This document shows, piece after piece, positions 1-46,157 of a stretch of DNA of 46,157 bases; the stretch's first letter is position 1, and each line of letters starts with the position of its first letter. The stretch comes from Pseudomonadota bacterium (GTDB lineage: Bacteria > Pseudomonadota > Gammaproteobacteria > Xanthomonadales > Xanthomonadaceae). The position numbers and the translations under genes were made by a program. Under the pieces are notes generated by a model. The model worked only from the letters and a program-made list of their open reading frames with translations, did not search any database and had not been told where the DNA came from. Location: positions 1 to 46,157 of the forward strand of contig JAKACT010000009.1 in NCBI GenBank assembly GCA_021821195.1, written 5' to 3'.

Positions 1-134
1 GCGCCAGACAAAGCCCACACTGAAGGCTAAAAGCGCGTAAGCCTTGCGATACCAGAAACCTACCGAACGAGAGCTGTCAGACAAGAAGGGCTAGTGCGGT
101 CTTCCCACACTAAAATCCGGATACCCAATTAATT

Positions 135-1214
135 TCACTTCAGCAGCCGAGCGGCAGGGTTGTCTTCCACTGCTCCTGCCTGGAAGTAGCCAATCACGCT
201 CGCCACGGAACGGTGTTCCGTCATTGCCATCACCGCTGGTAACGGCACGCCTTGTTTGCCTGCTTCGGTGACGAAGCCAGATCGCAGGCTATGCGCACCA
301 AAATCCCCCGCAAGCCCCGCCAACTTCGCCCGCCGCTTCACGATCGAGGCTACCGATCCGGGAAGTAGGGCAGGGCCCACGCGCCCCTTCCAGATGCGCC
401 TGAAGATCGCTCCGCTATCTATTTCCGCAGCTTCCAGCCAAGCTGCGAGGGCCTCGGCACTGCGCCCCAGAATCGGCTTGTCCGGCGTCGAATCCGCCTT
501 CACCCCCGATTGCTGGGTCTTCGAATACTCCAGTCGGTAGATGTAGCTGTCGTCACCGACTTTGCGTAGGTCCCGCATGTCGGCGGCAGCGATCTCGCTA
601 CGACGACGCCCACCGCTGGCAAACCCAAAGCAGAGCAGGGCGCGATCGCGCAGACCTTCCAAGCTTTCATCGCAAGTCGCGAGCATCGCTTCGAGCTCAG
701 GACGGGTGATTGCGGTCTTCTTGGTCGGGCGTTCCCCACGTTTGACCGCGGCACGACGAGCGCGACTGAGTAGCGTCCTGACACTGGGCAGCTCGCAGGG
801 GTTCTCCAGACGCTTGAGCTTATGTGCGGTGGACAGTACGGCCACGCGCTGCACCACGGTCGAGAGCTTGAGCGGCCCAACCCTGGCCTTGAGGCCGGCG
901 GCCACCAGCGCCTGATCCAACGCGGGCGGCAATTCGCTGACGAGACCGGTCTTGTTCTTGCGCTGGATATGGTCGACCAGGAACTGGATCACCACGGCTT
1001 CACTGACCGGCAGGCTCAGGTCGATGCCATAGCGGCCTTGGTGCCAGCCGGCCCAGTAGCGCAGGGCGGTGGCGTAGCTCCGGGTGGTGTTGGCCGCAGC
1101 CGCTTCCGCGAGCAATTCGCGCACGGCGTCAGCGGCTTGCTGTGCCAACTGCTCGGGCAGCACCAGGTGGGAGGCCGTCGCGGGGATGGTCGGTAATGTG
1201 CTATTTCGTTTCAT
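135..1214 (-). CDS. Tyrosine recombinase, TnpS-like cointegrate resolvase / phage-type integrase
   Basis: A 359-residue site-specific recombinase that cuts and rejoins DNA through a tyrosine-DNA intermediate. The catalytic set is visible: Arg near 204 (GGRRRSE), Lys 232 (YSKTQ), His 308 and Arg 311 (HSLR), His 334 (TEHRS) and the nucleophile Tyr 343 (GYFQAG). The N-terminal SAM-like core-binding domain covers roughly residues 30-140. It is divergent from a KfrA-like coiled-coil protein, with inverted repeats between the two. That layout matches the TnpS/TnpT resolution module of Tn4651/TnXax1-type Tn3-family transposons (known family architecture; assignment to it is inference). No Tn3 transposase lies in the window, so this may be a remnant, the edge of an element that continues leftward, or a stand-alone integrase module. 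The preceding 134 bases show no gene. Confidence 0.85.
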   Translation of the reverse strand: MKRNSTLPTIPATASHLVLPEQLAQQAADAVRELLAEAAAANTTRSYATALRYWAGWHQGRYGIDLSLPVSEAVVIQFLVDHIQRKNKTGLVSELPPALDQALVAAGLKARVGPLKLSTVVQRVAVLSTAHKLKRLENPCELPSVRTLLSRARRAAVKRGERPTKKTAITRPELEAMLATCDESLEGLRDRALLCFGFASGGRRRSEIAAADMRDLRKVGDDSYIYRLEYSKTQQSGVKADSTPDKPILGRSAEALAAWLEAAEIDSGAIFRRIWKGRVGPALLPGSVASIVKRRAKLAGLAGDFGAHSLRSGFVTEAGKQGVPLPAVMAMTEHRSVASVIGYFQAGAVEDNPAARLLK

Positions 1215-1240
1215 ACTATGTAATGTACGTTATGAAATAG
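1201..1240. promoter_or_regulatory. Candidate recombinase core site (rst/att-like inverted repeats)
   Basis: Two nested inverted repeats overlap the recombinase start: CTATTTC (1201-1207) with GAAATAG (1234-1240), and TTTCATA (1209-1215) with TATGAAA (1231-1237). The centre, read on the minus strand as CATAACGTACATTACATAG, resembles the layout of a tyrosine-recombinase core with two short arms around about 6 bp. Position between divergent tnpS-like and tnpT-like genes is where the resolution site lies in Tn4651-type elements. The role is inferred. Confidence 0.5.
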
Positions 1241-1246
1241 GGTGCT

Positions 1247-1277
1247 TACTAGCGATAATCATCACTTATCGCTAGTA
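1247..1277. repeat. Perfect 12-bp inverted repeat, candidate operator / TnpT-binding site
   Basis: TACTAGCGATAA (1247-1258) and TTATCGCTAGTA (1266-1277) are exact reverse complements separated by 7 bp. The dyad lies between the two divergent genes, 42 bp before the KfrA-like start. It could be the operator of the KfrA-like DNA-binding protein or its accessory site for resolution. It has no T tract, so a terminator is unlikely. Confidence 0.7.
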
Positions 1278-1319
1278 CGAAATCAGCAGAGTAGGGCGGC
1301 CGCGTAGGAGGCACAAGCC

Positions 1320-2240
1320 ATGGCCAGGGGCATCACCGAAAACGACGTCCACACGGCTGCAGACGAGATCGTCGCCGCCGGAGAACGCCCGACCGTCGAG
1401 CGGATCCGCGCGCACTTGGGGACCGGTTCGCCCAATACCGTCACACGGTGGCTGGATACCTGGTGGAAGCAGTTGGGTGAGCGATTGCAGAAGCAACAAG
1501 CGCATCGTGCATTGCCGCAGGCCCCAGATGCGTTGGCCTCTCTGGCAGGAGAGTGGTGGTCTCTGGCGATGGAACATGCCCGCGCCAATGCAGAGGACGC
1601 CATTTCTCAAAGACGTGCTGCCCTGCAGGCCGAACAAGCCGCGTTGAACACGGCCAAAGAAGCGTTCCGTGACGAAGAAGCCCTCCTGCGCCACCAGGCC
1701 GCGGATGCTGCCCAACTGCGGGAACTCGCCCAGGCTCGAGCAGTGGAGCTGGAGCGCCTTGTTCATCAACTGCAGGGGCAGAATGAGGAACTTGCTCGTC
1801 AGTGCGAGGCTGCACATGCTCGCGTGAGGGAAGCCGAAACCCAGCGCCAGGTGGCAGAGGCACGCCTGCAGACACAGCAGGATCAAGCAGCTTCAGAGCG
1901 AGACGACCGCATTCGACATGTCCGCGCTGTTGAGGATCGGGCCCATGCTGAGGTGGATCGTGGCCGGCAGGAGGTTCTGGAGCTGAAACAACGATTGGCG
2001 TCAGTGACCCGCGAGCACGATGCGGCGCGTAAAGCTCAGCTCAAGGAGATCGAGGCCGCCCGGACTGAAGCAGCGGACGCTCGTCGTGATGCCGCGGCTC
2101 AGCGTGCACGAGCGGAAGTTCTTGATGCTCAGTTGGCACGCCTTCAGCGCCTGCCGTCCGCCGTGGAAAAAGCACTCAAGCAGGCGACGTCAAGCACAAA
2201 GTTGAAGCGTACGCCCAAAAGATCACAACGTTCCGCATGA
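1320..2240 (+). CDS. KfrA-like DNA-binding coiled-coil protein (TnpT-like)
   Basis: A 306-residue protein. Residues about 5-115 look like the KfrA N-terminal DNA-binding domain (PF11740 type): a helix-turn-helix-like stretch with GERPTVERIRAHLGTGSPNTV, then a Trp-rich helix. Residues about 115-290 are an almost uninterrupted Ala/Glu/Gln/Arg-rich coiled coil, followed by a short basic tail. Plasmid KfrA is a repressor and partition accessory protein; TnpT of Tn4651-type transposons is an auxiliary factor for TnpS. Divergent placement beside a tyrosine recombinase favours the second role, by inference. The start is fixed by a strong AGGAGG at 1306-1311. Confidence 0.8.
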   Translation: MARGITENDVHTAADEIVAAGERPTVERIRAHLGTGSPNTVTRWLDTWWKQLGERLQKQQAHRALPQAPDALASLAGEWWSLAMEHARANAEDAISQRRAALQAEQAALNTAKEAFRDEEALLRHQAADAAQLRELAQARAVELERLVHQLQGQNEELARQCEAAHARVREAETQRQVAEARLQTQQDQAASERDDRIRHVRAVEDRAHAEVDRGRQEVLELKQRLASVTREHDAARKAQLKEIEAARTEAADARRDAAAQRARAEVLDAQLARLQRLPSAVEKALKQATSSTKLKRTPKRSQRSA

Positions 2241-2457
2241 TCCGTACACCTATCGTTGCGTACTTTACTTTGAGCATCAGTCCACCTGCGTCGGCGCTGA
2301 TGCATGATTTTCTGACGTGCGCAGGGTTGCAGCATGCTTTTCTGAACTGGCGTGGCATCAACAGTGCGGATGCATAGCAAGGAAGGCCTCTGCAGACAGC
2401 GGGCAACACTCAACGCCGCGCAGGAGGCGGCATTGCCATGATACCGACCAACAAGCG
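2241..2457. other. Intergenic region with a 7-bp hairpin, no gene seen
   Basis: Together with the dif-like site and photolyase leader this makes a 320-base gene-free stretch. It holds GCATCAG (2274-2280) paired with CTGATGC (2297-2303), a weak hairpin after the KfrA-like gene. No convincing reading frame, tRNA or Tn3-type terminal repeat was found. Confidence 0.5.
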
Positions 2458-2485
2458 ACTTCGCATAATGCATATTATGTAAAAG
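2458..2485 (+). other. dif-like XerC/XerD recombination site
   Basis: The 28 bases match the Escherichia coli dif sequence at 22 of 28 positions by my alignment. XerC arm ACTTCGCATAA (2458-2468), central TGCATA (2469-2474), XerD arm TTATGTAAAAG (2475-2485). The invariant inner halves CGCATAA and TTATGT are intact. It is either the chromosomal dif, which resolves chromosome dimers at the terminus, or a dif-mimic att site used by an element that borrows XerCD. It lies between the recombinase module and the photolyase promoter. Confidence 0.6.
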
Positions 2486-2497
2486 TTGCGATGGGCA

Positions 2498-2524
2498 TGC
2501 ATCGGTTACGCCCCATTTCGCGTA
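2498..2524 (+). promoter_or_regulatory. Candidate ECF-sigma promoter of phr
   Basis: TGCATCG (2498-2504), 16 bases, then CGTA (2521-2524), ending 36 bases before the photolyase ATG. The geometry is the same as at five other promoters in this window; the last base of the upstream element is G instead of C. Confidence 0.7.
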
Positions 2525-2560
2525 TATAGCCAGTCCTCGTTGAAGCAGGCTCGAGTCCCG

Positions 2561-3976
2561 ATGTCCACGGCCCTGGTGTTGTTCCGCCAAGACCTCCGCC
2601 TGGGCGACAACGCCGCGCTGACTGCCGCGTGCCTTGCCCATGAGCGCGTACTGCCGGTTTACATCCACGCGCCATCGGAATATTCGCCATGGCAGCCGGG
2701 TGCCGCCAGTCGCTGGTGGCTGCATCATTCGTTGCAAGCGCTACGCGGCCAGTTGGCAGCCCAAGGCGGTGACCTGCATCTGACTGCTGGCGCCCCCCTG
2801 GACTGCCTGCGCACCCTGATCCGCGCCAGCGGCGCCACCGAAATCCACTGGAATCGCCGCTGCGAACCCGCGGCGATTGCCAGTGACGCCGTCCTGAAGG
2901 CGGCACTGCGCGAAGACGGCATCGCCGTGCACAGCCACGCCGGCGGCCTTTGGAGCGAGCCGTGGACGCTGGCCACCGACGCCGGCCAGCCGTATCGGGT
3001 GTTCACCCCGTACTGGCGCAAGCTGCGCGCGCGTTTGCCGGATCCGGCGCCACTGCCGGCGGCCCGGGCGCGCGAATGGCTGCAGCTGCCGGGCAGCCTG
3101 CCGACGGCCGCACTGGGCCTGTTGCCGGCGATCCGCTGGGACGCCGGGCTGGACGCCAGCTGGACGCCGGGCGAAGCCGGCGCACGGGAGCTGCTCGAGA
3201 TCTTCGCCGACGATGCCGTGTCGGATTATGCGAAAGGCCGCGACCTGCCGGCCCGCCACGGCACCTCGAGGCTGTCGCCGCACCTGCATTTCGGCGAAAT
3301 CACCCCGGCCCAGATCCAGCGCACCCTGCAGGATCGCGCCGCGCGCAGCGGCAGTCGCCAACGCCCCGACCTCGAACCCTATCTGCGCGAACTCGGCTGG
3401 CGTGAATTCGCCCATCACCTGCTCTACCACTTCCCGCATACGCCGGATACGAACTTCAATCCGCGCTTCGATGCCTTCCGCTGGGCGAAACCCGACGCGC
3501 TGTTGCTGGAGCGCTGGCAACGCGGCCGCACCGGCATCCCGCTGGTCGATGCCGGCATGCGCGAGCTCTGGCACACCGGCTGGATGCACAACCGCGTGCG
3601 CATGGTGGTGGCCAGCTTCCTGACCAAGAACCTGCGCCAGCACTGGCGGCACGGCGCGCACTGGTTCTGGGACACGCTGGTGGATGCCGACCTGGCCAAC
3701 AACACCCTCGGCTGGCAGTGGGTGGCCGGCTGCGGGGCCGATGCGGCGCCCTACTTCCGGGTGTTCAACCCGTACCTGCAGGCGGCGAAGTTCGACCCCG
3801 ATGCCGCCTACCTGAAGCGCTGGTTGCCGGAGCTGGCGTCGCTGCCGGCGAAGGCGCTGCATGAGGCTTGGCGCCACCCGGCCGCGCTTGCGGCGAAGGG
3901 CTACCCTGCCCCGATGGTCGACCTTGGCGCCTCGCGCGATGCCGCGCTGGCGGCATGGGGGGCGATGCCCGCCTGA
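2561..3976 (+). CDS. phr: Deoxyribodipyrimidine photolyase (CPD, class I)
   Basis: A 471-residue flavoenzyme that splits cyclobutane pyrimidine dimers in DNA using blue light. The N-terminal alpha/beta antenna domain begins LVLFRQDLRLGDN. The C-terminal helical FAD domain shows the class I signatures GTSRLSPHLHFGEI, WREFAHHLLYH, the WMHNRVRM segment and the LANNTLGWQWVAG stretch. Length is typical (E. coli 472). The ATG at 2561 is preferred over an upstream in-frame ATG at 2486, because homologues start at the FRQDLRLGDN strand and the promoter lies between the two. It is first in the stress island and has its own ECF-type promoter. It converges with the GGDEF gene, with the two stop codons adjacent. 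Confidence 0.95.
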   Translation: MSTALVLFRQDLRLGDNAALTAACLAHERVLPVYIHAPSEYSPWQPGAASRWWLHHSLQALRGQLAAQGGDLHLTAGAPLDCLRTLIRASGATEIHWNRRCEPAAIASDAVLKAALREDGIAVHSHAGGLWSEPWTLATDAGQPYRVFTPYWRKLRARLPDPAPLPAARAREWLQLPGSLPTAALGLLPAIRWDAGLDASWTPGEAGARELLEIFADDAVSDYAKGRDLPARHGTSRLSPHLHFGEITPAQIQRTLQDRAARSGSRQRPDLEPYLRELGWREFAHHLLYHFPHTPDTNFNPRFDAFRWAKPDALLLERWQRGRTGIPLVDAGMRELWHTGWMHNRVRMVVASFLTKNLRQHWRHGAHWFWDTLVDADLANNTLGWQWVAGCGADAAPYFRVFNPYLQAAKFDPDAAYLKRWLPELASLPAKALHEAWRHPAALAAKGYPAPMVDLGASRDAALAAWGAMPA

Positions 3977-3985
3977 TCAGGCGGG
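3968..3985. repeat. 18-bp perfect palindrome spanning two convergent stop codons
   Basis: CCCGCCTGATCAGGCGGG reads the same on both strands and contains the TGA of the photolyase gene (3974-3976) and, on the other strand, the TGA of the GGDEF gene (3977-3979). It could form a cruciform or a weak bidirectional attenuator. There is no T tract on either side, so it is not a classic terminator. Confidence 0.6.
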
Positions 3986-5263
3986 ATTGGCGGCCTCCAC
4001 CCGGTTGCGGCCACCGCTCTTGGCGCGATACATCGCCTCGTCCGCGCGTTGCAGCAGGGCGGAGGCGGTTTCCCTGGCCGCCAGCTGTGCAACCCCCAGC
4101 GACACCGTGACCGGGCCGGCCATCGGAATCGCGGCAGCCGCCACGCCGGCGCGCAGGCGCCCGGCCAGTTCCAGCGCCTGCGCGATCCCGCATCCGGGCA
4201 CCAGGACGAGGAACTCCTCGCCGCCCCAGCGGATCGCCAGGTCATCGCCGCGGATGCCCGCCTGCAGGATCCCGCCGACCGCGACCAGCGCATCGTCGCC
4301 CGCCTGATGTCCCCGCGAATCGTTGATGCGCTTGAAGTGGTCCAGGTCCGCCAGGATCACGCTGAAAGGCTTGCCGGCAGCCTGTGCGTCGACGACCAGC
4401 GCCTCCAACATCCGCGTGCCGGCCAGCCGGTTGTACAGGCCGGTCAGGGCGTCGCGGCTGGCGATTTCAAGCAGGTGGCGCTCGCGTTCGACCCGCTCGC
4501 TGACATCCTTGCCGGTGCTGATGTAGTGGGTGATGCGCCCGGCACCATCGAGTACCGGCGAGATGCTCTGCTCGACATAGAACGGGCTGCCGTCCTTGCG
4601 CCGGTAGGTGAAGGTGGCGCGGAACGCCTTGCCTTCGCGCAGGGAGGTCCGCAGGTTGCGGTAGAACATCGGGTCGCCATGGGAGGGATACAGCATCCGC
4701 GCGGACTGGCCCAGGATCTCGTCGGCGGCATAGCCGGCCAGCCGCCGGAATGCTTCGTTGACGAACACCACGCGGGTATCGCGGTCGGTGATCAGGATCG
4801 GATCCATCGACGCATGCAGGGCCTGCAGCAACAGCCGGCGCTCCTGCTCGCCGGCGATGCGCGCGGTGATGTCGTTCTGCACCGAGACGAAGTGCCGGAC
4901 CGTGCCGTCCGCGTCGCGGACCGGGGCGATCGACCATTCCACCGTGTAGGCGCGGCCATCGGCGGTGTAGTTGACCGTGCTGGCCGAGAACGGCAGCCCC
5001 TGGTGGAGGTGCTTGCGCAGTTCGGCCAGCATCTTCCGGTCGGTACGCGGGCCCTGCAGGATGCGCGGCGATTTGCCGACCAGTTCCTCCAGCCGGTAGC
5101 CGCTCATCCGGCAGAACGCGGGATTGGCATGCACGATGAACGGCCCACCTCCCGCAAGGTCGGCATCGGTGATGAGCACGGCGTTGGTGGCCTGCGTGAA
5201 GGCCTGGCCGAACACGTTCGCCGGCTCGTATCCGCTCGCCGCGGCGCCTGTCATTCCGGCCAT
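3977..5263 (-). CDS. PAS-PAS-GGDEF diguanylate cyclase
   Basis: A 428-residue cytoplasmic enzyme predicted to make cyclic di-GMP from two GTP. PAS1 covers about residues 15-135, PAS2 about 145-265, each followed by a PAC-like segment, then GGDEF about 268-425. The active-site motif is GGEEF (about 347-351). The product-inhibition site is present as RGDD five residues before it, so activity with feedback control is expected. PAS1 carries GKSPRILQG, which looks like the LOV motif but has Pro where the photoactive Cys belongs. There are no membrane segments. Its start overlaps the end of the EAL gene by 13 bp, so the synthase and hydrolase are probably translated together. Confidence 0.93.
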   Translation of the reverse strand: MAGMTGAAASGYEPANVFGQAFTQATNAVLITDADLAGGGPFIVHANPAFCRMSGYRLEELVGKSPRILQGPRTDRKMLAELRKHLHQGLPFSASTVNYTADGRAYTVEWSIAPVRDADGTVRHFVSVQNDITARIAGEQERRLLLQALHASMDPILITDRDTRVVFVNEAFRRLAGYAADEILGQSARMLYPSHGDPMFYRNLRTSLREGKAFRATFTYRRKDGSPFYVEQSISPVLDGAGRITHYISTGKDVSERVERERHLLEIASRDALTGLYNRLAGTRMLEALVVDAQAAGKPFSVILADLDHFKRINDSRGHQAGDDALVAVGGILQAGIRGDDLAIRWGGEEFLVLVPGCGIAQALELAGRLRAGVAAAAIPMAGPVTVSLGVAQLAARETASALLQRADEAMYRAKSGGRNRVEAANPA

Positions 5264-6015
5264 GGGATATCGCCGCCCGGCGTGACCGCCTCGAACTGCG
5301 GGCGGCCGAACCAGTAGCCCTGCATCAGCTCGATGCCGAGGTCGCGCAGGCAGCGCATCTCGTCATCCGTTTCGATGCCCTCGGCGATCACCCGGATACC
5401 CAGTTCCCGGCACATCGTGGACACCCCGGCGACGATCGCGCGGCGCGGCTTGTTGGTATCGATACCGCGCACCAGCGCCATGTCCAGCTTGACGATGTCG
5501 GGCTGGAAGTCGGCCAGCAGGTTGAGCCCGGCGAAGCCGGCGCCGAAGTCGTCGATCGCGGTGAGGAAGCCGATGCGCTGGTATTCGCGCAGCACCTCCG
5601 ACAGCCACTTGCCGTCGTTGACCTGCTCGCCCTCCACCGTCTCGAAGATGATCCGGTCGATCGGGAAGCCGTGCGTGCGCGCCGCCACCAGGGTGGAACG
5701 GATGCACAGCTCCGGGCGGTAGATGGCATTGGGCAGGAAATTGATCGACAGCAGGGACTGCATGCCCAGCCGCGAGGCGATCTCGATCGCCTTGCCGCGA
5801 CAGGCCTGGTCGAACTGGTAGCGGTTGCCATCGGTGATCCGCGACAGCACCGTCGGTGCCGGCTCGCCGGCCGGCCCGCGCACCAGCGCCTCGTGGGCGA
5901 ACACTTCGCGCGTCGCCACGTTGACGATCGGCTGGAACGCGTAGCTGAAGTCGAAGTCCAAGGGCGCCGCATCTCGGCACAGGCCGCAACCCTCGCGTGT
6001 TTCCTTTGCCTGCAT
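5251..6015 (-). CDS. EAL-domain cyclic di-GMP phosphodiesterase
   Basis: A 254-residue stand-alone EAL protein, predicted to hydrolyse cyclic di-GMP to pGpG. The expected metal and catalytic residues are present: Glu42 (EAL at 42-44), Asn92, Glu125 and Glu128, Asp155-Asp156 (DDFGAG), Lys177, Glu212 (EGIET) and Gln232 (MQGYWFG). The N-terminus has a short CGLC segment that could bind a metal or form a disulfide. It lies upstream of and overlaps the GGDEF gene, making an opposing-activity pair. It begins 81 bases after the NAD(P)-binding gene on the same strand, so read-through from that operon is possible. I saw no separate ECF-type promoter for it. Confidence 0.92.
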   Translation of the reverse strand: MQAKETREGCGLCRDAAPLDFDFSYAFQPIVNVATREVFAHEALVRGPAGEPAPTVLSRITDGNRYQFDQACRGKAIEIASRLGMQSLLSINFLPNAIYRPELCIRSTLVAARTHGFPIDRIIFETVEGEQVNDGKWLSEVLREYQRIGFLTAIDDFGAGFAGLNLLADFQPDIVKLDMALVRGIDTNKPRRAIVAGVSTMCRELGIRVIAEGIETDDEMRCLRDLGIELMQGYWFGRPQFEAVTPGGDIPWPE

Positions 6016-6096
6016 GCGGCTTGTTCCCGTCGGGATGGTGGTTTCTAAAGCATACCCGAGGGTGTACGCGGCCCTGCGCGGCGCGCACGCACGCGA

Positions 6097-6771
6097 TCAG
6101 CCCGATGCGCTGGCGGCGCGGGCGATGCCGGCGTTCTCGATCACCGCAGGTCGCCTGCGGTCGTCCACGACCAGCCGCAGCATGCACTCGCCGATGGCCC
6201 GCGTGCTGATGAACACGCCCGGCAGGCAGCGCCCGGCCACGGCCAGTACCGGAGCCCCCAGCGCATACAGCCAGCGACGCAGCCGATGCGGCGAGGCGAT
6301 TCCACGCAGCGGCCGCACCACCCCGGGGCGGAGGCTGGTGTGGACAAGGTCCGAATGGGCCAACGCCATTTCCGCTTCGCCTTTGACCCGCAGCGGCATG
6401 AGCCGGCTGGCGGGATCCGCGCCCATGCCGGATATATACGCAACGAAACCCCTCGGGTTGGCGGCGGCGTAGGCATCCACCACCCGCACCAGCGTGGCCA
6501 CGGTGGCCTCGCTGTAAGCGGCTTCGGTCATTCCCAGCGGCAGCGGCCCCGCGCAGTACAGGCAGGCGTCAAGGCCGGAAAGATCCAGCGCGGCCAGCGC
6601 GGCGGCGGATAAGCCGGGCGCCCGCAGCACCCGCAGCTTCGGGTGCACGGTGGGGAACGGCCCTCGCACCAGCGCGGCGACCCCCGCGATGTCCGGCGAG
6701 CGCAGCAGCACTTCCAGCACGCCCTGCCCCACCAGACCGGTCGCACCGACCAGCAGCACCTGTTTGCCCAT
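6097..6771 (-). CDS. NAD(P)-binding Rossmann oxidoreductase (atypical SDR / epimerase-like)
   Basis: A 224-residue protein with the nucleotide-binding motif GATGLVGQG at residues 8-16 and the usual alternating strands, then SGMGADPASRLMPLRVKGEAE, which corresponds to the active-site region of HTATIP2-like atypical SDRs with Lys but no clear YxxxK tyrosine. The ATG at 6771 is chosen because the Rossmann motif should begin a few residues in; an ATG at 6855 would overlap the DUF2256 gene. It is the third gene of the SDR-DUF2256 operon (12-base gap). The substrate is unknown; placement suggests oxidative stress or quinone/lipid metabolism. Confidence 0.8.
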   Translation of the reverse strand: MGKQVLLVGATGLVGQGVLEVLLRSPDIAGVAALVRGPFPTVHPKLRVLRAPGLSAAALAALDLSGLDACLYCAGPLPLGMTEAAYSEATVATLVRVVDAYAAANPRGFVAYISGMGADPASRLMPLRVKGEAEMALAHSDLVHTSLRPGVVRPLRGIASPHRLRRWLYALGAPVLAVAGRCLPGVFISTRAIGECMLRLVVDDRRRPAVIENAGIARAASASG

Positions 6772-6782
6772 CGCCCGGCTCC

Positions 6783-6914
6783 TCAGCTGCGCCCCCGGCA
6801 ACGCCGGGAACAGTAACGCACCGCGTCCCAGTCGCGCGCCCATCTGCGGCGCCACTGGAACGGCCGGCCGCAGGTCACGCAGGTCTTCTGCGGCAACTCG
6901 CTCTTCCTGCGCAT
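6783..6914 (-). CDS. DUF2256 small zinc-ribbon-like protein
   Basis: A 43-residue basic protein. It carries two cysteine pairs: CVTC at about 12-15 followed by [14 protein letters not shown], then YCSRRC at about 34-39. This matches DUF2256, a tiny family often encoded beside photolyase, cryptochrome and SDR genes in photoprotection clusters. The four Cys probably bind one zinc. The function is unknown. The start at 6914 is the only ATG that gives the family length. It sits between the SDR gene (19-base gap) and the NAD(P)-binding gene (11-base gap). It is easily missed because of its size. Confidence 0.88.
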
Positions 6915-6933
6915 GCGCGGCACGGCGGCGGTC

Positions 6934-7659
6934 TTATTTGCCGGCCACCACGCCACGGCCACCATCGACCCCGAGCACCTGGCCGGTGATCCAGTCGGCC
7001 TGCGAAGACAGCAGGAACGCCGCCGTGGCGGCCGCATCCTCCGGCGTGCCCAGCCGGCCCATCGGATGTGCCTCCGCGATTGCTTCGCGCAGGCGCGGGT
7101 TGCCGATGATGCCCTGCGCCAGCGGCGTCTTCGTGAGCGACGGCGCGACGGCATTGATGCGCACCGCGGGCGCCAATTCGGCAGCCAGCGCACGCACCAG
7201 CCCTTCGACCGCGGCCTTGGCCATGCCGATGGAGGCGTGCATGGGAAAGCCGCGCCCGGCCGCCACCGAAGAAAACAGCACGACCGCGGCCCGCTTGGGG
7301 GCGGCGCGCAGTGCCGGCAGCGCGGCCTGTACCGCCAGCGCTGCACCGGATGCATTCAGGCGGAAATCGCGATCGAAATCCGCGGCGCTCATGCGTTCGA
7401 ACGGCTTCAGGTGGATGCTGCCGATGGCATAGGCCAGGCCGGACAGCGCCGGCCCGGCGTCTTCCGCCATCTGGGCGAACGCGTCGGGCTGCAGCACGTC
7501 GACGGCGGTGCAGGTCGCACCGAGTTCGTCGGCCAAGGCCTGCAGGCGCGCCGCGTCGCGGGCAACCAGATGCAGGGCGTGACCCTCGCCGGCCAGCCGG
7601 CGGCACAATGCGCTGCCGATGCCGCCGGTAGCCCCGTACACCAAGTATTTCTCCGCCAT
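6934..7659 (-). CDS. SDR-fold protein lacking the catalytic tyrosine
   Basis: A 241-residue short-chain dehydrogenase/reductase. The N-terminus has the cofactor motif GATGGIG and the C-terminus has the conserved VDGGRG end. The catalytic segment reads [19 protein letters not shown]: Ser and Lys are kept, but the position four residues before Lys, normally Tyr, is Ile. The NNAG motif is also altered (YAIGS). The protein may therefore be a divergent reductase or a cofactor-binding sensor. ATG at 7659 or 7668 is possible. It is first in an operon with DUF2256 and the NAD(P)-binding gene, and divergent from lipocalin 1, with ECF-type promoters back to back between them. Confidence 0.87.
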
Positions 7660-7696
7660 CGGCTTCACCGGTCCCGCGTTCCATGATGCGGTCCGA

Positions 7697-7723
7697 TACG
7701 GGCGCTGCCTGCGATCGGATGCA
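7697..7723 (-). promoter_or_regulatory. Candidate ECF-sigma promoter of the SDR operon
   Basis: On the minus strand, TGCATCC (7723-7717), 16 bases, then CGTA (7700-7697), 37 bases before the ATG at 7659. It has the same spacing as the sigma-factor promoter itself. Confidence 0.8.
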
Positions 7724-7743
7724 CGCCGTGCAGGACCCCCTCC

Positions 7744-7770
7744 TGCATCCGGACGGTGCGGGCCTGCGTA
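7744..7770 (+). promoter_or_regulatory. Candidate ECF-sigma promoter of lipocalin 1
   Basis: TGCATCC (7744-7750), 16 bases, CGTA (7767-7770), 32 bases before the lipocalin ATG. It stands back to back with the SDR promoter. The two upstream elements are 20 bp apart, exactly as at the sigma/desaturase divergence. Confidence 0.8.
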
Positions 7771-7802
7771 CAGGCGGCATACCCTTCGATGTCGATCCTC
7801 CC

Positions 7803-8378
7803 ATGCGCAGCCTCGCCACCTCCGCCCTGCCCCTGCTACTGGCCGCCCTGTTGAGCGGTTGCGCCGAAGCGGGCACGCCCATCCAGACCGTGCACAACGT
7901 TGACCTGCCGCGCTTCATGGGGCGCTGGTACGTGATCGGCATCATCCCGACCCGCTTCGAGCGCGGCAGCCACAACCCGGTGGAAACCTACCGGCTCGAC
8001 CGCAAGGGCAATGTCTGCACCTGGTACCGCTATCGACCGGACCGCTTCGACGCCCCGGTGAAGCTGCTGAAATCCACCGGCCTGGTGGTGCCGGGCACCG
8101 GCAATGCCGAGTGGAAGGTGCGCTTCTTCGGGCTGTTCAAGGCGCAGTACAAGGTTGGCTGGCTGGCGCCGGACTACAACCAGGTACTGATCGTGCGCGA
8201 TGCCCGCGACTACCTGTGGTACATGGCGCGCACGCCCACCGTGGCGGAAAGCGATTACCAGGCCATGCTGGCACGGGCCGGCACGCTGGGCTACGACGTG
8301 GACCGCATCGAGCGCGTGCCGCAGCGCTGGCCCGAGACCGACGCCGGCCGCGACACCTTCCACGGGGACTGCAAATGA
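7803..8378 (+). CDS. Lipocalin-family lipoprotein (Blc-like)
   Basis: A 191-residue outer-membrane-type lipoprotein. The signal peptide ends in the lipobox LLSGC at about residues 14-18. The lipocalin signature GRWYVIG follows at about 40, then the beta-barrel and a late region with DARDYLWYMARTP. Blc-type lipocalins bind lysophospholipids or fatty acids during membrane stress. The ATG at 7803 is chosen because it places the lipobox correctly; the frame is open upstream. It overlaps the TspO-like gene by 4 bases (ATGA). A second lipocalin ends the lipid operon at 18198-18755. Confidence 0.92.
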   Translation: MRSLATSALPLLLAALLSGCAEAGTPIQTVHNVDLPRFMGRWYVIGIIPTRFERGSHNPVETYRLDRKGNVCTWYRYRPDRFDAPVKLLKSTGLVVPGTGNAEWKVRFFGLFKAQYKVGWLAPDYNQVLIVRDARDYLWYMARTPTVAESDYQAMLARAGTLGYDVDRIERVPQRWPETDAGRDTFHGDCK

Positions 8379-9136
8379 GGTTCCTGGTCCTCGCGCTGGC
8401 GCTGGCGATGCCGCTGGTCGGCTGGCTTTCGAACACCGGCCTGCTGGGGCCGACCAACGGCGAGATCTCGGATCGCTACCCCACGCTGATCGTGGCCGCC
8501 GGCTACGCGTTCGCGATCTGGGGGCCGATCTTCCTGCTGGACGCGGTGTTCGGCATCGCCCAGGTCCGCGTGCGCGAGCCGGGCACCCGCCTGCTGCGCA
8601 TCCGCGTGCTCACTGCGGCGGGCTTCGCGCTGACCTCGTTGTGGATGGTGGTGTTCACGCTGCAATGGTTCTGGCTGGCGCTGGCGATCATCTGGGGCAG
8701 CCTGGGCTGCATGTTGGCCGCGGCGTGGCTGGCGTCGCACACCCGGGGACACCGCCGTGGACCGTGGTGGCAGTGGCTGCCGCTGTCGCTGCACGCGGGC
8801 TGGGTGTCGCTGGCGGCGTTCCTCAATGTGGCGCAAGTGGTGGTGGCGTTCCGGCTGCTGTCCGTCGAGCGGATGTTGCCGTGGACGCTGGTGCTGTTCG
8901 CGCTGGCCGGCGTGCTGTTGCTGGCCGTGGTGGTGAAGCTGCGCGGCAATCCGTGGTACGCGCTGGCAGCCGTGTGGGGCCTGCTGGGGGTGCATGCCAA
9001 GCAGCAGGCGTCCGCGCTGCCGGGCGCCGACACGGCGGCCAGCGTGGCGATGGCGATGGCGGTGCTGGTGGCGCTGACAGCGCTCGCCGCGGCAACGCTC
9101 GGCTGGCGGGAGGCTCGCCTGCGGCGCGCCGGATGA
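8375..9136 (+). CDS. TspO/MBR-related tryptophan-rich membrane protein
   Basis: A 253-residue integral membrane protein with six to seven hydrophobic segments and many Trp. The GEISDRYPTLIVAAGYAFAIWGPIF stretch near residues 28-52 resembles the longer form of the TspO/MBR family. TspO proteins bind tetrapyrroles and respond to light or oxygen in phototrophs; the longer relatives are uncharacterised. The start overlaps the lipocalin stop (ATGA), so the two are translationally coupled and share the ECF-type promoter. Confidence 0.75.
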   Translation: MRFLVLALALAMPLVGWLSNTGLLGPTNGEISDRYPTLIVAAGYAFAIWGPIFLLDAVFGIAQVRVREPGTRLLRIRVLTAAGFALTSLWMVVFTLQWFWLALAIIWGSLGCMLAAAWLASHTRGHRRGPWWQWLPLSLHAGWVSLAAFLNVAQVVVAFRLLSVERMLPWTLVLFALAGVLLLAVVVKLRGNPWYALAAVWGLLGVHAKQQASALPGADTAASVAMAMAVLVALTALAAATLGWREARLRRAG

Positions 9137-9178
9137 CCCCGCTGCGGGCGTTTGCCGAGCAGGGGCGGCCTGCTGCCG

Positions 9179-9205
9179 CGCATCCAACACTTGCGCATCC
9201 GCGTA
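9179..9205 (+). promoter_or_regulatory. Candidate ECF-sigma promoter of folE
   Basis: CGCATCC (9179-9185), 16 bases, CGTA (9202-9205). There is one mismatch in the first base of the upstream element. The FolE ATG is 72 bases downstream, a longer leader than at the other sites. Confidence 0.65.
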
Positions 9206-9277
9206 AACGGCAATGAAACCGTGCTGCTGCAGCATGCGCGCAGTGCGCTCACTCCTCCCCACGTTTAGAGGTCACCC

Positions 9278-9997
9278 ATGTCGCAGCCCCAGCGGGACCC
9301 CACCCCCATCCAGCGCCTGTCGGTGTTGCCCGCATCGCAGCGCGTCCGCGAACGCCTGCGCAGCGCCGGCACCCGCTTCCACGCCAACGACAACATTGCC
9401 GACTACCTGGAGGACGGCGAGCTGGAGGCGATCGAAGGCGAGGTGGCCGCCAAGGCGCAGGAGATGCTGCGCGCGCTGGTCATCGACGTCGACAACGACC
9501 ACAACACCCGCGACACCGGCCGCCGGCTGGCCAAGATGTTCGTGCGCGAACTGTTCGCCGGCCGCTACCAGCACGCGCCCGCGGTCACCGAGTTCCCCAA
9601 CGCAGAGCGCCTGAACGAGCTTATGATCGTCGGGCCGCTGCGCGTGCGCAGCGCCTGCTCGCACCACCTGTGCCCGATCATGGGTCGGGTCTGGGTGGGC
9701 GTGCTGCCCGACGCCGACTCCAACCTGATCGGCCTGTCCAAGTACGCCCGCCTGATCGACTGGATCATGAGCCGCCCGCAGATCCAGGAAGAAGCCGTGA
9801 GCCAGATCGCCGACCTGCTGGAGCAGCGGCTGAAGCCGGACGGCATCGCCGTGGTCATGGAAGCCGACCACTACTGCATGCACTGGCGCGGGGTGAAGGA
9901 CGACGAGTCGAAGATGATCAACAGCGTGATGCGTGGCCGCTTCCTGGCCGACCCGTCGCTGCGCAAGGAATTCCTGTCGCTGCGCCACCGCGGCTGA
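9278..9997 (+). CDS. folE: GTP cyclohydrolase I
   Basis: A 239-residue enzyme that converts GTP to dihydroneopterin triphosphate, the first step of folate and pterin synthesis. The zinc-site region SACSHHLCPIMGRV (Cys and His ligands) and the later HYCMHWRGV supply the metal and active-site residues. Length is close to the family norm (E. coli 222) with a short N-terminal extension. In photoprotection clusters folE may supply methenyltetrahydrofolate for the photolyase antenna (inference). It has its own ECF-type promoter and a strong terminator after it. Confidence 0.95.
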   Translation: MSQPQRDPTPIQRLSVLPASQRVRERLRSAGTRFHANDNIADYLEDGELEAIEGEVAAKAQEMLRALVIDVDNDHNTRDTGRRLAKMFVRELFAGRYQHAPAVTEFPNAERLNELMIVGPLRVRSACSHHLCPIMGRVWVGVLPDADSNLIGLSKYARLIDWIMSRPQIQEEAVSQIADLLEQRLKPDGIAVVMEADHYCMHWRGVKDDESKMINSVMRGRFLADPSLRKEFLSLRHRG

Positions 9998-10020
9998 CGG
10001 GTGTCAACTTCACCAAGTCG

Positions 10021-10050
10021 AACGGCCCGCATCGCGAGATGCGGGCCGTT
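10021..10050. terminator. Bidirectional rho-independent terminator between folE and chrR
   Basis: AACGGCCCGCATC (10021-10033) pairs perfectly with GATGCGGGCCGTT (10038-10050) around a GCGA tetraloop, giving a 13-bp stem followed by TTCC-type pyrimidines. It lies between convergent genes and can serve both. Confidence 0.88.
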
Positions 10051-10091
10051 TCCTTCTGGGACGGGAGAGACGTTCGGCGGTGGGGCCGGGA

Positions 10092-10766
10092 TTACAGGCC
10101 CACCATCGGCTGCAGCTTGCGCGCCAGCCAGCCGCGGAACTGCAGCGGGCCGTCCAGCGCCGCCACGCAGATGCAGGGCACGCCCGGCGAGGTCACCGGC
10201 TGGTGCTCGATGTCGCTGTCCAGGTCGGCCATGTCGCCGGGGCCGAAATGGCCCAGCTCGTCGTCGTAGGCACCCTTGAGGATCTGGGTCAACTCGCTGC
10301 CGCCATGGCTGTGCACCGGCATGCTCTTGCCCGGCGCGATCCTGAGCAGGATCAGGGTGTCGCCGCTGCTGCGCGGCGCCCGGATCATGTGCACGCCCGG
10401 TGCCATCCAGCGCCAGCGCAGCGCTTTCCAGCTCTTGCCGAAATACGGCTGCAGCGGGCGCGGCAGCGCATCCAGCGAGCGCGGGGCATCGGCGGTTTCG
10501 AACAGGCCATTTGCCGCCGCGGGCAGCGGCTGACTCAGGCGCGCCAGCATGTCCTCGCGCAGGCGTGCGGCCTGCTGCGGCTCCGGCGCCGCGGGTTGCT
10601 GCTGCGACAGCAGCACGCCGCCGACCCGCTCGGCCGCTGCCAGCTGCTGGCGGCAGTAGGCGCAACCTTCCAGGTGGGTGTCGGCAACCGCCGCCATTTC
10701 CGGCGACAGCGCGCCGGCGGCATGGCTGACCAGGGTGGCCGGATCGAGGTGATGGCGCGGGGTCAT
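10092..10766 (-). CDS. chrR: ChrR-type zinc anti-sigma factor
   Basis: A 224-residue anti-sigma factor for the ECF sigma gene immediately upstream. The N-terminal zinc domain has His6, His31, Cys35 and Cys38 (HLEGCAYC). These sit at the same positions as the zinc ligands of Rhodobacter sphaeroides ChrR. The C-terminal half is a cupin (HSHGGSELTQILKGAY and GDMADLDSDIEHQ). A CIC pair at 198-200 parallels the redox-active cysteines of ChrR. ChrR keeps sigma-E inactive until singlet oxygen triggers its release. Its ATG overlaps the sigma-factor stop (ATGA), ensuring balanced synthesis. Confidence 0.94.
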   Translation of the reverse strand: MTPRHHLDPATLVSHAAGALSPEMAAVADTHLEGCAYCRQQLAAAERVGGVLLSQQQPAAPEPQQAARLREDMLARLSQPLPAAANGLFETADAPRSLDALPRPLQPYFGKSWKALRWRWMAPGVHMIRAPRSSGDTLILLRIAPGKSMPVHSHGGSELTQILKGAYDDELGHFGPGDMADLDSDIEHQPVTSPGVPCICVAALDGPLQFRGWLARKLQPMVGL

Positions 10767-11338
10767 GTGGCCTCCTGCACGCCCGACTGCAGGCGCAGGA
10801 AGGCACGGCGGATGGAGGATTTGACCGTGCCCAGCGGCATCCCGAGTTCATCGGCGATCTGCTGGTGGGACTTGGCTTCGAAATAGGACATGCGGATCAG
10901 GCGGGCTTGGGTCGCGGACAGGCGCTCGATGCGTTCGTTGAGGTCGGCGTGGGCGGCAAAGCTTTCCGCGGAGGAGAACGCGGGATTGTCGGTTTCCGCT
11001 TCGAACTCCAGCGGCTCCATGTCCACGGCGATCCACTGGTTCTCCCTGCGCAGCCGGTCGATGTGCAGGTTGCGGGCGATCCGGAACAGCCAGGTGGCCA
11101 GCGAGCTGCGGGCCGCGTCGTAGCTGTCGGCGCGTTGCCACAGTCGCAGCAGTGCTTCCTGCGCCAGTTCCTCGGCGACTGCTTCGCGCGCGCCCAAGCC
11201 GCGCAGGTACAGCCGCACCCGCGGGGCGAAGTGGTCGTAGATCCGCATGAAGCAGGCCTGGTCGCGGCGGCGGGCGACCGCCTGCATCTGCCCGGACCAG
11301 TAGCCCGGGTCCCCGGGGCTTGCTTCGGCGATGGACAT
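10763..11338 (-). CDS. rpoE: ECF RNA polymerase sigma factor (ECF11, RpoE/ChrR type)
   Basis: A 191-residue sigma factor. Region 2 runs from FAPRVRLYLRGLG to LRRENQW, with WLFRIARNLHIDRLR. Region 4 ends with SYFEAKSHQQIADELGMPLGTVKSSIRRA, the helix-turn-helix that reads the -35 element. The ChrR partner places it in ECF11, which responds to singlet oxygen. The start at 11338 is chosen over ATGs at 11392 and 11428 because it gives the usual length, has GAGG upstream, and the predicted transcript begins near 11427. The same promoter motif lies in front of phr, SDR, lipocalin, folE and desaturase, so these are likely targets. Confidence 0.93.
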   Translation of the reverse strand: MSIAEASPGDPGYWSGQMQAVARRRDQACFMRIYDHFAPRVRLYLRGLGAREAVAEELAQEALLRLWQRADSYDAARSSLATWLFRIARNLHIDRLRRENQWIAVDMEPLEFEAETDNPAFSSAESFAAHADLNERIERLSATQARLIRMSYFEAKSHQQIADELGMPLGTVKSSIRRAFLRLQSGVQEAT

Positions 11339-11433
11339 GGATCTGGCCGCCTCGAAGGGCGACAGGTTCCTGCGGTTGGGGTCGGAACGCATGGTAGGGC
11401 AAACACGGCCAGCTGGGACGGACACCACCCTCT

Positions 11434-11460
11434 ACGGCCGCCGCTGCGGATTGGATGCAG
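11434..11460 (-). promoter_or_regulatory. Candidate autoregulated ECF promoter of rpoE-chrR
   Basis: On the minus strand, TGCATCC (11460-11454), 16 bases, CGTA (11437-11434). It sits where an autoregulated ECF operon should have its promoter, about 96 bases before the chosen start codon. Confidence 0.8.
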
Positions 11461-11494
11461 CGAAACCGTCAGGCGCGGCTGCATCCAATCCGCG
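11447..11494. repeat. Perfect 16-bp inverted repeat between divergent sigma and desaturase genes
   Basis: GCGGATTGGATGCAGC (11447-11462) and GCTGCATCCAATCCGC (11479-11494) are exact reverse complements around 16 bases. Each arm contains the -35 element of one of two divergent promoters, so the dyad is best read as paired promoters. A shared regulator site is possible. Confidence 0.85.
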
Positions 11495-11507
11495 TGCCGT
11501 CGCGTAA
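11481..11507 (+). promoter_or_regulatory. Candidate ECF-sigma promoter of the lipid operon
   Basis: TGCATCC (11481-11487), 16 bases, CGTA (11504-11507), 28 bases before the desaturase ATG. It drives the eight-gene run from 11536 to 18755. Confidence 0.8.
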
Positions 11508-11535
11508 TGGCTGTCATCCGAAACGGAAGCCCGCG

Positions 11536-12501
11536 ATGCCCCAGGACCCGGCACCCCTCCCCTCTCCAGCCGACAACGCCCCCGCGCGCACGGCCCGGCG
11601 CAGCCTCCTGCAATGGTTCGACAGCGCCGCCGTGCCGGCTGCCGGGGGCGCCGACGCGGACCGGGTGGACTGGCTGCGGGTGCTGCCGTTCGTGTTGCTG
11701 CACCTGGGCTGCATCGGGGTGCCGTGGGTCGGCGTTTCGCCGGTGGCGGTGCTGGTCGCCACCCTGCTCTACGTGGTGCGGATGTTCGCCATCACCGGCT
11801 TCTACCACCGCTATTTCTCGCATCGCGCGTTCCGCACCTCGCGTCCGCTGCAGTTCGTGTTCGCACTGATTGGCGCTGCCAGCGTGCAGCGCGGTCCGCT
11901 GTGGTGGGCCGCGCACCATCGCCACCACCACCGCCATTCCGATGCCGCGGAAGACCTGCACTCGCCCCGCCATGGGTTCTGGCGCAGCCACATGGGCTGG
12001 TTCCTGACCCGCCGTGCGTTCGCCACCGACCTCAGCCGGGTGCCGGACCTGGCGCGCTTCCCGGAGCTGCGCTGGCTGGATCGCTTCGATGTGGCGGTCC
12101 CTGCTGCGATGGCGGTGGGTCTGTATGCGCTGGGCGCAATGCTGGAGCGCTTCGCGCCGACGCTGGGCACCAGCGGCCCGCAGCTGCTGGTGTGGGGCTT
12201 CTTCGTATCCACCGTGGTGCTGTTCCACGCAACGGTGACCATCAATTCGCTGTCGCACCGCTTCGGCCGCCGCCGCTTCCCGACCAGCGACGACAGCCGC
12301 AACAACCTGTGGCTGGCGCTGCTGACCTTCGGCGAGGGCTGGCACAACAACCACCACTTCTACTCCAGCAGTGCGCGGCAGGGATTCCGCTGGTGGGAGA
12401 TCGACCTGACCTGGTACGGCCTGCGGCTGATGGCACTGCTGGGCCTGGTGCGCGACCTCAAGCCGGTGCCCGAGTGGGTGCTGGCGAAGGCGGAGCGCTG
12501 A
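11536..12501 (+). CDS. Membrane acyl-CoA / fatty acid desaturase
   Basis: A 321-residue integral membrane di-iron enzyme that introduces a double bond into fatty acyl chains, probably delta-9. The three histidine boxes are clear: HRYFSH, HHRHHHRH and HNNHH. Four hydrophobic segments surround them. The ATG at 11536 is preferred to 11455, since the promoter lies between the two. It is first in the lipid operon, with one base between its stop and the FAD oxidoreductase start. Its product could be the unsaturated substrate for the two CFA-type enzymes downstream. Confidence 0.92.
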   Translation: MPQDPAPLPSPADNAPARTARRSLLQWFDSAAVPAAGGADADRVDWLRVLPFVLLHLGCIGVPWVGVSPVAVLVATLLYVVRMFAITGFYHRYFSHRAFRTSRPLQFVFALIGAASVQRGPLWWAAHHRHHHRHSDAAEDLHSPRHGFWRSHMGWFLTRRAFATDLSRVPDLARFPELRWLDRFDVAVPAAMAVGLYALGAMLERFAPTLGTSGPQLLVWGFFVSTVVLFHATVTINSLSHRFGRRRFPTSDDSRNNLWLALLTFGEGWHNNHHFYSSSARQGFRWWEIDLTWYGLRLMALLGLVRDLKPVPEWVLAKAER

Positions 12502-12502
12502 G

Positions 12503-13762
12503 ATGCGGATCGCCGTCGTCGGCTCCGGGATCTCCGGCCTCGCCAGCGCCTGGCTGCTGTCGCAGGCGCACGAGGTGGTGCTGTTCGAGGCCAACGACTA
12601 CCTCGGGGGTCACACCCATACCCATGCCGTCGAGCAGGCCGGGCGATCGTATCGGGTGGACACCGGCTTCATCGTCCACAACCCGGCGCATTACCCGCTG
12701 CTGACCCGCCTGTTCGACACCTTGGGCGTGGCGACGCAGCCCACCACCATGAGTTTTTCGGTGCACAGTGCACGCAGCGGGCTGGAATACAACGCCACGT
12801 CGCTGGACGCGCTGTTCTGCCAGCGCCGCAACCTGCTGTCGCCGCGCTTCCTCGGCATGGTGCGCGACCTGTTCCGGTTCTACCGGCAGGCGCCGTCCCT
12901 GCTGGTGGGTGACGGCCCGGGCCCGGGCATCGGCGACTGGCTGGACGACAACGGCTACGGCGCGGCCTTCCGCGACGACCACCTGGTGCCGATGGCCTCG
13001 GCGCTGTGGTCGTCGCCGCCGGAGCAGGTCCTGCGGTTCCCGGCGCGCTATCTGGTGCAGTTCATGGCCAACCACCAGATGCTGCAGGTCAGCGGCCGCC
13101 CCGAGTGGCGGGTGGTGCGCGGCGGGTCTGCCAGCTATGTCGAAGCGCTGCGCGCGCGCTGGCAGGTGCAGGAACGCCTGCGCTGCCCCGTGCGCTCGGT
13201 GGTCCGCGATGGCTACGGCGTGCTGGTGGAGAGTGCAGCCGGCAGTGAACGCTTCGACCAGCTCGTGCTGGCCTGCCACAGCGACCAGGCGCTGGCGCTG
13301 CTGGCCGACGCCAGCGTCAATGAACGCGACGTCCTCGGCGCCATCGCCTACCAGCCGAATGACGTGGTGCTGCACACCGATGCCAGCCTGCTGCCGCGCA
13401 ACCGCAAGGCGTGGGCTGCATGGAATGCCTTCCTGCCGGGCGACCCGGAAGCGCCCTGCACCGTCAGCTACTGCATGAACCTGCTGCAGGGCATGCATTC
13501 GCCCGACCCGTTCGTGGTGACGCTGAACCGCAGCGAGGCCATCGCCCCGGCCAAGGTGCTGCGCCGGCTGCGCTACCACCACCCGGTGTACGACGCGGCG
13601 TCGGTGGCGGCGCAGCAGCGCAAAGCCGCCATCCAAGGCCACAACCACACCTGGTTCGCCGGCGCTTACTGGGGATGGGGCTTCCACGAGGACGGCGTGC
13701 GCAGCGCAGTGGAAGTCGCGGCCGGGCTGGGCGTGGCGTGGCCGCAGGGTGCGGCGGCATGA
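12503..13762 (+). CDS. FAD-dependent oxidoreductase (amine-oxidase fold, UfaD-like)
   Basis: A 419-residue flavoprotein. It starts with the dinucleotide-binding motif [15 protein letters not shown] and the [11 protein letters not shown] segment, and ends with the FAD-contacting [14 protein letters not shown]. The family (NAD(P)/FAD oxidoreductases in CFA/DUF1365 clusters) includes R. sphaeroides RSP1091 (UfaD), reported to desaturate a methylated acyl chain on the way to furan fatty acids. That specific role is inference from neighbours and family. It overlaps the DUF1365 gene by 4 bases. Confidence 0.87.
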
Positions 13763-14535
13763 GCGCGCGGCTGCACAGCGCGGTTTACGAGGGCGTGGTC
13801 CGGCATCGCCGCAGCGCGCCGCGTCCGCATGCGTTCCGTTACCGGATGGCCCAGCTCTACCTCGACCTCGACGAGATCGACGATGTATTCCGCGGCCGCT
13901 GGTTGTGGTCGGTCGGGCGCCGCAACCTCGCCGAATTCCGCCGCGCCGATTTCCTCGGTCCGGCGGAGCAACCGCTGAAGGAAGCGGTCAAGGATCGCGT
14001 CGAAGCGGCCATCGGCGAACGCCCGGCCGGCCCGGTGCGCCTGCTCACGCACCTGCGCTATGCCGGCATGGCGTTCAACCCGGTCAGCTTCTACTACTGC
14101 TTCGACGCCGACGGTGAAACCCTGCACAGCATCGTCGCCGAAATCACCAACACGCCGTGGCTGGAGCGGCATGCCTACGTGCTGCCGGTGGGTGCCGCCA
14201 GCGGCAATGGGCGGATGCTGCGCTGGGACTTCGACAAGACCTTCCATGTTTCCCCGTTCGTGGGCATGGCCCGCCGCTACGACTGGCGCTTCACGATCCC
14301 GGGCGACACCCTCCACGTCAACATGGCCGTGCTGGGCGCGCACGGCCGCGAGTTCGACGCACACCTGCAGCTGCAGCGTCGGCCGCTGGGCACCGCCACG
14401 CTGGCGCGGGTGCTGTGGCGCTATCCGCTGATGACCGCGCAGGTGGTCGGCGCCATCTACTGGCAGGCGCTGCGGCTATGGCTCAAGCGCATTCCCTTCC
14501 ACGACCATCCCCGACTTCCAGGAGGCCGTTCTTGA
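13759..14535 (+). CDS. DUF1365 family protein
   Basis: A 258-residue protein of unknown biochemical function. It has the family landmarks: an early [24 protein letters not shown], a central [21 protein letters not shown], and a late [14 protein letters not shown]1365 genes almost always accompany FAD oxidoreductase and CFA synthase genes, so a step or accessory role in fatty-acyl modification is likely. The start overlaps the FAD gene stop (ATGA) and its own stop overlaps the next start (TTGA). Confidence 0.92.
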
Positions 14536-15782
14536 ACGCCATCGTCCAGCCCGCACCAGCCAACACCTTCGGCGGCTTCGACAAGTTCCTGCGCCAGCGC
14601 GTGCTACAGCGGCTGTCCGCGCTGGGCCACGGCCACCTGCGGGTCAATGACGGGCTGGGCAGCGCCGAGTTCGGCCGCGCCGGCGATGGCCCCACGGTCG
14701 TGCTCGAAGTGCTGGATCCGGGCTTCTACCGCGCCTTGGCCGGCAACGGCAGCGTCGGCGCTGGCGAGGCCTACATGGACGGTCAGTGGCGCTGCAGCGA
14801 TCTGGTCGCACTGGTGCAGCTGCTGGTGCGCAACCGCGACCTGCTGGACGGCATGGAAACCGGCAGCGCCCGGCTGGGCGGGCTGGCGATGCAGGCGCTG
14901 CACGCCCTGCGCCGCAACACCCGCGCCGGCAGCCGGCGCAACATCGCCGCGCACTACGACCTCGGCAACGACTTCTTCCGCCTGTTCCTGTCCGCGGACC
15001 TGATGTATTCCTCGGCGTACTGGGCGGGTGACGACGACACGCTGGAAGCGGCCTCCACCCGCAAGCTGGACCTGATCTGCCGCAAGCTGGCGCTGGGCCC
15101 GGGCGACCACGTGGTGGAGATCGGCACCGGCTGGGGCGGCTTCGCCCTGCACGCCGCCCGCCACTACGGCTGCCGCGTCACCACCACCACCATCTCGCGC
15201 GAGCAGCACGACCTCGCCGCGGCGCGGATCCAGCAGGCCGGGCTGGGCGAACGCGTGACCCTGCTGCAGTCCGATTACCGCGACCTCGGCAGCCAGTACG
15301 ACAAGCTGGTGTCGATCGAGATGATCGAGGCGGTAGGCGCGGACTTCCAGGACAGCTACTTCGCGCAGATCGGCCGGTTGCTGAAGCCGGACGGACTGGC
15401 GCTGGTGCAGGCCATCACCATCGAGGACCACCGCTACGAGCAGGCGCTGAAGTCGGTGGACTTCATCAAGCGCCACGTGTTCCCCGGCTGCTTCATTCCC
15501 TCGGTCAGCGCGATGCTGGCGTCGAAGACCCGCAGCAGTGACCTGGCGCTGGTCGCGCTGGAGGATTTCGGGCTGTCCTATGCGCGCACCCTGCACGCCT
15601 GGCGCGAACGCTTCCTCGCGCAGCTGGCGGCGGTGCGGGCGCAGGGCTTCGACGAGCGCTTCATCCGCATGTGGGAGTTCTACCTCGCCTATTGCGAAGG
15701 CGGCTTCCGCGAACGCGCCATCGGCGTGTCGCACCTGTTGATGGCCCGGCCAGGCTGGCGTCCGCTGGAGAGCGGCGCATGA
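14532..15782 (+). CDS. Cyclopropane-fatty-acyl-phospholipid synthase family, copy 1 (TTG start)
   Basis: A 416-residue SAM-dependent enzyme that adds a methylene or methyl group to double bonds of membrane lipids. The SAM site is [15 protein letters not shown]; the conserved [13 protein letters not shown] and [10 protein letters not shown] precede it, and IEMIEAVG and FIKRHVFPG follow. This is the classic CFA synthase layout, a little longer than E. coli Cfa (382). No ATG fits. A TTG at 14532 lies 6 bases after a perfect AGGAGG (14520-14525) and overlaps the DUF1365 stop. It overlaps DUF2878 by 4 bases. Confidence 0.93.
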
Positions 15783-16312
15783 CCTTCTGGCTGACCCTGC
15801 TGGGCTACCAGGTCACCTGGTTCGCGGCGGTGATCGGCGCCGGCCAGGGCCTGTGGTGGCCGGGCGTGGCCGCCGCCGGGCTGTTCGCGCTGTGGCGGCT
15901 GTCGGTGTCGCCGCACCGGTTGCTGGAGGCGCGGCTGGTGCTGGTGGCGCTTGCCGTCGGCCTGGTGCTGGAGAACCTGTGGGTGCGCAGCGGCTTGCTC
16001 GACTACGCCGCGGCCTGGCCGTGGGCGGGTTCGCCGGCGTGGATCCTGGCGCTGTGGTGGGCGTTCGCCCTGTCCATCGTCCCGCTGCTTGGGTACCTGC
16101 ACCGCCGCCTACTGCTGGCCGCGGTGTTCGGTGCCATCGGCGGCCCGCTGGCCTACCTCGGCGCCGCGCGCGGCTGGGACGTGGTCCAGTTCGCCAGTCC
16201 GCAGTGGCACGGCCTGCTGGCACTGGCCGCCGGCTGGGCGCTGGCGATGCCGTTGCTGGCGTGGCTGGCCCGGCGCGGCCTGCAACAGGATGTACAAGGG
16301 GGCGCGGCATGA
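15779..16312 (+). CDS. DUF2878 membrane protein
   Basis: A 177-residue hydrophobic protein with about five membrane segments, and WPWAGSPAWILALWWAFALS in the middle. It matches DUF2878, uncharacterised proteins found in CFA-type clusters. Both ends overlap neighbours by 4 bases, so it is tightly coupled to CFA synthase 1 and DUF1295. It may hold the lipid-modifying enzymes at the membrane or transport lipid; neither is shown. Confidence 0.8.
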   Translation: MTFWLTLLGYQVTWFAAVIGAGQGLWWPGVAAAGLFALWRLSVSPHRLLEARLVLVALAVGLVLENLWVRSGLLDYAAAWPWAGSPAWILALWWAFALSIVPLLGYLHRRLLLAAVFGAIGGPLAYLGAARGWDVVQFASPQWHGLLALAAGWALAMPLLAWLARRGLQQDVQGGAA

Positions 16313-17082
16313 ATCCCACGCAGCAACTGTCCTGGATCTGGCTGCTGGCCGCGGCGCTGATGGTGCTGGGTTGGCTGTGGCAGCGCAGCCGCCGCAATGC
16401 CGGCATCGTCGATGTGCTGTGGGCCACCGGGCTTGCCGGCGCTGCGCTGCTGCTGGCGCTCACCGGAACGGGCGCGCCCGCCGCGCGCCTACTCGTGGGC
16501 ATCCTCGCCACCGCGTGGGCGCTGCGGCTTGCGCTGCATCTGTGGGCGCGCGTCCGCAGCGAGCCGGAGGACGGCCGCTATCGCGCCCTGCGTGAACACT
16601 GGCAAGGCAGCCAGCTGAAGTTCTTCGGCTTCTTCCAGTTCCAAGCGCTGCTGGTGCTGCTGTTCTCGCTGCCGCTGCTGGCGGTGGCAGCCCATCCGGA
16701 TCCGACAGCGTGGCAACAGGGCCTGGCCATCGCCATCTGGCTGGTCTCGGTGGCCGGCGAATCGCTGGCGGACACGCAGCTGGCGCGCTTCCGCGCCGAT
16801 CCCGGCAACCGCGGCAGGACCTGCCGCCGCGGCCTGTGGCGGTATTCGCGCCATCCCAACTACTTCTTCGAATGGCTGCACTGGTGCGCGTACGCGGTCG
16901 CCGCCATCGGCGCGCCGCTGGCGTGGCTGGGCTGGCTGGGGCCGGTGGTGATGTACCTGTTCCTGCGCTACATCAGCGGCATCCCCTTCACCGAGCAGCA
17001 GGCCCTGCGCAGCCGCGGCGACGACTACCGCGAGTACCAGCGCACTACCCCAATGCTGTTCCCGTGGTTCCCGAAATCCTGA
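16309..17082 (+). CDS. DUF1295 / steroid 5-alpha-reductase-like membrane protein
   Basis: A 257-residue membrane protein with six to seven hydrophobic segments. The C-terminal part has GLWRYSRHPNYFFEWLHW and the late GDDYREYQRTTPMLFPWFP. These are typical of DUF1295 and related methyltransferase/5-alpha-reductase-like proteins that bind NADPH or SAM. It may reduce a lipid double bond, but the substrate is unknown. Start and end are coupled to DUF2878 (4-base overlap) and followed after 22 bases by CFA synthase 2. Confidence 0.87.
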   Translation: MNPTQQLSWIWLLAAALMVLGWLWQRSRRNAGIVDVLWATGLAGAALLLALTGTGAPAARLLVGILATAWALRLALHLWARVRSEPEDGRYRALREHWQGSQLKFFGFFQFQALLVLLFSLPLLAVAAHPDPTAWQQGLAIAIWLVSVAGESLADTQLARFRADPGNRGRTCRRGLWRYSRHPNYFFEWLHWCAYAVAAIGAPLAWLGWLGPVVMYLFLRYISGIPFTEQQALRSRGDDYREYQRTTPMLFPWFPKS

Positions 17083-17104
17083 CCCTTCGACAAGGAGCGC
17101 GCGC

Positions 17105-18184
17105 ATGACCACCGCCACCCTGGACGCCAATGAACTCTCCCGCGACCGCGCCGCGCCCGGCCTGCTGGGGCTGGCGGAGCGCGGCCTGCTGCCCGACGCC
17201 GCCATCCGCGCCGGCATCCGCCGGCTGTGCGCGCAGCGCCTCGAGGACGAGCGCGCCGGCGGCGTCGAACTCCAGTCGCTGCGCCAGCAGGAGCTGCTGG
17301 AGTTGCTGCGGCAGAGCCCCGTCGCCATCGAGACGGACGCCGCCAACGCCCAGCACTACGAGCTGCCGCCGGCGTTCTTCTTCCATTGCCTGGGCCCGCG
17401 CCTGAAGTACTCCAGCTGCTACTACCCGCGCGGCGACGAGACCCTGGCCGAGGCCGAGGAAGCGATGCTGGAGCTGTACTGCGAGCGCGCCGGTCTGGCC
17501 GATGGCCAGGACATCCTGGAGCTGGGCTGCGGCTGGGGCTCGCTGACGCTGTGGATGGCGGAGCGCTACCCGAACGCGCGCATCACCGCGGTGTCCAACT
17601 CCAACGGCCAGCGCGGTTTCATCGAATCGCGCTGCCGCGAGCGCGGCCTGACCAACGTGCAGGTGCTGACCCGCGACGTGAACACCCTCGCCCTGCCCGC
17701 CGCCGGCTTCGACCGCTGCGTGTCGGTGGAGATGTTCGAGCACATGCGCAACTACGACAGCCTCCTGGGACGCATCGGGAGCTGGCTGCGCCCGGGCGGC
17801 CGGCTGTTCGTGCACATCTTCGTGCACCGCACCCTGCTCTACCCGTTCGAGACGCAGGGCGACGACAACTGGATGGGCCGGCACTTCTTCACCGGCGGCC
17901 TGATGCCCGCGGCCGACACCCTGCTGCATTTCCAGGGCGCGCTGGCGATCCGCCAGCAGTGGCTGCTGGAGGGCACCCACTACGAGAAGACCGCCAACCA
18001 GTGGCTGGAGCACCAGGACGCCCACCGCAGCGAGGTGATGGCGATCCTGCGCGAGGCCTATGGCGACGCCGCCGGCCTGTGGTACCAGCGCTGGCGGATG
18101 TTCTGGATGGCCTGCGCCGAGCTGTTCGGCTATGCCGACGGGCAGGAATGGATGGTGTCGCACTACCTGTTCGAGCGTTCCTGA
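17105..18184 (+). CDS. Cyclopropane-fatty-acyl-phospholipid synthase family, copy 2
   Basis: A 359-residue SAM-dependent enzyme related to CFA synthase. The SAM motif is LELGCGWGSLTLWMA; VSVEMFEHMRNYDSLL and HIFVHRTLLYPFE follow. It has a different N-terminus and lacks the FIKRHVFPG-type segment of copy 1, so it may do a different reaction, such as methylation rather than ring closure (inference). The GGAG at 17094-17097 before ATG 17105 supports the start. Second-last gene of the lipid operon. Confidence 0.9.
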   Translation: MTTATLDANELSRDRAAPGLLGLAERGLLPDAAIRAGIRRLCAQRLEDERAGGVELQSLRQQELLELLRQSPVAIETDAANAQHYELPPAFFFHCLGPRLKYSSCYYPRGDETLAEAEEAMLELYCERAGLADGQDILELGCGWGSLTLWMAERYPNARITAVSNSNGQRGFIESRCRERGLTNVQVLTRDVNTLALPAAGFDRCVSVEMFEHMRNYDSLLGRIGSWLRPGGRLFVHIFVHRTLLYPFETQGDDNWMGRHFFTGGLMPAADTLLHFQGALAIRQQWLLEGTHYEKTANQWLEHQDAHRSEVMAILREAYGDAAGLWYQRWRMFWMACAELFGYADGQEWMVSHYLFERS

Positions 18185-18197
18185 CCGGAGCACCGAC

Positions 18198-18755
18198 ATG
18201 CGCCTGCGCCTGCCTGCACGACAGTGGTGGTTATCGGCCGCGCTGCTGTTCATCGGTAGCGTGGCCGCGAACCTGCCCGCCATCCGTCCGGTCCCGCACG
18301 TGGACCTGCCCCGTTTCATGGGCACGTGGTATTTGGTGGGCGGCATCCCCACCCGCTACGAGCGCGAGGCGTGGAACGCGGTGGAGACCTACACCCTGCG
18401 CCGCGACGGCAGCATCCGCACCACCCTCACCTTCAACCACGGCCGCGCGGACGGTCCGCGCAAGCACATCGAAGCGCCGGCACGGGTGCGCCCCGGCACC
18501 GGCAACGCGGTCTGGGACGTGCGCGTGTTCGGGCCGATGAAGGCGCAGTACGTGGTGGCCTGGTTGCGCGACGACTACAGCCTGATGGTGGTGGCCCGCG
18601 ATGCCCGCGACTATGCGTGGGTGTTCGCCCGCTCGCCCGACGTGGCGGACGCGGAGTTGGAGCGCGCGCGCCAGCGCCTGCGCGGACTGGGCTACGACCT
18701 GTCGAAGTGGCGCACGGTGCCGCATTCCGCCACCACCTTCGCGGACAACCGCTGA
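18198..18755 (+). CDS. Lipocalin-family protein 2
   Basis: A 185-residue lipocalin. It has the signature PRFMGTWYLVGGIPTRYERE near residue 38 and VARDARDYAWVFARSP late. Unlike lipocalin 1 it has no lipobox Cys; the hydrophobic N-terminus (WWLSAALLFIGSVAAN) looks like a cleavable signal or membrane anchor. It is related to lipocalin 1 over the whole barrel. Thirteen bases separate it from CFA synthase 2, so it is the last gene of the operon. Confidence 0.9.
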   Translation: MRLRLPARQWWLSAALLFIGSVAANLPAIRPVPHVDLPRFMGTWYLVGGIPTRYEREAWNAVETYTLRRDGSIRTTLTFNHGRADGPRKHIEAPARVRPGTGNAVWDVRVFGPMKAQYVVAWLRDDYSLMVVARDARDYAWVFARSPDVADAELERARQRLRGLGYDLSKWRTVPHSATTFADNR

Positions 18756-18779
18756 CGGCGGCGGGCATGCCGCGCCGGC

Positions 18780-19181
18780 TCAGTAGCCCCCGCAGACCGC
18801 GCGCACCTGCGTATCCAATGCGCTGAGCTGGTCATAGCTGCGCTTCAGGCCGAGGCGCTGCAGCGACGCCTCACGCTTGGCCTTGCCCGCCCGGCAGCGC
18901 TGGCTGGCGGTGGATGCGCTGCCCACGCGCACCATGCGATTGCCGCCGCTGCCGTTCGCGTAGCGACGCGGCTGCCGGCGCGATACCTCGGGGGCCACCC
19001 CGGAACGCGCCGCCGCCGGTTCTGCCCGGTACTCGACCACCCGGTCCAGCCGCTGCCGTGCGGCGCAGGGTTGCGACTGGTAGCTCACCGCGCCGTCACG
19101 GGTGATGCAGCGGTACAGGCTCTCCGCCTGCGCGTGCGGCAGCAGGAATAGCAGCAGGCCGATCAGCAGCAGCGGGCGCAT
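18780..19181 (-). CDS. Secreted DUF4124-like protein
   Basis: A 133-residue protein with a signal peptide (MRPLLLIGLLLFLLPHAQA) and a short DUF4124-like N-terminus, SLYRCITRDGAVSYQSQPC, common in xanthomonads. The rest is basic and low complexity. The function is unknown. It converges with lipocalin 2 (24 bases between stops) and lies about 150 bases from cueR. Confidence 0.75.
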   Translation of the reverse strand: MRPLLLIGLLLFLLPHAQAESLYRCITRDGAVSYQSQPCAARQRLDRVVEYRAEPAAARSGVAPEVSRRQPRRYANGSGGNRMVRVGSASTASQRCRAGKAKREASLQRLGLKRSYDQLSALDTQVRAVCGGY

Positions 19182-19335
19182 GGCGCGGCTCCACGGGGCG
19201 ATGCGGGCAGCCTCCTGCAATCGCACTGACCGGCCAATCGCCGAACGGCGCGCGCACGGGTCGGGGAATGCCGCATCCTGGCGACGGCCTTCCGCTTGCG
19301 TGCGGCGGGCCGCGTCGCCGCGGCAACGCCATCGG

Positions 19336-19776
19336 TCAGGACGCCAGATCGTCCAAGATTGGACAGGTCGGCCGGCCGTCGCCGTGGCAGCGCCGCGCCA
19401 GCGTTTCCAGCGTGCGCTGCATCGCCTGCAGTTCGCGGATCTTCTCGCCCAGCTCGGCGGCGTGCGCGCGCGCCAGCTGCTTGACCTCGGCACTGGCGCG
19501 CTGCGGGTCGTCCCACAGCGCCAGCAGCGCCTCGATCTGCTTGACCGCGAACCCCAGCGAGCGCGCGCGCTTGATGAAGCGCAGCCGGTGCAGGTCGGCC
19601 TCGTTGTAGAGGCGGTAGTTGGCGAAGGTGCGTGCAGCCGGCGCGATCAAGCCGATGCTTTCGTAGTGGCGGATCATCTTCGCCGACACGCCGGTCAGCG
19701 CCGCGGCTTGGCCGATGTTGTGCAGGCCCTGCTCCAGCGCGTCGGCCAGTTCTGGGCGGATGGTGTTGGATGCCAT
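19336..19776 (-). CDS. cueR: CueR-type copper-responsive MerR regulator
   Basis: A 146-residue MerR-family activator. It has the winged helix-turn-helix (HNIGQAAALTGVSAKMIRHYESIGLI), the dimerisation helix, and a C-terminal metal loop with Cys-x7-Cys (CHGDGRPTC), the monovalent-copper signature of CueR. It is 17 bases after copA on the same strand, with GGAGAA as ribosome site. It probably activates copA and copZ at the two dyads in the copA/copZ gap. Confidence 0.92.
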   Translation of the reverse strand: MASNTIRPELADALEQGLHNIGQAAALTGVSAKMIRHYESIGLIAPAARTFANYRLYNEADLHRLRFIKRARSLGFAVKQIEALLALWDDPQRASAEVKQLARAHAAELGEKIRELQAMQRTLETLARRCHGDGRPTCPILDDLAS

Positions 19777-19793
19777 GTCGTTCTCCTTGCGGA

Positions 19794-22181
19794 TCAGTCG
19801 CGCGCTCGCGGCGACCAGCGCCGCAGCAGCAGGGCGTTGCCCACCACGCTGACGCTGGACAGCGCCATCGCCGCGCCGGCGATCATCGGGTCCAGCAGCC
19901 CCAGCGCGGCCAGCGGGATGCCGATGACGTTGTAGATGAAGGCCCAGAACAGGTTCTGGTGGATCTTGCGCACGCTGCGGCGGGAAATGTCGATGGCGTC
20001 GGCCACCAGCCGCGGGTCCGGCCGCATCAGGGTGATGCCGGCGGCGTGCATCGCCACGTCGGTGCCGCTGCCCATCGCGAACCCCACCGTGGCCGCGGCC
20101 AGCGCCGGCGCATCGTTGAGCCCGTCGCCCACCATGCCCACCGGGCCCTGTTCCGCCAGCTGTCGGATGGCCTCCACCTTGTCGGCCGGCAGCAGCTCCG
20201 CGCGCACCTCGTCGTCGGCCAGCCCCAATTGGGCGCCCACCGCGCGGGCGGCGGCGCGGTTGTCGCCGGACAGCATCAGCGGGCGGATGCCCATCGCGTG
20301 CAGCGCCTCGATGGCCTCCGCCGACTGCGGGCGCAGTGCGTCGCCGAAGGCCAGCAGGCCCAGCAGGCGCCACCCTGCATCGGCTTCCTGGGCCAGCCAC
20401 GACTGCGTCTGCCCGGCGTTCGATGCCGCATCCGCCTGTGCCTGTGCGGGCGACAGGTCGATGCCCAGCTCGCCCATCCAGCGCGCATGGCCCAGCACCA
20501 GCCGGGACTGGCCCGCCCTGCCCTCCACGCCGCGGCCGGTGACCGCTGCGATATCGGTGACGTCTGCCAGTGCGATGCCGCGTTCCGTTGCTGCCGCCAG
20601 CACCGCCTTCGCCAGCGGATGTTCGCTGCCCTGCTGCAGGCCGGCGGCCAGCGCCAGCAGCGCCGCCTCGTCGCCATCCAGCGCATGCAGCCGCATCAGC
20701 GCGGGCTTGCCCATGGTCAGCGTGCCGGTCTTGTCGAAGGCGACGGTGCGCAGCTGGCGGGTGGTTTCCAGCGCTTCCACGTCCTTCACCAGGATGCCGG
20801 CGCGTGCGGCCACGCCGGTGCCGGCCATCACCGCCGCCGGCGTGGCCAGGCCCAGCGCGCAGGGACAGGCGATCACCAGCACCGCCACCGCGTTGAGCAG
20901 GGCTTGCGACCAGTCGCCGGTGGCCAGGCCCCAACCCAGCACGGTAAGCAGCGCAATGCCGATGACCACCGGCACGAACACCGCGCTGACCCGGTCCACC
21001 ACGCGCTGGATCGGCGCCTTCTTCGCCTGCGCGTCCTCCACCAGCCGCACGATGTGTGCCAGCACGGACTCCGTGCCTACCGCGGTGGTCCGCACCAGCA
21101 GCCGGCCCTCGCCGTTCACCGCGCCGCCGGTGACGGCATCGCCGGGCGCCTTCGGCACCGGCAGCGACTCGCCGGTGAGCAGGGATTCGTCGCCATGGCT
21201 GCGGCCTTCCACCACCACGCCGTCCACCGGCACCCGCTCGCCGGGGCGGATCACCACCGCATCGCCCACCACGACTTCCGCCAGCGGCAGTTCCTGTTCA
21301 CTGCCATCGCGCAGCACCCGCGCGGTATCCGGGCGCAGCGCCTGCAGGGCGCGGATCGCATCGGTGGCCTGGCGCTTGGCGCGGGCCTCCAGCCACTTGC
21401 CCAGCAGGATCAGGGTGATGACCACGGCAGAGGATTCGAAATACAGCGGCGGTGCGTGATGCTCCGATGCGGAGGCCAGCAGCTGGAACACGCTCAGGCC
21501 ATAGGCCGCGCTGGTGCCCAGCGCCACCAGCTGGTCCATGTTGCCGCTGCGCGCGCGCAGCGCGTCGAACCCGGCGCGGTAGAAGCGCGCGCCCAGCCAG
21601 AACTGCACCGGCGTGGCCAACAGCCACTGCACCCAGCCCGGCAGCTGCCAGTGCACGCCCAGCGGCATCAGCAGCATCGGCAACACCAACGGCAGCGACA
21701 GCGCAGCGGCCAGCAGCACATGCCGCAGTTCCTTCGGCATGCCGACGCTGGCTGCCGGCTGCGGCGCGTCCTCGCGCACCCGGTAGCCCGCCTTCACCAC
21801 CGCCGCGCGCAGCGCCGACACCGGCGTGCCGGCCAGCACGCGCGCATGCGCCGATTCGGTGGCCAGGTTCACGCTGGCGGACAGCACGCCCGGCACCTTG
21901 CGCAGCGCCTTTTCCACCCGGCCCGCGCAGGACGCGCAGGTCATGCCCTCGATCGACAGGCGCACCTCGTCGCCGGCCACGCCATAGCCCGCGCGCTCCA
22001 CCGCCTCCACCAGCTGCGCCAGCGGCAGGCCGGGTGCGCGCACCGTCGCCGCCTCGGTGGCGAGGTTGACGGTTGCGTCCTCCACCCCGTCCACTTTGCG
22101 CAGCGCCTTCTCCACCCGGCCCACGCAGCTGGCGCAGGTCATCCCGGTAATGCCCAGCTGGATCGTGGAATCGTTGTTCAT
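19794..22181 (-). CDS. copA: Copper-exporting P1B-type ATPase
   Basis: A 795-residue membrane ATPase that exports Cu(I) from the cytoplasm. Two N-terminal metal-binding domains each carry GMTCASC (about residues 13-19 and 81-87). The ion channel has CPCALG, the phosphorylation site is DKTGTLTMG, with SEHPLAK and GDGLNDAPA in the ATP domain. Eight membrane segments are expected. The ATG at 22181 is chosen over 22304 because the first metal domain then begins normally and the promoter dyad stays outside the gene. Confidence 0.96.
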
Positions 22182-22219
22182 GACGGCCTCGCTGCGATGA
22201 TGGTTCGCGGCCAGCTTCC

Positions 22220-22240
22220 ACCTTCCCAACATGGGAAGGT
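22220..22240. promoter_or_regulatory. CueR-type operator, copA side
   Basis: ACCTTCCC (22220-22227) and GGGAAGGT (22233-22240) form a dyad with a 5-base centre, next to a TTGACC -35 (22243-22238, minus strand). The CCTTCC-N-GGAAGG pattern and long -35/-10 spacing are typical of MerR-family copper promoters. Confidence 0.8.
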
Positions 22241-22262
22241 CAAGCGCCCAGCCTAGGCTTGA

Positions 22263-22281
22263 CCTTGCCACCGTGGCAAGG
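22263..22281. promoter_or_regulatory. CueR-type operator, copZ side
   Basis: CCTTGCCA (22263-22270) and TGGCAAGG (22274-22281), a perfect dyad with a 3-base centre, follow TTGACC (22259-22264). It should control copZ on the plus strand. The dyad differs from the copA one in the central bases. Confidence 0.8.
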
Positions 22282-22318
22282 CCGACACTGCCCGCATCCA
22301 CCACACCGGGAGAACCCC

Positions 22319-22519
22319 ATGCTGTTCAAGGTCGAAAACATGAGCTGCCAGCACTGCGTCAGCGCCATCACCCGCGCCCTGCAGGCGCTGGACCCCGCCG
22401 CGCAGGTGCGCGTGGACCTGGCCAGGGGCGAAGTGGAAGCCAGCGGCAGCTTCAGCGCGGACGCCGCCATCGCGGCGCTGGCGGAAGAGGACTATCCGGC
22501 GCAGCGGCTGGACGGCTGA
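22319..22519 (+). CDS. copZ: Copper chaperone CopZ-like (HMA domain)
   Basis: A 66-residue heavy-metal-associated protein. It carries the metal site MSCQHC at residues 8-13 and the usual beta-alpha-beta order. It probably delivers Cu(I) to CopA. The ATG at 22319 gives a domain-sized protein; GGAGAA lies before it. Divergent from copA and sharing its regulatory region. Confidence 0.9.
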
Positions 22520-22564
22520 ACACCTGTCGCAGGTGCCGCGACGGCGGGTCGATACAGTGACGAC

Positions 22565-23281
22565 ATGAATACCTCCCGGAAGCTCGCCCCCCCACCCTTC
22601 TCGTACGTTTCCCGCCTGTTCGTCCCGCATGCCTGGGCATTGGATGTAAAGGAGTTGGGACATCCGCCCATAGGGGCGTCGTTCGAGCTGATCAGAGAAG
22701 GCGCAAGACCACGTCGGTGGCCCGGCAACTCCATTTGCTTCGACTTCCTGTTTTTTGACGGAAGCGCGTCTTGCATCGATTGGCTATCCGAATTGAAGCA
22801 GGAAGAGGTGTTCCATCCCGTGGTTTTCCTCCTCCACGAACACAGCCGCCCTCCAGCCACATGGAAACCGATGGCGCTGCCGCGGCTGGGCTGTGACTTC
22901 AACACCCCCAGCTCATGGCTGCCGCTGCTGCACGCACCACATCAGGTGATGGGAGGGCTGCTGATGGGCACATGCTATGGCGATGTGATGCGGATCTTCC
23001 CGCAAACGTCCGCAAGGATTGAGCTGGTCAGACTGCACGCCGACTCTTGCAAGGCATTGCAGGAACGCGTTTGCCATTGGCTGCAACAGGGACCAGGCCC
23101 CGCAGCCAGCTCGGCGATATTCATCGTAAGCACCCCAACCTTTGCGCAAGCCAACGCTCTGGCGGAACTGATGGAGCCTTTTCTCGCCGAAACAGAGTTT
23201 GAATTCCAGGTGGCAGCGTGCGCCGCCCATACCGGGCCGTCACTGGTACTGGTGTTGAGATATGCGAATGAACAGGATTGA
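22565..23281 (+). CDS. Hypothetical protein, 238 residues
   Basis: Not recognised. It has no signal peptide and no clear membrane segment; it is Trp-, Cys- and Pro-rich with even composition. A central LLMGTCYGDVMRIF and a C-terminal SSAIFIVSTPTFAQANALAELM suggest a folded alpha/beta protein. Codon use is less GC-rich than copA. It begins 45 bases after copZ but no strong ribosome site is seen. It lies between the copper module and the restriction genes, so it may belong to a defence or accessory island. Confidence 0.6.
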   Translation: MNTSRKLAPPPFSYVSRLFVPHAWALDVKELGHPPIGASFELIREGARPRRWPGNSICFDFLFFDGSASCIDWLSELKQEEVFHPVVFLLHEHSRPPATWKPMALPRLGCDFNTPSSWLPLLHAPHQVMGGLLMGTCYGDVMRIFPQTSARIELVRLHADSCKALQERVCHWLQQGPGPAASSAIFIVSTPTFAQANALAELMEPFLAETEFEFQVAACAAHTGPSLVLVLRYANEQD

Positions 23282-23400
23282 TCCGCCCGCCACCGGACTA
23301 TTTCCGGGAAATTAAAGTCGCGTTGCGACGCGGTGTCGGCCTGAATGAACTACCGGATCGATGCGTGGCGGTGGTCGTGGAGAATTTCAAAATTCCGGCA

Positions 23401-23799
23401 TCAATTGCGCTTTCGACAGTAAACTCGGCTCTTCCTTATTGTCTCAACAAGGCGCTCCCATAGGAGAGTCCGGGCCTCAGTGGCAGCCTCCTCGGACGCT
23501 GTCGGTTTTGTCTGGCTTGCTTGAATTAGGCCATGCTCAGGATGCAGGTCAAGCAGTTCGCGCAATGTTTCATATGAGCTAGATAGCTCTTCACGGCATG
23601 TCTCGCCATCCAGATCACCATCCAGAAATTCCTCTATATATTCCAGGGCCTCCATACACTGACCCCGAATATCTTCGATGTGTGATAGGTACCTCTCTGA
23701 ACCCACCATGGCCGAGATGACTTCCACCTCTTTATCCACCAGGTCAATGACCCGCTCAAAATAGGCCGCGTCACTTCCGAAAATATCTGTTTTTTTCAT
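23401..23799 (-). CDS. Hypothetical acidic helical protein, 132 residues
   Basis: Not recognised. A Glu/Asp-rich, mainly helical protein beginning MKKTDIFGSDAAYFERVIDLVDK, with EEFLDGDLDGETCREEL in the middle and a basic C-terminus. A GGAGG-like site 4 to 5 bases before the ATG supports the start. GC content is lower than in neighbouring core genes. Small acidic proteins next to restriction systems can be immunity or antitoxin-like, but nothing here shows it. Confidence 0.65.
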   Translation of the reverse strand: MKKTDIFGSDAAYFERVIDLVDKEVEVISAMVGSERYLSHIEDIRGQCMEALEYIEEFLDGDLDGETCREELSSSYETLRELLDLHPEHGLIQASQTKPTASEEAATEARTLLWERLVETIRKSRVYCRKRN

Positions 23800-24300
23800 G
23801 TCGCCTCCATGTGGGTAGTAATATTTCCCACCATCCCAATTCTATATTTCGATTAGCCTCTAAAGTGATGGCTAACCCAGATGATCAAAACTCGCCATCC
23901 CACTACGGCGTCCACGAGGCACAAACCGGCTGGTGGCGCCGCTCACAGGCCGTGCGCCGGCACCTTGACGCGTCACCACCCGCCTGGGCATTGGCTGCGG
24001 CGCGGCTCTGCGTACCGTTGCACCTGAAGAATCTCAGCTGCAAATTGTGTCAGAGATACTTGCAATTCGGGGTGTCGGGCGCAGCGTTTAATTTCAACCG
24101 ACTCGGATACAGGAAAGCCCACTCCGCTCCAGCTTTCCTGCTATCACCCGCCGGAGCAGGGCTAAGCGTGGCGGGTGTGTTGAGGGCATAACACCGAAAG
24201 GCCCGCAAGGGCGCTAACGGGATGGCGATACCGATCCGCGGTGGTGCGCAATGACCTGTTCTGACATTGTTTTCGAGAACCCCTCATCCGTTCCAGTCTT
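23800..24300. other. 500-base stretch without a convincing gene
   Basis: Between the small acidic gene and the Mrr-like gene. It contains an unlikely plus-strand frame (23811-24191) and several short imperfect repeats. The base composition is mixed. It may be the edge of the inserted restriction island. No tRNA, att repeat or IS end is evident. Confidence 0.5.
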
Positions 24301-25329
24301 CTAAACCGAGTCGCCAGACCCTTGCGGCACATAGACCTTTTGCAGCGGCAGTAAACCCTTGTAGTGCGAGTCGAACTTTTCGTAGTGGTCGAGAATTAGC
24401 TGGACGAGCTCATCGCCATCGATCAAGCGCAGGTTCGCCTTCCCCGCCTCGAAGCTCAGGCACGAGGGGCTGAAGCTTGACAGCGTGATGAACAAACCGT
24501 ACTCAGTTGGTGAGAGCTTGCCGTAGAGCGCAGACACATCCCTGTCCTGCACCGTGCCGTCGCCGCTTTTTACCTGAATCTTGATGATGGGCGGTTCGAT
24601 ACCAAGACGATCCTTGTGCGCAATCACATCCACGCTGGGTTCGTTCTTTCTAGTCAGGCGTGCGTGATATCCCATGCACTGCATCAAGTGCACGACAAAC
24701 GACTCCAGCGCCAATCCCTTGGCCTCTTGCGAAAGTCTCTTGATGATGAAGTCGCGGGTATTCTCCTCGATATCCTCGGCCACCGCAGCAATCGTGGGAT
24801 CTTCCGTCACAAGCGGCGGTGGCGCTTCAATCTTTCCGTCCACGACAGCGCGAAACTCGTCGGCGTAAGTCTTGATCTGGAACATGCTCAGCGCAGAGCC
24901 GATTTCGTAAAGGGCACCCTGCGAGAAGCGGGTGCGTGGAACGCTCTTGAGCCACGTCACTATCCGCCGCTGTGGATAGCTTGGCTCTTGGGAAGGGTCA
25001 TGAAAGTAGTCCCCGGTAATCCGCCCGATGTTCACCAGCTTGTCCATCTTGGACGGATAAACTATCAGGTCACCCGGCTTCATCTCATGGACAAAGCGGA
25101 ACGACACTCCTGATGCTGTCGGAATTGCACCAGGCTTGGCCCCCGGGTAAGCCAGCTCATAGCGCTTCTTGAAAGCCTCGCGATTGGCGGGAATCTCTGC
25201 AAGATTACCCATCTTGGCCCAGCCAATCGCTACGCAGTTCTTCTGCTTGAACAGCGCATCGGCATTGCCGGTCTTGCCGGCGTGGATGCCCCAAATGGTC
25301 GTATCGTTCATCTGCATCCCCATTCTCAC
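24301..25329 (-). CDS. Mrr-like restriction endonuclease
   Basis: A 342-residue DNA endonuclease. The N-terminal half starts TTIWGIHAGKTGNADALF and includes GDLIVYPSKMDKLVNIGRITGDY, a modified-base-reader-like or accessory domain (tentative). The C-terminal half is an Mrr-type PD-(D/E)xK nuclease with Asp in SVDVIAH and the QVK of IIKIQVKSGDGT. Four in-frame ATGs occur at the start (25329, 25323, 25317, 25311), so the exact start is uncertain. It lies 24 bases after res on the same strand, so it may be part of the type III system or a separate modification-dependent nuclease. Confidence 0.82.
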   Translation of the reverse strand: MRMGMQMNDTTIWGIHAGKTGNADALFKQKNCVAIGWAKMGNLAEIPANREAFKKRYELAYPGAKPGAIPTASGVSFRFVHEMKPGDLIVYPSKMDKLVNIGRITGDYFHDPSQEPSYPQRRIVTWLKSVPRTRFSQGALYEIGSALSMFQIKTYADEFRAVVDGKIEAPPPLVTEDPTIAAVAEDIEENTRDFIIKRLSQEAKGLALESFVVHLMQCMGYHARLTRKNEPSVDVIAHKDRLGIEPPIIKIQVKSGDGTVQDRDVSALYGKLSPTEYGLFITLSSFSPSCLSFEAGKANLRLIDGDELVQLILDHYEKFDSHYKGLLPLQKVYVPQGSGDSV

Positions 25330-25353
25330 AGCCCGTAACCTACATCCCCACCT

Positions 25354-27861
25354 TCAGGCGAAGCGCAACTGCTCCACACTGAAACCGCCGGCGCTCTGCA
25401 ACTTCCCACCGAGTTCCCGCAACACGGTGAAGTCGCGCTCATTGCGCTTCCGTCCCACCATGACCACGCGCCCATAGTCCGAGTGCTCCGCCGCCGCCTT
25501 ATCTACCTCGCTGTCCTTTCCGGTCAGGTGATCACCCTTGACTTCGAGCAGGACGATACCCGCACCCGCGCGCCCTTCAATACACACGGCAAAATCAGGA
25601 TAAAAGCCCTGCCCTTCGTCCCAGCGGTAGAGGCCAACGCCGGTCTTCGGCGGGTTGCGGTGCCACCACTTCACGAGTGGGCTGGCATCAAGCAGCTGCG
25701 CCACCGCCATCTCATCGGCGTTGAGGTCGGCCGGGAAGATTCCATAGACGTTGCGCGCGGCGTTAGACAGCCGCTGTGCGGTTTCGATGCCGGCAAGTAT
25801 CGGCACGTCCACATCCATCACCCTGCTCAGCCGCAAGGCCCTGTAAGCGTCGCGCAGCAGGTACGGGCGGCGCGCAAGTACCAAATCCAATTGCTGCGCC
25901 AGCTCCTCCTCGTCTTCCGGCGGTTGCGCACCCGAATCGACGATGGCCCGCTCGAAACGCGCCAGCAGCCGTCGCTGCAGTTCGCGATCATTCGCTTCGC
26001 CCAGACGCAGGCGAATCTGTTCCGCGCGCTGAGCGAGCGCGTGCGGAGACATTGCGGCCCACATGTCCTCAGTCGAATCCGCCACTGAGTGCCCGCCGGC
26101 AAACAAATCGGCTTCAGCACGCTGAACCTGCACGCGGTCGCGATGCCGGTCGGCCAATACAGTCGGCGAAAAATCCACATGCGCCGCAACGCCCGCCTCG
26201 AAATCCTCGGCAACGGGGGGCAGCTTTTCACCGCGCAGCGTGGCGGGCGCATCCGCCCTGCGATGGAACTCGTACGGCTTTACAGCGGCTTGTGCGAGGG
26301 CGGCCATCAGCTCGTTCAGAGGACGCGGGCTGCCTCCCCCTCCGCCCTGCACATCCAGCACCGTCTGAGTTGCAGCACCGAATCCCGCGAAAGGTGTCCC
26401 GGTCAACGCTGAGGCAACATCTCCTGCGCCGGTGCTTCCGACTGGAGCCGAACGCGATGGGTCGCGACTGTCCACGATACTGGCGCCCAACGGCGACACC
26501 AGCAAGCTCATCGGCTCGCCGCTGCGCGCAACCTGCACTTCCGCCATGTCCCCTATCACCGTGACGACGGTCTGGGTGCCCACTTCAGGCGCCTGGCTGG
26601 TCAGCGTGTTGATCTGCGCGGCGGCGCCTGAAAGTCCTTCTTGTGTCTCGGAGTTGGCCAGAAAGACATAGCCTTGGTTCAGATGCGGCGGAAGGTCATC
26701 GCGCGTCTGCAGCAGTGCATGCCGCCGCACGATCCGGCCGATCACCTGGGTGCCGAAACTCACGTCACGCGTGCCGCGCAACGCGGCCAGAGTGAACGCG
26801 CGCGGCGCATCGAAGCCAAGCGCTACCGCCATCTTGAAGATCAGAACTTCAACGGCGGGGTCGCTGGCCAAGGCCAGCAAATCAGGGTCAGGCTCGTCCG
26901 CGGTATGCAGCCGGACGGCGGATTCCGCAAACCCCAGCTCATTCACCAAATAGCGGCGAGCGGCCTCCTGTGCGGCTTTGCCATCTGGCACCTGAACCAG
27001 CATCAATGGCGTCAACGGCACACCCATGGCATCCAGCTCACCCGCGATGCGGCGATGCATGGCCGCGCACTCGCGCAGAGCCAGATGCTCGAAGTCCACT
27101 AGTTGCGCGGTGTCACCATCGCGGGCGATGAAACGCACGGTGCGAACGCCTTCCTTCAGCAGTCTGCCTTCCACCGCATGGAAGCGGCTGAGGGACGCCC
27201 AGTCCGCCGGATCACCCACGGTGTAGCCGGTTGCGCGCTCGAACGCGGGCATGTCCGCATCGCGCGGCGTGGCGGTCATCAGCAGAGCATAGTCGGGCTT
27301 CAACACGTCACTGAAGAAGCTGCGCGCCTGCGCCGCGCGCTGGAACCCGTGATGCGCTTCGTCCACCACGCAGCCGATGCGAAGGCCTTCGTCGCGCGCG
27401 AGGGAAATCAGTGCATCGATGGACACGCCCGCATCCCCGCTCTGCCGCGCGCGCCGGCTCTCAGCGCTGCGTGCGGCCAGCGACGCCCAGGTCACCACGA
27501 ACACCCCGCCCCCGCGCACGCTGTCCGGCTGGCGATCGGCATCCAGGTCAAACAGGTCCAGTTCGGGGGCCTGTGCGGCGATGACGGCGCGCGACTGCTC
27601 CACCAGCCCGATAAAAGGCGCAAACCAGAACCACAGGATGCGTTCGGCGCGGGACGCAGCGCGCATCGCTTCCACTGCGATCAGCGTCTTGCCTGCACCG
27701 GTAGGTGCCTGCAACACGACGACAGCATCGTTGCGGCGGGCCTGATCGATGCGTTGGGGCGTACCGGTGGCAATCTGTGCGTACAGCGCACGCACGTTGT
27801 CCAGACGGGCATTGATGCCTTCGCGGACGTCCTGCTGGAAATTCTTGAGCGTGGCGGGCAT
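25354..27861 (-). CDS. res: Type III restriction enzyme subunit (helicase-nuclease)
   Basis: An 835-residue protein that, with the methyltransferase, cuts unmodified DNA after ATP-driven movement. Walker A is APTGAGKT (about residues 52-59), motif II is VVDEAHH, motif III LLMTATPRD, with helicase motifs continuing to GRIVRRH. The C-terminal nuclease has YPDFAV and LLEVKGDH, a PD-ExK site. It is somewhat short for the family (often 900-1000). It starts 3 bases after the mod stop. Confidence 0.92.
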   Translation of the reverse strand: MPATLKNFQQDVREGINARLDNVRALYAQIATGTPQRIDQARRNDAVVVLQAPTGAGKTLIAVEAMRAASRAERILWFWFAPFIGLVEQSRAVIAAQAPELDLFDLDADRQPDSVRGGGVFVVTWASLAARSAESRRARQSGDAGVSIDALISLARDEGLRIGCVVDEAHHGFQRAAQARSFFSDVLKPDYALLMTATPRDADMPAFERATGYTVGDPADWASLSRFHAVEGRLLKEGVRTVRFIARDGDTAQLVDFEHLALRECAAMHRRIAGELDAMGVPLTPLMLVQVPDGKAAQEAARRYLVNELGFAESAVRLHTADEPDPDLLALASDPAVEVLIFKMAVALGFDAPRAFTLAALRGTRDVSFGTQVIGRIVRRHALLQTRDDLPPHLNQGYVFLANSETQEGLSGAAAQINTLTSQAPEVGTQTVVTVIGDMAEVQVARSGEPMSLLVSPLGASIVDSRDPSRSAPVGSTGAGDVASALTGTPFAGFGAATQTVLDVQGGGGGSPRPLNELMAALAQAAVKPYEFHRRADAPATLRGEKLPPVAEDFEAGVAAHVDFSPTVLADRHRDRVQVQRAEADLFAGGHSVADSTEDMWAAMSPHALAQRAEQIRLRLGEANDRELQRRLLARFERAIVDSGAQPPEDEEELAQQLDLVLARRPYLLRDAYRALRLSRVMDVDVPILAGIETAQRLSNAARNVYGIFPADLNADEMAVAQLLDASPLVKWWHRNPPKTGVGLYRWDEGQGFYPDFAVCIEGRAGAGIVLLEVKGDHLTGKDSEVDKAAAEHSDYGRVVMVGRKRNERDFTVLRELGGKLQSAGGFSVEQLRFA

Positions 27862-27864
27862 GGG

Positions 27865-29544
27865 TCAGCGTCCGAAGCGTTCGCGCAGGTTTTGCGGGAT
27901 GGGGCGAAGTTCCACGGCCGGCGCCTCGTCACGCAGGCGCTCCGGCGCCCAGCAGTACAGGGCAGCACCGGCAGCGGCGCCCGGCAACCATGTCCGCATC
28001 CGCGCCAGCGACGCCTCGCGGAAATCGGCCAGATAAGCCATGTCCCCGTCGGCTGCGAAGCCGCCGCCCGGCCATACCGTCAGCGGCAAGCCGTGCTGCA
28101 GCTGCAGTGCGGTCCATATTTCCGCGTGCTCGAGTTTCGTGCTCAACCGATGCGGCGGGATGCGCCGCGCTCGCAGGTAGGCGAAACCGCCGCCGAGCCC
28201 TTGCACCCGCTCACCCTTGGCATTGGTGTAGCCGCCCAGCACCTTGCGGACCCGCTGCGCGCAGATATCACGACAAAGATTCTTGGCGGGGTCGTCTTCG
28301 GTGGCCTCAGTGCTGCTGACGAGGATGAACTTGCGGTTGCCGCCGTCTTCCGCGTTGAGCTTCGCAACCGCGTGGGCGGTAGTGCCGGAACCTGCAAAGA
28401 AGTCCAGAAAAACGCCATCGGGATCGTTCGCGACACTAAAAAAATACCGAATTAGTAGTTCGGGCTTCGGATAGCTGAAACTGACGTCCATGCCAGCGAG
28501 CACGCCTGATTCAGCACGAACGTTCCCCATGTTCCTCAGAACGGTTAGAACGTAAGAGGCACTTTCCCTGTCCTTGACACCTTCGATTGCCCCATTCGCT
28601 GTCAACTCGAAACGCGTCCGCTGCCCTTTTTTATCAATAACCTTTGCAAAGTTGTTCTTGATGAACGACTCCAGCAAGACCTTGCTTGCCCAGCCGCTCT
28701 TTACGATGACCTCGTTTGTGGTCACCCAATTCCTAACATTGATGTCTCGATCGATGTGAGGCCACGCGTCGTCGCGCGCCACGATTCGACCGGACTCGAA
28801 ATTTGCTGGAAAGCCAATCGGAAGAGCTATCGGCGAAACGGGATTTTTTGGCCCGTTTTTGATCACGCTATTTCGAATCTCAGGCCGGTAGAGCTTGCTG
28901 TCCTCTTCGACATTCGGATCAACTACTGATGGATGAACGAAGTTTTCGACATCTTTCGCATAGCAGAGAATGTACTCATGTGACGTCTTGATCGCGGCTT
29001 GGTTGTCGAAAGTCCCGTCGGTCTCCCATACGAAAGTCGCAAGATGCGCGCCTTCCCCAAACACCCGATCCATCAGCATCCCAAGTCGGAACAACTCGTT
29101 GTCATCGATGCTGACAAAGATCACACCGTCATCGGCCAGCAGCTCCCTGGCCAGCTGCAGCCGGCGATACATGAATTCCACCCATAGCGAATGGCGAAAC
29201 CGGTGGGTCTTGTCCACGAAGCGGTCGTTGTAGACAAAATCGCGGTTGCCGGTGTTGTACGGGGGATCGATATAGATGCAACGGATCCCTGGCTTGCTTC
29301 CCTTGTGGCTCGCGCGCAACGCGCGCAAGGCGTCGAAGTTGTCGCCCTCGATGATCAGGTTGCTCCACGGAGCATCGCCATGGCTCAGGCCAGCATCCAG
29401 CTCCAGCGCCACGAAGTCATCGTTGAGCGCACGGTCGGCTTCGATTTCGTCGCGCTCCCACACCAACCCCAGTTGTCGGTCCGCATCGCGCCGTTCCAGC
29501 AGGCGGATCAGCGCGTCCTTTTCGAGATGATCGTATTTGCTCAT
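27865..29544 (-). CDS. mod: Type III DNA adenine-N6 methyltransferase subunit
   Basis: A 559-residue methyltransferase that gives target specificity and host protection. Motif IV is DPPYNTGNRDFVYNDRF near residue 95, and motif I FFAGSGTTAHAV lies near residue 375, the order of beta-class enzymes. The middle (28430-29020) is clearly less GC-rich than both ends and should hold the target-recognition domain; this suggests domain exchange. The ATG at 29544 is chosen over 29643 because homologues begin at MSKYDHLEKDALIRLLERRD. It is coupled to res. Confidence 0.93.
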   Translation of the reverse strand: MSKYDHLEKDALIRLLERRDADRQLGLVWERDEIEADRALNDDFVALELDAGLSHGDAPWSNLIIEGDNFDALRALRASHKGSKPGIRCIYIDPPYNTGNRDFVYNDRFVDKTHRFRHSLWVEFMYRRLQLARELLADDGVIFVSIDDNELFRLGMLMDRVFGEGAHLATFVWETDGTFDNQAAIKTSHEYILCYAKDVENFVHPSVVDPNVEEDSKLYRPEIRNSVIKNGPKNPVSPIALPIGFPANFESGRIVARDDAWPHIDRDINVRNWVTTNEVIVKSGWASKVLLESFIKNNFAKVIDKKGQRTRFELTANGAIEGVKDRESASYVLTVLRNMGNVRAESGVLAGMDVSFSYPKPELLIRYFFSVANDPDGVFLDFFAGSGTTAHAVAKLNAEDGGNRKFILVSSTEATEDDPAKNLCRDICAQRVRKVLGGYTNAKGERVQGLGGGFAYLRARRIPPHRLSTKLEHAEIWTALQLQHGLPLTVWPGGGFAADGDMAYLADFREASLARMRTWLPGAAAGAALYCWAPERLRDEAPAVELRPIPQNLRERFGR

Positions 29545-29611
29545 TGTCCGTCTTGATTTGCGCAAGGGCAGGCTACCCGATATCGCTTTACCGCAAGGAC
29601 CGTGCTTCGCC

Positions 29612-30277
29612 CTACATCTCCGCCATCGCCTCCAACGCCGCACGGTCCCCGGCCGTCTGTTCCGGCGGCGGTAGCGCGCGTATCCGCTCCACGTCCGCCC
29701 GGTGCCGCGCCCGCAGCGCCGGGTCCAGCGCGTCCACCGTGCGGGGGCGCTGCATCAGGGCATGGTCCCCCGGCGCCAGCTGGCAATTGCGGCTCAGCGT
29801 GTCCATGCCGTCGCGTGTGGTGGGCGCCGCATCTTGTAGGTTGACCACCACCGCCAGCGTGTCCCCCAACGGCTCCAGGGCAACGCACAGCGCGTCGATG
29901 GTGGCGTGGGTGCGCCAGCCCGCGCCGTCCACGCGTACCAGCAGGTTGTGGCGGTCTATCCAGTTGGCGGAGCGCACGTCCGGCAGCGCGCGGGCTACGG
30001 CGCGCGCGGCTTCGTGATCGATAGGGCGGCTGGCATCGGCTAGCTTCATGGCCTTGCGCAGATCCTCGGAAAGCGCGTCCACGCTGCGCTGCACGCCCGC
30101 CTGGTTCCCGGTCACCGCCGCGGCGCGGGCACCCAGCATGTGGGCGGCCACGCGGCCGGGATCCATCGGCTGGCCGGCCTGCTGCGGACGCGGTGCGTTC
30201 GGCGTGTCCCCCTGCGGCGCGCTGCACGCGGCCAATAACCCTGCCAATACCAGTGCGCCAACCCTCCGTGTCGTCAT
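29612..30277 (-). CDS. Hypothetical lipoprotein
   Basis: A 221-residue secreted lipoprotein. The signal peptide ends with LLAAC at about residues 14-18. The rest is Ala/Arg-rich with DRHNLLVRVDGAGWRTHATID in the middle. No known domain was recognised. GGGGGA upstream of ATG 30277 supports the start. It is upstream of and divergent from the TldD cluster. Confidence 0.8.
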   Translation of the reverse strand: MTTRRVGALVLAGLLAACSAPQGDTPNAPRPQQAGQPMDPGRVAAHMLGARAAAVTGNQAGVQRSVDALSEDLRKAMKLADASRPIDHEAARAVARALPDVRSANWIDRHNLLVRVDGAGWRTHATIDALCVALEPLGDTLAVVVNLQDAAPTTRDGMDTLSRNCQLAPGDHALMQRPRTVDALDPALRARHRADVERIRALPPPEQTAGDRAALEAMAEM

Positions 30278-30574
30278 GCAGCATTCCCCCTTGTGATGCA
30301 GGATACGACACCTGATCTGCGTCGCAGGGGCTGCGATGGAGATCGCGCCCCTGCGGTGGGCTCCTACGGGGGCTGCAATCGGAGGTGGTCACGTGGATTT
30401 CCCCGCGAAATGCGCGAAATGCCTGACGCGGCGAGTCCCGGAGAGTGCGAGACAAATACGCCGCGGCCAGCGGGGCGGCAGCACCGCCCCATGCCGAAAG
30501 ACACTCCCCACCCCGCGATTGCGTGCCGAGAATCGAACGCAGGCAGCGCGATGCACCGCTGCGGGGAGAGACAG
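30278..30574. other. Gap upstream of the TldD cluster
   Basis: About 300 bases between the divergent lipoprotein and the first TldD. It holds the REP-like hairpin at 30323-30367 and presumably both promoters. The TldD frame is open through much of it, but the Tat-signal start with GGGGAGAG just before it argues for 30575. Confidence 0.6.
30323..30367. repeat. REP-like hairpin
   Basis: CGCAGGGG (30323-30330) pairs with CCCCTGCG (30348-30355), with an inner GCGAT/ATCGC stem (30333-30337 and 30342-30346) and GGAG loop. It is flanked at 30360-30367 by GCTCCTAC, the reverse complement of the GTAGGAGC head typical of REP elements in Pseudomonas and xanthomonads. A single copy is seen here. Confidence 0.5.
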
Positions 30575-32203
30575 ATGCAACGACGCGAATTCCTCGCCCT
30601 GTCGGGCTTCGGCCTGGCCGGGCTGATGCTGCCGCACGCGCGGCTGATCGCCGCCGAGCAGCTGCTGGTGCCGGCCGATGCGGCCAGGAACAAGGCGCTG
30701 GCGGATGCGGTGCTGGCGCAGGCGCGGGCGGGCGGCGCTAGCTACTGCGACGTGCGGATCGGGCGCTATCTCAACCAGGCCATCCAGACCCGCGAGGACC
30801 GGGTACTGAACGTGACCAACAGCGAGTCGTCCGGGGTTGGCATCCGGGTGATCGTGGATGGTGCGTGGGGCTTTGCCGCCACCCATCGGCAGACCGCCGA
30901 CGGCATGCGCGAGGCGGTGGCGCGGGCGCTGGCGGTGGCGCGGGCCAATGCGCGGCTGCGCGCGCAGCCGGTGCAGCTGGCGCCGCAGGCCGGCGTGGGC
31001 GAGGTGCGCTGGCAGACGCCGATCCGCAAGAACGCGATGGCGGTGCCGGTCAAGGACAAGACCGCGCTGCTGCTGGCGGTGAATGCCGCCGCGCGCAATG
31101 CCGGCGCCGATTTCATCAATTCGCAGCTGTTCCTGGTCAACGAGCAGAAATACTTCGCCTCCAGCGATGGTTCGTGGATCGACCAGGACGTGCACCGCAT
31201 CTGGCTGCCGTTCACCGTGACCGCCATCGACAAGGCCAGCGGCAAGTTCCGCACCCGCAACGGGCTGTCCTCGCCGATGGGCATGGGCTGGGAGTTCCTG
31301 GATGGCGATGCCGCCGGCAAGTTCCAGCTGCCCGGCGGCGTGGTGGGCTACGGCCACTCCTACGATCCGGTGGAGGACGCCATCGCCGCGGCCAAGCAGG
31401 CGCGGGCCAAGCTCAAGGCGCCCTCGGTGAAGCCCGGCAAGTACGACCTGGTGCTGGATCCGTCCAACCTGTTCCTGACCATCCACGAGAACGTGGGCCA
31501 CCCGCTGGAGCTGGACCGCGTGCTGGGCTACGAGGCCAATTACGCCGGCACCAGCTTCGCCACGCTGGACAAGCGCGAGGCCGGTTTCCGCTGGGGTAGC
31601 GGTATCGTCAACTTCACCGCCGACAAGACCGAGCCGTACAGCCTGGGCGCGGTGGGCTACGACGACGAGGGCGTGAAGACGCGCCGCTGGGACCTGGTGA
31701 AGGACGGCGTGCTGGTCAACTACCAGGCCACCCGCGACGAGGTGCACATCCTCGGCGAGGACGCCTCGCACGGCTGCAGCTATGCCGATTCGTGGAAGAG
31801 CGTGCAGTTCCAGCGCATGGCCAACGTGTCGCTGGCGCCGGGCAAGGCGCCGCTCACGCCGGCGCAGATGGTCAAGGACGTGGAGGACGGCCTCTACATC
31901 CACGGCCGCGGCTCCTACTCCATCGACCAGCAGCGCTACAACGCGCAGTTCGGCGGCCAGCTGTACTACCGCATCCGCAACGGCGAGATCAAGGAGATGG
32001 TGGAGGACGCCGCCTACCAGATCCGCACGCCGGAGTTCTGGAACGCCTGCAGCGCGATCTGCGATGCCCGCGACTTCCGCCTGGGCGGTTCGTTCTTCGA
32101 CGGCAAGGGCCAGCCCAGCCAGGTCTCGGCGGTCTCGCACGGCGCCGCCACCGCCCGCTTCGACGGCATCAACATCATCAACACCGCGCGCAGCCTGGGT
32201 TGA
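30575..32203 (+). CDS. Tat-exported TldD-family zinc metalloprotease, copy 1
   Basis: A 542-residue metalloprotease of the TldD/PmbA superfamily. The N-terminus has a twin-arginine signal (QRREFLALSG, then a hydrophobic stretch ending LIAAEQ), so the protein is probably exported folded. The zinc motif is HENVGH (TIHENVGHPLE); a Cys further on (HGCSYADSW) could be the third ligand, as in TldD. TldD normally acts with TldE on peptides such as CcdA or microcin B17 precursor in the cytoplasm. Here two TldDs and one TldE are adjacent. GGGGAGAG precedes ATG 30575. Confidence 0.93.
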   Translation: MQRREFLALSGFGLAGLMLPHARLIAAEQLLVPADAARNKALADAVLAQARAGGASYCDVRIGRYLNQAIQTREDRVLNVTNSESSGVGIRVIVDGAWGFAATHRQTADGMREAVARALAVARANARLRAQPVQLAPQAGVGEVRWQTPIRKNAMAVPVKDKTALLLAVNAAARNAGADFINSQLFLVNEQKYFASSDGSWIDQDVHRIWLPFTVTAIDKASGKFRTRNGLSSPMGMGWEFLDGDAAGKFQLPGGVVGYGHSYDPVEDAIAAAKQARAKLKAPSVKPGKYDLVLDPSNLFLTIHENVGHPLELDRVLGYEANYAGTSFATLDKREAGFRWGSGIVNFTADKTEPYSLGAVGYDDEGVKTRRWDLVKDGVLVNYQATRDEVHILGEDASHGCSYADSWKSVQFQRMANVSLAPGKAPLTPAQMVKDVEDGLYIHGRGSYSIDQQRYNAQFGGQLYYRIRNGEIKEMVEDAAYQIRTPEFWNACSAICDARDFRLGGSFFDGKGQPSQVSAVSHGAATARFDGINIINTARSLG

Positions 32204-32319
32204 GCCGCGTGCCATGTCGAAAGTCATTTGCGCGGCCTGCGCCTGGCCGCAAGAATCGGGACTGACCAACCCTGCCCCATCGCCGCACCGTCCATCCCGT
32301 TTCCACCAGGAGAGCCGCC

Positions 32320-33954
32320 TTGCAACGACGTGAATTCCTCGCCCTGACCGGGCTTACCGCCGGCGGCCTGCTGTTGCCGTCGTTCTTCGGGAATGCCATC
32401 GCGGCGGAACAGCTGCTGGTCGCGCTGGACCCGGCGCTGAAGAAGCGCCTGGCCGACGAGGCGATGAACGCGGCCCGCGCCGCCGGCGCCAGCTATTGCG
32501 ACGTGCGCATCGGCCGCTACCTGCGCCAGTTCGTGATCACCCGCGAGGACAAGGTGCAGAACGTGGTGAACACCGAGTCCACCGGCGTGGGCATCCGCGT
32601 GATCGCCAACGGCGCCTGGGGTTTCGCCGCCACCAACACGCTGACCGCCGAGGGCGTGGCCGCGGCCGCGCGCCAGGCGGCCGCCATCGCCAAGGCCAAC
32701 AGCCAGGTCCAGGGGGCGCCGGTGCAGCTGGCCAAGGCGCCCGGATTCGGCGAGGTGTCGTGGAAGACGCCGATCAAGAAGAACGCGATGGAGGTGCCGA
32801 TCAAGGACAAGGTCGACCTGCTGCTGGGCGTCAACGCCGCCGCGATCAACGCCGGCGCGGACTTCGTCAACTCGATGATGTTCGTGGTCAACGAGCAGAA
32901 GTACTTCGCCAGCACCGACGGTTCCTACATCGACCAGGACGTGCACCGCATCTGGGTGCCGATGACGGTCACGGCCATCGACAAGGCCAGCGGCAAGTTC
33001 CGCACCCGCGACGGGCTGTCCTCGCCGATGGGCATGGGCTTCGAATACCTGGACGGCAACGCCGCCGACAAGACCGTGCTGCCGAACGGCGTGACCGTGT
33101 ACGGCAAGGGCTACGACATGCGCGAGGACGCCATCGCCGCGGCCAAGCAGGCGCGGGACAAGCTGAAGGCGCCCTCGGTCAAGCCGGGCAAGTACGACCT
33201 GGTGCTGGATCCGTCGCACACCTGGCTGACCATCCACGAGTCGGTGGGCCATCCGTTGGAACTGGACCGCGTGCTGGGCTACGAGGCCAACTACGCCGGC
33301 ACCAGCTTCGCCACGCTGGAGAAGCGCGAGCAGCATTTCCAGTACGGCAGCGAGCTGGTCAACATCTTCGCCGACAAGGTCCAGCCCGGCAGCCTTGGCG
33401 CGGTGGGCTTCGACGACGAAGGCGTGAAGTGCAAGCGCTGGGACCTGATCCAGGCCGGCAAGCTGGTGGACTACCAAACCATCCGCGACCAGGCCCACAT
33501 CCTCGGCAAGACCAAGTCCGACGGCTGCTGCTACGCCGACTCCTGGTCCAGCGTGCAGTTCCAGCGCATGGCCAATGTGTCGCTGGCGCCCGGCAAGCAG
33601 GCGCTCTCCGTGGACGACCTGGTGAAGGACGTGGAGAACGGCATCTACATCGTCGGCGACGGCTCGTTCTCGATCGACCAGCAGCGCTACAACGCGCAGT
33701 TCGGCGGCCAGCTGTTCTACGAGATCAAGGACGGCAAGGTCACCCGCCCGCTGGAGGACGTGGCCTACCAGATCCGCACGCCGGAGTTCTGGAACGCCTG
33801 CGCGGCCGTGGCCGACGAGCGCGACTACCGCCTGGGCGGGTCGTTCTTCGACGGCAAGGGCCAACCGGGCCAGGTGTCGGCGGTGTCGCATGGCTCGTCC
33901 ACCGCCCGCTTCAACGGCATCAACGTGATCAACACCGCGCGCAACCTGGGTTGA
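32320..33954 (+). CDS. Tat-exported TldD-family zinc metalloprotease, copy 2 (TTG start)
   Basis: A 544-residue paralogue of copy 1, similar from end to end and probably a tandem duplicate. It has its own twin-arginine signal (QRREFLALTG ... NAIAAEQ), the zinc motif HESVGH (TIHESVGHPLE) and GCCYADSW as the probable third-ligand region. The start is TTG at 32320, since the Tat signal begins exactly there, with AGGAG at 32308-32312. The 116-base gap from copy 1 shows no gene. The two may form different pairs with the single TldE. Confidence 0.93.
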   Translation: MQRREFLALTGLTAGGLLLPSFFGNAIAAEQLLVALDPALKKRLADEAMNAARAAGASYCDVRIGRYLRQFVITREDKVQNVVNTESTGVGIRVIANGAWGFAATNTLTAEGVAAAARQAAAIAKANSQVQGAPVQLAKAPGFGEVSWKTPIKKNAMEVPIKDKVDLLLGVNAAAINAGADFVNSMMFVVNEQKYFASTDGSYIDQDVHRIWVPMTVTAIDKASGKFRTRDGLSSPMGMGFEYLDGNAADKTVLPNGVTVYGKGYDMREDAIAAAKQARDKLKAPSVKPGKYDLVLDPSHTWLTIHESVGHPLELDRVLGYEANYAGTSFATLEKREQHFQYGSELVNIFADKVQPGSLGAVGFDDEGVKCKRWDLIQAGKLVDYQTIRDQAHILGKTKSDGCCYADSWSSVQFQRMANVSLAPGKQALSVDDLVKDVENGIYIVGDGSFSIDQQRYNAQFGGQLFYEIKDGKVTRPLEDVAYQIRTPEFWNACAAVADERDYRLGGSFFDGKGQPGQVSAVSHGSSTARFNGINVINTARNLG

Positions 33955-34054
33955 ACCCTGCGGGGCCGGGCCCGCCCGGCTGCATCGGATCGTCGATCCC
34001 ACCCCATCACCAAAGCCGCGGAGCCCGCTCCGCGCTGCAAGGAGAAGCACCTAC

Positions 34055-35389
34055 ATGAGCATCCTCACCGAAGCGCAGGCCAAGGCCATCCTGGACAAGG
34101 TCATCGCCCTCTCCAAGGCCGACGAATGCAGTGCCTCGCTGTCCGGCTCGGTCAGCGGCAACATCCGGTTCGCGCTCAACAACGTGTCCACCAGCGGCAT
34201 CGTCGAAGACACCAGCCTTGCGGTGTCGGTGGCGTTCGGCAAGCGCGTGGGCGTGGCCAGCATCAACGAGTTCGACGACGCCGCGCTGGAGCGGGTGGTG
34301 CGTCGCGCCGAGGACCTGGCCCGGCTGGCGCCGGAAAACCCGGAACACATGCCGATCATCGACAAGCAGGACTACCGCCCTAGCCCCACCTTCAGCGAAT
34401 CCACCGCCGCCATCGACCCCGGCTTCCGCGCCCGGGTGGCCGCCGACTCCATCGCCCCGTGCAAGGCCGAGAAGCTGATCGCCGCGGGCTTCCTAGAGGA
34501 TGGCCAGAGCTTCGTCGCCTTCGCCAACAGCAAGGGCAACTTCGGCTACCAGCGCGCCACCGACTTCAACTACACCTGCACCGTGCGCACCGAGGACGGC
34601 CGCGGCTCCGGCTGGGTGGGGCGCAACCTCAAGGACGCCGCCGACTTCCGCGCCTCGCAGGACATCGAGATCGCCAAGCGCAAGGCGCTGGCTTCGGCCG
34701 ACGCCAAGGCGCTGGAGCCGGGCAAGTACACGGTGATCCTGGAGCCGGCCGCGGCCGCCGGGCTGGTCAGCTTCATGATGAATTTCTTCGATGCGCGCAG
34801 CGCCGACGAAGGCCGCAGCTTCCTGTCCAAGAAGGGCGGCGGCAACAAGCTGGGCGAGCTGGTCTACGACCCGCGGGTCAACCTGCATGCCGACCCCTGG
34901 CATACGGACGCGCCGGTGCTGCCGTGGGACGACGAAGGCCTGCCGCGCGAGCGCATGGACATCATCAAGGACGGCCGCATCGCCAACCTCAACTACTCGC
35001 GCTACTGGGCGCAGAAGCAGGGCAAGACCGCCAACGCGCGCCCCGGCAACCTGCTGATGGGCGGCGGCGACAAGTCCATCGCAGACCTGGTCAAGGGCAC
35101 CCAGAAGGGCATCCTGGTCACCCGCACCTGGTACATCCGGATGGTCGACCCGCAGACCGTGCTGCTCACCGGCCTGACCCGCGACGGCACCTTCTACATC
35201 GAGGACGGACAGATCAAGCACCCGGTGAAGAACTTCCGCTTCAACGAATCGCCGGTGATCATGCTCAACAACATCGACGAGCTGGGCAAGCCGGTGCGGG
35301 TGGCCGGCGACGAATCCAGCTTCGTGATGATGATCCCGCCGATGCGCCTGCGCGATTTCACCTTCACCTCACTGTCGGATGCGGTCTGA
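34055..35389 (+). CDS. TldE/PmbA-family protein
   Basis: A 444-residue partner subunit of TldD-type proteases. It has the TldD/PmbA fold with GGGNKLGELVYDPRVNL and GNLLMGGGDKS segments but no HExxxH, as is normal for TldE, which completes the substrate cavity but does not bind zinc. It has no signal peptide (MSILTEAQAKAILDK), although both TldDs have Tat signals. Either it stays inside, or it is carried out with a TldD before folding is complete. AAGGAGAAGC precedes the ATG. Confidence 0.92.
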   Translation: MSILTEAQAKAILDKVIALSKADECSASLSGSVSGNIRFALNNVSTSGIVEDTSLAVSVAFGKRVGVASINEFDDAALERVVRRAEDLARLAPENPEHMPIIDKQDYRPSPTFSESTAAIDPGFRARVAADSIAPCKAEKLIAAGFLEDGQSFVAFANSKGNFGYQRATDFNYTCTVRTEDGRGSGWVGRNLKDAADFRASQDIEIAKRKALASADAKALEPGKYTVILEPAAAAGLVSFMMNFFDARSADEGRSFLSKKGGGNKLGELVYDPRVNLHADPWHTDAPVLPWDDEGLPRERMDIIKDGRIANLNYSRYWAQKQGKTANARPGNLLMGGGDKSIADLVKGTQKGILVTRTWYIRMVDPQTVLLTGLTRDGTFYIEDGQIKHPVKNFRFNESPVIMLNNIDELGKPVRVAGDESSFVMMIPPMRLRDFTFTSLSDAV

Positions 35390-35402
35390 GCCGGGCCTGG
35401 CC

Positions 35403-36101
35403 ATGACCCGCGCCGGGTTCCTGCGGCTGCTGCTGGGTGCAGCCGCGGGGGCCCTGGTGCCGCCGGTGCTTGCCCAGTCCGGCCGCTACGATTTCTGGTT
35501 CACCCGCCTGAAGTACGACTCCGGCGACTGGGACGTGGACGCGCGGATGCCGTCCAACCTGGTCACCTCGCTGATCGACTACACCTCGCTGCGGGTGGAC
35601 CCGAAGGAGCACGTGGTCGAGCTGGCCGACCCGAAGATGCTGCAGGCGCCGTTCTGCTACCTCGCCGGGCACAAGCTGGTGGAGTTCAACCCGGCCGAGC
35701 GGCGCAATTTCGAGCGCTACCTGCGCAACGGCGGCTTCGTCTTCGTGGACGACTGCAACCACGACATCGACGGGCTGTTCGCCAAGTCCTTCGAAGCGCA
35801 GGTGGCGTCGATCTTCGGCAAGGCCGCGCTCAGGAAGCTCCCCAACGCACACCCGCTGTATTCGAGTTTCTTCAAGTTCCCGGAAGGCCCGCCCGCCACC
35901 GGCTTCGAGCTCAACGGCTGGGGCGACGACCTGGTCCACGACTACCTGCAGGGCATCGAGTTCGACGGCCGCCTGGGCCTGCTCTACAGCAACAAGGACT
36001 ACGGCTGCGAGTGGGACTACGACTGGCGCAACAAGCGCTTCCTGGCCGAAGACAACACCCGCTTCGGCGTCAACATCGTGATGTATGCCCTGCTGTCCTG
36101 A
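35403..36101 (+). CDS. DUF4159 exported protein
   Basis: A 232-residue exported protein. The signal is RAGFLRLLLGAAAGALVPPVLA with one Arg, so it may use Sec or a degenerate Tat route. The mature part, FWFTRLKYDSGDWDVD to GGFVFVDDCNHD, is a DUF4159 domain with a GATase-like fold. DUF4159 genes commonly precede MoxR-DUF58-BatA clusters. ATG 35403 is favoured because the signal begins there; an upstream ATG at 35379 overlaps TldE. Confidence 0.87.
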   Translation: MTRAGFLRLLLGAAAGALVPPVLAQSGRYDFWFTRLKYDSGDWDVDARMPSNLVTSLIDYTSLRVDPKEHVVELADPKMLQAPFCYLAGHKLVEFNPAERRNFERYLRNGGFVFVDDCNHDIDGLFAKSFEAQVASIFGKAALRKLPNAHPLYSSFFKFPEGPPATGFELNGWGDDLVHDYLQGIEFDGRLGLLYSNKDYGCEWDYDWRNKRFLAEDNTRFGVNIVMYALLS

Positions 36102-36114
36102 ACCGGAAAACGCC

Positions 36115-37113
<999 letters not shown>

Positions 37114-37122
37114 TACCCGCCG

Positions 37123-38007
37123 ATGGTCGCGCCGCTGATCCCCCCCGACGTCCGCAGCCGGCTGCAGTCCCTGCGCCTGCAGGTGCGGCGTGCGCGCGGC
37201 GAACGCGGCATCGGCGCGCACCGCAGCCCCAGCCGCGGCGTCGGGCTGGAGTTCGCACAGTACCGCGGCTACGAGCCCGGCGACGAGCCGCGCCAGATCG
37301 ACTGGAAACTCTATGCCCGCGCCGACCGCTTCTTCGTGCGCGAAGCCGAGCGCGAAAGCCCGCTGACCGTCTGGCTGCTGCTGGACGCCAGCGCCTCGAT
37401 GGCGCAGGCCGACCAGGCCCGGCCCGACTGGCGCCGACTGGACGCTGCGAAATCCCTGGCCGCCTGCATCGCCGAGCTGGCGCTGGCGCAGGGCGACCGC
37501 TTCGGGCTGGTGGTGCTGGCGGAAAACGGCCTGCAGCTGCTGCCGCCCGGCCACGGCCCGCGCGGACGTGACCGCTTGTGGTTGGCGCTGCATGCGGTGC
37601 AGGCGGGCGGCGGGTTTCCAGCGAACGAACGGCTGCACCCGCTGTGGGAGCGGATCGGCGGCCATGACCTGGTGGTGCTGCTCAGCGACGGTTTCGACGA
37701 GGGCGCGGTGGCGCTTGCCGAGACGCTGGCCAAGGCCGGCCGCGAGGTGCTGTTCCTGCAGCTGCTGACCGTAGAGGAGCGCGACTTCCCGTTCACCGAT
37801 GGCCACCTCTTCCGCGACCCGGAAACCGGTGAACAGCTGCCCGGCGATGGCCGCCTGCTGCGCGAGGATTACCTCCATCGCTTCGCCGAGGCCCAGCGCC
37901 AGCTGGATGCGCGCCTCGACGCCGCCGGCGTCGTCCACGCCCGCCACGTGCTGGACGAGCCGCTGGACCAGCCCCTGCGGCAGCTGTTCGCGCCGGGGCG
38001 GCCTTGA
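37123..38007 (+). CDS. DUF58 vWA-like protein
   Basis: A 294-residue protein. It begins with the DUF58 segment (GVGLEFAQYRGYEPGDEPRQIDW) and has the vWA-like metal site DASASM at about residue 87. It works with MoxR ATPases. It overlaps the next gene at a TTGA junction. Confidence 0.93.
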   Translation: MVAPLIPPDVRSRLQSLRLQVRRARGERGIGAHRSPSRGVGLEFAQYRGYEPGDEPRQIDWKLYARADRFFVREAERESPLTVWLLLDASASMAQADQARPDWRRLDAAKSLAACIAELALAQGDRFGLVVLAENGLQLLPPGHGPRGRDRLWLALHAVQAGGGFPANERLHPLWERIGGHDLVVLLSDGFDEGAVALAETLAKAGREVLFLQLLTVEERDFPFTDGHLFRDPETGEQLPGDGRLLREDYLHRFAEAQRQLDARLDAAGVVHARHVLDEPLDQPLRQLFAPGRP

Positions 38008-39152
38008 GCCTGTCCCTGCTCCTGCCCGCCGCGCTGGCGGCGCTGGCCAGCCTGCTGTTGCCGCTGCTGCTGCATCTGGCGCGGCGCGACAACGTGCGCC
38101 CGCTGGATTTCGCCGCGCTGCGCTGGCTGCGCGCCCGCCCGCGTCCGCGCCGGCGGCTGCGCTTCGACGAATGGCCGCTGTTGCTGCTGCGCCTGCTGTT
38201 GCTCGCGCTGCTGGCGCTGTGGCTGGCGCGGCCGGTGCTGCACGGCGCACCGGACCTGCGACCGATGGTGGTGGTGATGCCGGGCGTGCCGGCTTCCGTC
38301 CTGCCCGCGCAGCAGCTGCCGGAAAACGCGCGTCGCCACTGGCTGGCGCAGGGACTGCCGCCGCTCGATGCGCCACCGCCCCCCACGCCGCAGCCCATCG
38401 CCAGCCTGCTGCGCGAACTGGATGCCGACCTGCCGGCCGGCGTGCCGCTGGTGGTGCTGGCCACGGCCCGCTTCGACGGTGCGGATGGGCGCGTTCCGCA
38501 GCTGTCGCGCGAATTGGATTGGCGGGTCGTCAATTCGGTGCCGGCCGCATCGAAACCGACCACCGAACCACCGCCGCCGACGCTTTACCTGCATGCGGAC
38601 GCCGGGCACGCGGCCGCCCTGCGCCCGCTGCGCGCCGCGGCGCATGCGTGGCAGGGAAAGGTGTTCGAGCTTGGCGCCGACGCCACTCCGCCCGACACCA
38701 CCGCGGTCGCGGTCTGGCTGTCATCCACGCCGATGCCTGGGGCATTGCGGGATTGGGTTGCGCGCGGTGGCGGCGTGCTGCTCGCACACGACGCGCCGCT
38801 GCCCGCAGGCACCACGCTGGCGCCGGTCTTGCGCGATGCCGCGGGCGTCCCGCTGCTGGAAAGCGGCAGCCTCGGCCGCGGGCGCCTGCTGCGCTTCCGC
38901 CAGCCGCTGCGCCCGGTGGACATGCCGCTGCTGCTGGAAGCCGAATTCCCGCAGCGCCTGCGCGAAGCGCTGGCACCGACGATGCAGCCGCCCGCCCGCG
39001 CCGATGCCCGCGCCTTCGCACCCACCACCGGCGCCCGCGCGCAGCCGCCGGCGCCGCGCGACCTGCAGCCGTGGCTGGCCGTGCTGATCGCGCTGCTGTT
39101 CGCCATCGAACGCTGGCTGGCCACCGCCCGCCGCCGCGGAGCCAGTGCATGA
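38004..39152 (+). CDS. BatA-like membrane protein (aerotolerance N-terminal domain; TTG start)
   Basis: A 382-residue membrane protein. An N-terminal hydrophobic helix (LLPAALAALASLLLPLLLHLA) with the DNVRPLDFAALRWL motif is typical of BatA/aerotolerance-regulator domains; a second helix follows near 55-75, then a periplasmic region, and a C-terminal helix (WLAVLIALLFAIERWL). The start is TTG at 38004, overlapping the DUF58 stop, as no ATG fits. Its stop overlaps the next ATG. Confidence 0.85.
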   Translation: MSLSLLLPAALAALASLLLPLLLHLARRDNVRPLDFAALRWLRARPRPRRRLRFDEWPLLLLRLLLLALLALWLARPVLHGAPDLRPMVVVMPGVPASVLPAQQLPENARRHWLAQGLPPLDAPPPPTPQPIASLLRELDADLPAGVPLVVLATARFDGADGRVPQLSRELDWRVVNSVPAASKPTTEPPPPTLYLHADAGHAAALRPLRAAAHAWQGKVFELGADATPPDTTAVAVWLSSTPMPGALRDWVARGGGVLLAHDAPLPAGTTLAPVLRDAAGVPLLESGSLGRGRLLRFRQPLRPVDMPLLLEAEFPQRLREALAPTMQPPARADARAFAPTTGARAQPPAPRDLQPWLAVLIALLFAIERWLATARRRGASA

Positions 39153-41272
39153 GTGCCGACGCGCTGCCGCATGCAGCCTGGCGCGCCGCGCGGCTTCGGG
39201 CGCTCGCCATCCTTGCCGCGTTTGCACTGCCGTGGCTGGCGGCGCTGGCCGCCTGCACGCTGCGTTTCGTCGGCCGCACGCCGGCGCTGCTTGTGGTCGG
39301 CATCGGCCTGTTGCTGCTCGCCTTCGTCGCCATCCTGCAGTGGCGGCGTCTGGATCTGCGCTGGCTGCTGCGTGCGCTCAATGCGCGCAGCGACATGGAA
39401 GACAGCGCCGACCTGCTCGCGGCCCCACCCGCAGGCGGCGCGCTGCGGCAGCTGCAGCGGCAGCGCCTGCAGCAGCGGCTGGCGGCACAGCCTGCCGAGT
39501 TGCGCCCCTTATGGCCGTGGCCGCGGCTGGCGGCATCGACGCTGGCGGCTGCACTGCTGCTGGCCGCTGCGTTGGTGTGGTCGCCGCGCCCAGCCGAAGT
39601 GTCCGACGGTGTCGCGCCAGCCGCTCCGGGCGCAACCTCGCCACTGCGCTTGGCATCCAGCCAGCTGCAGCTCACGCCGCCGCGCTATACCGGCCTGCCC
39701 ACGCGCCGGGTCAGCGCACTGTCCGCCTCCGCGCCGCAGGGCACGCAGTTGCGCTGGATGCTGGCATTCAACGGCACGCCGGATCATGTCGCGCTGGTAT
39801 TCCTCGATGGTCGGCGCCTGCCGCTGCAACCGCGTGACGGCAGCTGGCAGGCCGGGCTGCGGCTGGATGCCTCGGTGCTCTACCGCATCGAACTCGATGG
39901 CCGCCTGCTGGATGCCGGCAAGCCGCACCGCCTCGATGCCCTGCCCGACCGCCCGCCGCAGCTCAAGGTGCTGGCGCCGGCGCGCAGCCTGAGCCTCGCC
40001 CCACCCGGGCAGCCCGGCTGGGAGCTGGCGTTCGAGGTGGAAGACGATTACGGCGTCGCCACGCAGGCCACGCTGCAGCTCACGCTGGCGCAGGGCAGCG
40101 GCGAGAACATCACCTTCCGCGAACTCAGCCTGCCGCTGCAGGGGCAAGGCGCGTCGCTGCGCCGCCGCTTCAGCCATCGCGTGGCGCTGGCCGCGTTGGG
40201 CCTGCAGGCAGGCGACGACCTGATCGCCCGACTGTTGGCGACGGACAACCGCAGCCCGCAGCCGCAGGTCGTGCGCAGCCCCGCGCTGATCCTGCGCCTG
40301 CAGGCCGCCGCCAGCGAGGAGCCCAGCGGCATCGAAGGCGTGGTCAAGCGCGTCCTGCCCGCGTACTTCCGCAGCCAGCGGCAGATCATCCTCGACGCCG
40401 AAGCGCTGCTGAAGCAGAGGCCGAAGCTCGCCGCCGCGCGCTACCTGCAGAAATCCGATGCGCTCGGCGTGGACCAGCGCATCCTGCGCCTACGCTACGG
40501 CCAGTTCCTCGGCGAGGAGGCCGAAGACGGCCCGGCGCTGCCTACCGCCGATGCGGGCGGACACGACGCGGATGATGGCGGCGACCATGCCGGCCACGAC
40601 CACCCCGCGCCCGCGCCCGCCACCACCTTCGGCCAGGACGTCGACCTGCTGGAAGCCTACGGCCACACCCACGACCACGCCGAAGCCGCCACCCTGCTCG
40701 ACCCGCAGACCCGCGCCACCCTGAAGCTGGCGCTGGACCAGATGTGGCAGTCGGAACTGCAGCTGCGCCAGGGCCATCCCGAGAGCGCGCTGCCGTTCGC
40801 CTACAAGGCGCTGGGCTACATCAAGCAGGTGCAGCAGGCCGAACGCATCTATCTGGCGCGGGTGGGCCCGCAGCTGCCGCCAATCGACGAGGGTCGCCGT
40901 CTTGGCGGCAAGCGCGAGGGCCTGGCACCGCGCCCGGACCCGCTGCGCGCCGCGCCGCCGACCGATGTCGACATCACCGCGCTGTGGCAGCAACTGGACG
41001 CCGCGACTGCGAGCGCGGTACCCACGCAGTCGCTGGCCGCGCTGCAGGCCTGGTTGCGCCGGTACGGCCAACGCGCCGCCGATCCGCTAGCGCTGCAGGC
41101 CGCGCTGGATGCGCTGCAACGCGATCCAGCCTGCGCCGGGTGCCTCGAACGCCTGCGCGCCCAGCTGTGGCCGCTGCTGCCCACGCCGCCGGCAGCGGTC
41201 CCGCGCCGTCCGGCCCCGGACGCGCAGGGGCAGCGCTACCTCGACGCGCTGGATGCGGAGGCGAAGCGATGA
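39149..41272 (+). CDS. DUF4175-like membrane protein
   Basis: A 707-residue protein with two or three N-terminal membrane segments (about 20-60 and 125-145) and a large soluble region likely in the periplasm. A His/Asp-rich stretch at about 469-520 (GGHDADDGGDHAGHDH and later YGHTHDHAE) could bind metal. A coiled coil follows. Distantly DUF4175-like; the function is unknown. Four-base overlaps at both ends show translational coupling. Confidence 0.75.
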   Translation: MSADALPHAAWRAARLRALAILAAFALPWLAALAACTLRFVGRTPALLVVGIGLLLLAFVAILQWRRLDLRWLLRALNARSDMEDSADLLAAPPAGGALRQLQRQRLQQRLAAQPAELRPLWPWPRLAASTLAAALLLAAALVWSPRPAEVSDGVAPAAPGATSPLRLASSQLQLTPPRYTGLPTRRVSALSASAPQGTQLRWMLAFNGTPDHVALVFLDGRRLPLQPRDGSWQAGLRLDASVLYRIELDGRLLDAGKPHRLDALPDRPPQLKVLAPARSLSLAPPGQPGWELAFEVEDDYGVATQATLQLTLAQGSGENITFRELSLPLQGQGASLRRRFSHRVALAALGLQAGDDLIARLLATDNRSPQPQVVRSPALILRLQAAASEEPSGIEGVVKRVLPAYFRSQRQIILDAEALLKQRPKLAAARYLQKSDALGVDQRILRLRYGQFLGEEAEDGPALPTADAGGHDADDGGDHAGHDHPAPAPATTFGQDVDLLEAYGHTHDHAEAATLLDPQTRATLKLALDQMWQSELQLRQGHPESALPFAYKALGYIKQVQQAERIYLARVGPQLPPIDEGRRLGGKREGLAPRPDPLRAAPPTDVDITALWQQLDAATASAVPTQSLAALQAWLRRYGQRAADPLALQAALDALQRDPACAGCLERLRAQLWPLLPTPPAAVPRRPAPDAQGQRYLDALDAEAKR

Positions 41273-43044
41273 CCGCGGCCACGCCCGAACTCCTCACCGC
41301 CGGCGTGCTGGCGCTGGCCGCGCTGCTGGCCTGCGCGCGGTTGCTGCACGGCCACCTGCGCCGGGATCGCACGCAGCCTGCGCCGCGCTGGAAGCTGCCG
41401 CTGCTGCTGATGGCGCAGCCGCTGCTGGCGGCGCTGCTGTTCTTCGGCCTGTTCCCGCCGGCGCGGCCGCTCGATGCCGGGGTGATGACCGTCTATACCG
41501 TCGGCGCGAACCCCACCGCGGCCGATGCCGGCACGCTGCGCATTGCACTGCCGGAGGCGCCTGCAGGCACCGGCGCGGAGCCCGCGCCCGACCTTGCCAC
41601 CGCCCTGCGCCGCCATCCGGGCGTGCGCGGCCTGCGCATCGTCGGCAGCGGGCTGGACGTGCGCGACGTGGACGCCGCCCGCGGCCTCCTGCTGCGCTTC
41701 CATCCCGCCGCGCGGCCGGCCGGCATTGTCGATGTGCAGGCGCCGACGACGGTCGCGCCCGGCAATGCCTTCCGCGTGCGTGGCCGGATTGGCGGCATCG
41801 AGGCCGGCACGCTGGAACTGCTGGACCCCGCGGTGCGTGTCATCGCACGCACGACCGCCCCTGCAGACGGCAGTTTCGCCCTGCAGGGCGTGGCGCGCAG
41901 CGTCGGCACGTTCTCTTTCCAATTGCGCCTGCGCGATGCGAAGGGCCAGATCCGCGACAGCCTTCCATTGCCGCTGCAGGTCATCGCGCCCGCTGCGCCG
42001 CGCCTGCTGGTGCTGGCCGGTGCGCCCGATCCCGAACTGAAATACCTGCGCCGCTGGGCGCTGGATGCCGGCGTCGGCCTGCATACGCGGGTGAGCGTCG
42101 GTGCCGGACTGGTGCTGGGCGATGCACCAGTGGCGCTGGACGATGCCAGCCTGCGCCGGTTCGACGCCGTGCTGCTGGACACCCGCAGCCTGCACGCACT
42201 GGGCGATGCCGAACTGCGTGCGCTCACCCGCGCCACCCGCGACGGCTTGGGCCTGCTGCTGCGGCTGGATGCGCCGCTGTCGCCGGTCGTGCGCGCCCGA
42301 CTGCGCGGCTGGGGCTATGCGGTGGATGCGGGCACCCGCAACGCGCCGGTGCAGCTGGCGAACACGGCCCTGCAATCGGCTGGCGAGCCCGCCCTGCCCA
42401 GCCTGGGCCGGACCGTGGTGGCCGTGCAGGCCGGCGATGCATTGCCGCTGCTGCGCGACGTGCAGGCGCTGCCGCTGGCGTGGTGGCGTCCACTGGGGCG
42501 CGGTCGGGTCGGACTGGTGGCACTGACCGACAGCTACCGGCTGCCACTGGCCGGCCACGCCGCCGTCCATGCACGCCTGTGGAGCGAGCTGCTGGCGGGC
42601 ATCGCCCGTTCAACTACCGCTGCCACGCCGGCACCGCCTGCCGGTCCGATCTGGGTTGGCCAGCGTGCGGTGCTGTGCAGCGTCGATGGGAACGCTACGG
42701 TGATCGCTCCCGACGGCAACCGCGCGCCACTGGCCATCGATCCGTCCAGCGGTGCGCGCAGCTGCGCCGCGTTCTGGCCGCGCATCCCAGGCTGGCACCA
42801 ATTGCAGGCTCGCGACACACAAACCGCATTCGCGGTGCTGCCGGCAGCTACGGGGCTGGCGTGGCAGGCGCAGCGGCGCTTCGATGCCACCGCGGCGTTG
42901 GCCGCGCAGTCGCCCACCGTGCAGGCAACGCGCGCTACTGCGGTTCAACGCGGCGCGCCGTGGCCATGGCTGGCCGCATGGCTGGCGCTCGCGGCGCTGG
43001 CGTGGTGGCTGGAACGGCGGCGGTCGACGCCGCAGGCCCGGTGA
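41269..43044 (+). CDS. Large membrane-anchored protein with GATase-like region
   Basis: A 591-residue protein. Two N-terminal membrane helices (about 8-27 and 43-63), a periplasmic part with a carboxypeptidase-regulatory-like beta domain around 160-240 and a glutamine-amidotransferase-like region around 240-440, and a C-terminal helix (WLAAWLALAALAWWL). It resembles the membrane proteins that end MoxR-DUF58-BatA clusters. It converges with fur, with one base between the stop codons. Confidence 0.75.
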   Translation: MTAATPELLTAGVLALAALLACARLLHGHLRRDRTQPAPRWKLPLLLMAQPLLAALLFFGLFPPARPLDAGVMTVYTVGANPTAADAGTLRIALPEAPAGTGAEPAPDLATALRRHPGVRGLRIVGSGLDVRDVDAARGLLLRFHPAARPAGIVDVQAPTTVAPGNAFRVRGRIGGIEAGTLELLDPAVRVIARTTAPADGSFALQGVARSVGTFSFQLRLRDAKGQIRDSLPLPLQVIAPAAPRLLVLAGAPDPELKYLRRWALDAGVGLHTRVSVGAGLVLGDAPVALDDASLRRFDAVLLDTRSLHALGDAELRALTRATRDGLGLLLRLDAPLSPVVRARLRGWGYAVDAGTRNAPVQLANTALQSAGEPALPSLGRTVVAVQAGDALPLLRDVQALPLAWWRPLGRGRVGLVALTDSYRLPLAGHAAVHARLWSELLAGIARSTTAATPAPPAGPIWVGQRAVLCSVDGNATVIAPDGNRAPLAIDPSSGARSCAAFWPRIPGWHQLQARDTQTAFAVLPAATGLAWQAQRRFDATAALAAQSPTVQATRATAVQRGAPWPWLAAWLALAALAWWLERRRSTPQAR

Positions 43045-43045
43045 C

Positions 43046-43444
43046 TCAGCGCTTCTTGCGCACGTACAGCACCAGCGCGTGGTCGACGATCTCGTAGCCG
43101 TGCTCGGCGGCGATCTTCTGCTGCAGCTGCTCGATCTCGTCGCTGTGGAACTCGATCACCTTGCCAGTGTCGACGTCAACCATGTGGTCGTGGTGTTCGC
43201 CGCGATCCAGCTCGTAGACGGCGGTGCCGCCCTCGAAGTTGTGCTTCAGCACCAGGCCGGCGGACTCGAACTGCGTCAACACGCGGTAGATCGTGGCCAG
43301 GCCGATTTCCTCGGACTCCGCCAACAGCTGGCGGTAGATGTCCTCCGCGGTCATGTGCCGGGGCTTGGCGTGCTCCAGCAGTTCCAGGATGCGCAGCCGC
43401 GGATGGGTGACCTTGAGCCCGGCCTTGCGTAGATCCTGCGACAT
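43046..43444 (-). CDS. fur: Ferric uptake regulator
   Basis: A 132-residue iron-dependent repressor. It has the winged helix (DLRKAGLKVTHPRLRILELL), the family segment IGLATIYRVLTQFESAGL, and the metal region GEHHDHMVDVDTGKVIEF. The CxxC pair present in E. coli Fur at this place is VDVD, so the structural zinc site is absent. The start is 43444, 6 bases from GGAGAG; a second ATG at 43450 sits too close to it. Divergent from bamE, the usual fur-omlA pair. Confidence 0.96.
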   Translation of the reverse strand: MSQDLRKAGLKVTHPRLRILELLEHAKPRHMTAEDIYRQLLAESEEIGLATIYRVLTQFESAGLVLKHNFEGGTAVYELDRGEHHDHMVDVDTGKVIEFHSDEIEQLQQKIAAEHGYEIVDHALVLYVRKKR

Positions 43445-43552
43445 CGACATCTCTCCGTGAATCAATCCAGTGCCGCCTGCCGGCATGTGAACGCCGCCGC
43501 CGCGCCGCGCGGCAACGCGGGTTGCGCGGGTCGATGCGGCGTGCCGGGAGTG

Positions 43553-43558
43553 TATCAT
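43553..43558 (+). promoter_or_regulatory. Candidate -10 of bamE
   Basis: TATCAT 31 bases before the bamE ATG, with only a weak -35 candidate. Fur could also bind nearby, but I saw no convincing Fur box. Confidence 0.35.
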
Positions 43559-43588
43559 CGGCACTTCCGCCACTGCCCCGTCCTGCCA

Positions 43589-43981
43589 ATGCGCAAGCTG
43601 CTCCTTCTTCTCCTTGCCACCTTGCTGGTCAGCGGCTGCGGCCTGCTGTACCGCCAGCCGATCTTCCAGGGCAACCTGCTCGACAAGACCGCGGTGGACC
43701 AGCTGCAGGCGGGCATGGATCGGCAGCAGGTGATGGTGCTGCTGGGCACGCCGTCGATCCGCGACCCCTTCCACCACGACCGCTGGGACTACGTGGCCAG
43801 CCAGCGCATCGGCCGCACCGGCAAGCCGGAAGTGAAGGCCATGACGCTGTGGTTCGAGAACGGCCAGCTGTCGCGCTGGGAAGGCGAATACTTCCCCGAG
43901 CAGGATTCCGAGCTGTCGCGCAACGCGATCCGCTACTTCGGCCCGAACCTGGCCAAGGACAAGAACAAGCGCCGCCGCTAA
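43589..43981 (+). CDS. bamE: Outer membrane protein assembly factor BamE (OmlA/SmpA)
   Basis: A 130-residue lipoprotein of the Bam complex, which inserts beta-barrel proteins into the outer membrane. The lipobox is LLVSGC; the mature part has YRQPIFQGNLLDK and the conserved GMDRQQVMVLLGTPSIRDPFHHDRWDY. ATG 43589 gives the normal signal length. Standard partner of fur. Confidence 0.96.
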   Translation: MRKLLLLLLATLLVSGCGLLYRQPIFQGNLLDKTAVDQLQAGMDRQQVMVLLGTPSIRDPFHHDRWDYVASQRIGRTGKPEVKAMTLWFENGQLSRWEGEYFPEQDSELSRNAIRYFGPNLAKDKNKRRR

Positions 43982-43988
43982 GGCGGCG

Positions 43989-44267
43989 TCAACCGCGCTG
44001 GCGCCCGCGTGGCGCCGCGCTCCCGGCGCGCCGCCTGCGCGCCTGCTTGGGATCGCACTGCAGGGCGCGCAGCAATTCGATCCGGTCGCCCGCATGCAGG
44101 CGCGTGTGCAGTGTCGCCGCCTGCCCGAACACCGCCAGCGCGACGAACTCGCCCTCCAGCCGCCAGCCGGCCACGTCCAGTGCATCGCCGACGCAGGCGC
44201 CTGCTTCCACTTCCAGGTCAACGTGCTCGGCGCGATGCGGCCAGGCGCGCAGCAGCTGCACGCGCAT
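43989..44267 (-). CDS. RnfH-family protein (UPF0125)
   Basis: A 92-residue beta-grasp protein ([23 protein letters not shown]..., then GDRIELLRAL) with a basic C-terminal tail. Its function is not well known. It overlaps ratA (ATGA) and converges with bamE. Confidence 0.9.
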   Translation of the reverse strand: MRVQLLRAWPHRAEHVDLEVEAGACVGDALDVAGWRLEGEFVALAVFGQAATLHTRLHAGDRIELLRALQCDPKQARRRRAGSAAPRGRQRG

Positions 44268-44698
44268 CAGTCCTGCCTCTTGTCCGCCTCGCGCACGAAG
44301 TCGTCCACCATGCGGTCGGCCAGCCCCTGCATGCCCAGCTGCAGCGCGGGCGCCAGCAGGCGGTTCTGCGGCTCGAAGTCCAGCCGCAGCGACACCTTGC
44401 AAGCGGACTCGTCCAGCGCATGGAACTCCCAGCGCCCCTGCAGGCGGCGGAACGGCCCGTCGCGCAGCGCCATGTCGATGTGGTGCGGTGGGCTGAGCAG
44501 GTTCTCGGTGGTGAACCAGGTGTAGAAGCCACCAACGCCCAGGTCCAGCCGGGCCACCAAACGGCCCTCCCCCTCCTCCAGCAACTGCGCCTGCCGGCAC
44601 CAGTCGAACCGGCGCGGGTAGGCGGCGACATCGTTGACGAGGGTGAACATCCGGGAGGCGGAATGTTCGACGAGGGCGCTACGCAGGATGACGGGCAT
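44267..44698 (-). CDS. ratA: RatA-family protein (START-like, ribosome association toxin / CoQ10-type)
   Basis: A 143-residue START/SRPBCC protein. It begins [18 protein letters not shown] and has [14 protein letters not shown] and the ending [14 protein letters not shown]. RatA binds 50S subunits in E. coli; COQ10 relatives bind lipids. ATG 44698 is chosen over 44788, which would run into smpB. Co-transcribed with rnfH and divergent from smpB. Confidence 0.92.
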
Positions 44699-44757
44699 CG
44701 AAAGATCCGGGCCGGGTGGACGCACCGCGGCGCGTCCGGATCGGCGAGAATGGCGGG

Positions 44758-45252
44758 ATGAGCAAGAAGAACGGCAAGGATAAGCCAAACGGCGGCGGCA
44801 CCATCGCCCTCAACAAGCGTGCGCGCCACGAATACAGCTTCGAACAGAAGTTCGAGGCCGGGCTGTCGCTGCAAGGCTGGGAGCTGAAGGCGATCCGCGC
44901 CGGCCGCGCCAACATCGGCGACGCCTACGCGGTGGTGCTGCAGGGCGAACTGTTCCTGATCGGCGCGCAGATCACCCCGCTGATCCAGGCCTCCACCCAC
45001 GTCATCGCCAACGACCGCCGCACCCGCAAGCTGCTGCTGCACCGGCACGAGATCGACACGCTGATGGGCCGCATCCAGCGCGACGGCTACACGCTGGTCC
45101 CGACCGCGCTGTACTGGAAAGGCAACAAGGTGAAGGTCGAGCTGGCGCTGGCGAAGGGCAAGCAGACCCACGACAAGCGCGAGGCGAGCAAGGAACGCGA
45201 CTGGAACCGCGAGAAGCAGCGGCTGATGCGCAGGCACAACAAGGACGCCTGA
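44758..45252 (+). CDS. smpB: SsrA-binding protein SmpB
   Basis: A 164-residue RNA-binding protein required for trans-translation with tmRNA. It has the signatures [29 protein letters not shown] and NIGDAYAVV, and the basic C-terminal tail ([15 protein letters not shown]). ATG 44758 is chosen over 44716 as the family starts just before the KK-rich segment. No ssrA gene follows in this window. Confidence 0.96.
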
Positions 45253-45860
45253 GCCGCGCGCCGATTATCGCCCCAGTGGCGACAGCGGCTTGCCTCCGTT
45301 TCGCCCGCCACATGCCGGCTGGCATCTTGGGCAGGTTGTTTCCTCAAAAATCGCAGGAACACGGTGCCAAGCAAGGCCCCGCGATCCGCTTCGCGGGCTA
45401 TTCTTTTCCCCGATTCCCCCCCCGCAATCATGAAAATCGCTTGCCGCCTTCGGCAACATCCCCGGATAAGGCGAACAGCACTGCGGCAGCAAGTCGCGTA
45501 GCCGAAACCTGCGACTGAAGCGGCAAGTGGCTTCGGCTGGGTAGCGGCGCGCATATATTTTCCCCTACCGGATTGCTTGTTGCACGGAGCCGGCCAATTC
45601 CAGGCGCCGTAAATAAACAAGCCTGTTCGTCGGCGTCAGCCTTGCGCTTCGGCGTAAGCCGACGGCCAATCCAGTTGTCCATCGTGAGTTGCGCATTGGT
45701 TCATATGACATAAACCAGGACGCCATGAAGGTGCCACCTGTTTCCATCGCGATCAGGACGATGGCGCTCAATTTATGGTTATGATGCCCGTATTACAGCG
45801 TCATGGCATTTGCTCGGCGGTGCCTTGCGCGCGCAAATTATCGTCTTATCGGGGAAGCGA
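45253..45860. other. 600-base region without a convincing gene
   Basis: Between smpB and the truncated secreted-protein gene. It holds the hairpin at 45378-45397 and a second hairpin, CTTGCGC-TTCG-GCGTAAG, within GTCGG...CCGAC near 45633-45662. Minus-strand frames at 45428-45682 and 45565-45771 have no support. It could contain a small RNA or a decayed repeat. Confidence 0.5.
45378..45404 (+). terminator. Possible terminator after smpB
   Basis: CCCGCGA (45378-45384) pairs with TCGCGGG (45391-45397), 6-base loop, followed by CTATTCTTTT. It is 126 bases after the smpB stop. Confidence 0.5.
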
Positions 45861-46032
45861 ATGAAGCAGCGGACATGGGCAATCCTGTGTGGGCTGGGCT
45901 TGGCCATGATGGGCCCTGCTCAGGCCAATGATCAGAAGAAAACCCCCACACTTGACAAAATTGTGACGAAGGGCACCAGAGTTGCGGAGTTCGCAGTACC
46001 GGTCTTTTCGCCATTCTTCTCCGTAAACGGTG
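45861..46032 (+). pseudogene. Secreted-protein gene truncated by an IS element
   Basis: A reading frame with a clear signal peptide (MKQRTWAILCGLGLAMMGPAQA) and about 35 mature residues (NDQKKTPTLDKIVTKGTRVAE...). It then enters the IS end near 46031-46033, where the frame continues with IS-derived residues to a stop at 46103. The original 3' part is not in the window; its function is unknown. The name of the family could not be recognised. Confidence 0.65.
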
Positions 46033-46157
46033 TGGACCGACCAGAGTTCCATAGACACTCAGTCGCCGCTCTGCGCGTAGCACTTTTCGAACTCTACCGG
46101 TGACATGCCGCCAGCGGAACCATGCCGGCGAATCGGGTTGTAGAACATCTCGATGTA
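46031..46157 (-). mobile_element. IS3-family insertion sequence, right part (runs off the window)
   Basis: The element begins at a TG near 46031-46033 (TGTGGACCGACC...), just outside the transposase stop, as is usual for IS3-type ends. The exact boundary and the target duplication cannot be set without the other end. Confidence 0.65.
46059..46157 (-). CDS. IS3-family transposase OrfB, C-terminal fragment (partial)
   Basis: The last 32 residues of a DDE transposase: YIEMFYNPIRRHG, then SPVEFEKCYAQSGD and stop. The IEMFYN-RRHG-SPVEFE pattern is typical of the end of the IS3 family rve integrase domain. The 5' part lies outside the window. Confidence 0.85.
   Translation of the reverse strand, partial: YIEMFYNPIRRHGSAGGMSPVEFEKCYAQSGD

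Follow-up and report, generated by a model that had tools for sequence, protein, structure and literature searches.

A sigma factor gene and the gene of its putative anti-sigma factor lie among several candidate target genes in a Thermomonas-like genome, and the same bipartite element, TGCATCC-N16-CGTA, is found six times in front of these genes. Two questions are raised by this locus: whether the six elements are promoters of one sigma factor, and why their -35 element is not TGATCC, the usual one among ECF11 sigmas and that of R. sphaeroides sigmaE. The window analyzed, that is, the whole stretch of 46,157 nucleotides, harbors the features listed below. Promoters were predicted by motif scan, and the fractions give the orthologs, homologs or loci that retain at least 10 of the 11 motif letters upstream of the gene.

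2498..2524, +, predicted sigma promoter of phr, TGCATCG-N16-CGTA, one mismatch (4/10 orthologs)
2561..3976, +, phr, DNA photolyase (Pfam PF03441, PF00875)
6097..6771, -, NAD(P)-binding protein, second gene of the SDR operon (PF13460, 27.9 bits, cut-off 27.2)
6934..7668, -, short-chain dehydrogenase (SDR), GTG start (PF13561)
7697..7723, -, predicted promoter of the SDR operon, exact (5/6 orthologs)
7744..7770, +, predicted promoter of the lipocalin gene, exact, with the divergent -35 20 bp away (8/32 homologs)
7803..8378, +, lipocalin (PF08212)
8375..9136, +, multi-helix membrane protein, family without assignment (profile, PDB-sequence and fold searches)
9179..9205, +, predicted promoter of folE, CGCATCC-N16-CGTA, one mismatch (10/12 orthologs)
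9278..9997, +, folE, GTP cyclohydrolase I (PF01227)
10092..10766, -, chrR, zinc-binding anti-sigma factor (TIGR02451 above cut-off; aligned to 2z2s chain B)
10763..11392, -, ECF11-type sigma factor, recognition helix KSSIRRAF with S193 and R196 (numbering from the ATG at 11392)
11433..11459, -, predicted autoregulatory promoter of sigma-chrR, exact (44/46 loci)
11480..11506, +, predicted promoter of the lipid operon, exact (31/31 desaturase orthologs)
11536..12501, +, fatty acid desaturase (PF00487)
12503..13762, +, FAD amine-oxidase-like protein (PF01593)
13759..14535, +, DUF1365 protein (PF07103)
14529..15782, +, cyclopropane-fatty-acid-synthase-like methyltransferase, start codon provisional (PF02353)
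15776..16312, +, DUF2878 protein, start codon provisional (PF11086)
16309..17082, +, DUF1295 protein (PF06966)

The membrane protein at 8375-9136 had been labelled TspO, a name that found no support: Pfam and NCBIfam (threshold 1e-3) and PDB sequences (E 1) gave no hit, and neither did a fold search (E ≤ 0.001), for which the model had a mean pLDDT of 72.

The fixed architecture claimed in the original prediction was recovered, with four exact sites and two that carry one mismatch. Four of the six positions had been given correctly, while the two sites near 11.4 kb had been placed one base too high. Each site is oriented towards its gene, as claimed, and the distance from CGTA to the start codon is 28-72 bases instead of 28 to 96. 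When the upstream regions of the window (16 regions of 120 bp each) were scanned, 6/16 contained a site with at most one mismatch; after dinucleotide shuffling of the same regions (n = 2000), 0.01 regions had a site on average, and never more than one. The six sites are thus confirmed as genuine and far above chance. The constant spacing also stands out: spacer 16 gives four exact matches in the window and seven with at most one mismatch, whereas no other spacer between 10 and 22 gives more than one and three, respectively. The seventh match (26248-26274, +) was absent from the original list and lies within a long frame of the opposite strand. Two-mismatch sites show no excess in the window (16 seen, 12.7 expected). 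A site of the latter kind is found 49 bp upstream of an EAL gene.

In the whole genome, six exact matches were detected, all of them directly ahead of starts and on the correct strand, with 25-50 bp between the end of the match and the start. Two lie beyond the window, ahead of a catalase-like gene and an outer-membrane-like gene. Hence, the regulon, as judged by sites only, extends beyond the window, and the adjective “local” initially applied to it is too narrow. With at most one mismatch, 38 matches were found versus 15 for the reversed pattern. Counts of exact matches per genome against the reversed pattern are a weak test, as the two patterns differ in expected frequency, and sigma presence or absence was used in their place. 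Among the 29 one-mismatch matches outside the window, 22 fall within a called frame and three have a called start no more than 160 bp downstream, the called-frame rule being a rough, weak control as 5/8 regulon sites also fall within frames that extend upstream of the likely start. A practical consequence for annotation is that the usual ECF11 motif, TGATCC-N16-CGTA, yields no site in this whole genome.

Conservation of the sites in relatives can be read from the fractions in the list. One of the desaturase orthologs has spacer 17, and the lipocalin homologs with a site include all six with more than 75% identity. With the same threshold, the element was not found upstream of seven non-leading operon genes (0/193), and was found upstream of the amine oxidase gene in 3/32 cases. 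Matches of phr, SDR and the NAD(P)-binding protein below 35% identity were left out of the counts, as was one folE cut at a contig end (locus L033). The catalase-like gene was discarded as a conserved target, with a site at only 2/4 homologs.

The neighboring regulators were correctly recognized in the original prediction as a sigma-ChrR pair. The anti-sigma factor, which adjoins the sigma gene, matches TIGR02451 with 162.5 bits (cut-off, 124.5). Alignment to 2z2s chain B indicates that all the zinc ligands of ChrR are present: H6, H31, C35 and C38 in the ASD, and H152, H154, E158 and H188 in the cupin domain; the ligand list for the ASD and cupin (H H E H) sites is that found in the available portion of PMC6852236. 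No RskA-type anti-sigma factor was found beside the sigma of the window, where ChrR is found instead. The sigma factor is made of regions 2 and 4 only, and groups in a tree with ChrR-linked sigmas of other classes. The ECF11 group itself is drawn by sequence. Among its traits, the CGTA -10 element at spacer 16 is present, the usual TGATCC -35 is absent (GCATCC is found instead), and the core regulon (phr, cfa-type lipid genes and the sigma operon) is present if judged by sites alone. As foreseen, one exact site precedes sigma-chrR itself and is a predicted promoter of the sigma factor's own operon.

The suspicion that the -35 element was a lineage-specific variant proved correct. GCATCC is found in 69/80 distinct sigmas of this type (Xanthomonadales and related MAGs), versus TGATC[CT] with the same spacing in 45/52 ECF11 sigmas from elsewhere that have a comparable site. 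If only ATC[CT]-N16-CGTA is required, the base at -35 is G in all 76 R196 sigmas with a site (four have none) and T in 47/52 other ECF11 sigmas (24 more lack a site). Between residues 31 and 209, only positions 193 and 196 separate both groups fully at full occupancy; residue 196 defines the two groups and residue 193 does not. As far as sequence comparison can tell, the variant -35 goes with a single change of the recognition helix, with Arg at 196 and loss of Arg193. In an alignment to SigW and R. sphaeroides sigmaE, position 196 coincides with the G-35-contacting arginine of SigW and SigE. According to the accessible part of PMC6713349, G-35 is bonded by R176 of SigE and R175 of SigW, and excerpts of PMC3817407 describe ECF02/ECF11 chimeras in which -35 specificity resides in domain 4. 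The tree shows a single gain of R196 (support, 100), located on a long branch (1.02); the residue-base link within ECF11 therefore counts as one event.

Exceptions were also detected. Locus L153 (R193/L196) has AGCATCC upstream; L170 (S193/R196) has only TGATCT with spacer 15; L031 has TGCCTCC; and L177 and L192 (N193/R196) lack a site. Loss of R193 with retention of TGATCT is found in L220, and the switch is missing from one family of this order (f81, L169). Residue 193 as the sole cause of the code change is contradicted by L220 and L318, and a pairing of Lys at 196 with A at -35 was set aside, as it was seen in two cases only (L088, L315). Counts were made after dropping 13/60 loci of one set in which the search found no sigma, two Methylobacterium loci whose sigmas scored far lower, and identical sigma sequences. 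The ECF11 tree contains 116/155 rows, every second R196 row having been omitted, and 11 loci examined in a class draw were not pooled with the others for the main counts.

ECF11-ChrR is not the only system with this motif. The same GCATCC-N16-CGTA sites accompany an unrelated ECF sigma, about 34% identical to the ECF11 sigma and paired with an unrelated anti-sigma of the RskA type, both in sister genomes and, outside them, at some of its loci. This pair is SigK/RskA-like (PF10099 anti-sigma; best NCBIfam match PRK12534, below cut-off), is located ahead of the same lipid operon in relatives that lack ChrR, and its sigma carries Arg at the position equivalent to 196. The second sigma thus adds a second case to the Arg196/G-35 link, which is still correlational. 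Beyond the order, 15/29 loci of this sigma have Arg there, but the turn differs (N instead of G) and the vicinity lacks a GCATCC site; Arg196 is therefore not by itself sufficient to predict the site. Motif copies per Mb are 3.5-4.5 times more abundant in family genomes with either sigma than in those with neither, and TGCATCC-N16-CGTA also occurs in 17/36 genomes of the latter kind (mean, 1.03 per genome over the 36). In the sample of module-carrying family genomes (n = 43), 40 have only one module. Mutual exclusion of both sigmas in the family counts as a tendency only, since 3/79 genomes have both and Fisher's p is 0.057; in this count, genome G438 was scored ChrR-positive although its ChrR match is split and below cut-off.

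In our view, the six sites are very probably promoters of one ChrR-held ECF11-type sigma with a switched -35 code. The predicted promoters of sigma-chrR and the lipid operon form a perfect 14-bp inverted repeat with 20 bp between the -35 elements, an arrangement that might be expected of the operators of a dimeric repressor or activator rather than of back-to-back promoters. However, phr, folE and the catalase-like and outer-membrane-like genes have single sites, the sites retain CGTA at N16 and point towards a start, and the gap between the arms ranges from 7 to 74 bp in relatives, all of which makes operators highly improbable. The existence of a second ECF sigma with the same motif in sister genomes also invites the idea that another ECF sigma reads the sites here, and that the neighboring sigma-ChrR pair is coincidental. 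We consider this very unlikely: a search of this genome for the second sigma gave nothing at E ≤ 1e-40, the motif precedes the sigma gene itself in 44/46 loci, and the lipid operon of S. maltophilia depends on the sigma of the sigma-ChrR pair in the sections available of PMC11832516.

On the assumption that the sites are promoters of the ChrR-held sigma, an oxidative or photo-oxidative signal would inactivate ChrR and free the sigma factor, whose region 4 would bind the TGCATCC -35 and region 2 the CGTA -10, separated by 16 bp. The sigma would then switch on its own operon, the membrane-lipid modification genes, phr, folE, and the lipocalin and SDR genes, and, elsewhere in the genome, the catalase-like and outer-membrane-like genes. 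The -35 would differ from TGATCC because the recognition helix was altered once, in the ancestor of the Xanthomonadaceae and Rhodanobacteraceae sigmas: Leu196 would have been replaced by Arg, a putative contact to G-35, and Arg193 would have been lost. The new code would be the one used by the RskA-partnered sigma.

How both sigmas came to have a common code admits more than one explanation. We give an even chance to regulator exchange by convergence: an ancestral ECF11 sigma would have changed two recognition-helix residues, thereby adopting the code of the RskA-partnered sigma, and the modules would since have been interchangeable controllers of one membrane-lipid/photolyase regulon, a takeover in which promoters remain constant while sensor and sigma swap. 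Descent or domain swap is unlikely. The two sigmas are members of the ECF superfamily, and R is found at the same position in SigE and SigW; R196 could therefore be an ancestral state, either retained or regained. Nevertheless, a joint tree places the Xanthomonadales ECF11 sigmas among other ECF11 and sets the second sigma apart, as a group of its own, by a branch of support 100. Region 4 of the R196 ECF11 sigmas is nearer that of other ECF11 (0.39) than that of the second sigma (0.35, 0.31), and domain swap was rejected as the origin of the new code on this basis.

The ECF11-ChrR regulon is already known; the code switch and the convergence are new. Sequence comparison across the order suggests that an oxidative-stress switch changed its DNA word to that of an unrelated switch found before the same lipid genes in sister species. 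This provides a natural, structurally interpretable change of a sigma promoter code, with one or two helix residues set against two -35 bases. In addition, two unrelated sigma/anti-sigma pairs appear to use one promoter language and one operon, thus making stress-regulon rewiring traceable across species.

Several known systems are close to the one described here. The R. sphaeroides ECF11 sigmaE-ChrR pair, as described in the portion available of Donohue 2019 (PMC6852236), is alike in its sigma, its zinc anti-sigma with two metal sites, its autoregulated operon and its lipid genes of the furan-fatty-acid type; it differs in the recognition helix (R193/L196, versus S193/R196 here) and in the -35 element, which is GCATCC here. 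P. syringae PSPTO_1043 (PMC5507510) and S. oneidensis RpoE2 (PMC4336711) are also of the sigma-ChrR type with spacer 16 and CGTA, and differ by their TGATCC -35, likened to the R. sphaeroides element in PMC4336711; in the available parts of both reports, the sites are backed by ChIP-seq or mapped starts. RpoEc-ChrR-ChrA of S. maltophilia (PMC11832516, available sections) belongs to the same family and sigma type, and its divergent lipid operon is sigma-dependent by RNA-seq: lipocalin and cfa rise 165-fold and 207-fold in a chrR mutant, and the increase is lost in a chrR rpoEc mutant. Its regulon differs in that it also holds yceA-cybB-yceB and a sensor-kinase cluster. Tolerance to superoxide is affected in this system and tolerance to singlet oxygen is not, and those sections make no mention of a code switch. 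Among the six loci named S. maltophilia in our data, five have (T/C)GCATCC at both promoters and the sixth has it at the sigma promoter only.

All six sites that the original prediction had placed in the window were found, four of them exact matches to TGCATCC-N16-CGTA and two with one mismatch; four of the coordinates assigned to them were right, while two were one base too high. Sites with at most one mismatch were detected in 6 of 16 tested upstream regions; across 2000 dinucleotide shuffles the average was 0.01 and the highest count was one. The fixed spacing also held, as spacer 16 stood out among spacers 10 to 22. Two-mismatch sites were not more frequent in the window than expected by chance; one of them (6065-6091), 49 bp before gene 5251-6015 (EAL-type by eye), falls within chance expectation. 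In both divergent promoter pairs the -35 heptamers are exactly 20 bp apart (gaps 7724-7743 and 11460-11479). Gaps in relatives group around 9-10 and 20 bp, and further values run from 7 to 74 (counts uncorrected for relatedness and duplicate loci), and helical phasing is a possible explanation.

Pfam and NCBIfam named the products of the genes involved: photolyase, SDR, NAD(P)-binding protein, lipocalin, GTP cyclohydrolase I, ChrR and the ECF sigma, as well as the desaturase, amine-oxidase-like, DUF1365, cyclopropane-synthase-like, DUF2878 and DUF1295 proteins of the lipid operon. ChrR keeps the ligands H6, H31, C35 and C38, and the cupin ligands H152, H154, E158 and H188. The label TspO given to gene 8375-9136 is unsupported because no family match was found in Pfam or NCBIfam, and the model of its product (nine helices; mean pLDDT 72, of moderate quality) had no fold match at E <= 0.001. 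This membrane protein gene, located between lipocalin and folE, is conserved (65-94% identity in 8 relatives). The left end of the window, which adjoins phr, appears by eye to encode a tyrosine recombinase and a KfrA-like protein (135-2240).

The regulon had been described as local. The six sites in the window stand, but locality does not: the window spans a whole contig of 46,157 bases, and a scan of the entire genome, which is Thermomonas-like (the nearest named loci are from Thermomonas), detected six exact sites, two of them outside the window and preceding the following genes:

G000:C6:479976-481061 (locus L257), catalase-like peroxidase gene (PF00199), under an exact site
G000:C6:577483-578250 (locus L261), outer-membrane-like gene (named by eye, no Pfam match), under an exact site

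The frame after the catalase-like gene resembles cytochrome b561 by eye, and 2 of 4 homologs of the catalase-like gene have the site. The outer-membrane-like gene has a perfect site in 9/9 homologs from 8 Thermomonas genomes, this one included. All 8 genomes have a ChrR match (three split or partial), while the gene was found in none of the six Thermomonas genomes without a ChrR match (E <= 1e-20); two Thermomonas genomes with ChrR lack it. TGATCC-N16-CGTA is absent from this genome.

Conservation was examined in 46 loci of relatives (48 minus two from Methylobacterium), scoring the best site within ~260 bp of the ortholog start, with a threshold of at least 10 of the 11 motif letters and a cost of one letter for spacer 15 or 17. 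Sites were found upstream of sigma (44/46), desaturase (31/31 orthologs), folE (10/12; a 13th, truncated by a contig end, was left out) and SDR (5/6), and less often upstream of phr (4/10) and lipocalin (8/32). Among non-first genes (chrR, the membrane protein, the NAD(P)-binding gene, DUF1365, cfa, DUF2878 and DUF1295) none of 193 upstream regions had a site; the amine oxidase had one in 3/32. With operon-internal genes as control, the pattern is the one expected of promoters, and phr and lipocalin seem to be targets mainly among close relatives.

ECF11 sigmas from other bacteria recognize TGATCC-N16-CGTA, as determined by ChIP-seq in P. syringae (PMC5507510) and with mapped starts in Shewanella (PMC4336711). 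ChrR-linked sigmas were compared from three sources: a phylum draw, in which 89 of 299 genomes passed the ChrR cut-off and 92 loci were read; an order draw (46/249); and named loci. Removal of identical copies left 80 sigmas of the Xanthomonadales type, defined by R196 (80/80), and 76 others. When ATC[CT]-N16-CGTA was required upstream and the two preceding bases were read, the Xanthomonadales type had GC in 69, GA in 4 and GG in 3 of 76 loci with a site (4 had none), and the others had TG in 45 of 52 (24 had none). The -35 base was thus G in 76/76 versus T in 47/52, in agreement with the suggestion of a lineage-specific variant. T precedes the -35 G in 64 of the 76 sites. In a class draw counted separately, where 16 of 369 genomes passed the cut-off, 8 of 11 loci had TGATC[CT] at spacer 16, one had TGATCC at spacer 17, and two had no such site. 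Exceptions exist: L153, an ECF11 sigma with L196, yet preceded by AGCATCC; L170, with R196 but just TGATCT at spacer 15; L177 and L192, without a site; and L031, with TGCCTCC.

Position 196 is L in 70 of the 76 other sigmas. Position 193, which played no part in defining the classes, is R in 0/80 versus 76/76, and no further well-filled column in residues 31-209 fully separates the groups. R. sphaeroides sigmaE aligns with R at 193 and L at 196. Position 196 aligns with SigW R175, the counterpart of E. coli SigE R176, which, according to PMC6713349, bonds the G-35 base and packs against base -36. Because L220 lost R193 and kept TGATCT, and L318 combines R193 with R196 near a TGCATCC site, position 196 seems more likely than 193 to make the G-35 contact. 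A tree built without the helix columns shows one gain of the switch (support 100, branch length 1.02), so the helix change is old and arose once, and the residue-base link within ECF11 counts as one event. Within the order, the switch is present in families f1 and f2 and in a single f76 genome; in f81, the sole ChrR-linked sigma (L169) lacks it. Lys at position 196 pairs with A at -35 in L088 (GAAATCC) and L315 (CACATCC), which might represent another letter of the code, on two cases only.

Two ChrR-less Thermomonas genomes (G891 and G896) retain the lipid operon together with its TGCATCC-N16-CGTA, but next to it lies another ECF sigma, 34% identical to that of the window and followed by an RskA-type anti-sigma (PF10099). 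Among 32 loci of this second sigma (30 of the best search matches plus two), the 26 readable by pattern have the helix K-S-W-I-R-R, with R at 196, and 29 have at least one GCATCC-N16-CGTA within 1.5 kb. Six loci of the window's family (L277, L278, L349-L352) share the arrangement site, small gene, sigma, RskA, site and lipid operon, the latter in the order desaturase, amine oxidase, DUF1365, cfa, DUF2878, DUF1295. Outside the order, 14 of 29 second-sigma loci have a PLG-type helix; 8 of these have a site, 7 directly after RskA. The lipid operon is absent from the 10 PLG-type loci read over 17 kb, so that, among loci read, second sigma and lipid operon occur together only in this order. The remaining 15 have R at 196, but their turn has N for G and no GCATCC site is found, so R196 by itself does not predict the site.

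A domain swap might explain the shared code. However, in region 4 the Xanthomonadales ECF11 resembles other ECF11 more (0.39) than it does the second sigma (0.35 within the order and 0.31 beyond it), and no swap is therefore seen. In a joint tree, Xanthomonadales ECF11 sigmas fall among ECF11 and the second sigma forms one side of a branch (support 100 for both). We infer that ECF11 may have changed its code to that used by the second sigma, and that the two sigma/anti-sigma modules could replace each other at the same promoters. None of the literature titles listed concerns convergence of these sigmas; ECF rewiring is the subject of Todor et al., PNAS 2020 (by way of the review PMC8103513).

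In 79 genomes of the window's family, TGCATCC-N16-CGTA density per Mb was 1.32 in the 18 genomes that have only ChrR, 1.01 in the 22 that have only the second sigma, 1.14 in the 3 that have both and 0.29 in the 36 that have neither; p = 1e-6 and 3e-8 for the first two groups against the last, uncorrected for relatedness. At least one copy is present in 17 of the 36 genomes with neither. TGATCC density varied less (0.88, 0.86, 0.96 and 0.65; p = 0.04 and 0.11).

S. maltophilia belongs to the same family; there, PMC11832516 reports that chrR deletion raises lipocalin 165-fold and cfa 207-fold, unless sigma is deleted too. The system reportedly affects superoxide tolerance, not singlet-oxygen tolerance; hence, the inducing signal here could be photo-oxidative or other oxidative stress. 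A MEME box was derived in that study (Fig. 6), and the variant -35 may already be in print as that logo. One P. syringae promoter (PSPTO_4231) reads gcATCC-N16-CGTA (PMC5507510); other TGCATCC or GCATCC occurrences alongside sigma or ECF terms, in the excerpts retrieved, were an oligonucleotide, a primer, an ECF29 -10 element and a general-stress promoter list. In six loci named S. maltophilia, (T/C)GCATCC is present at both promoters in five, and at sigma only in the sixth.
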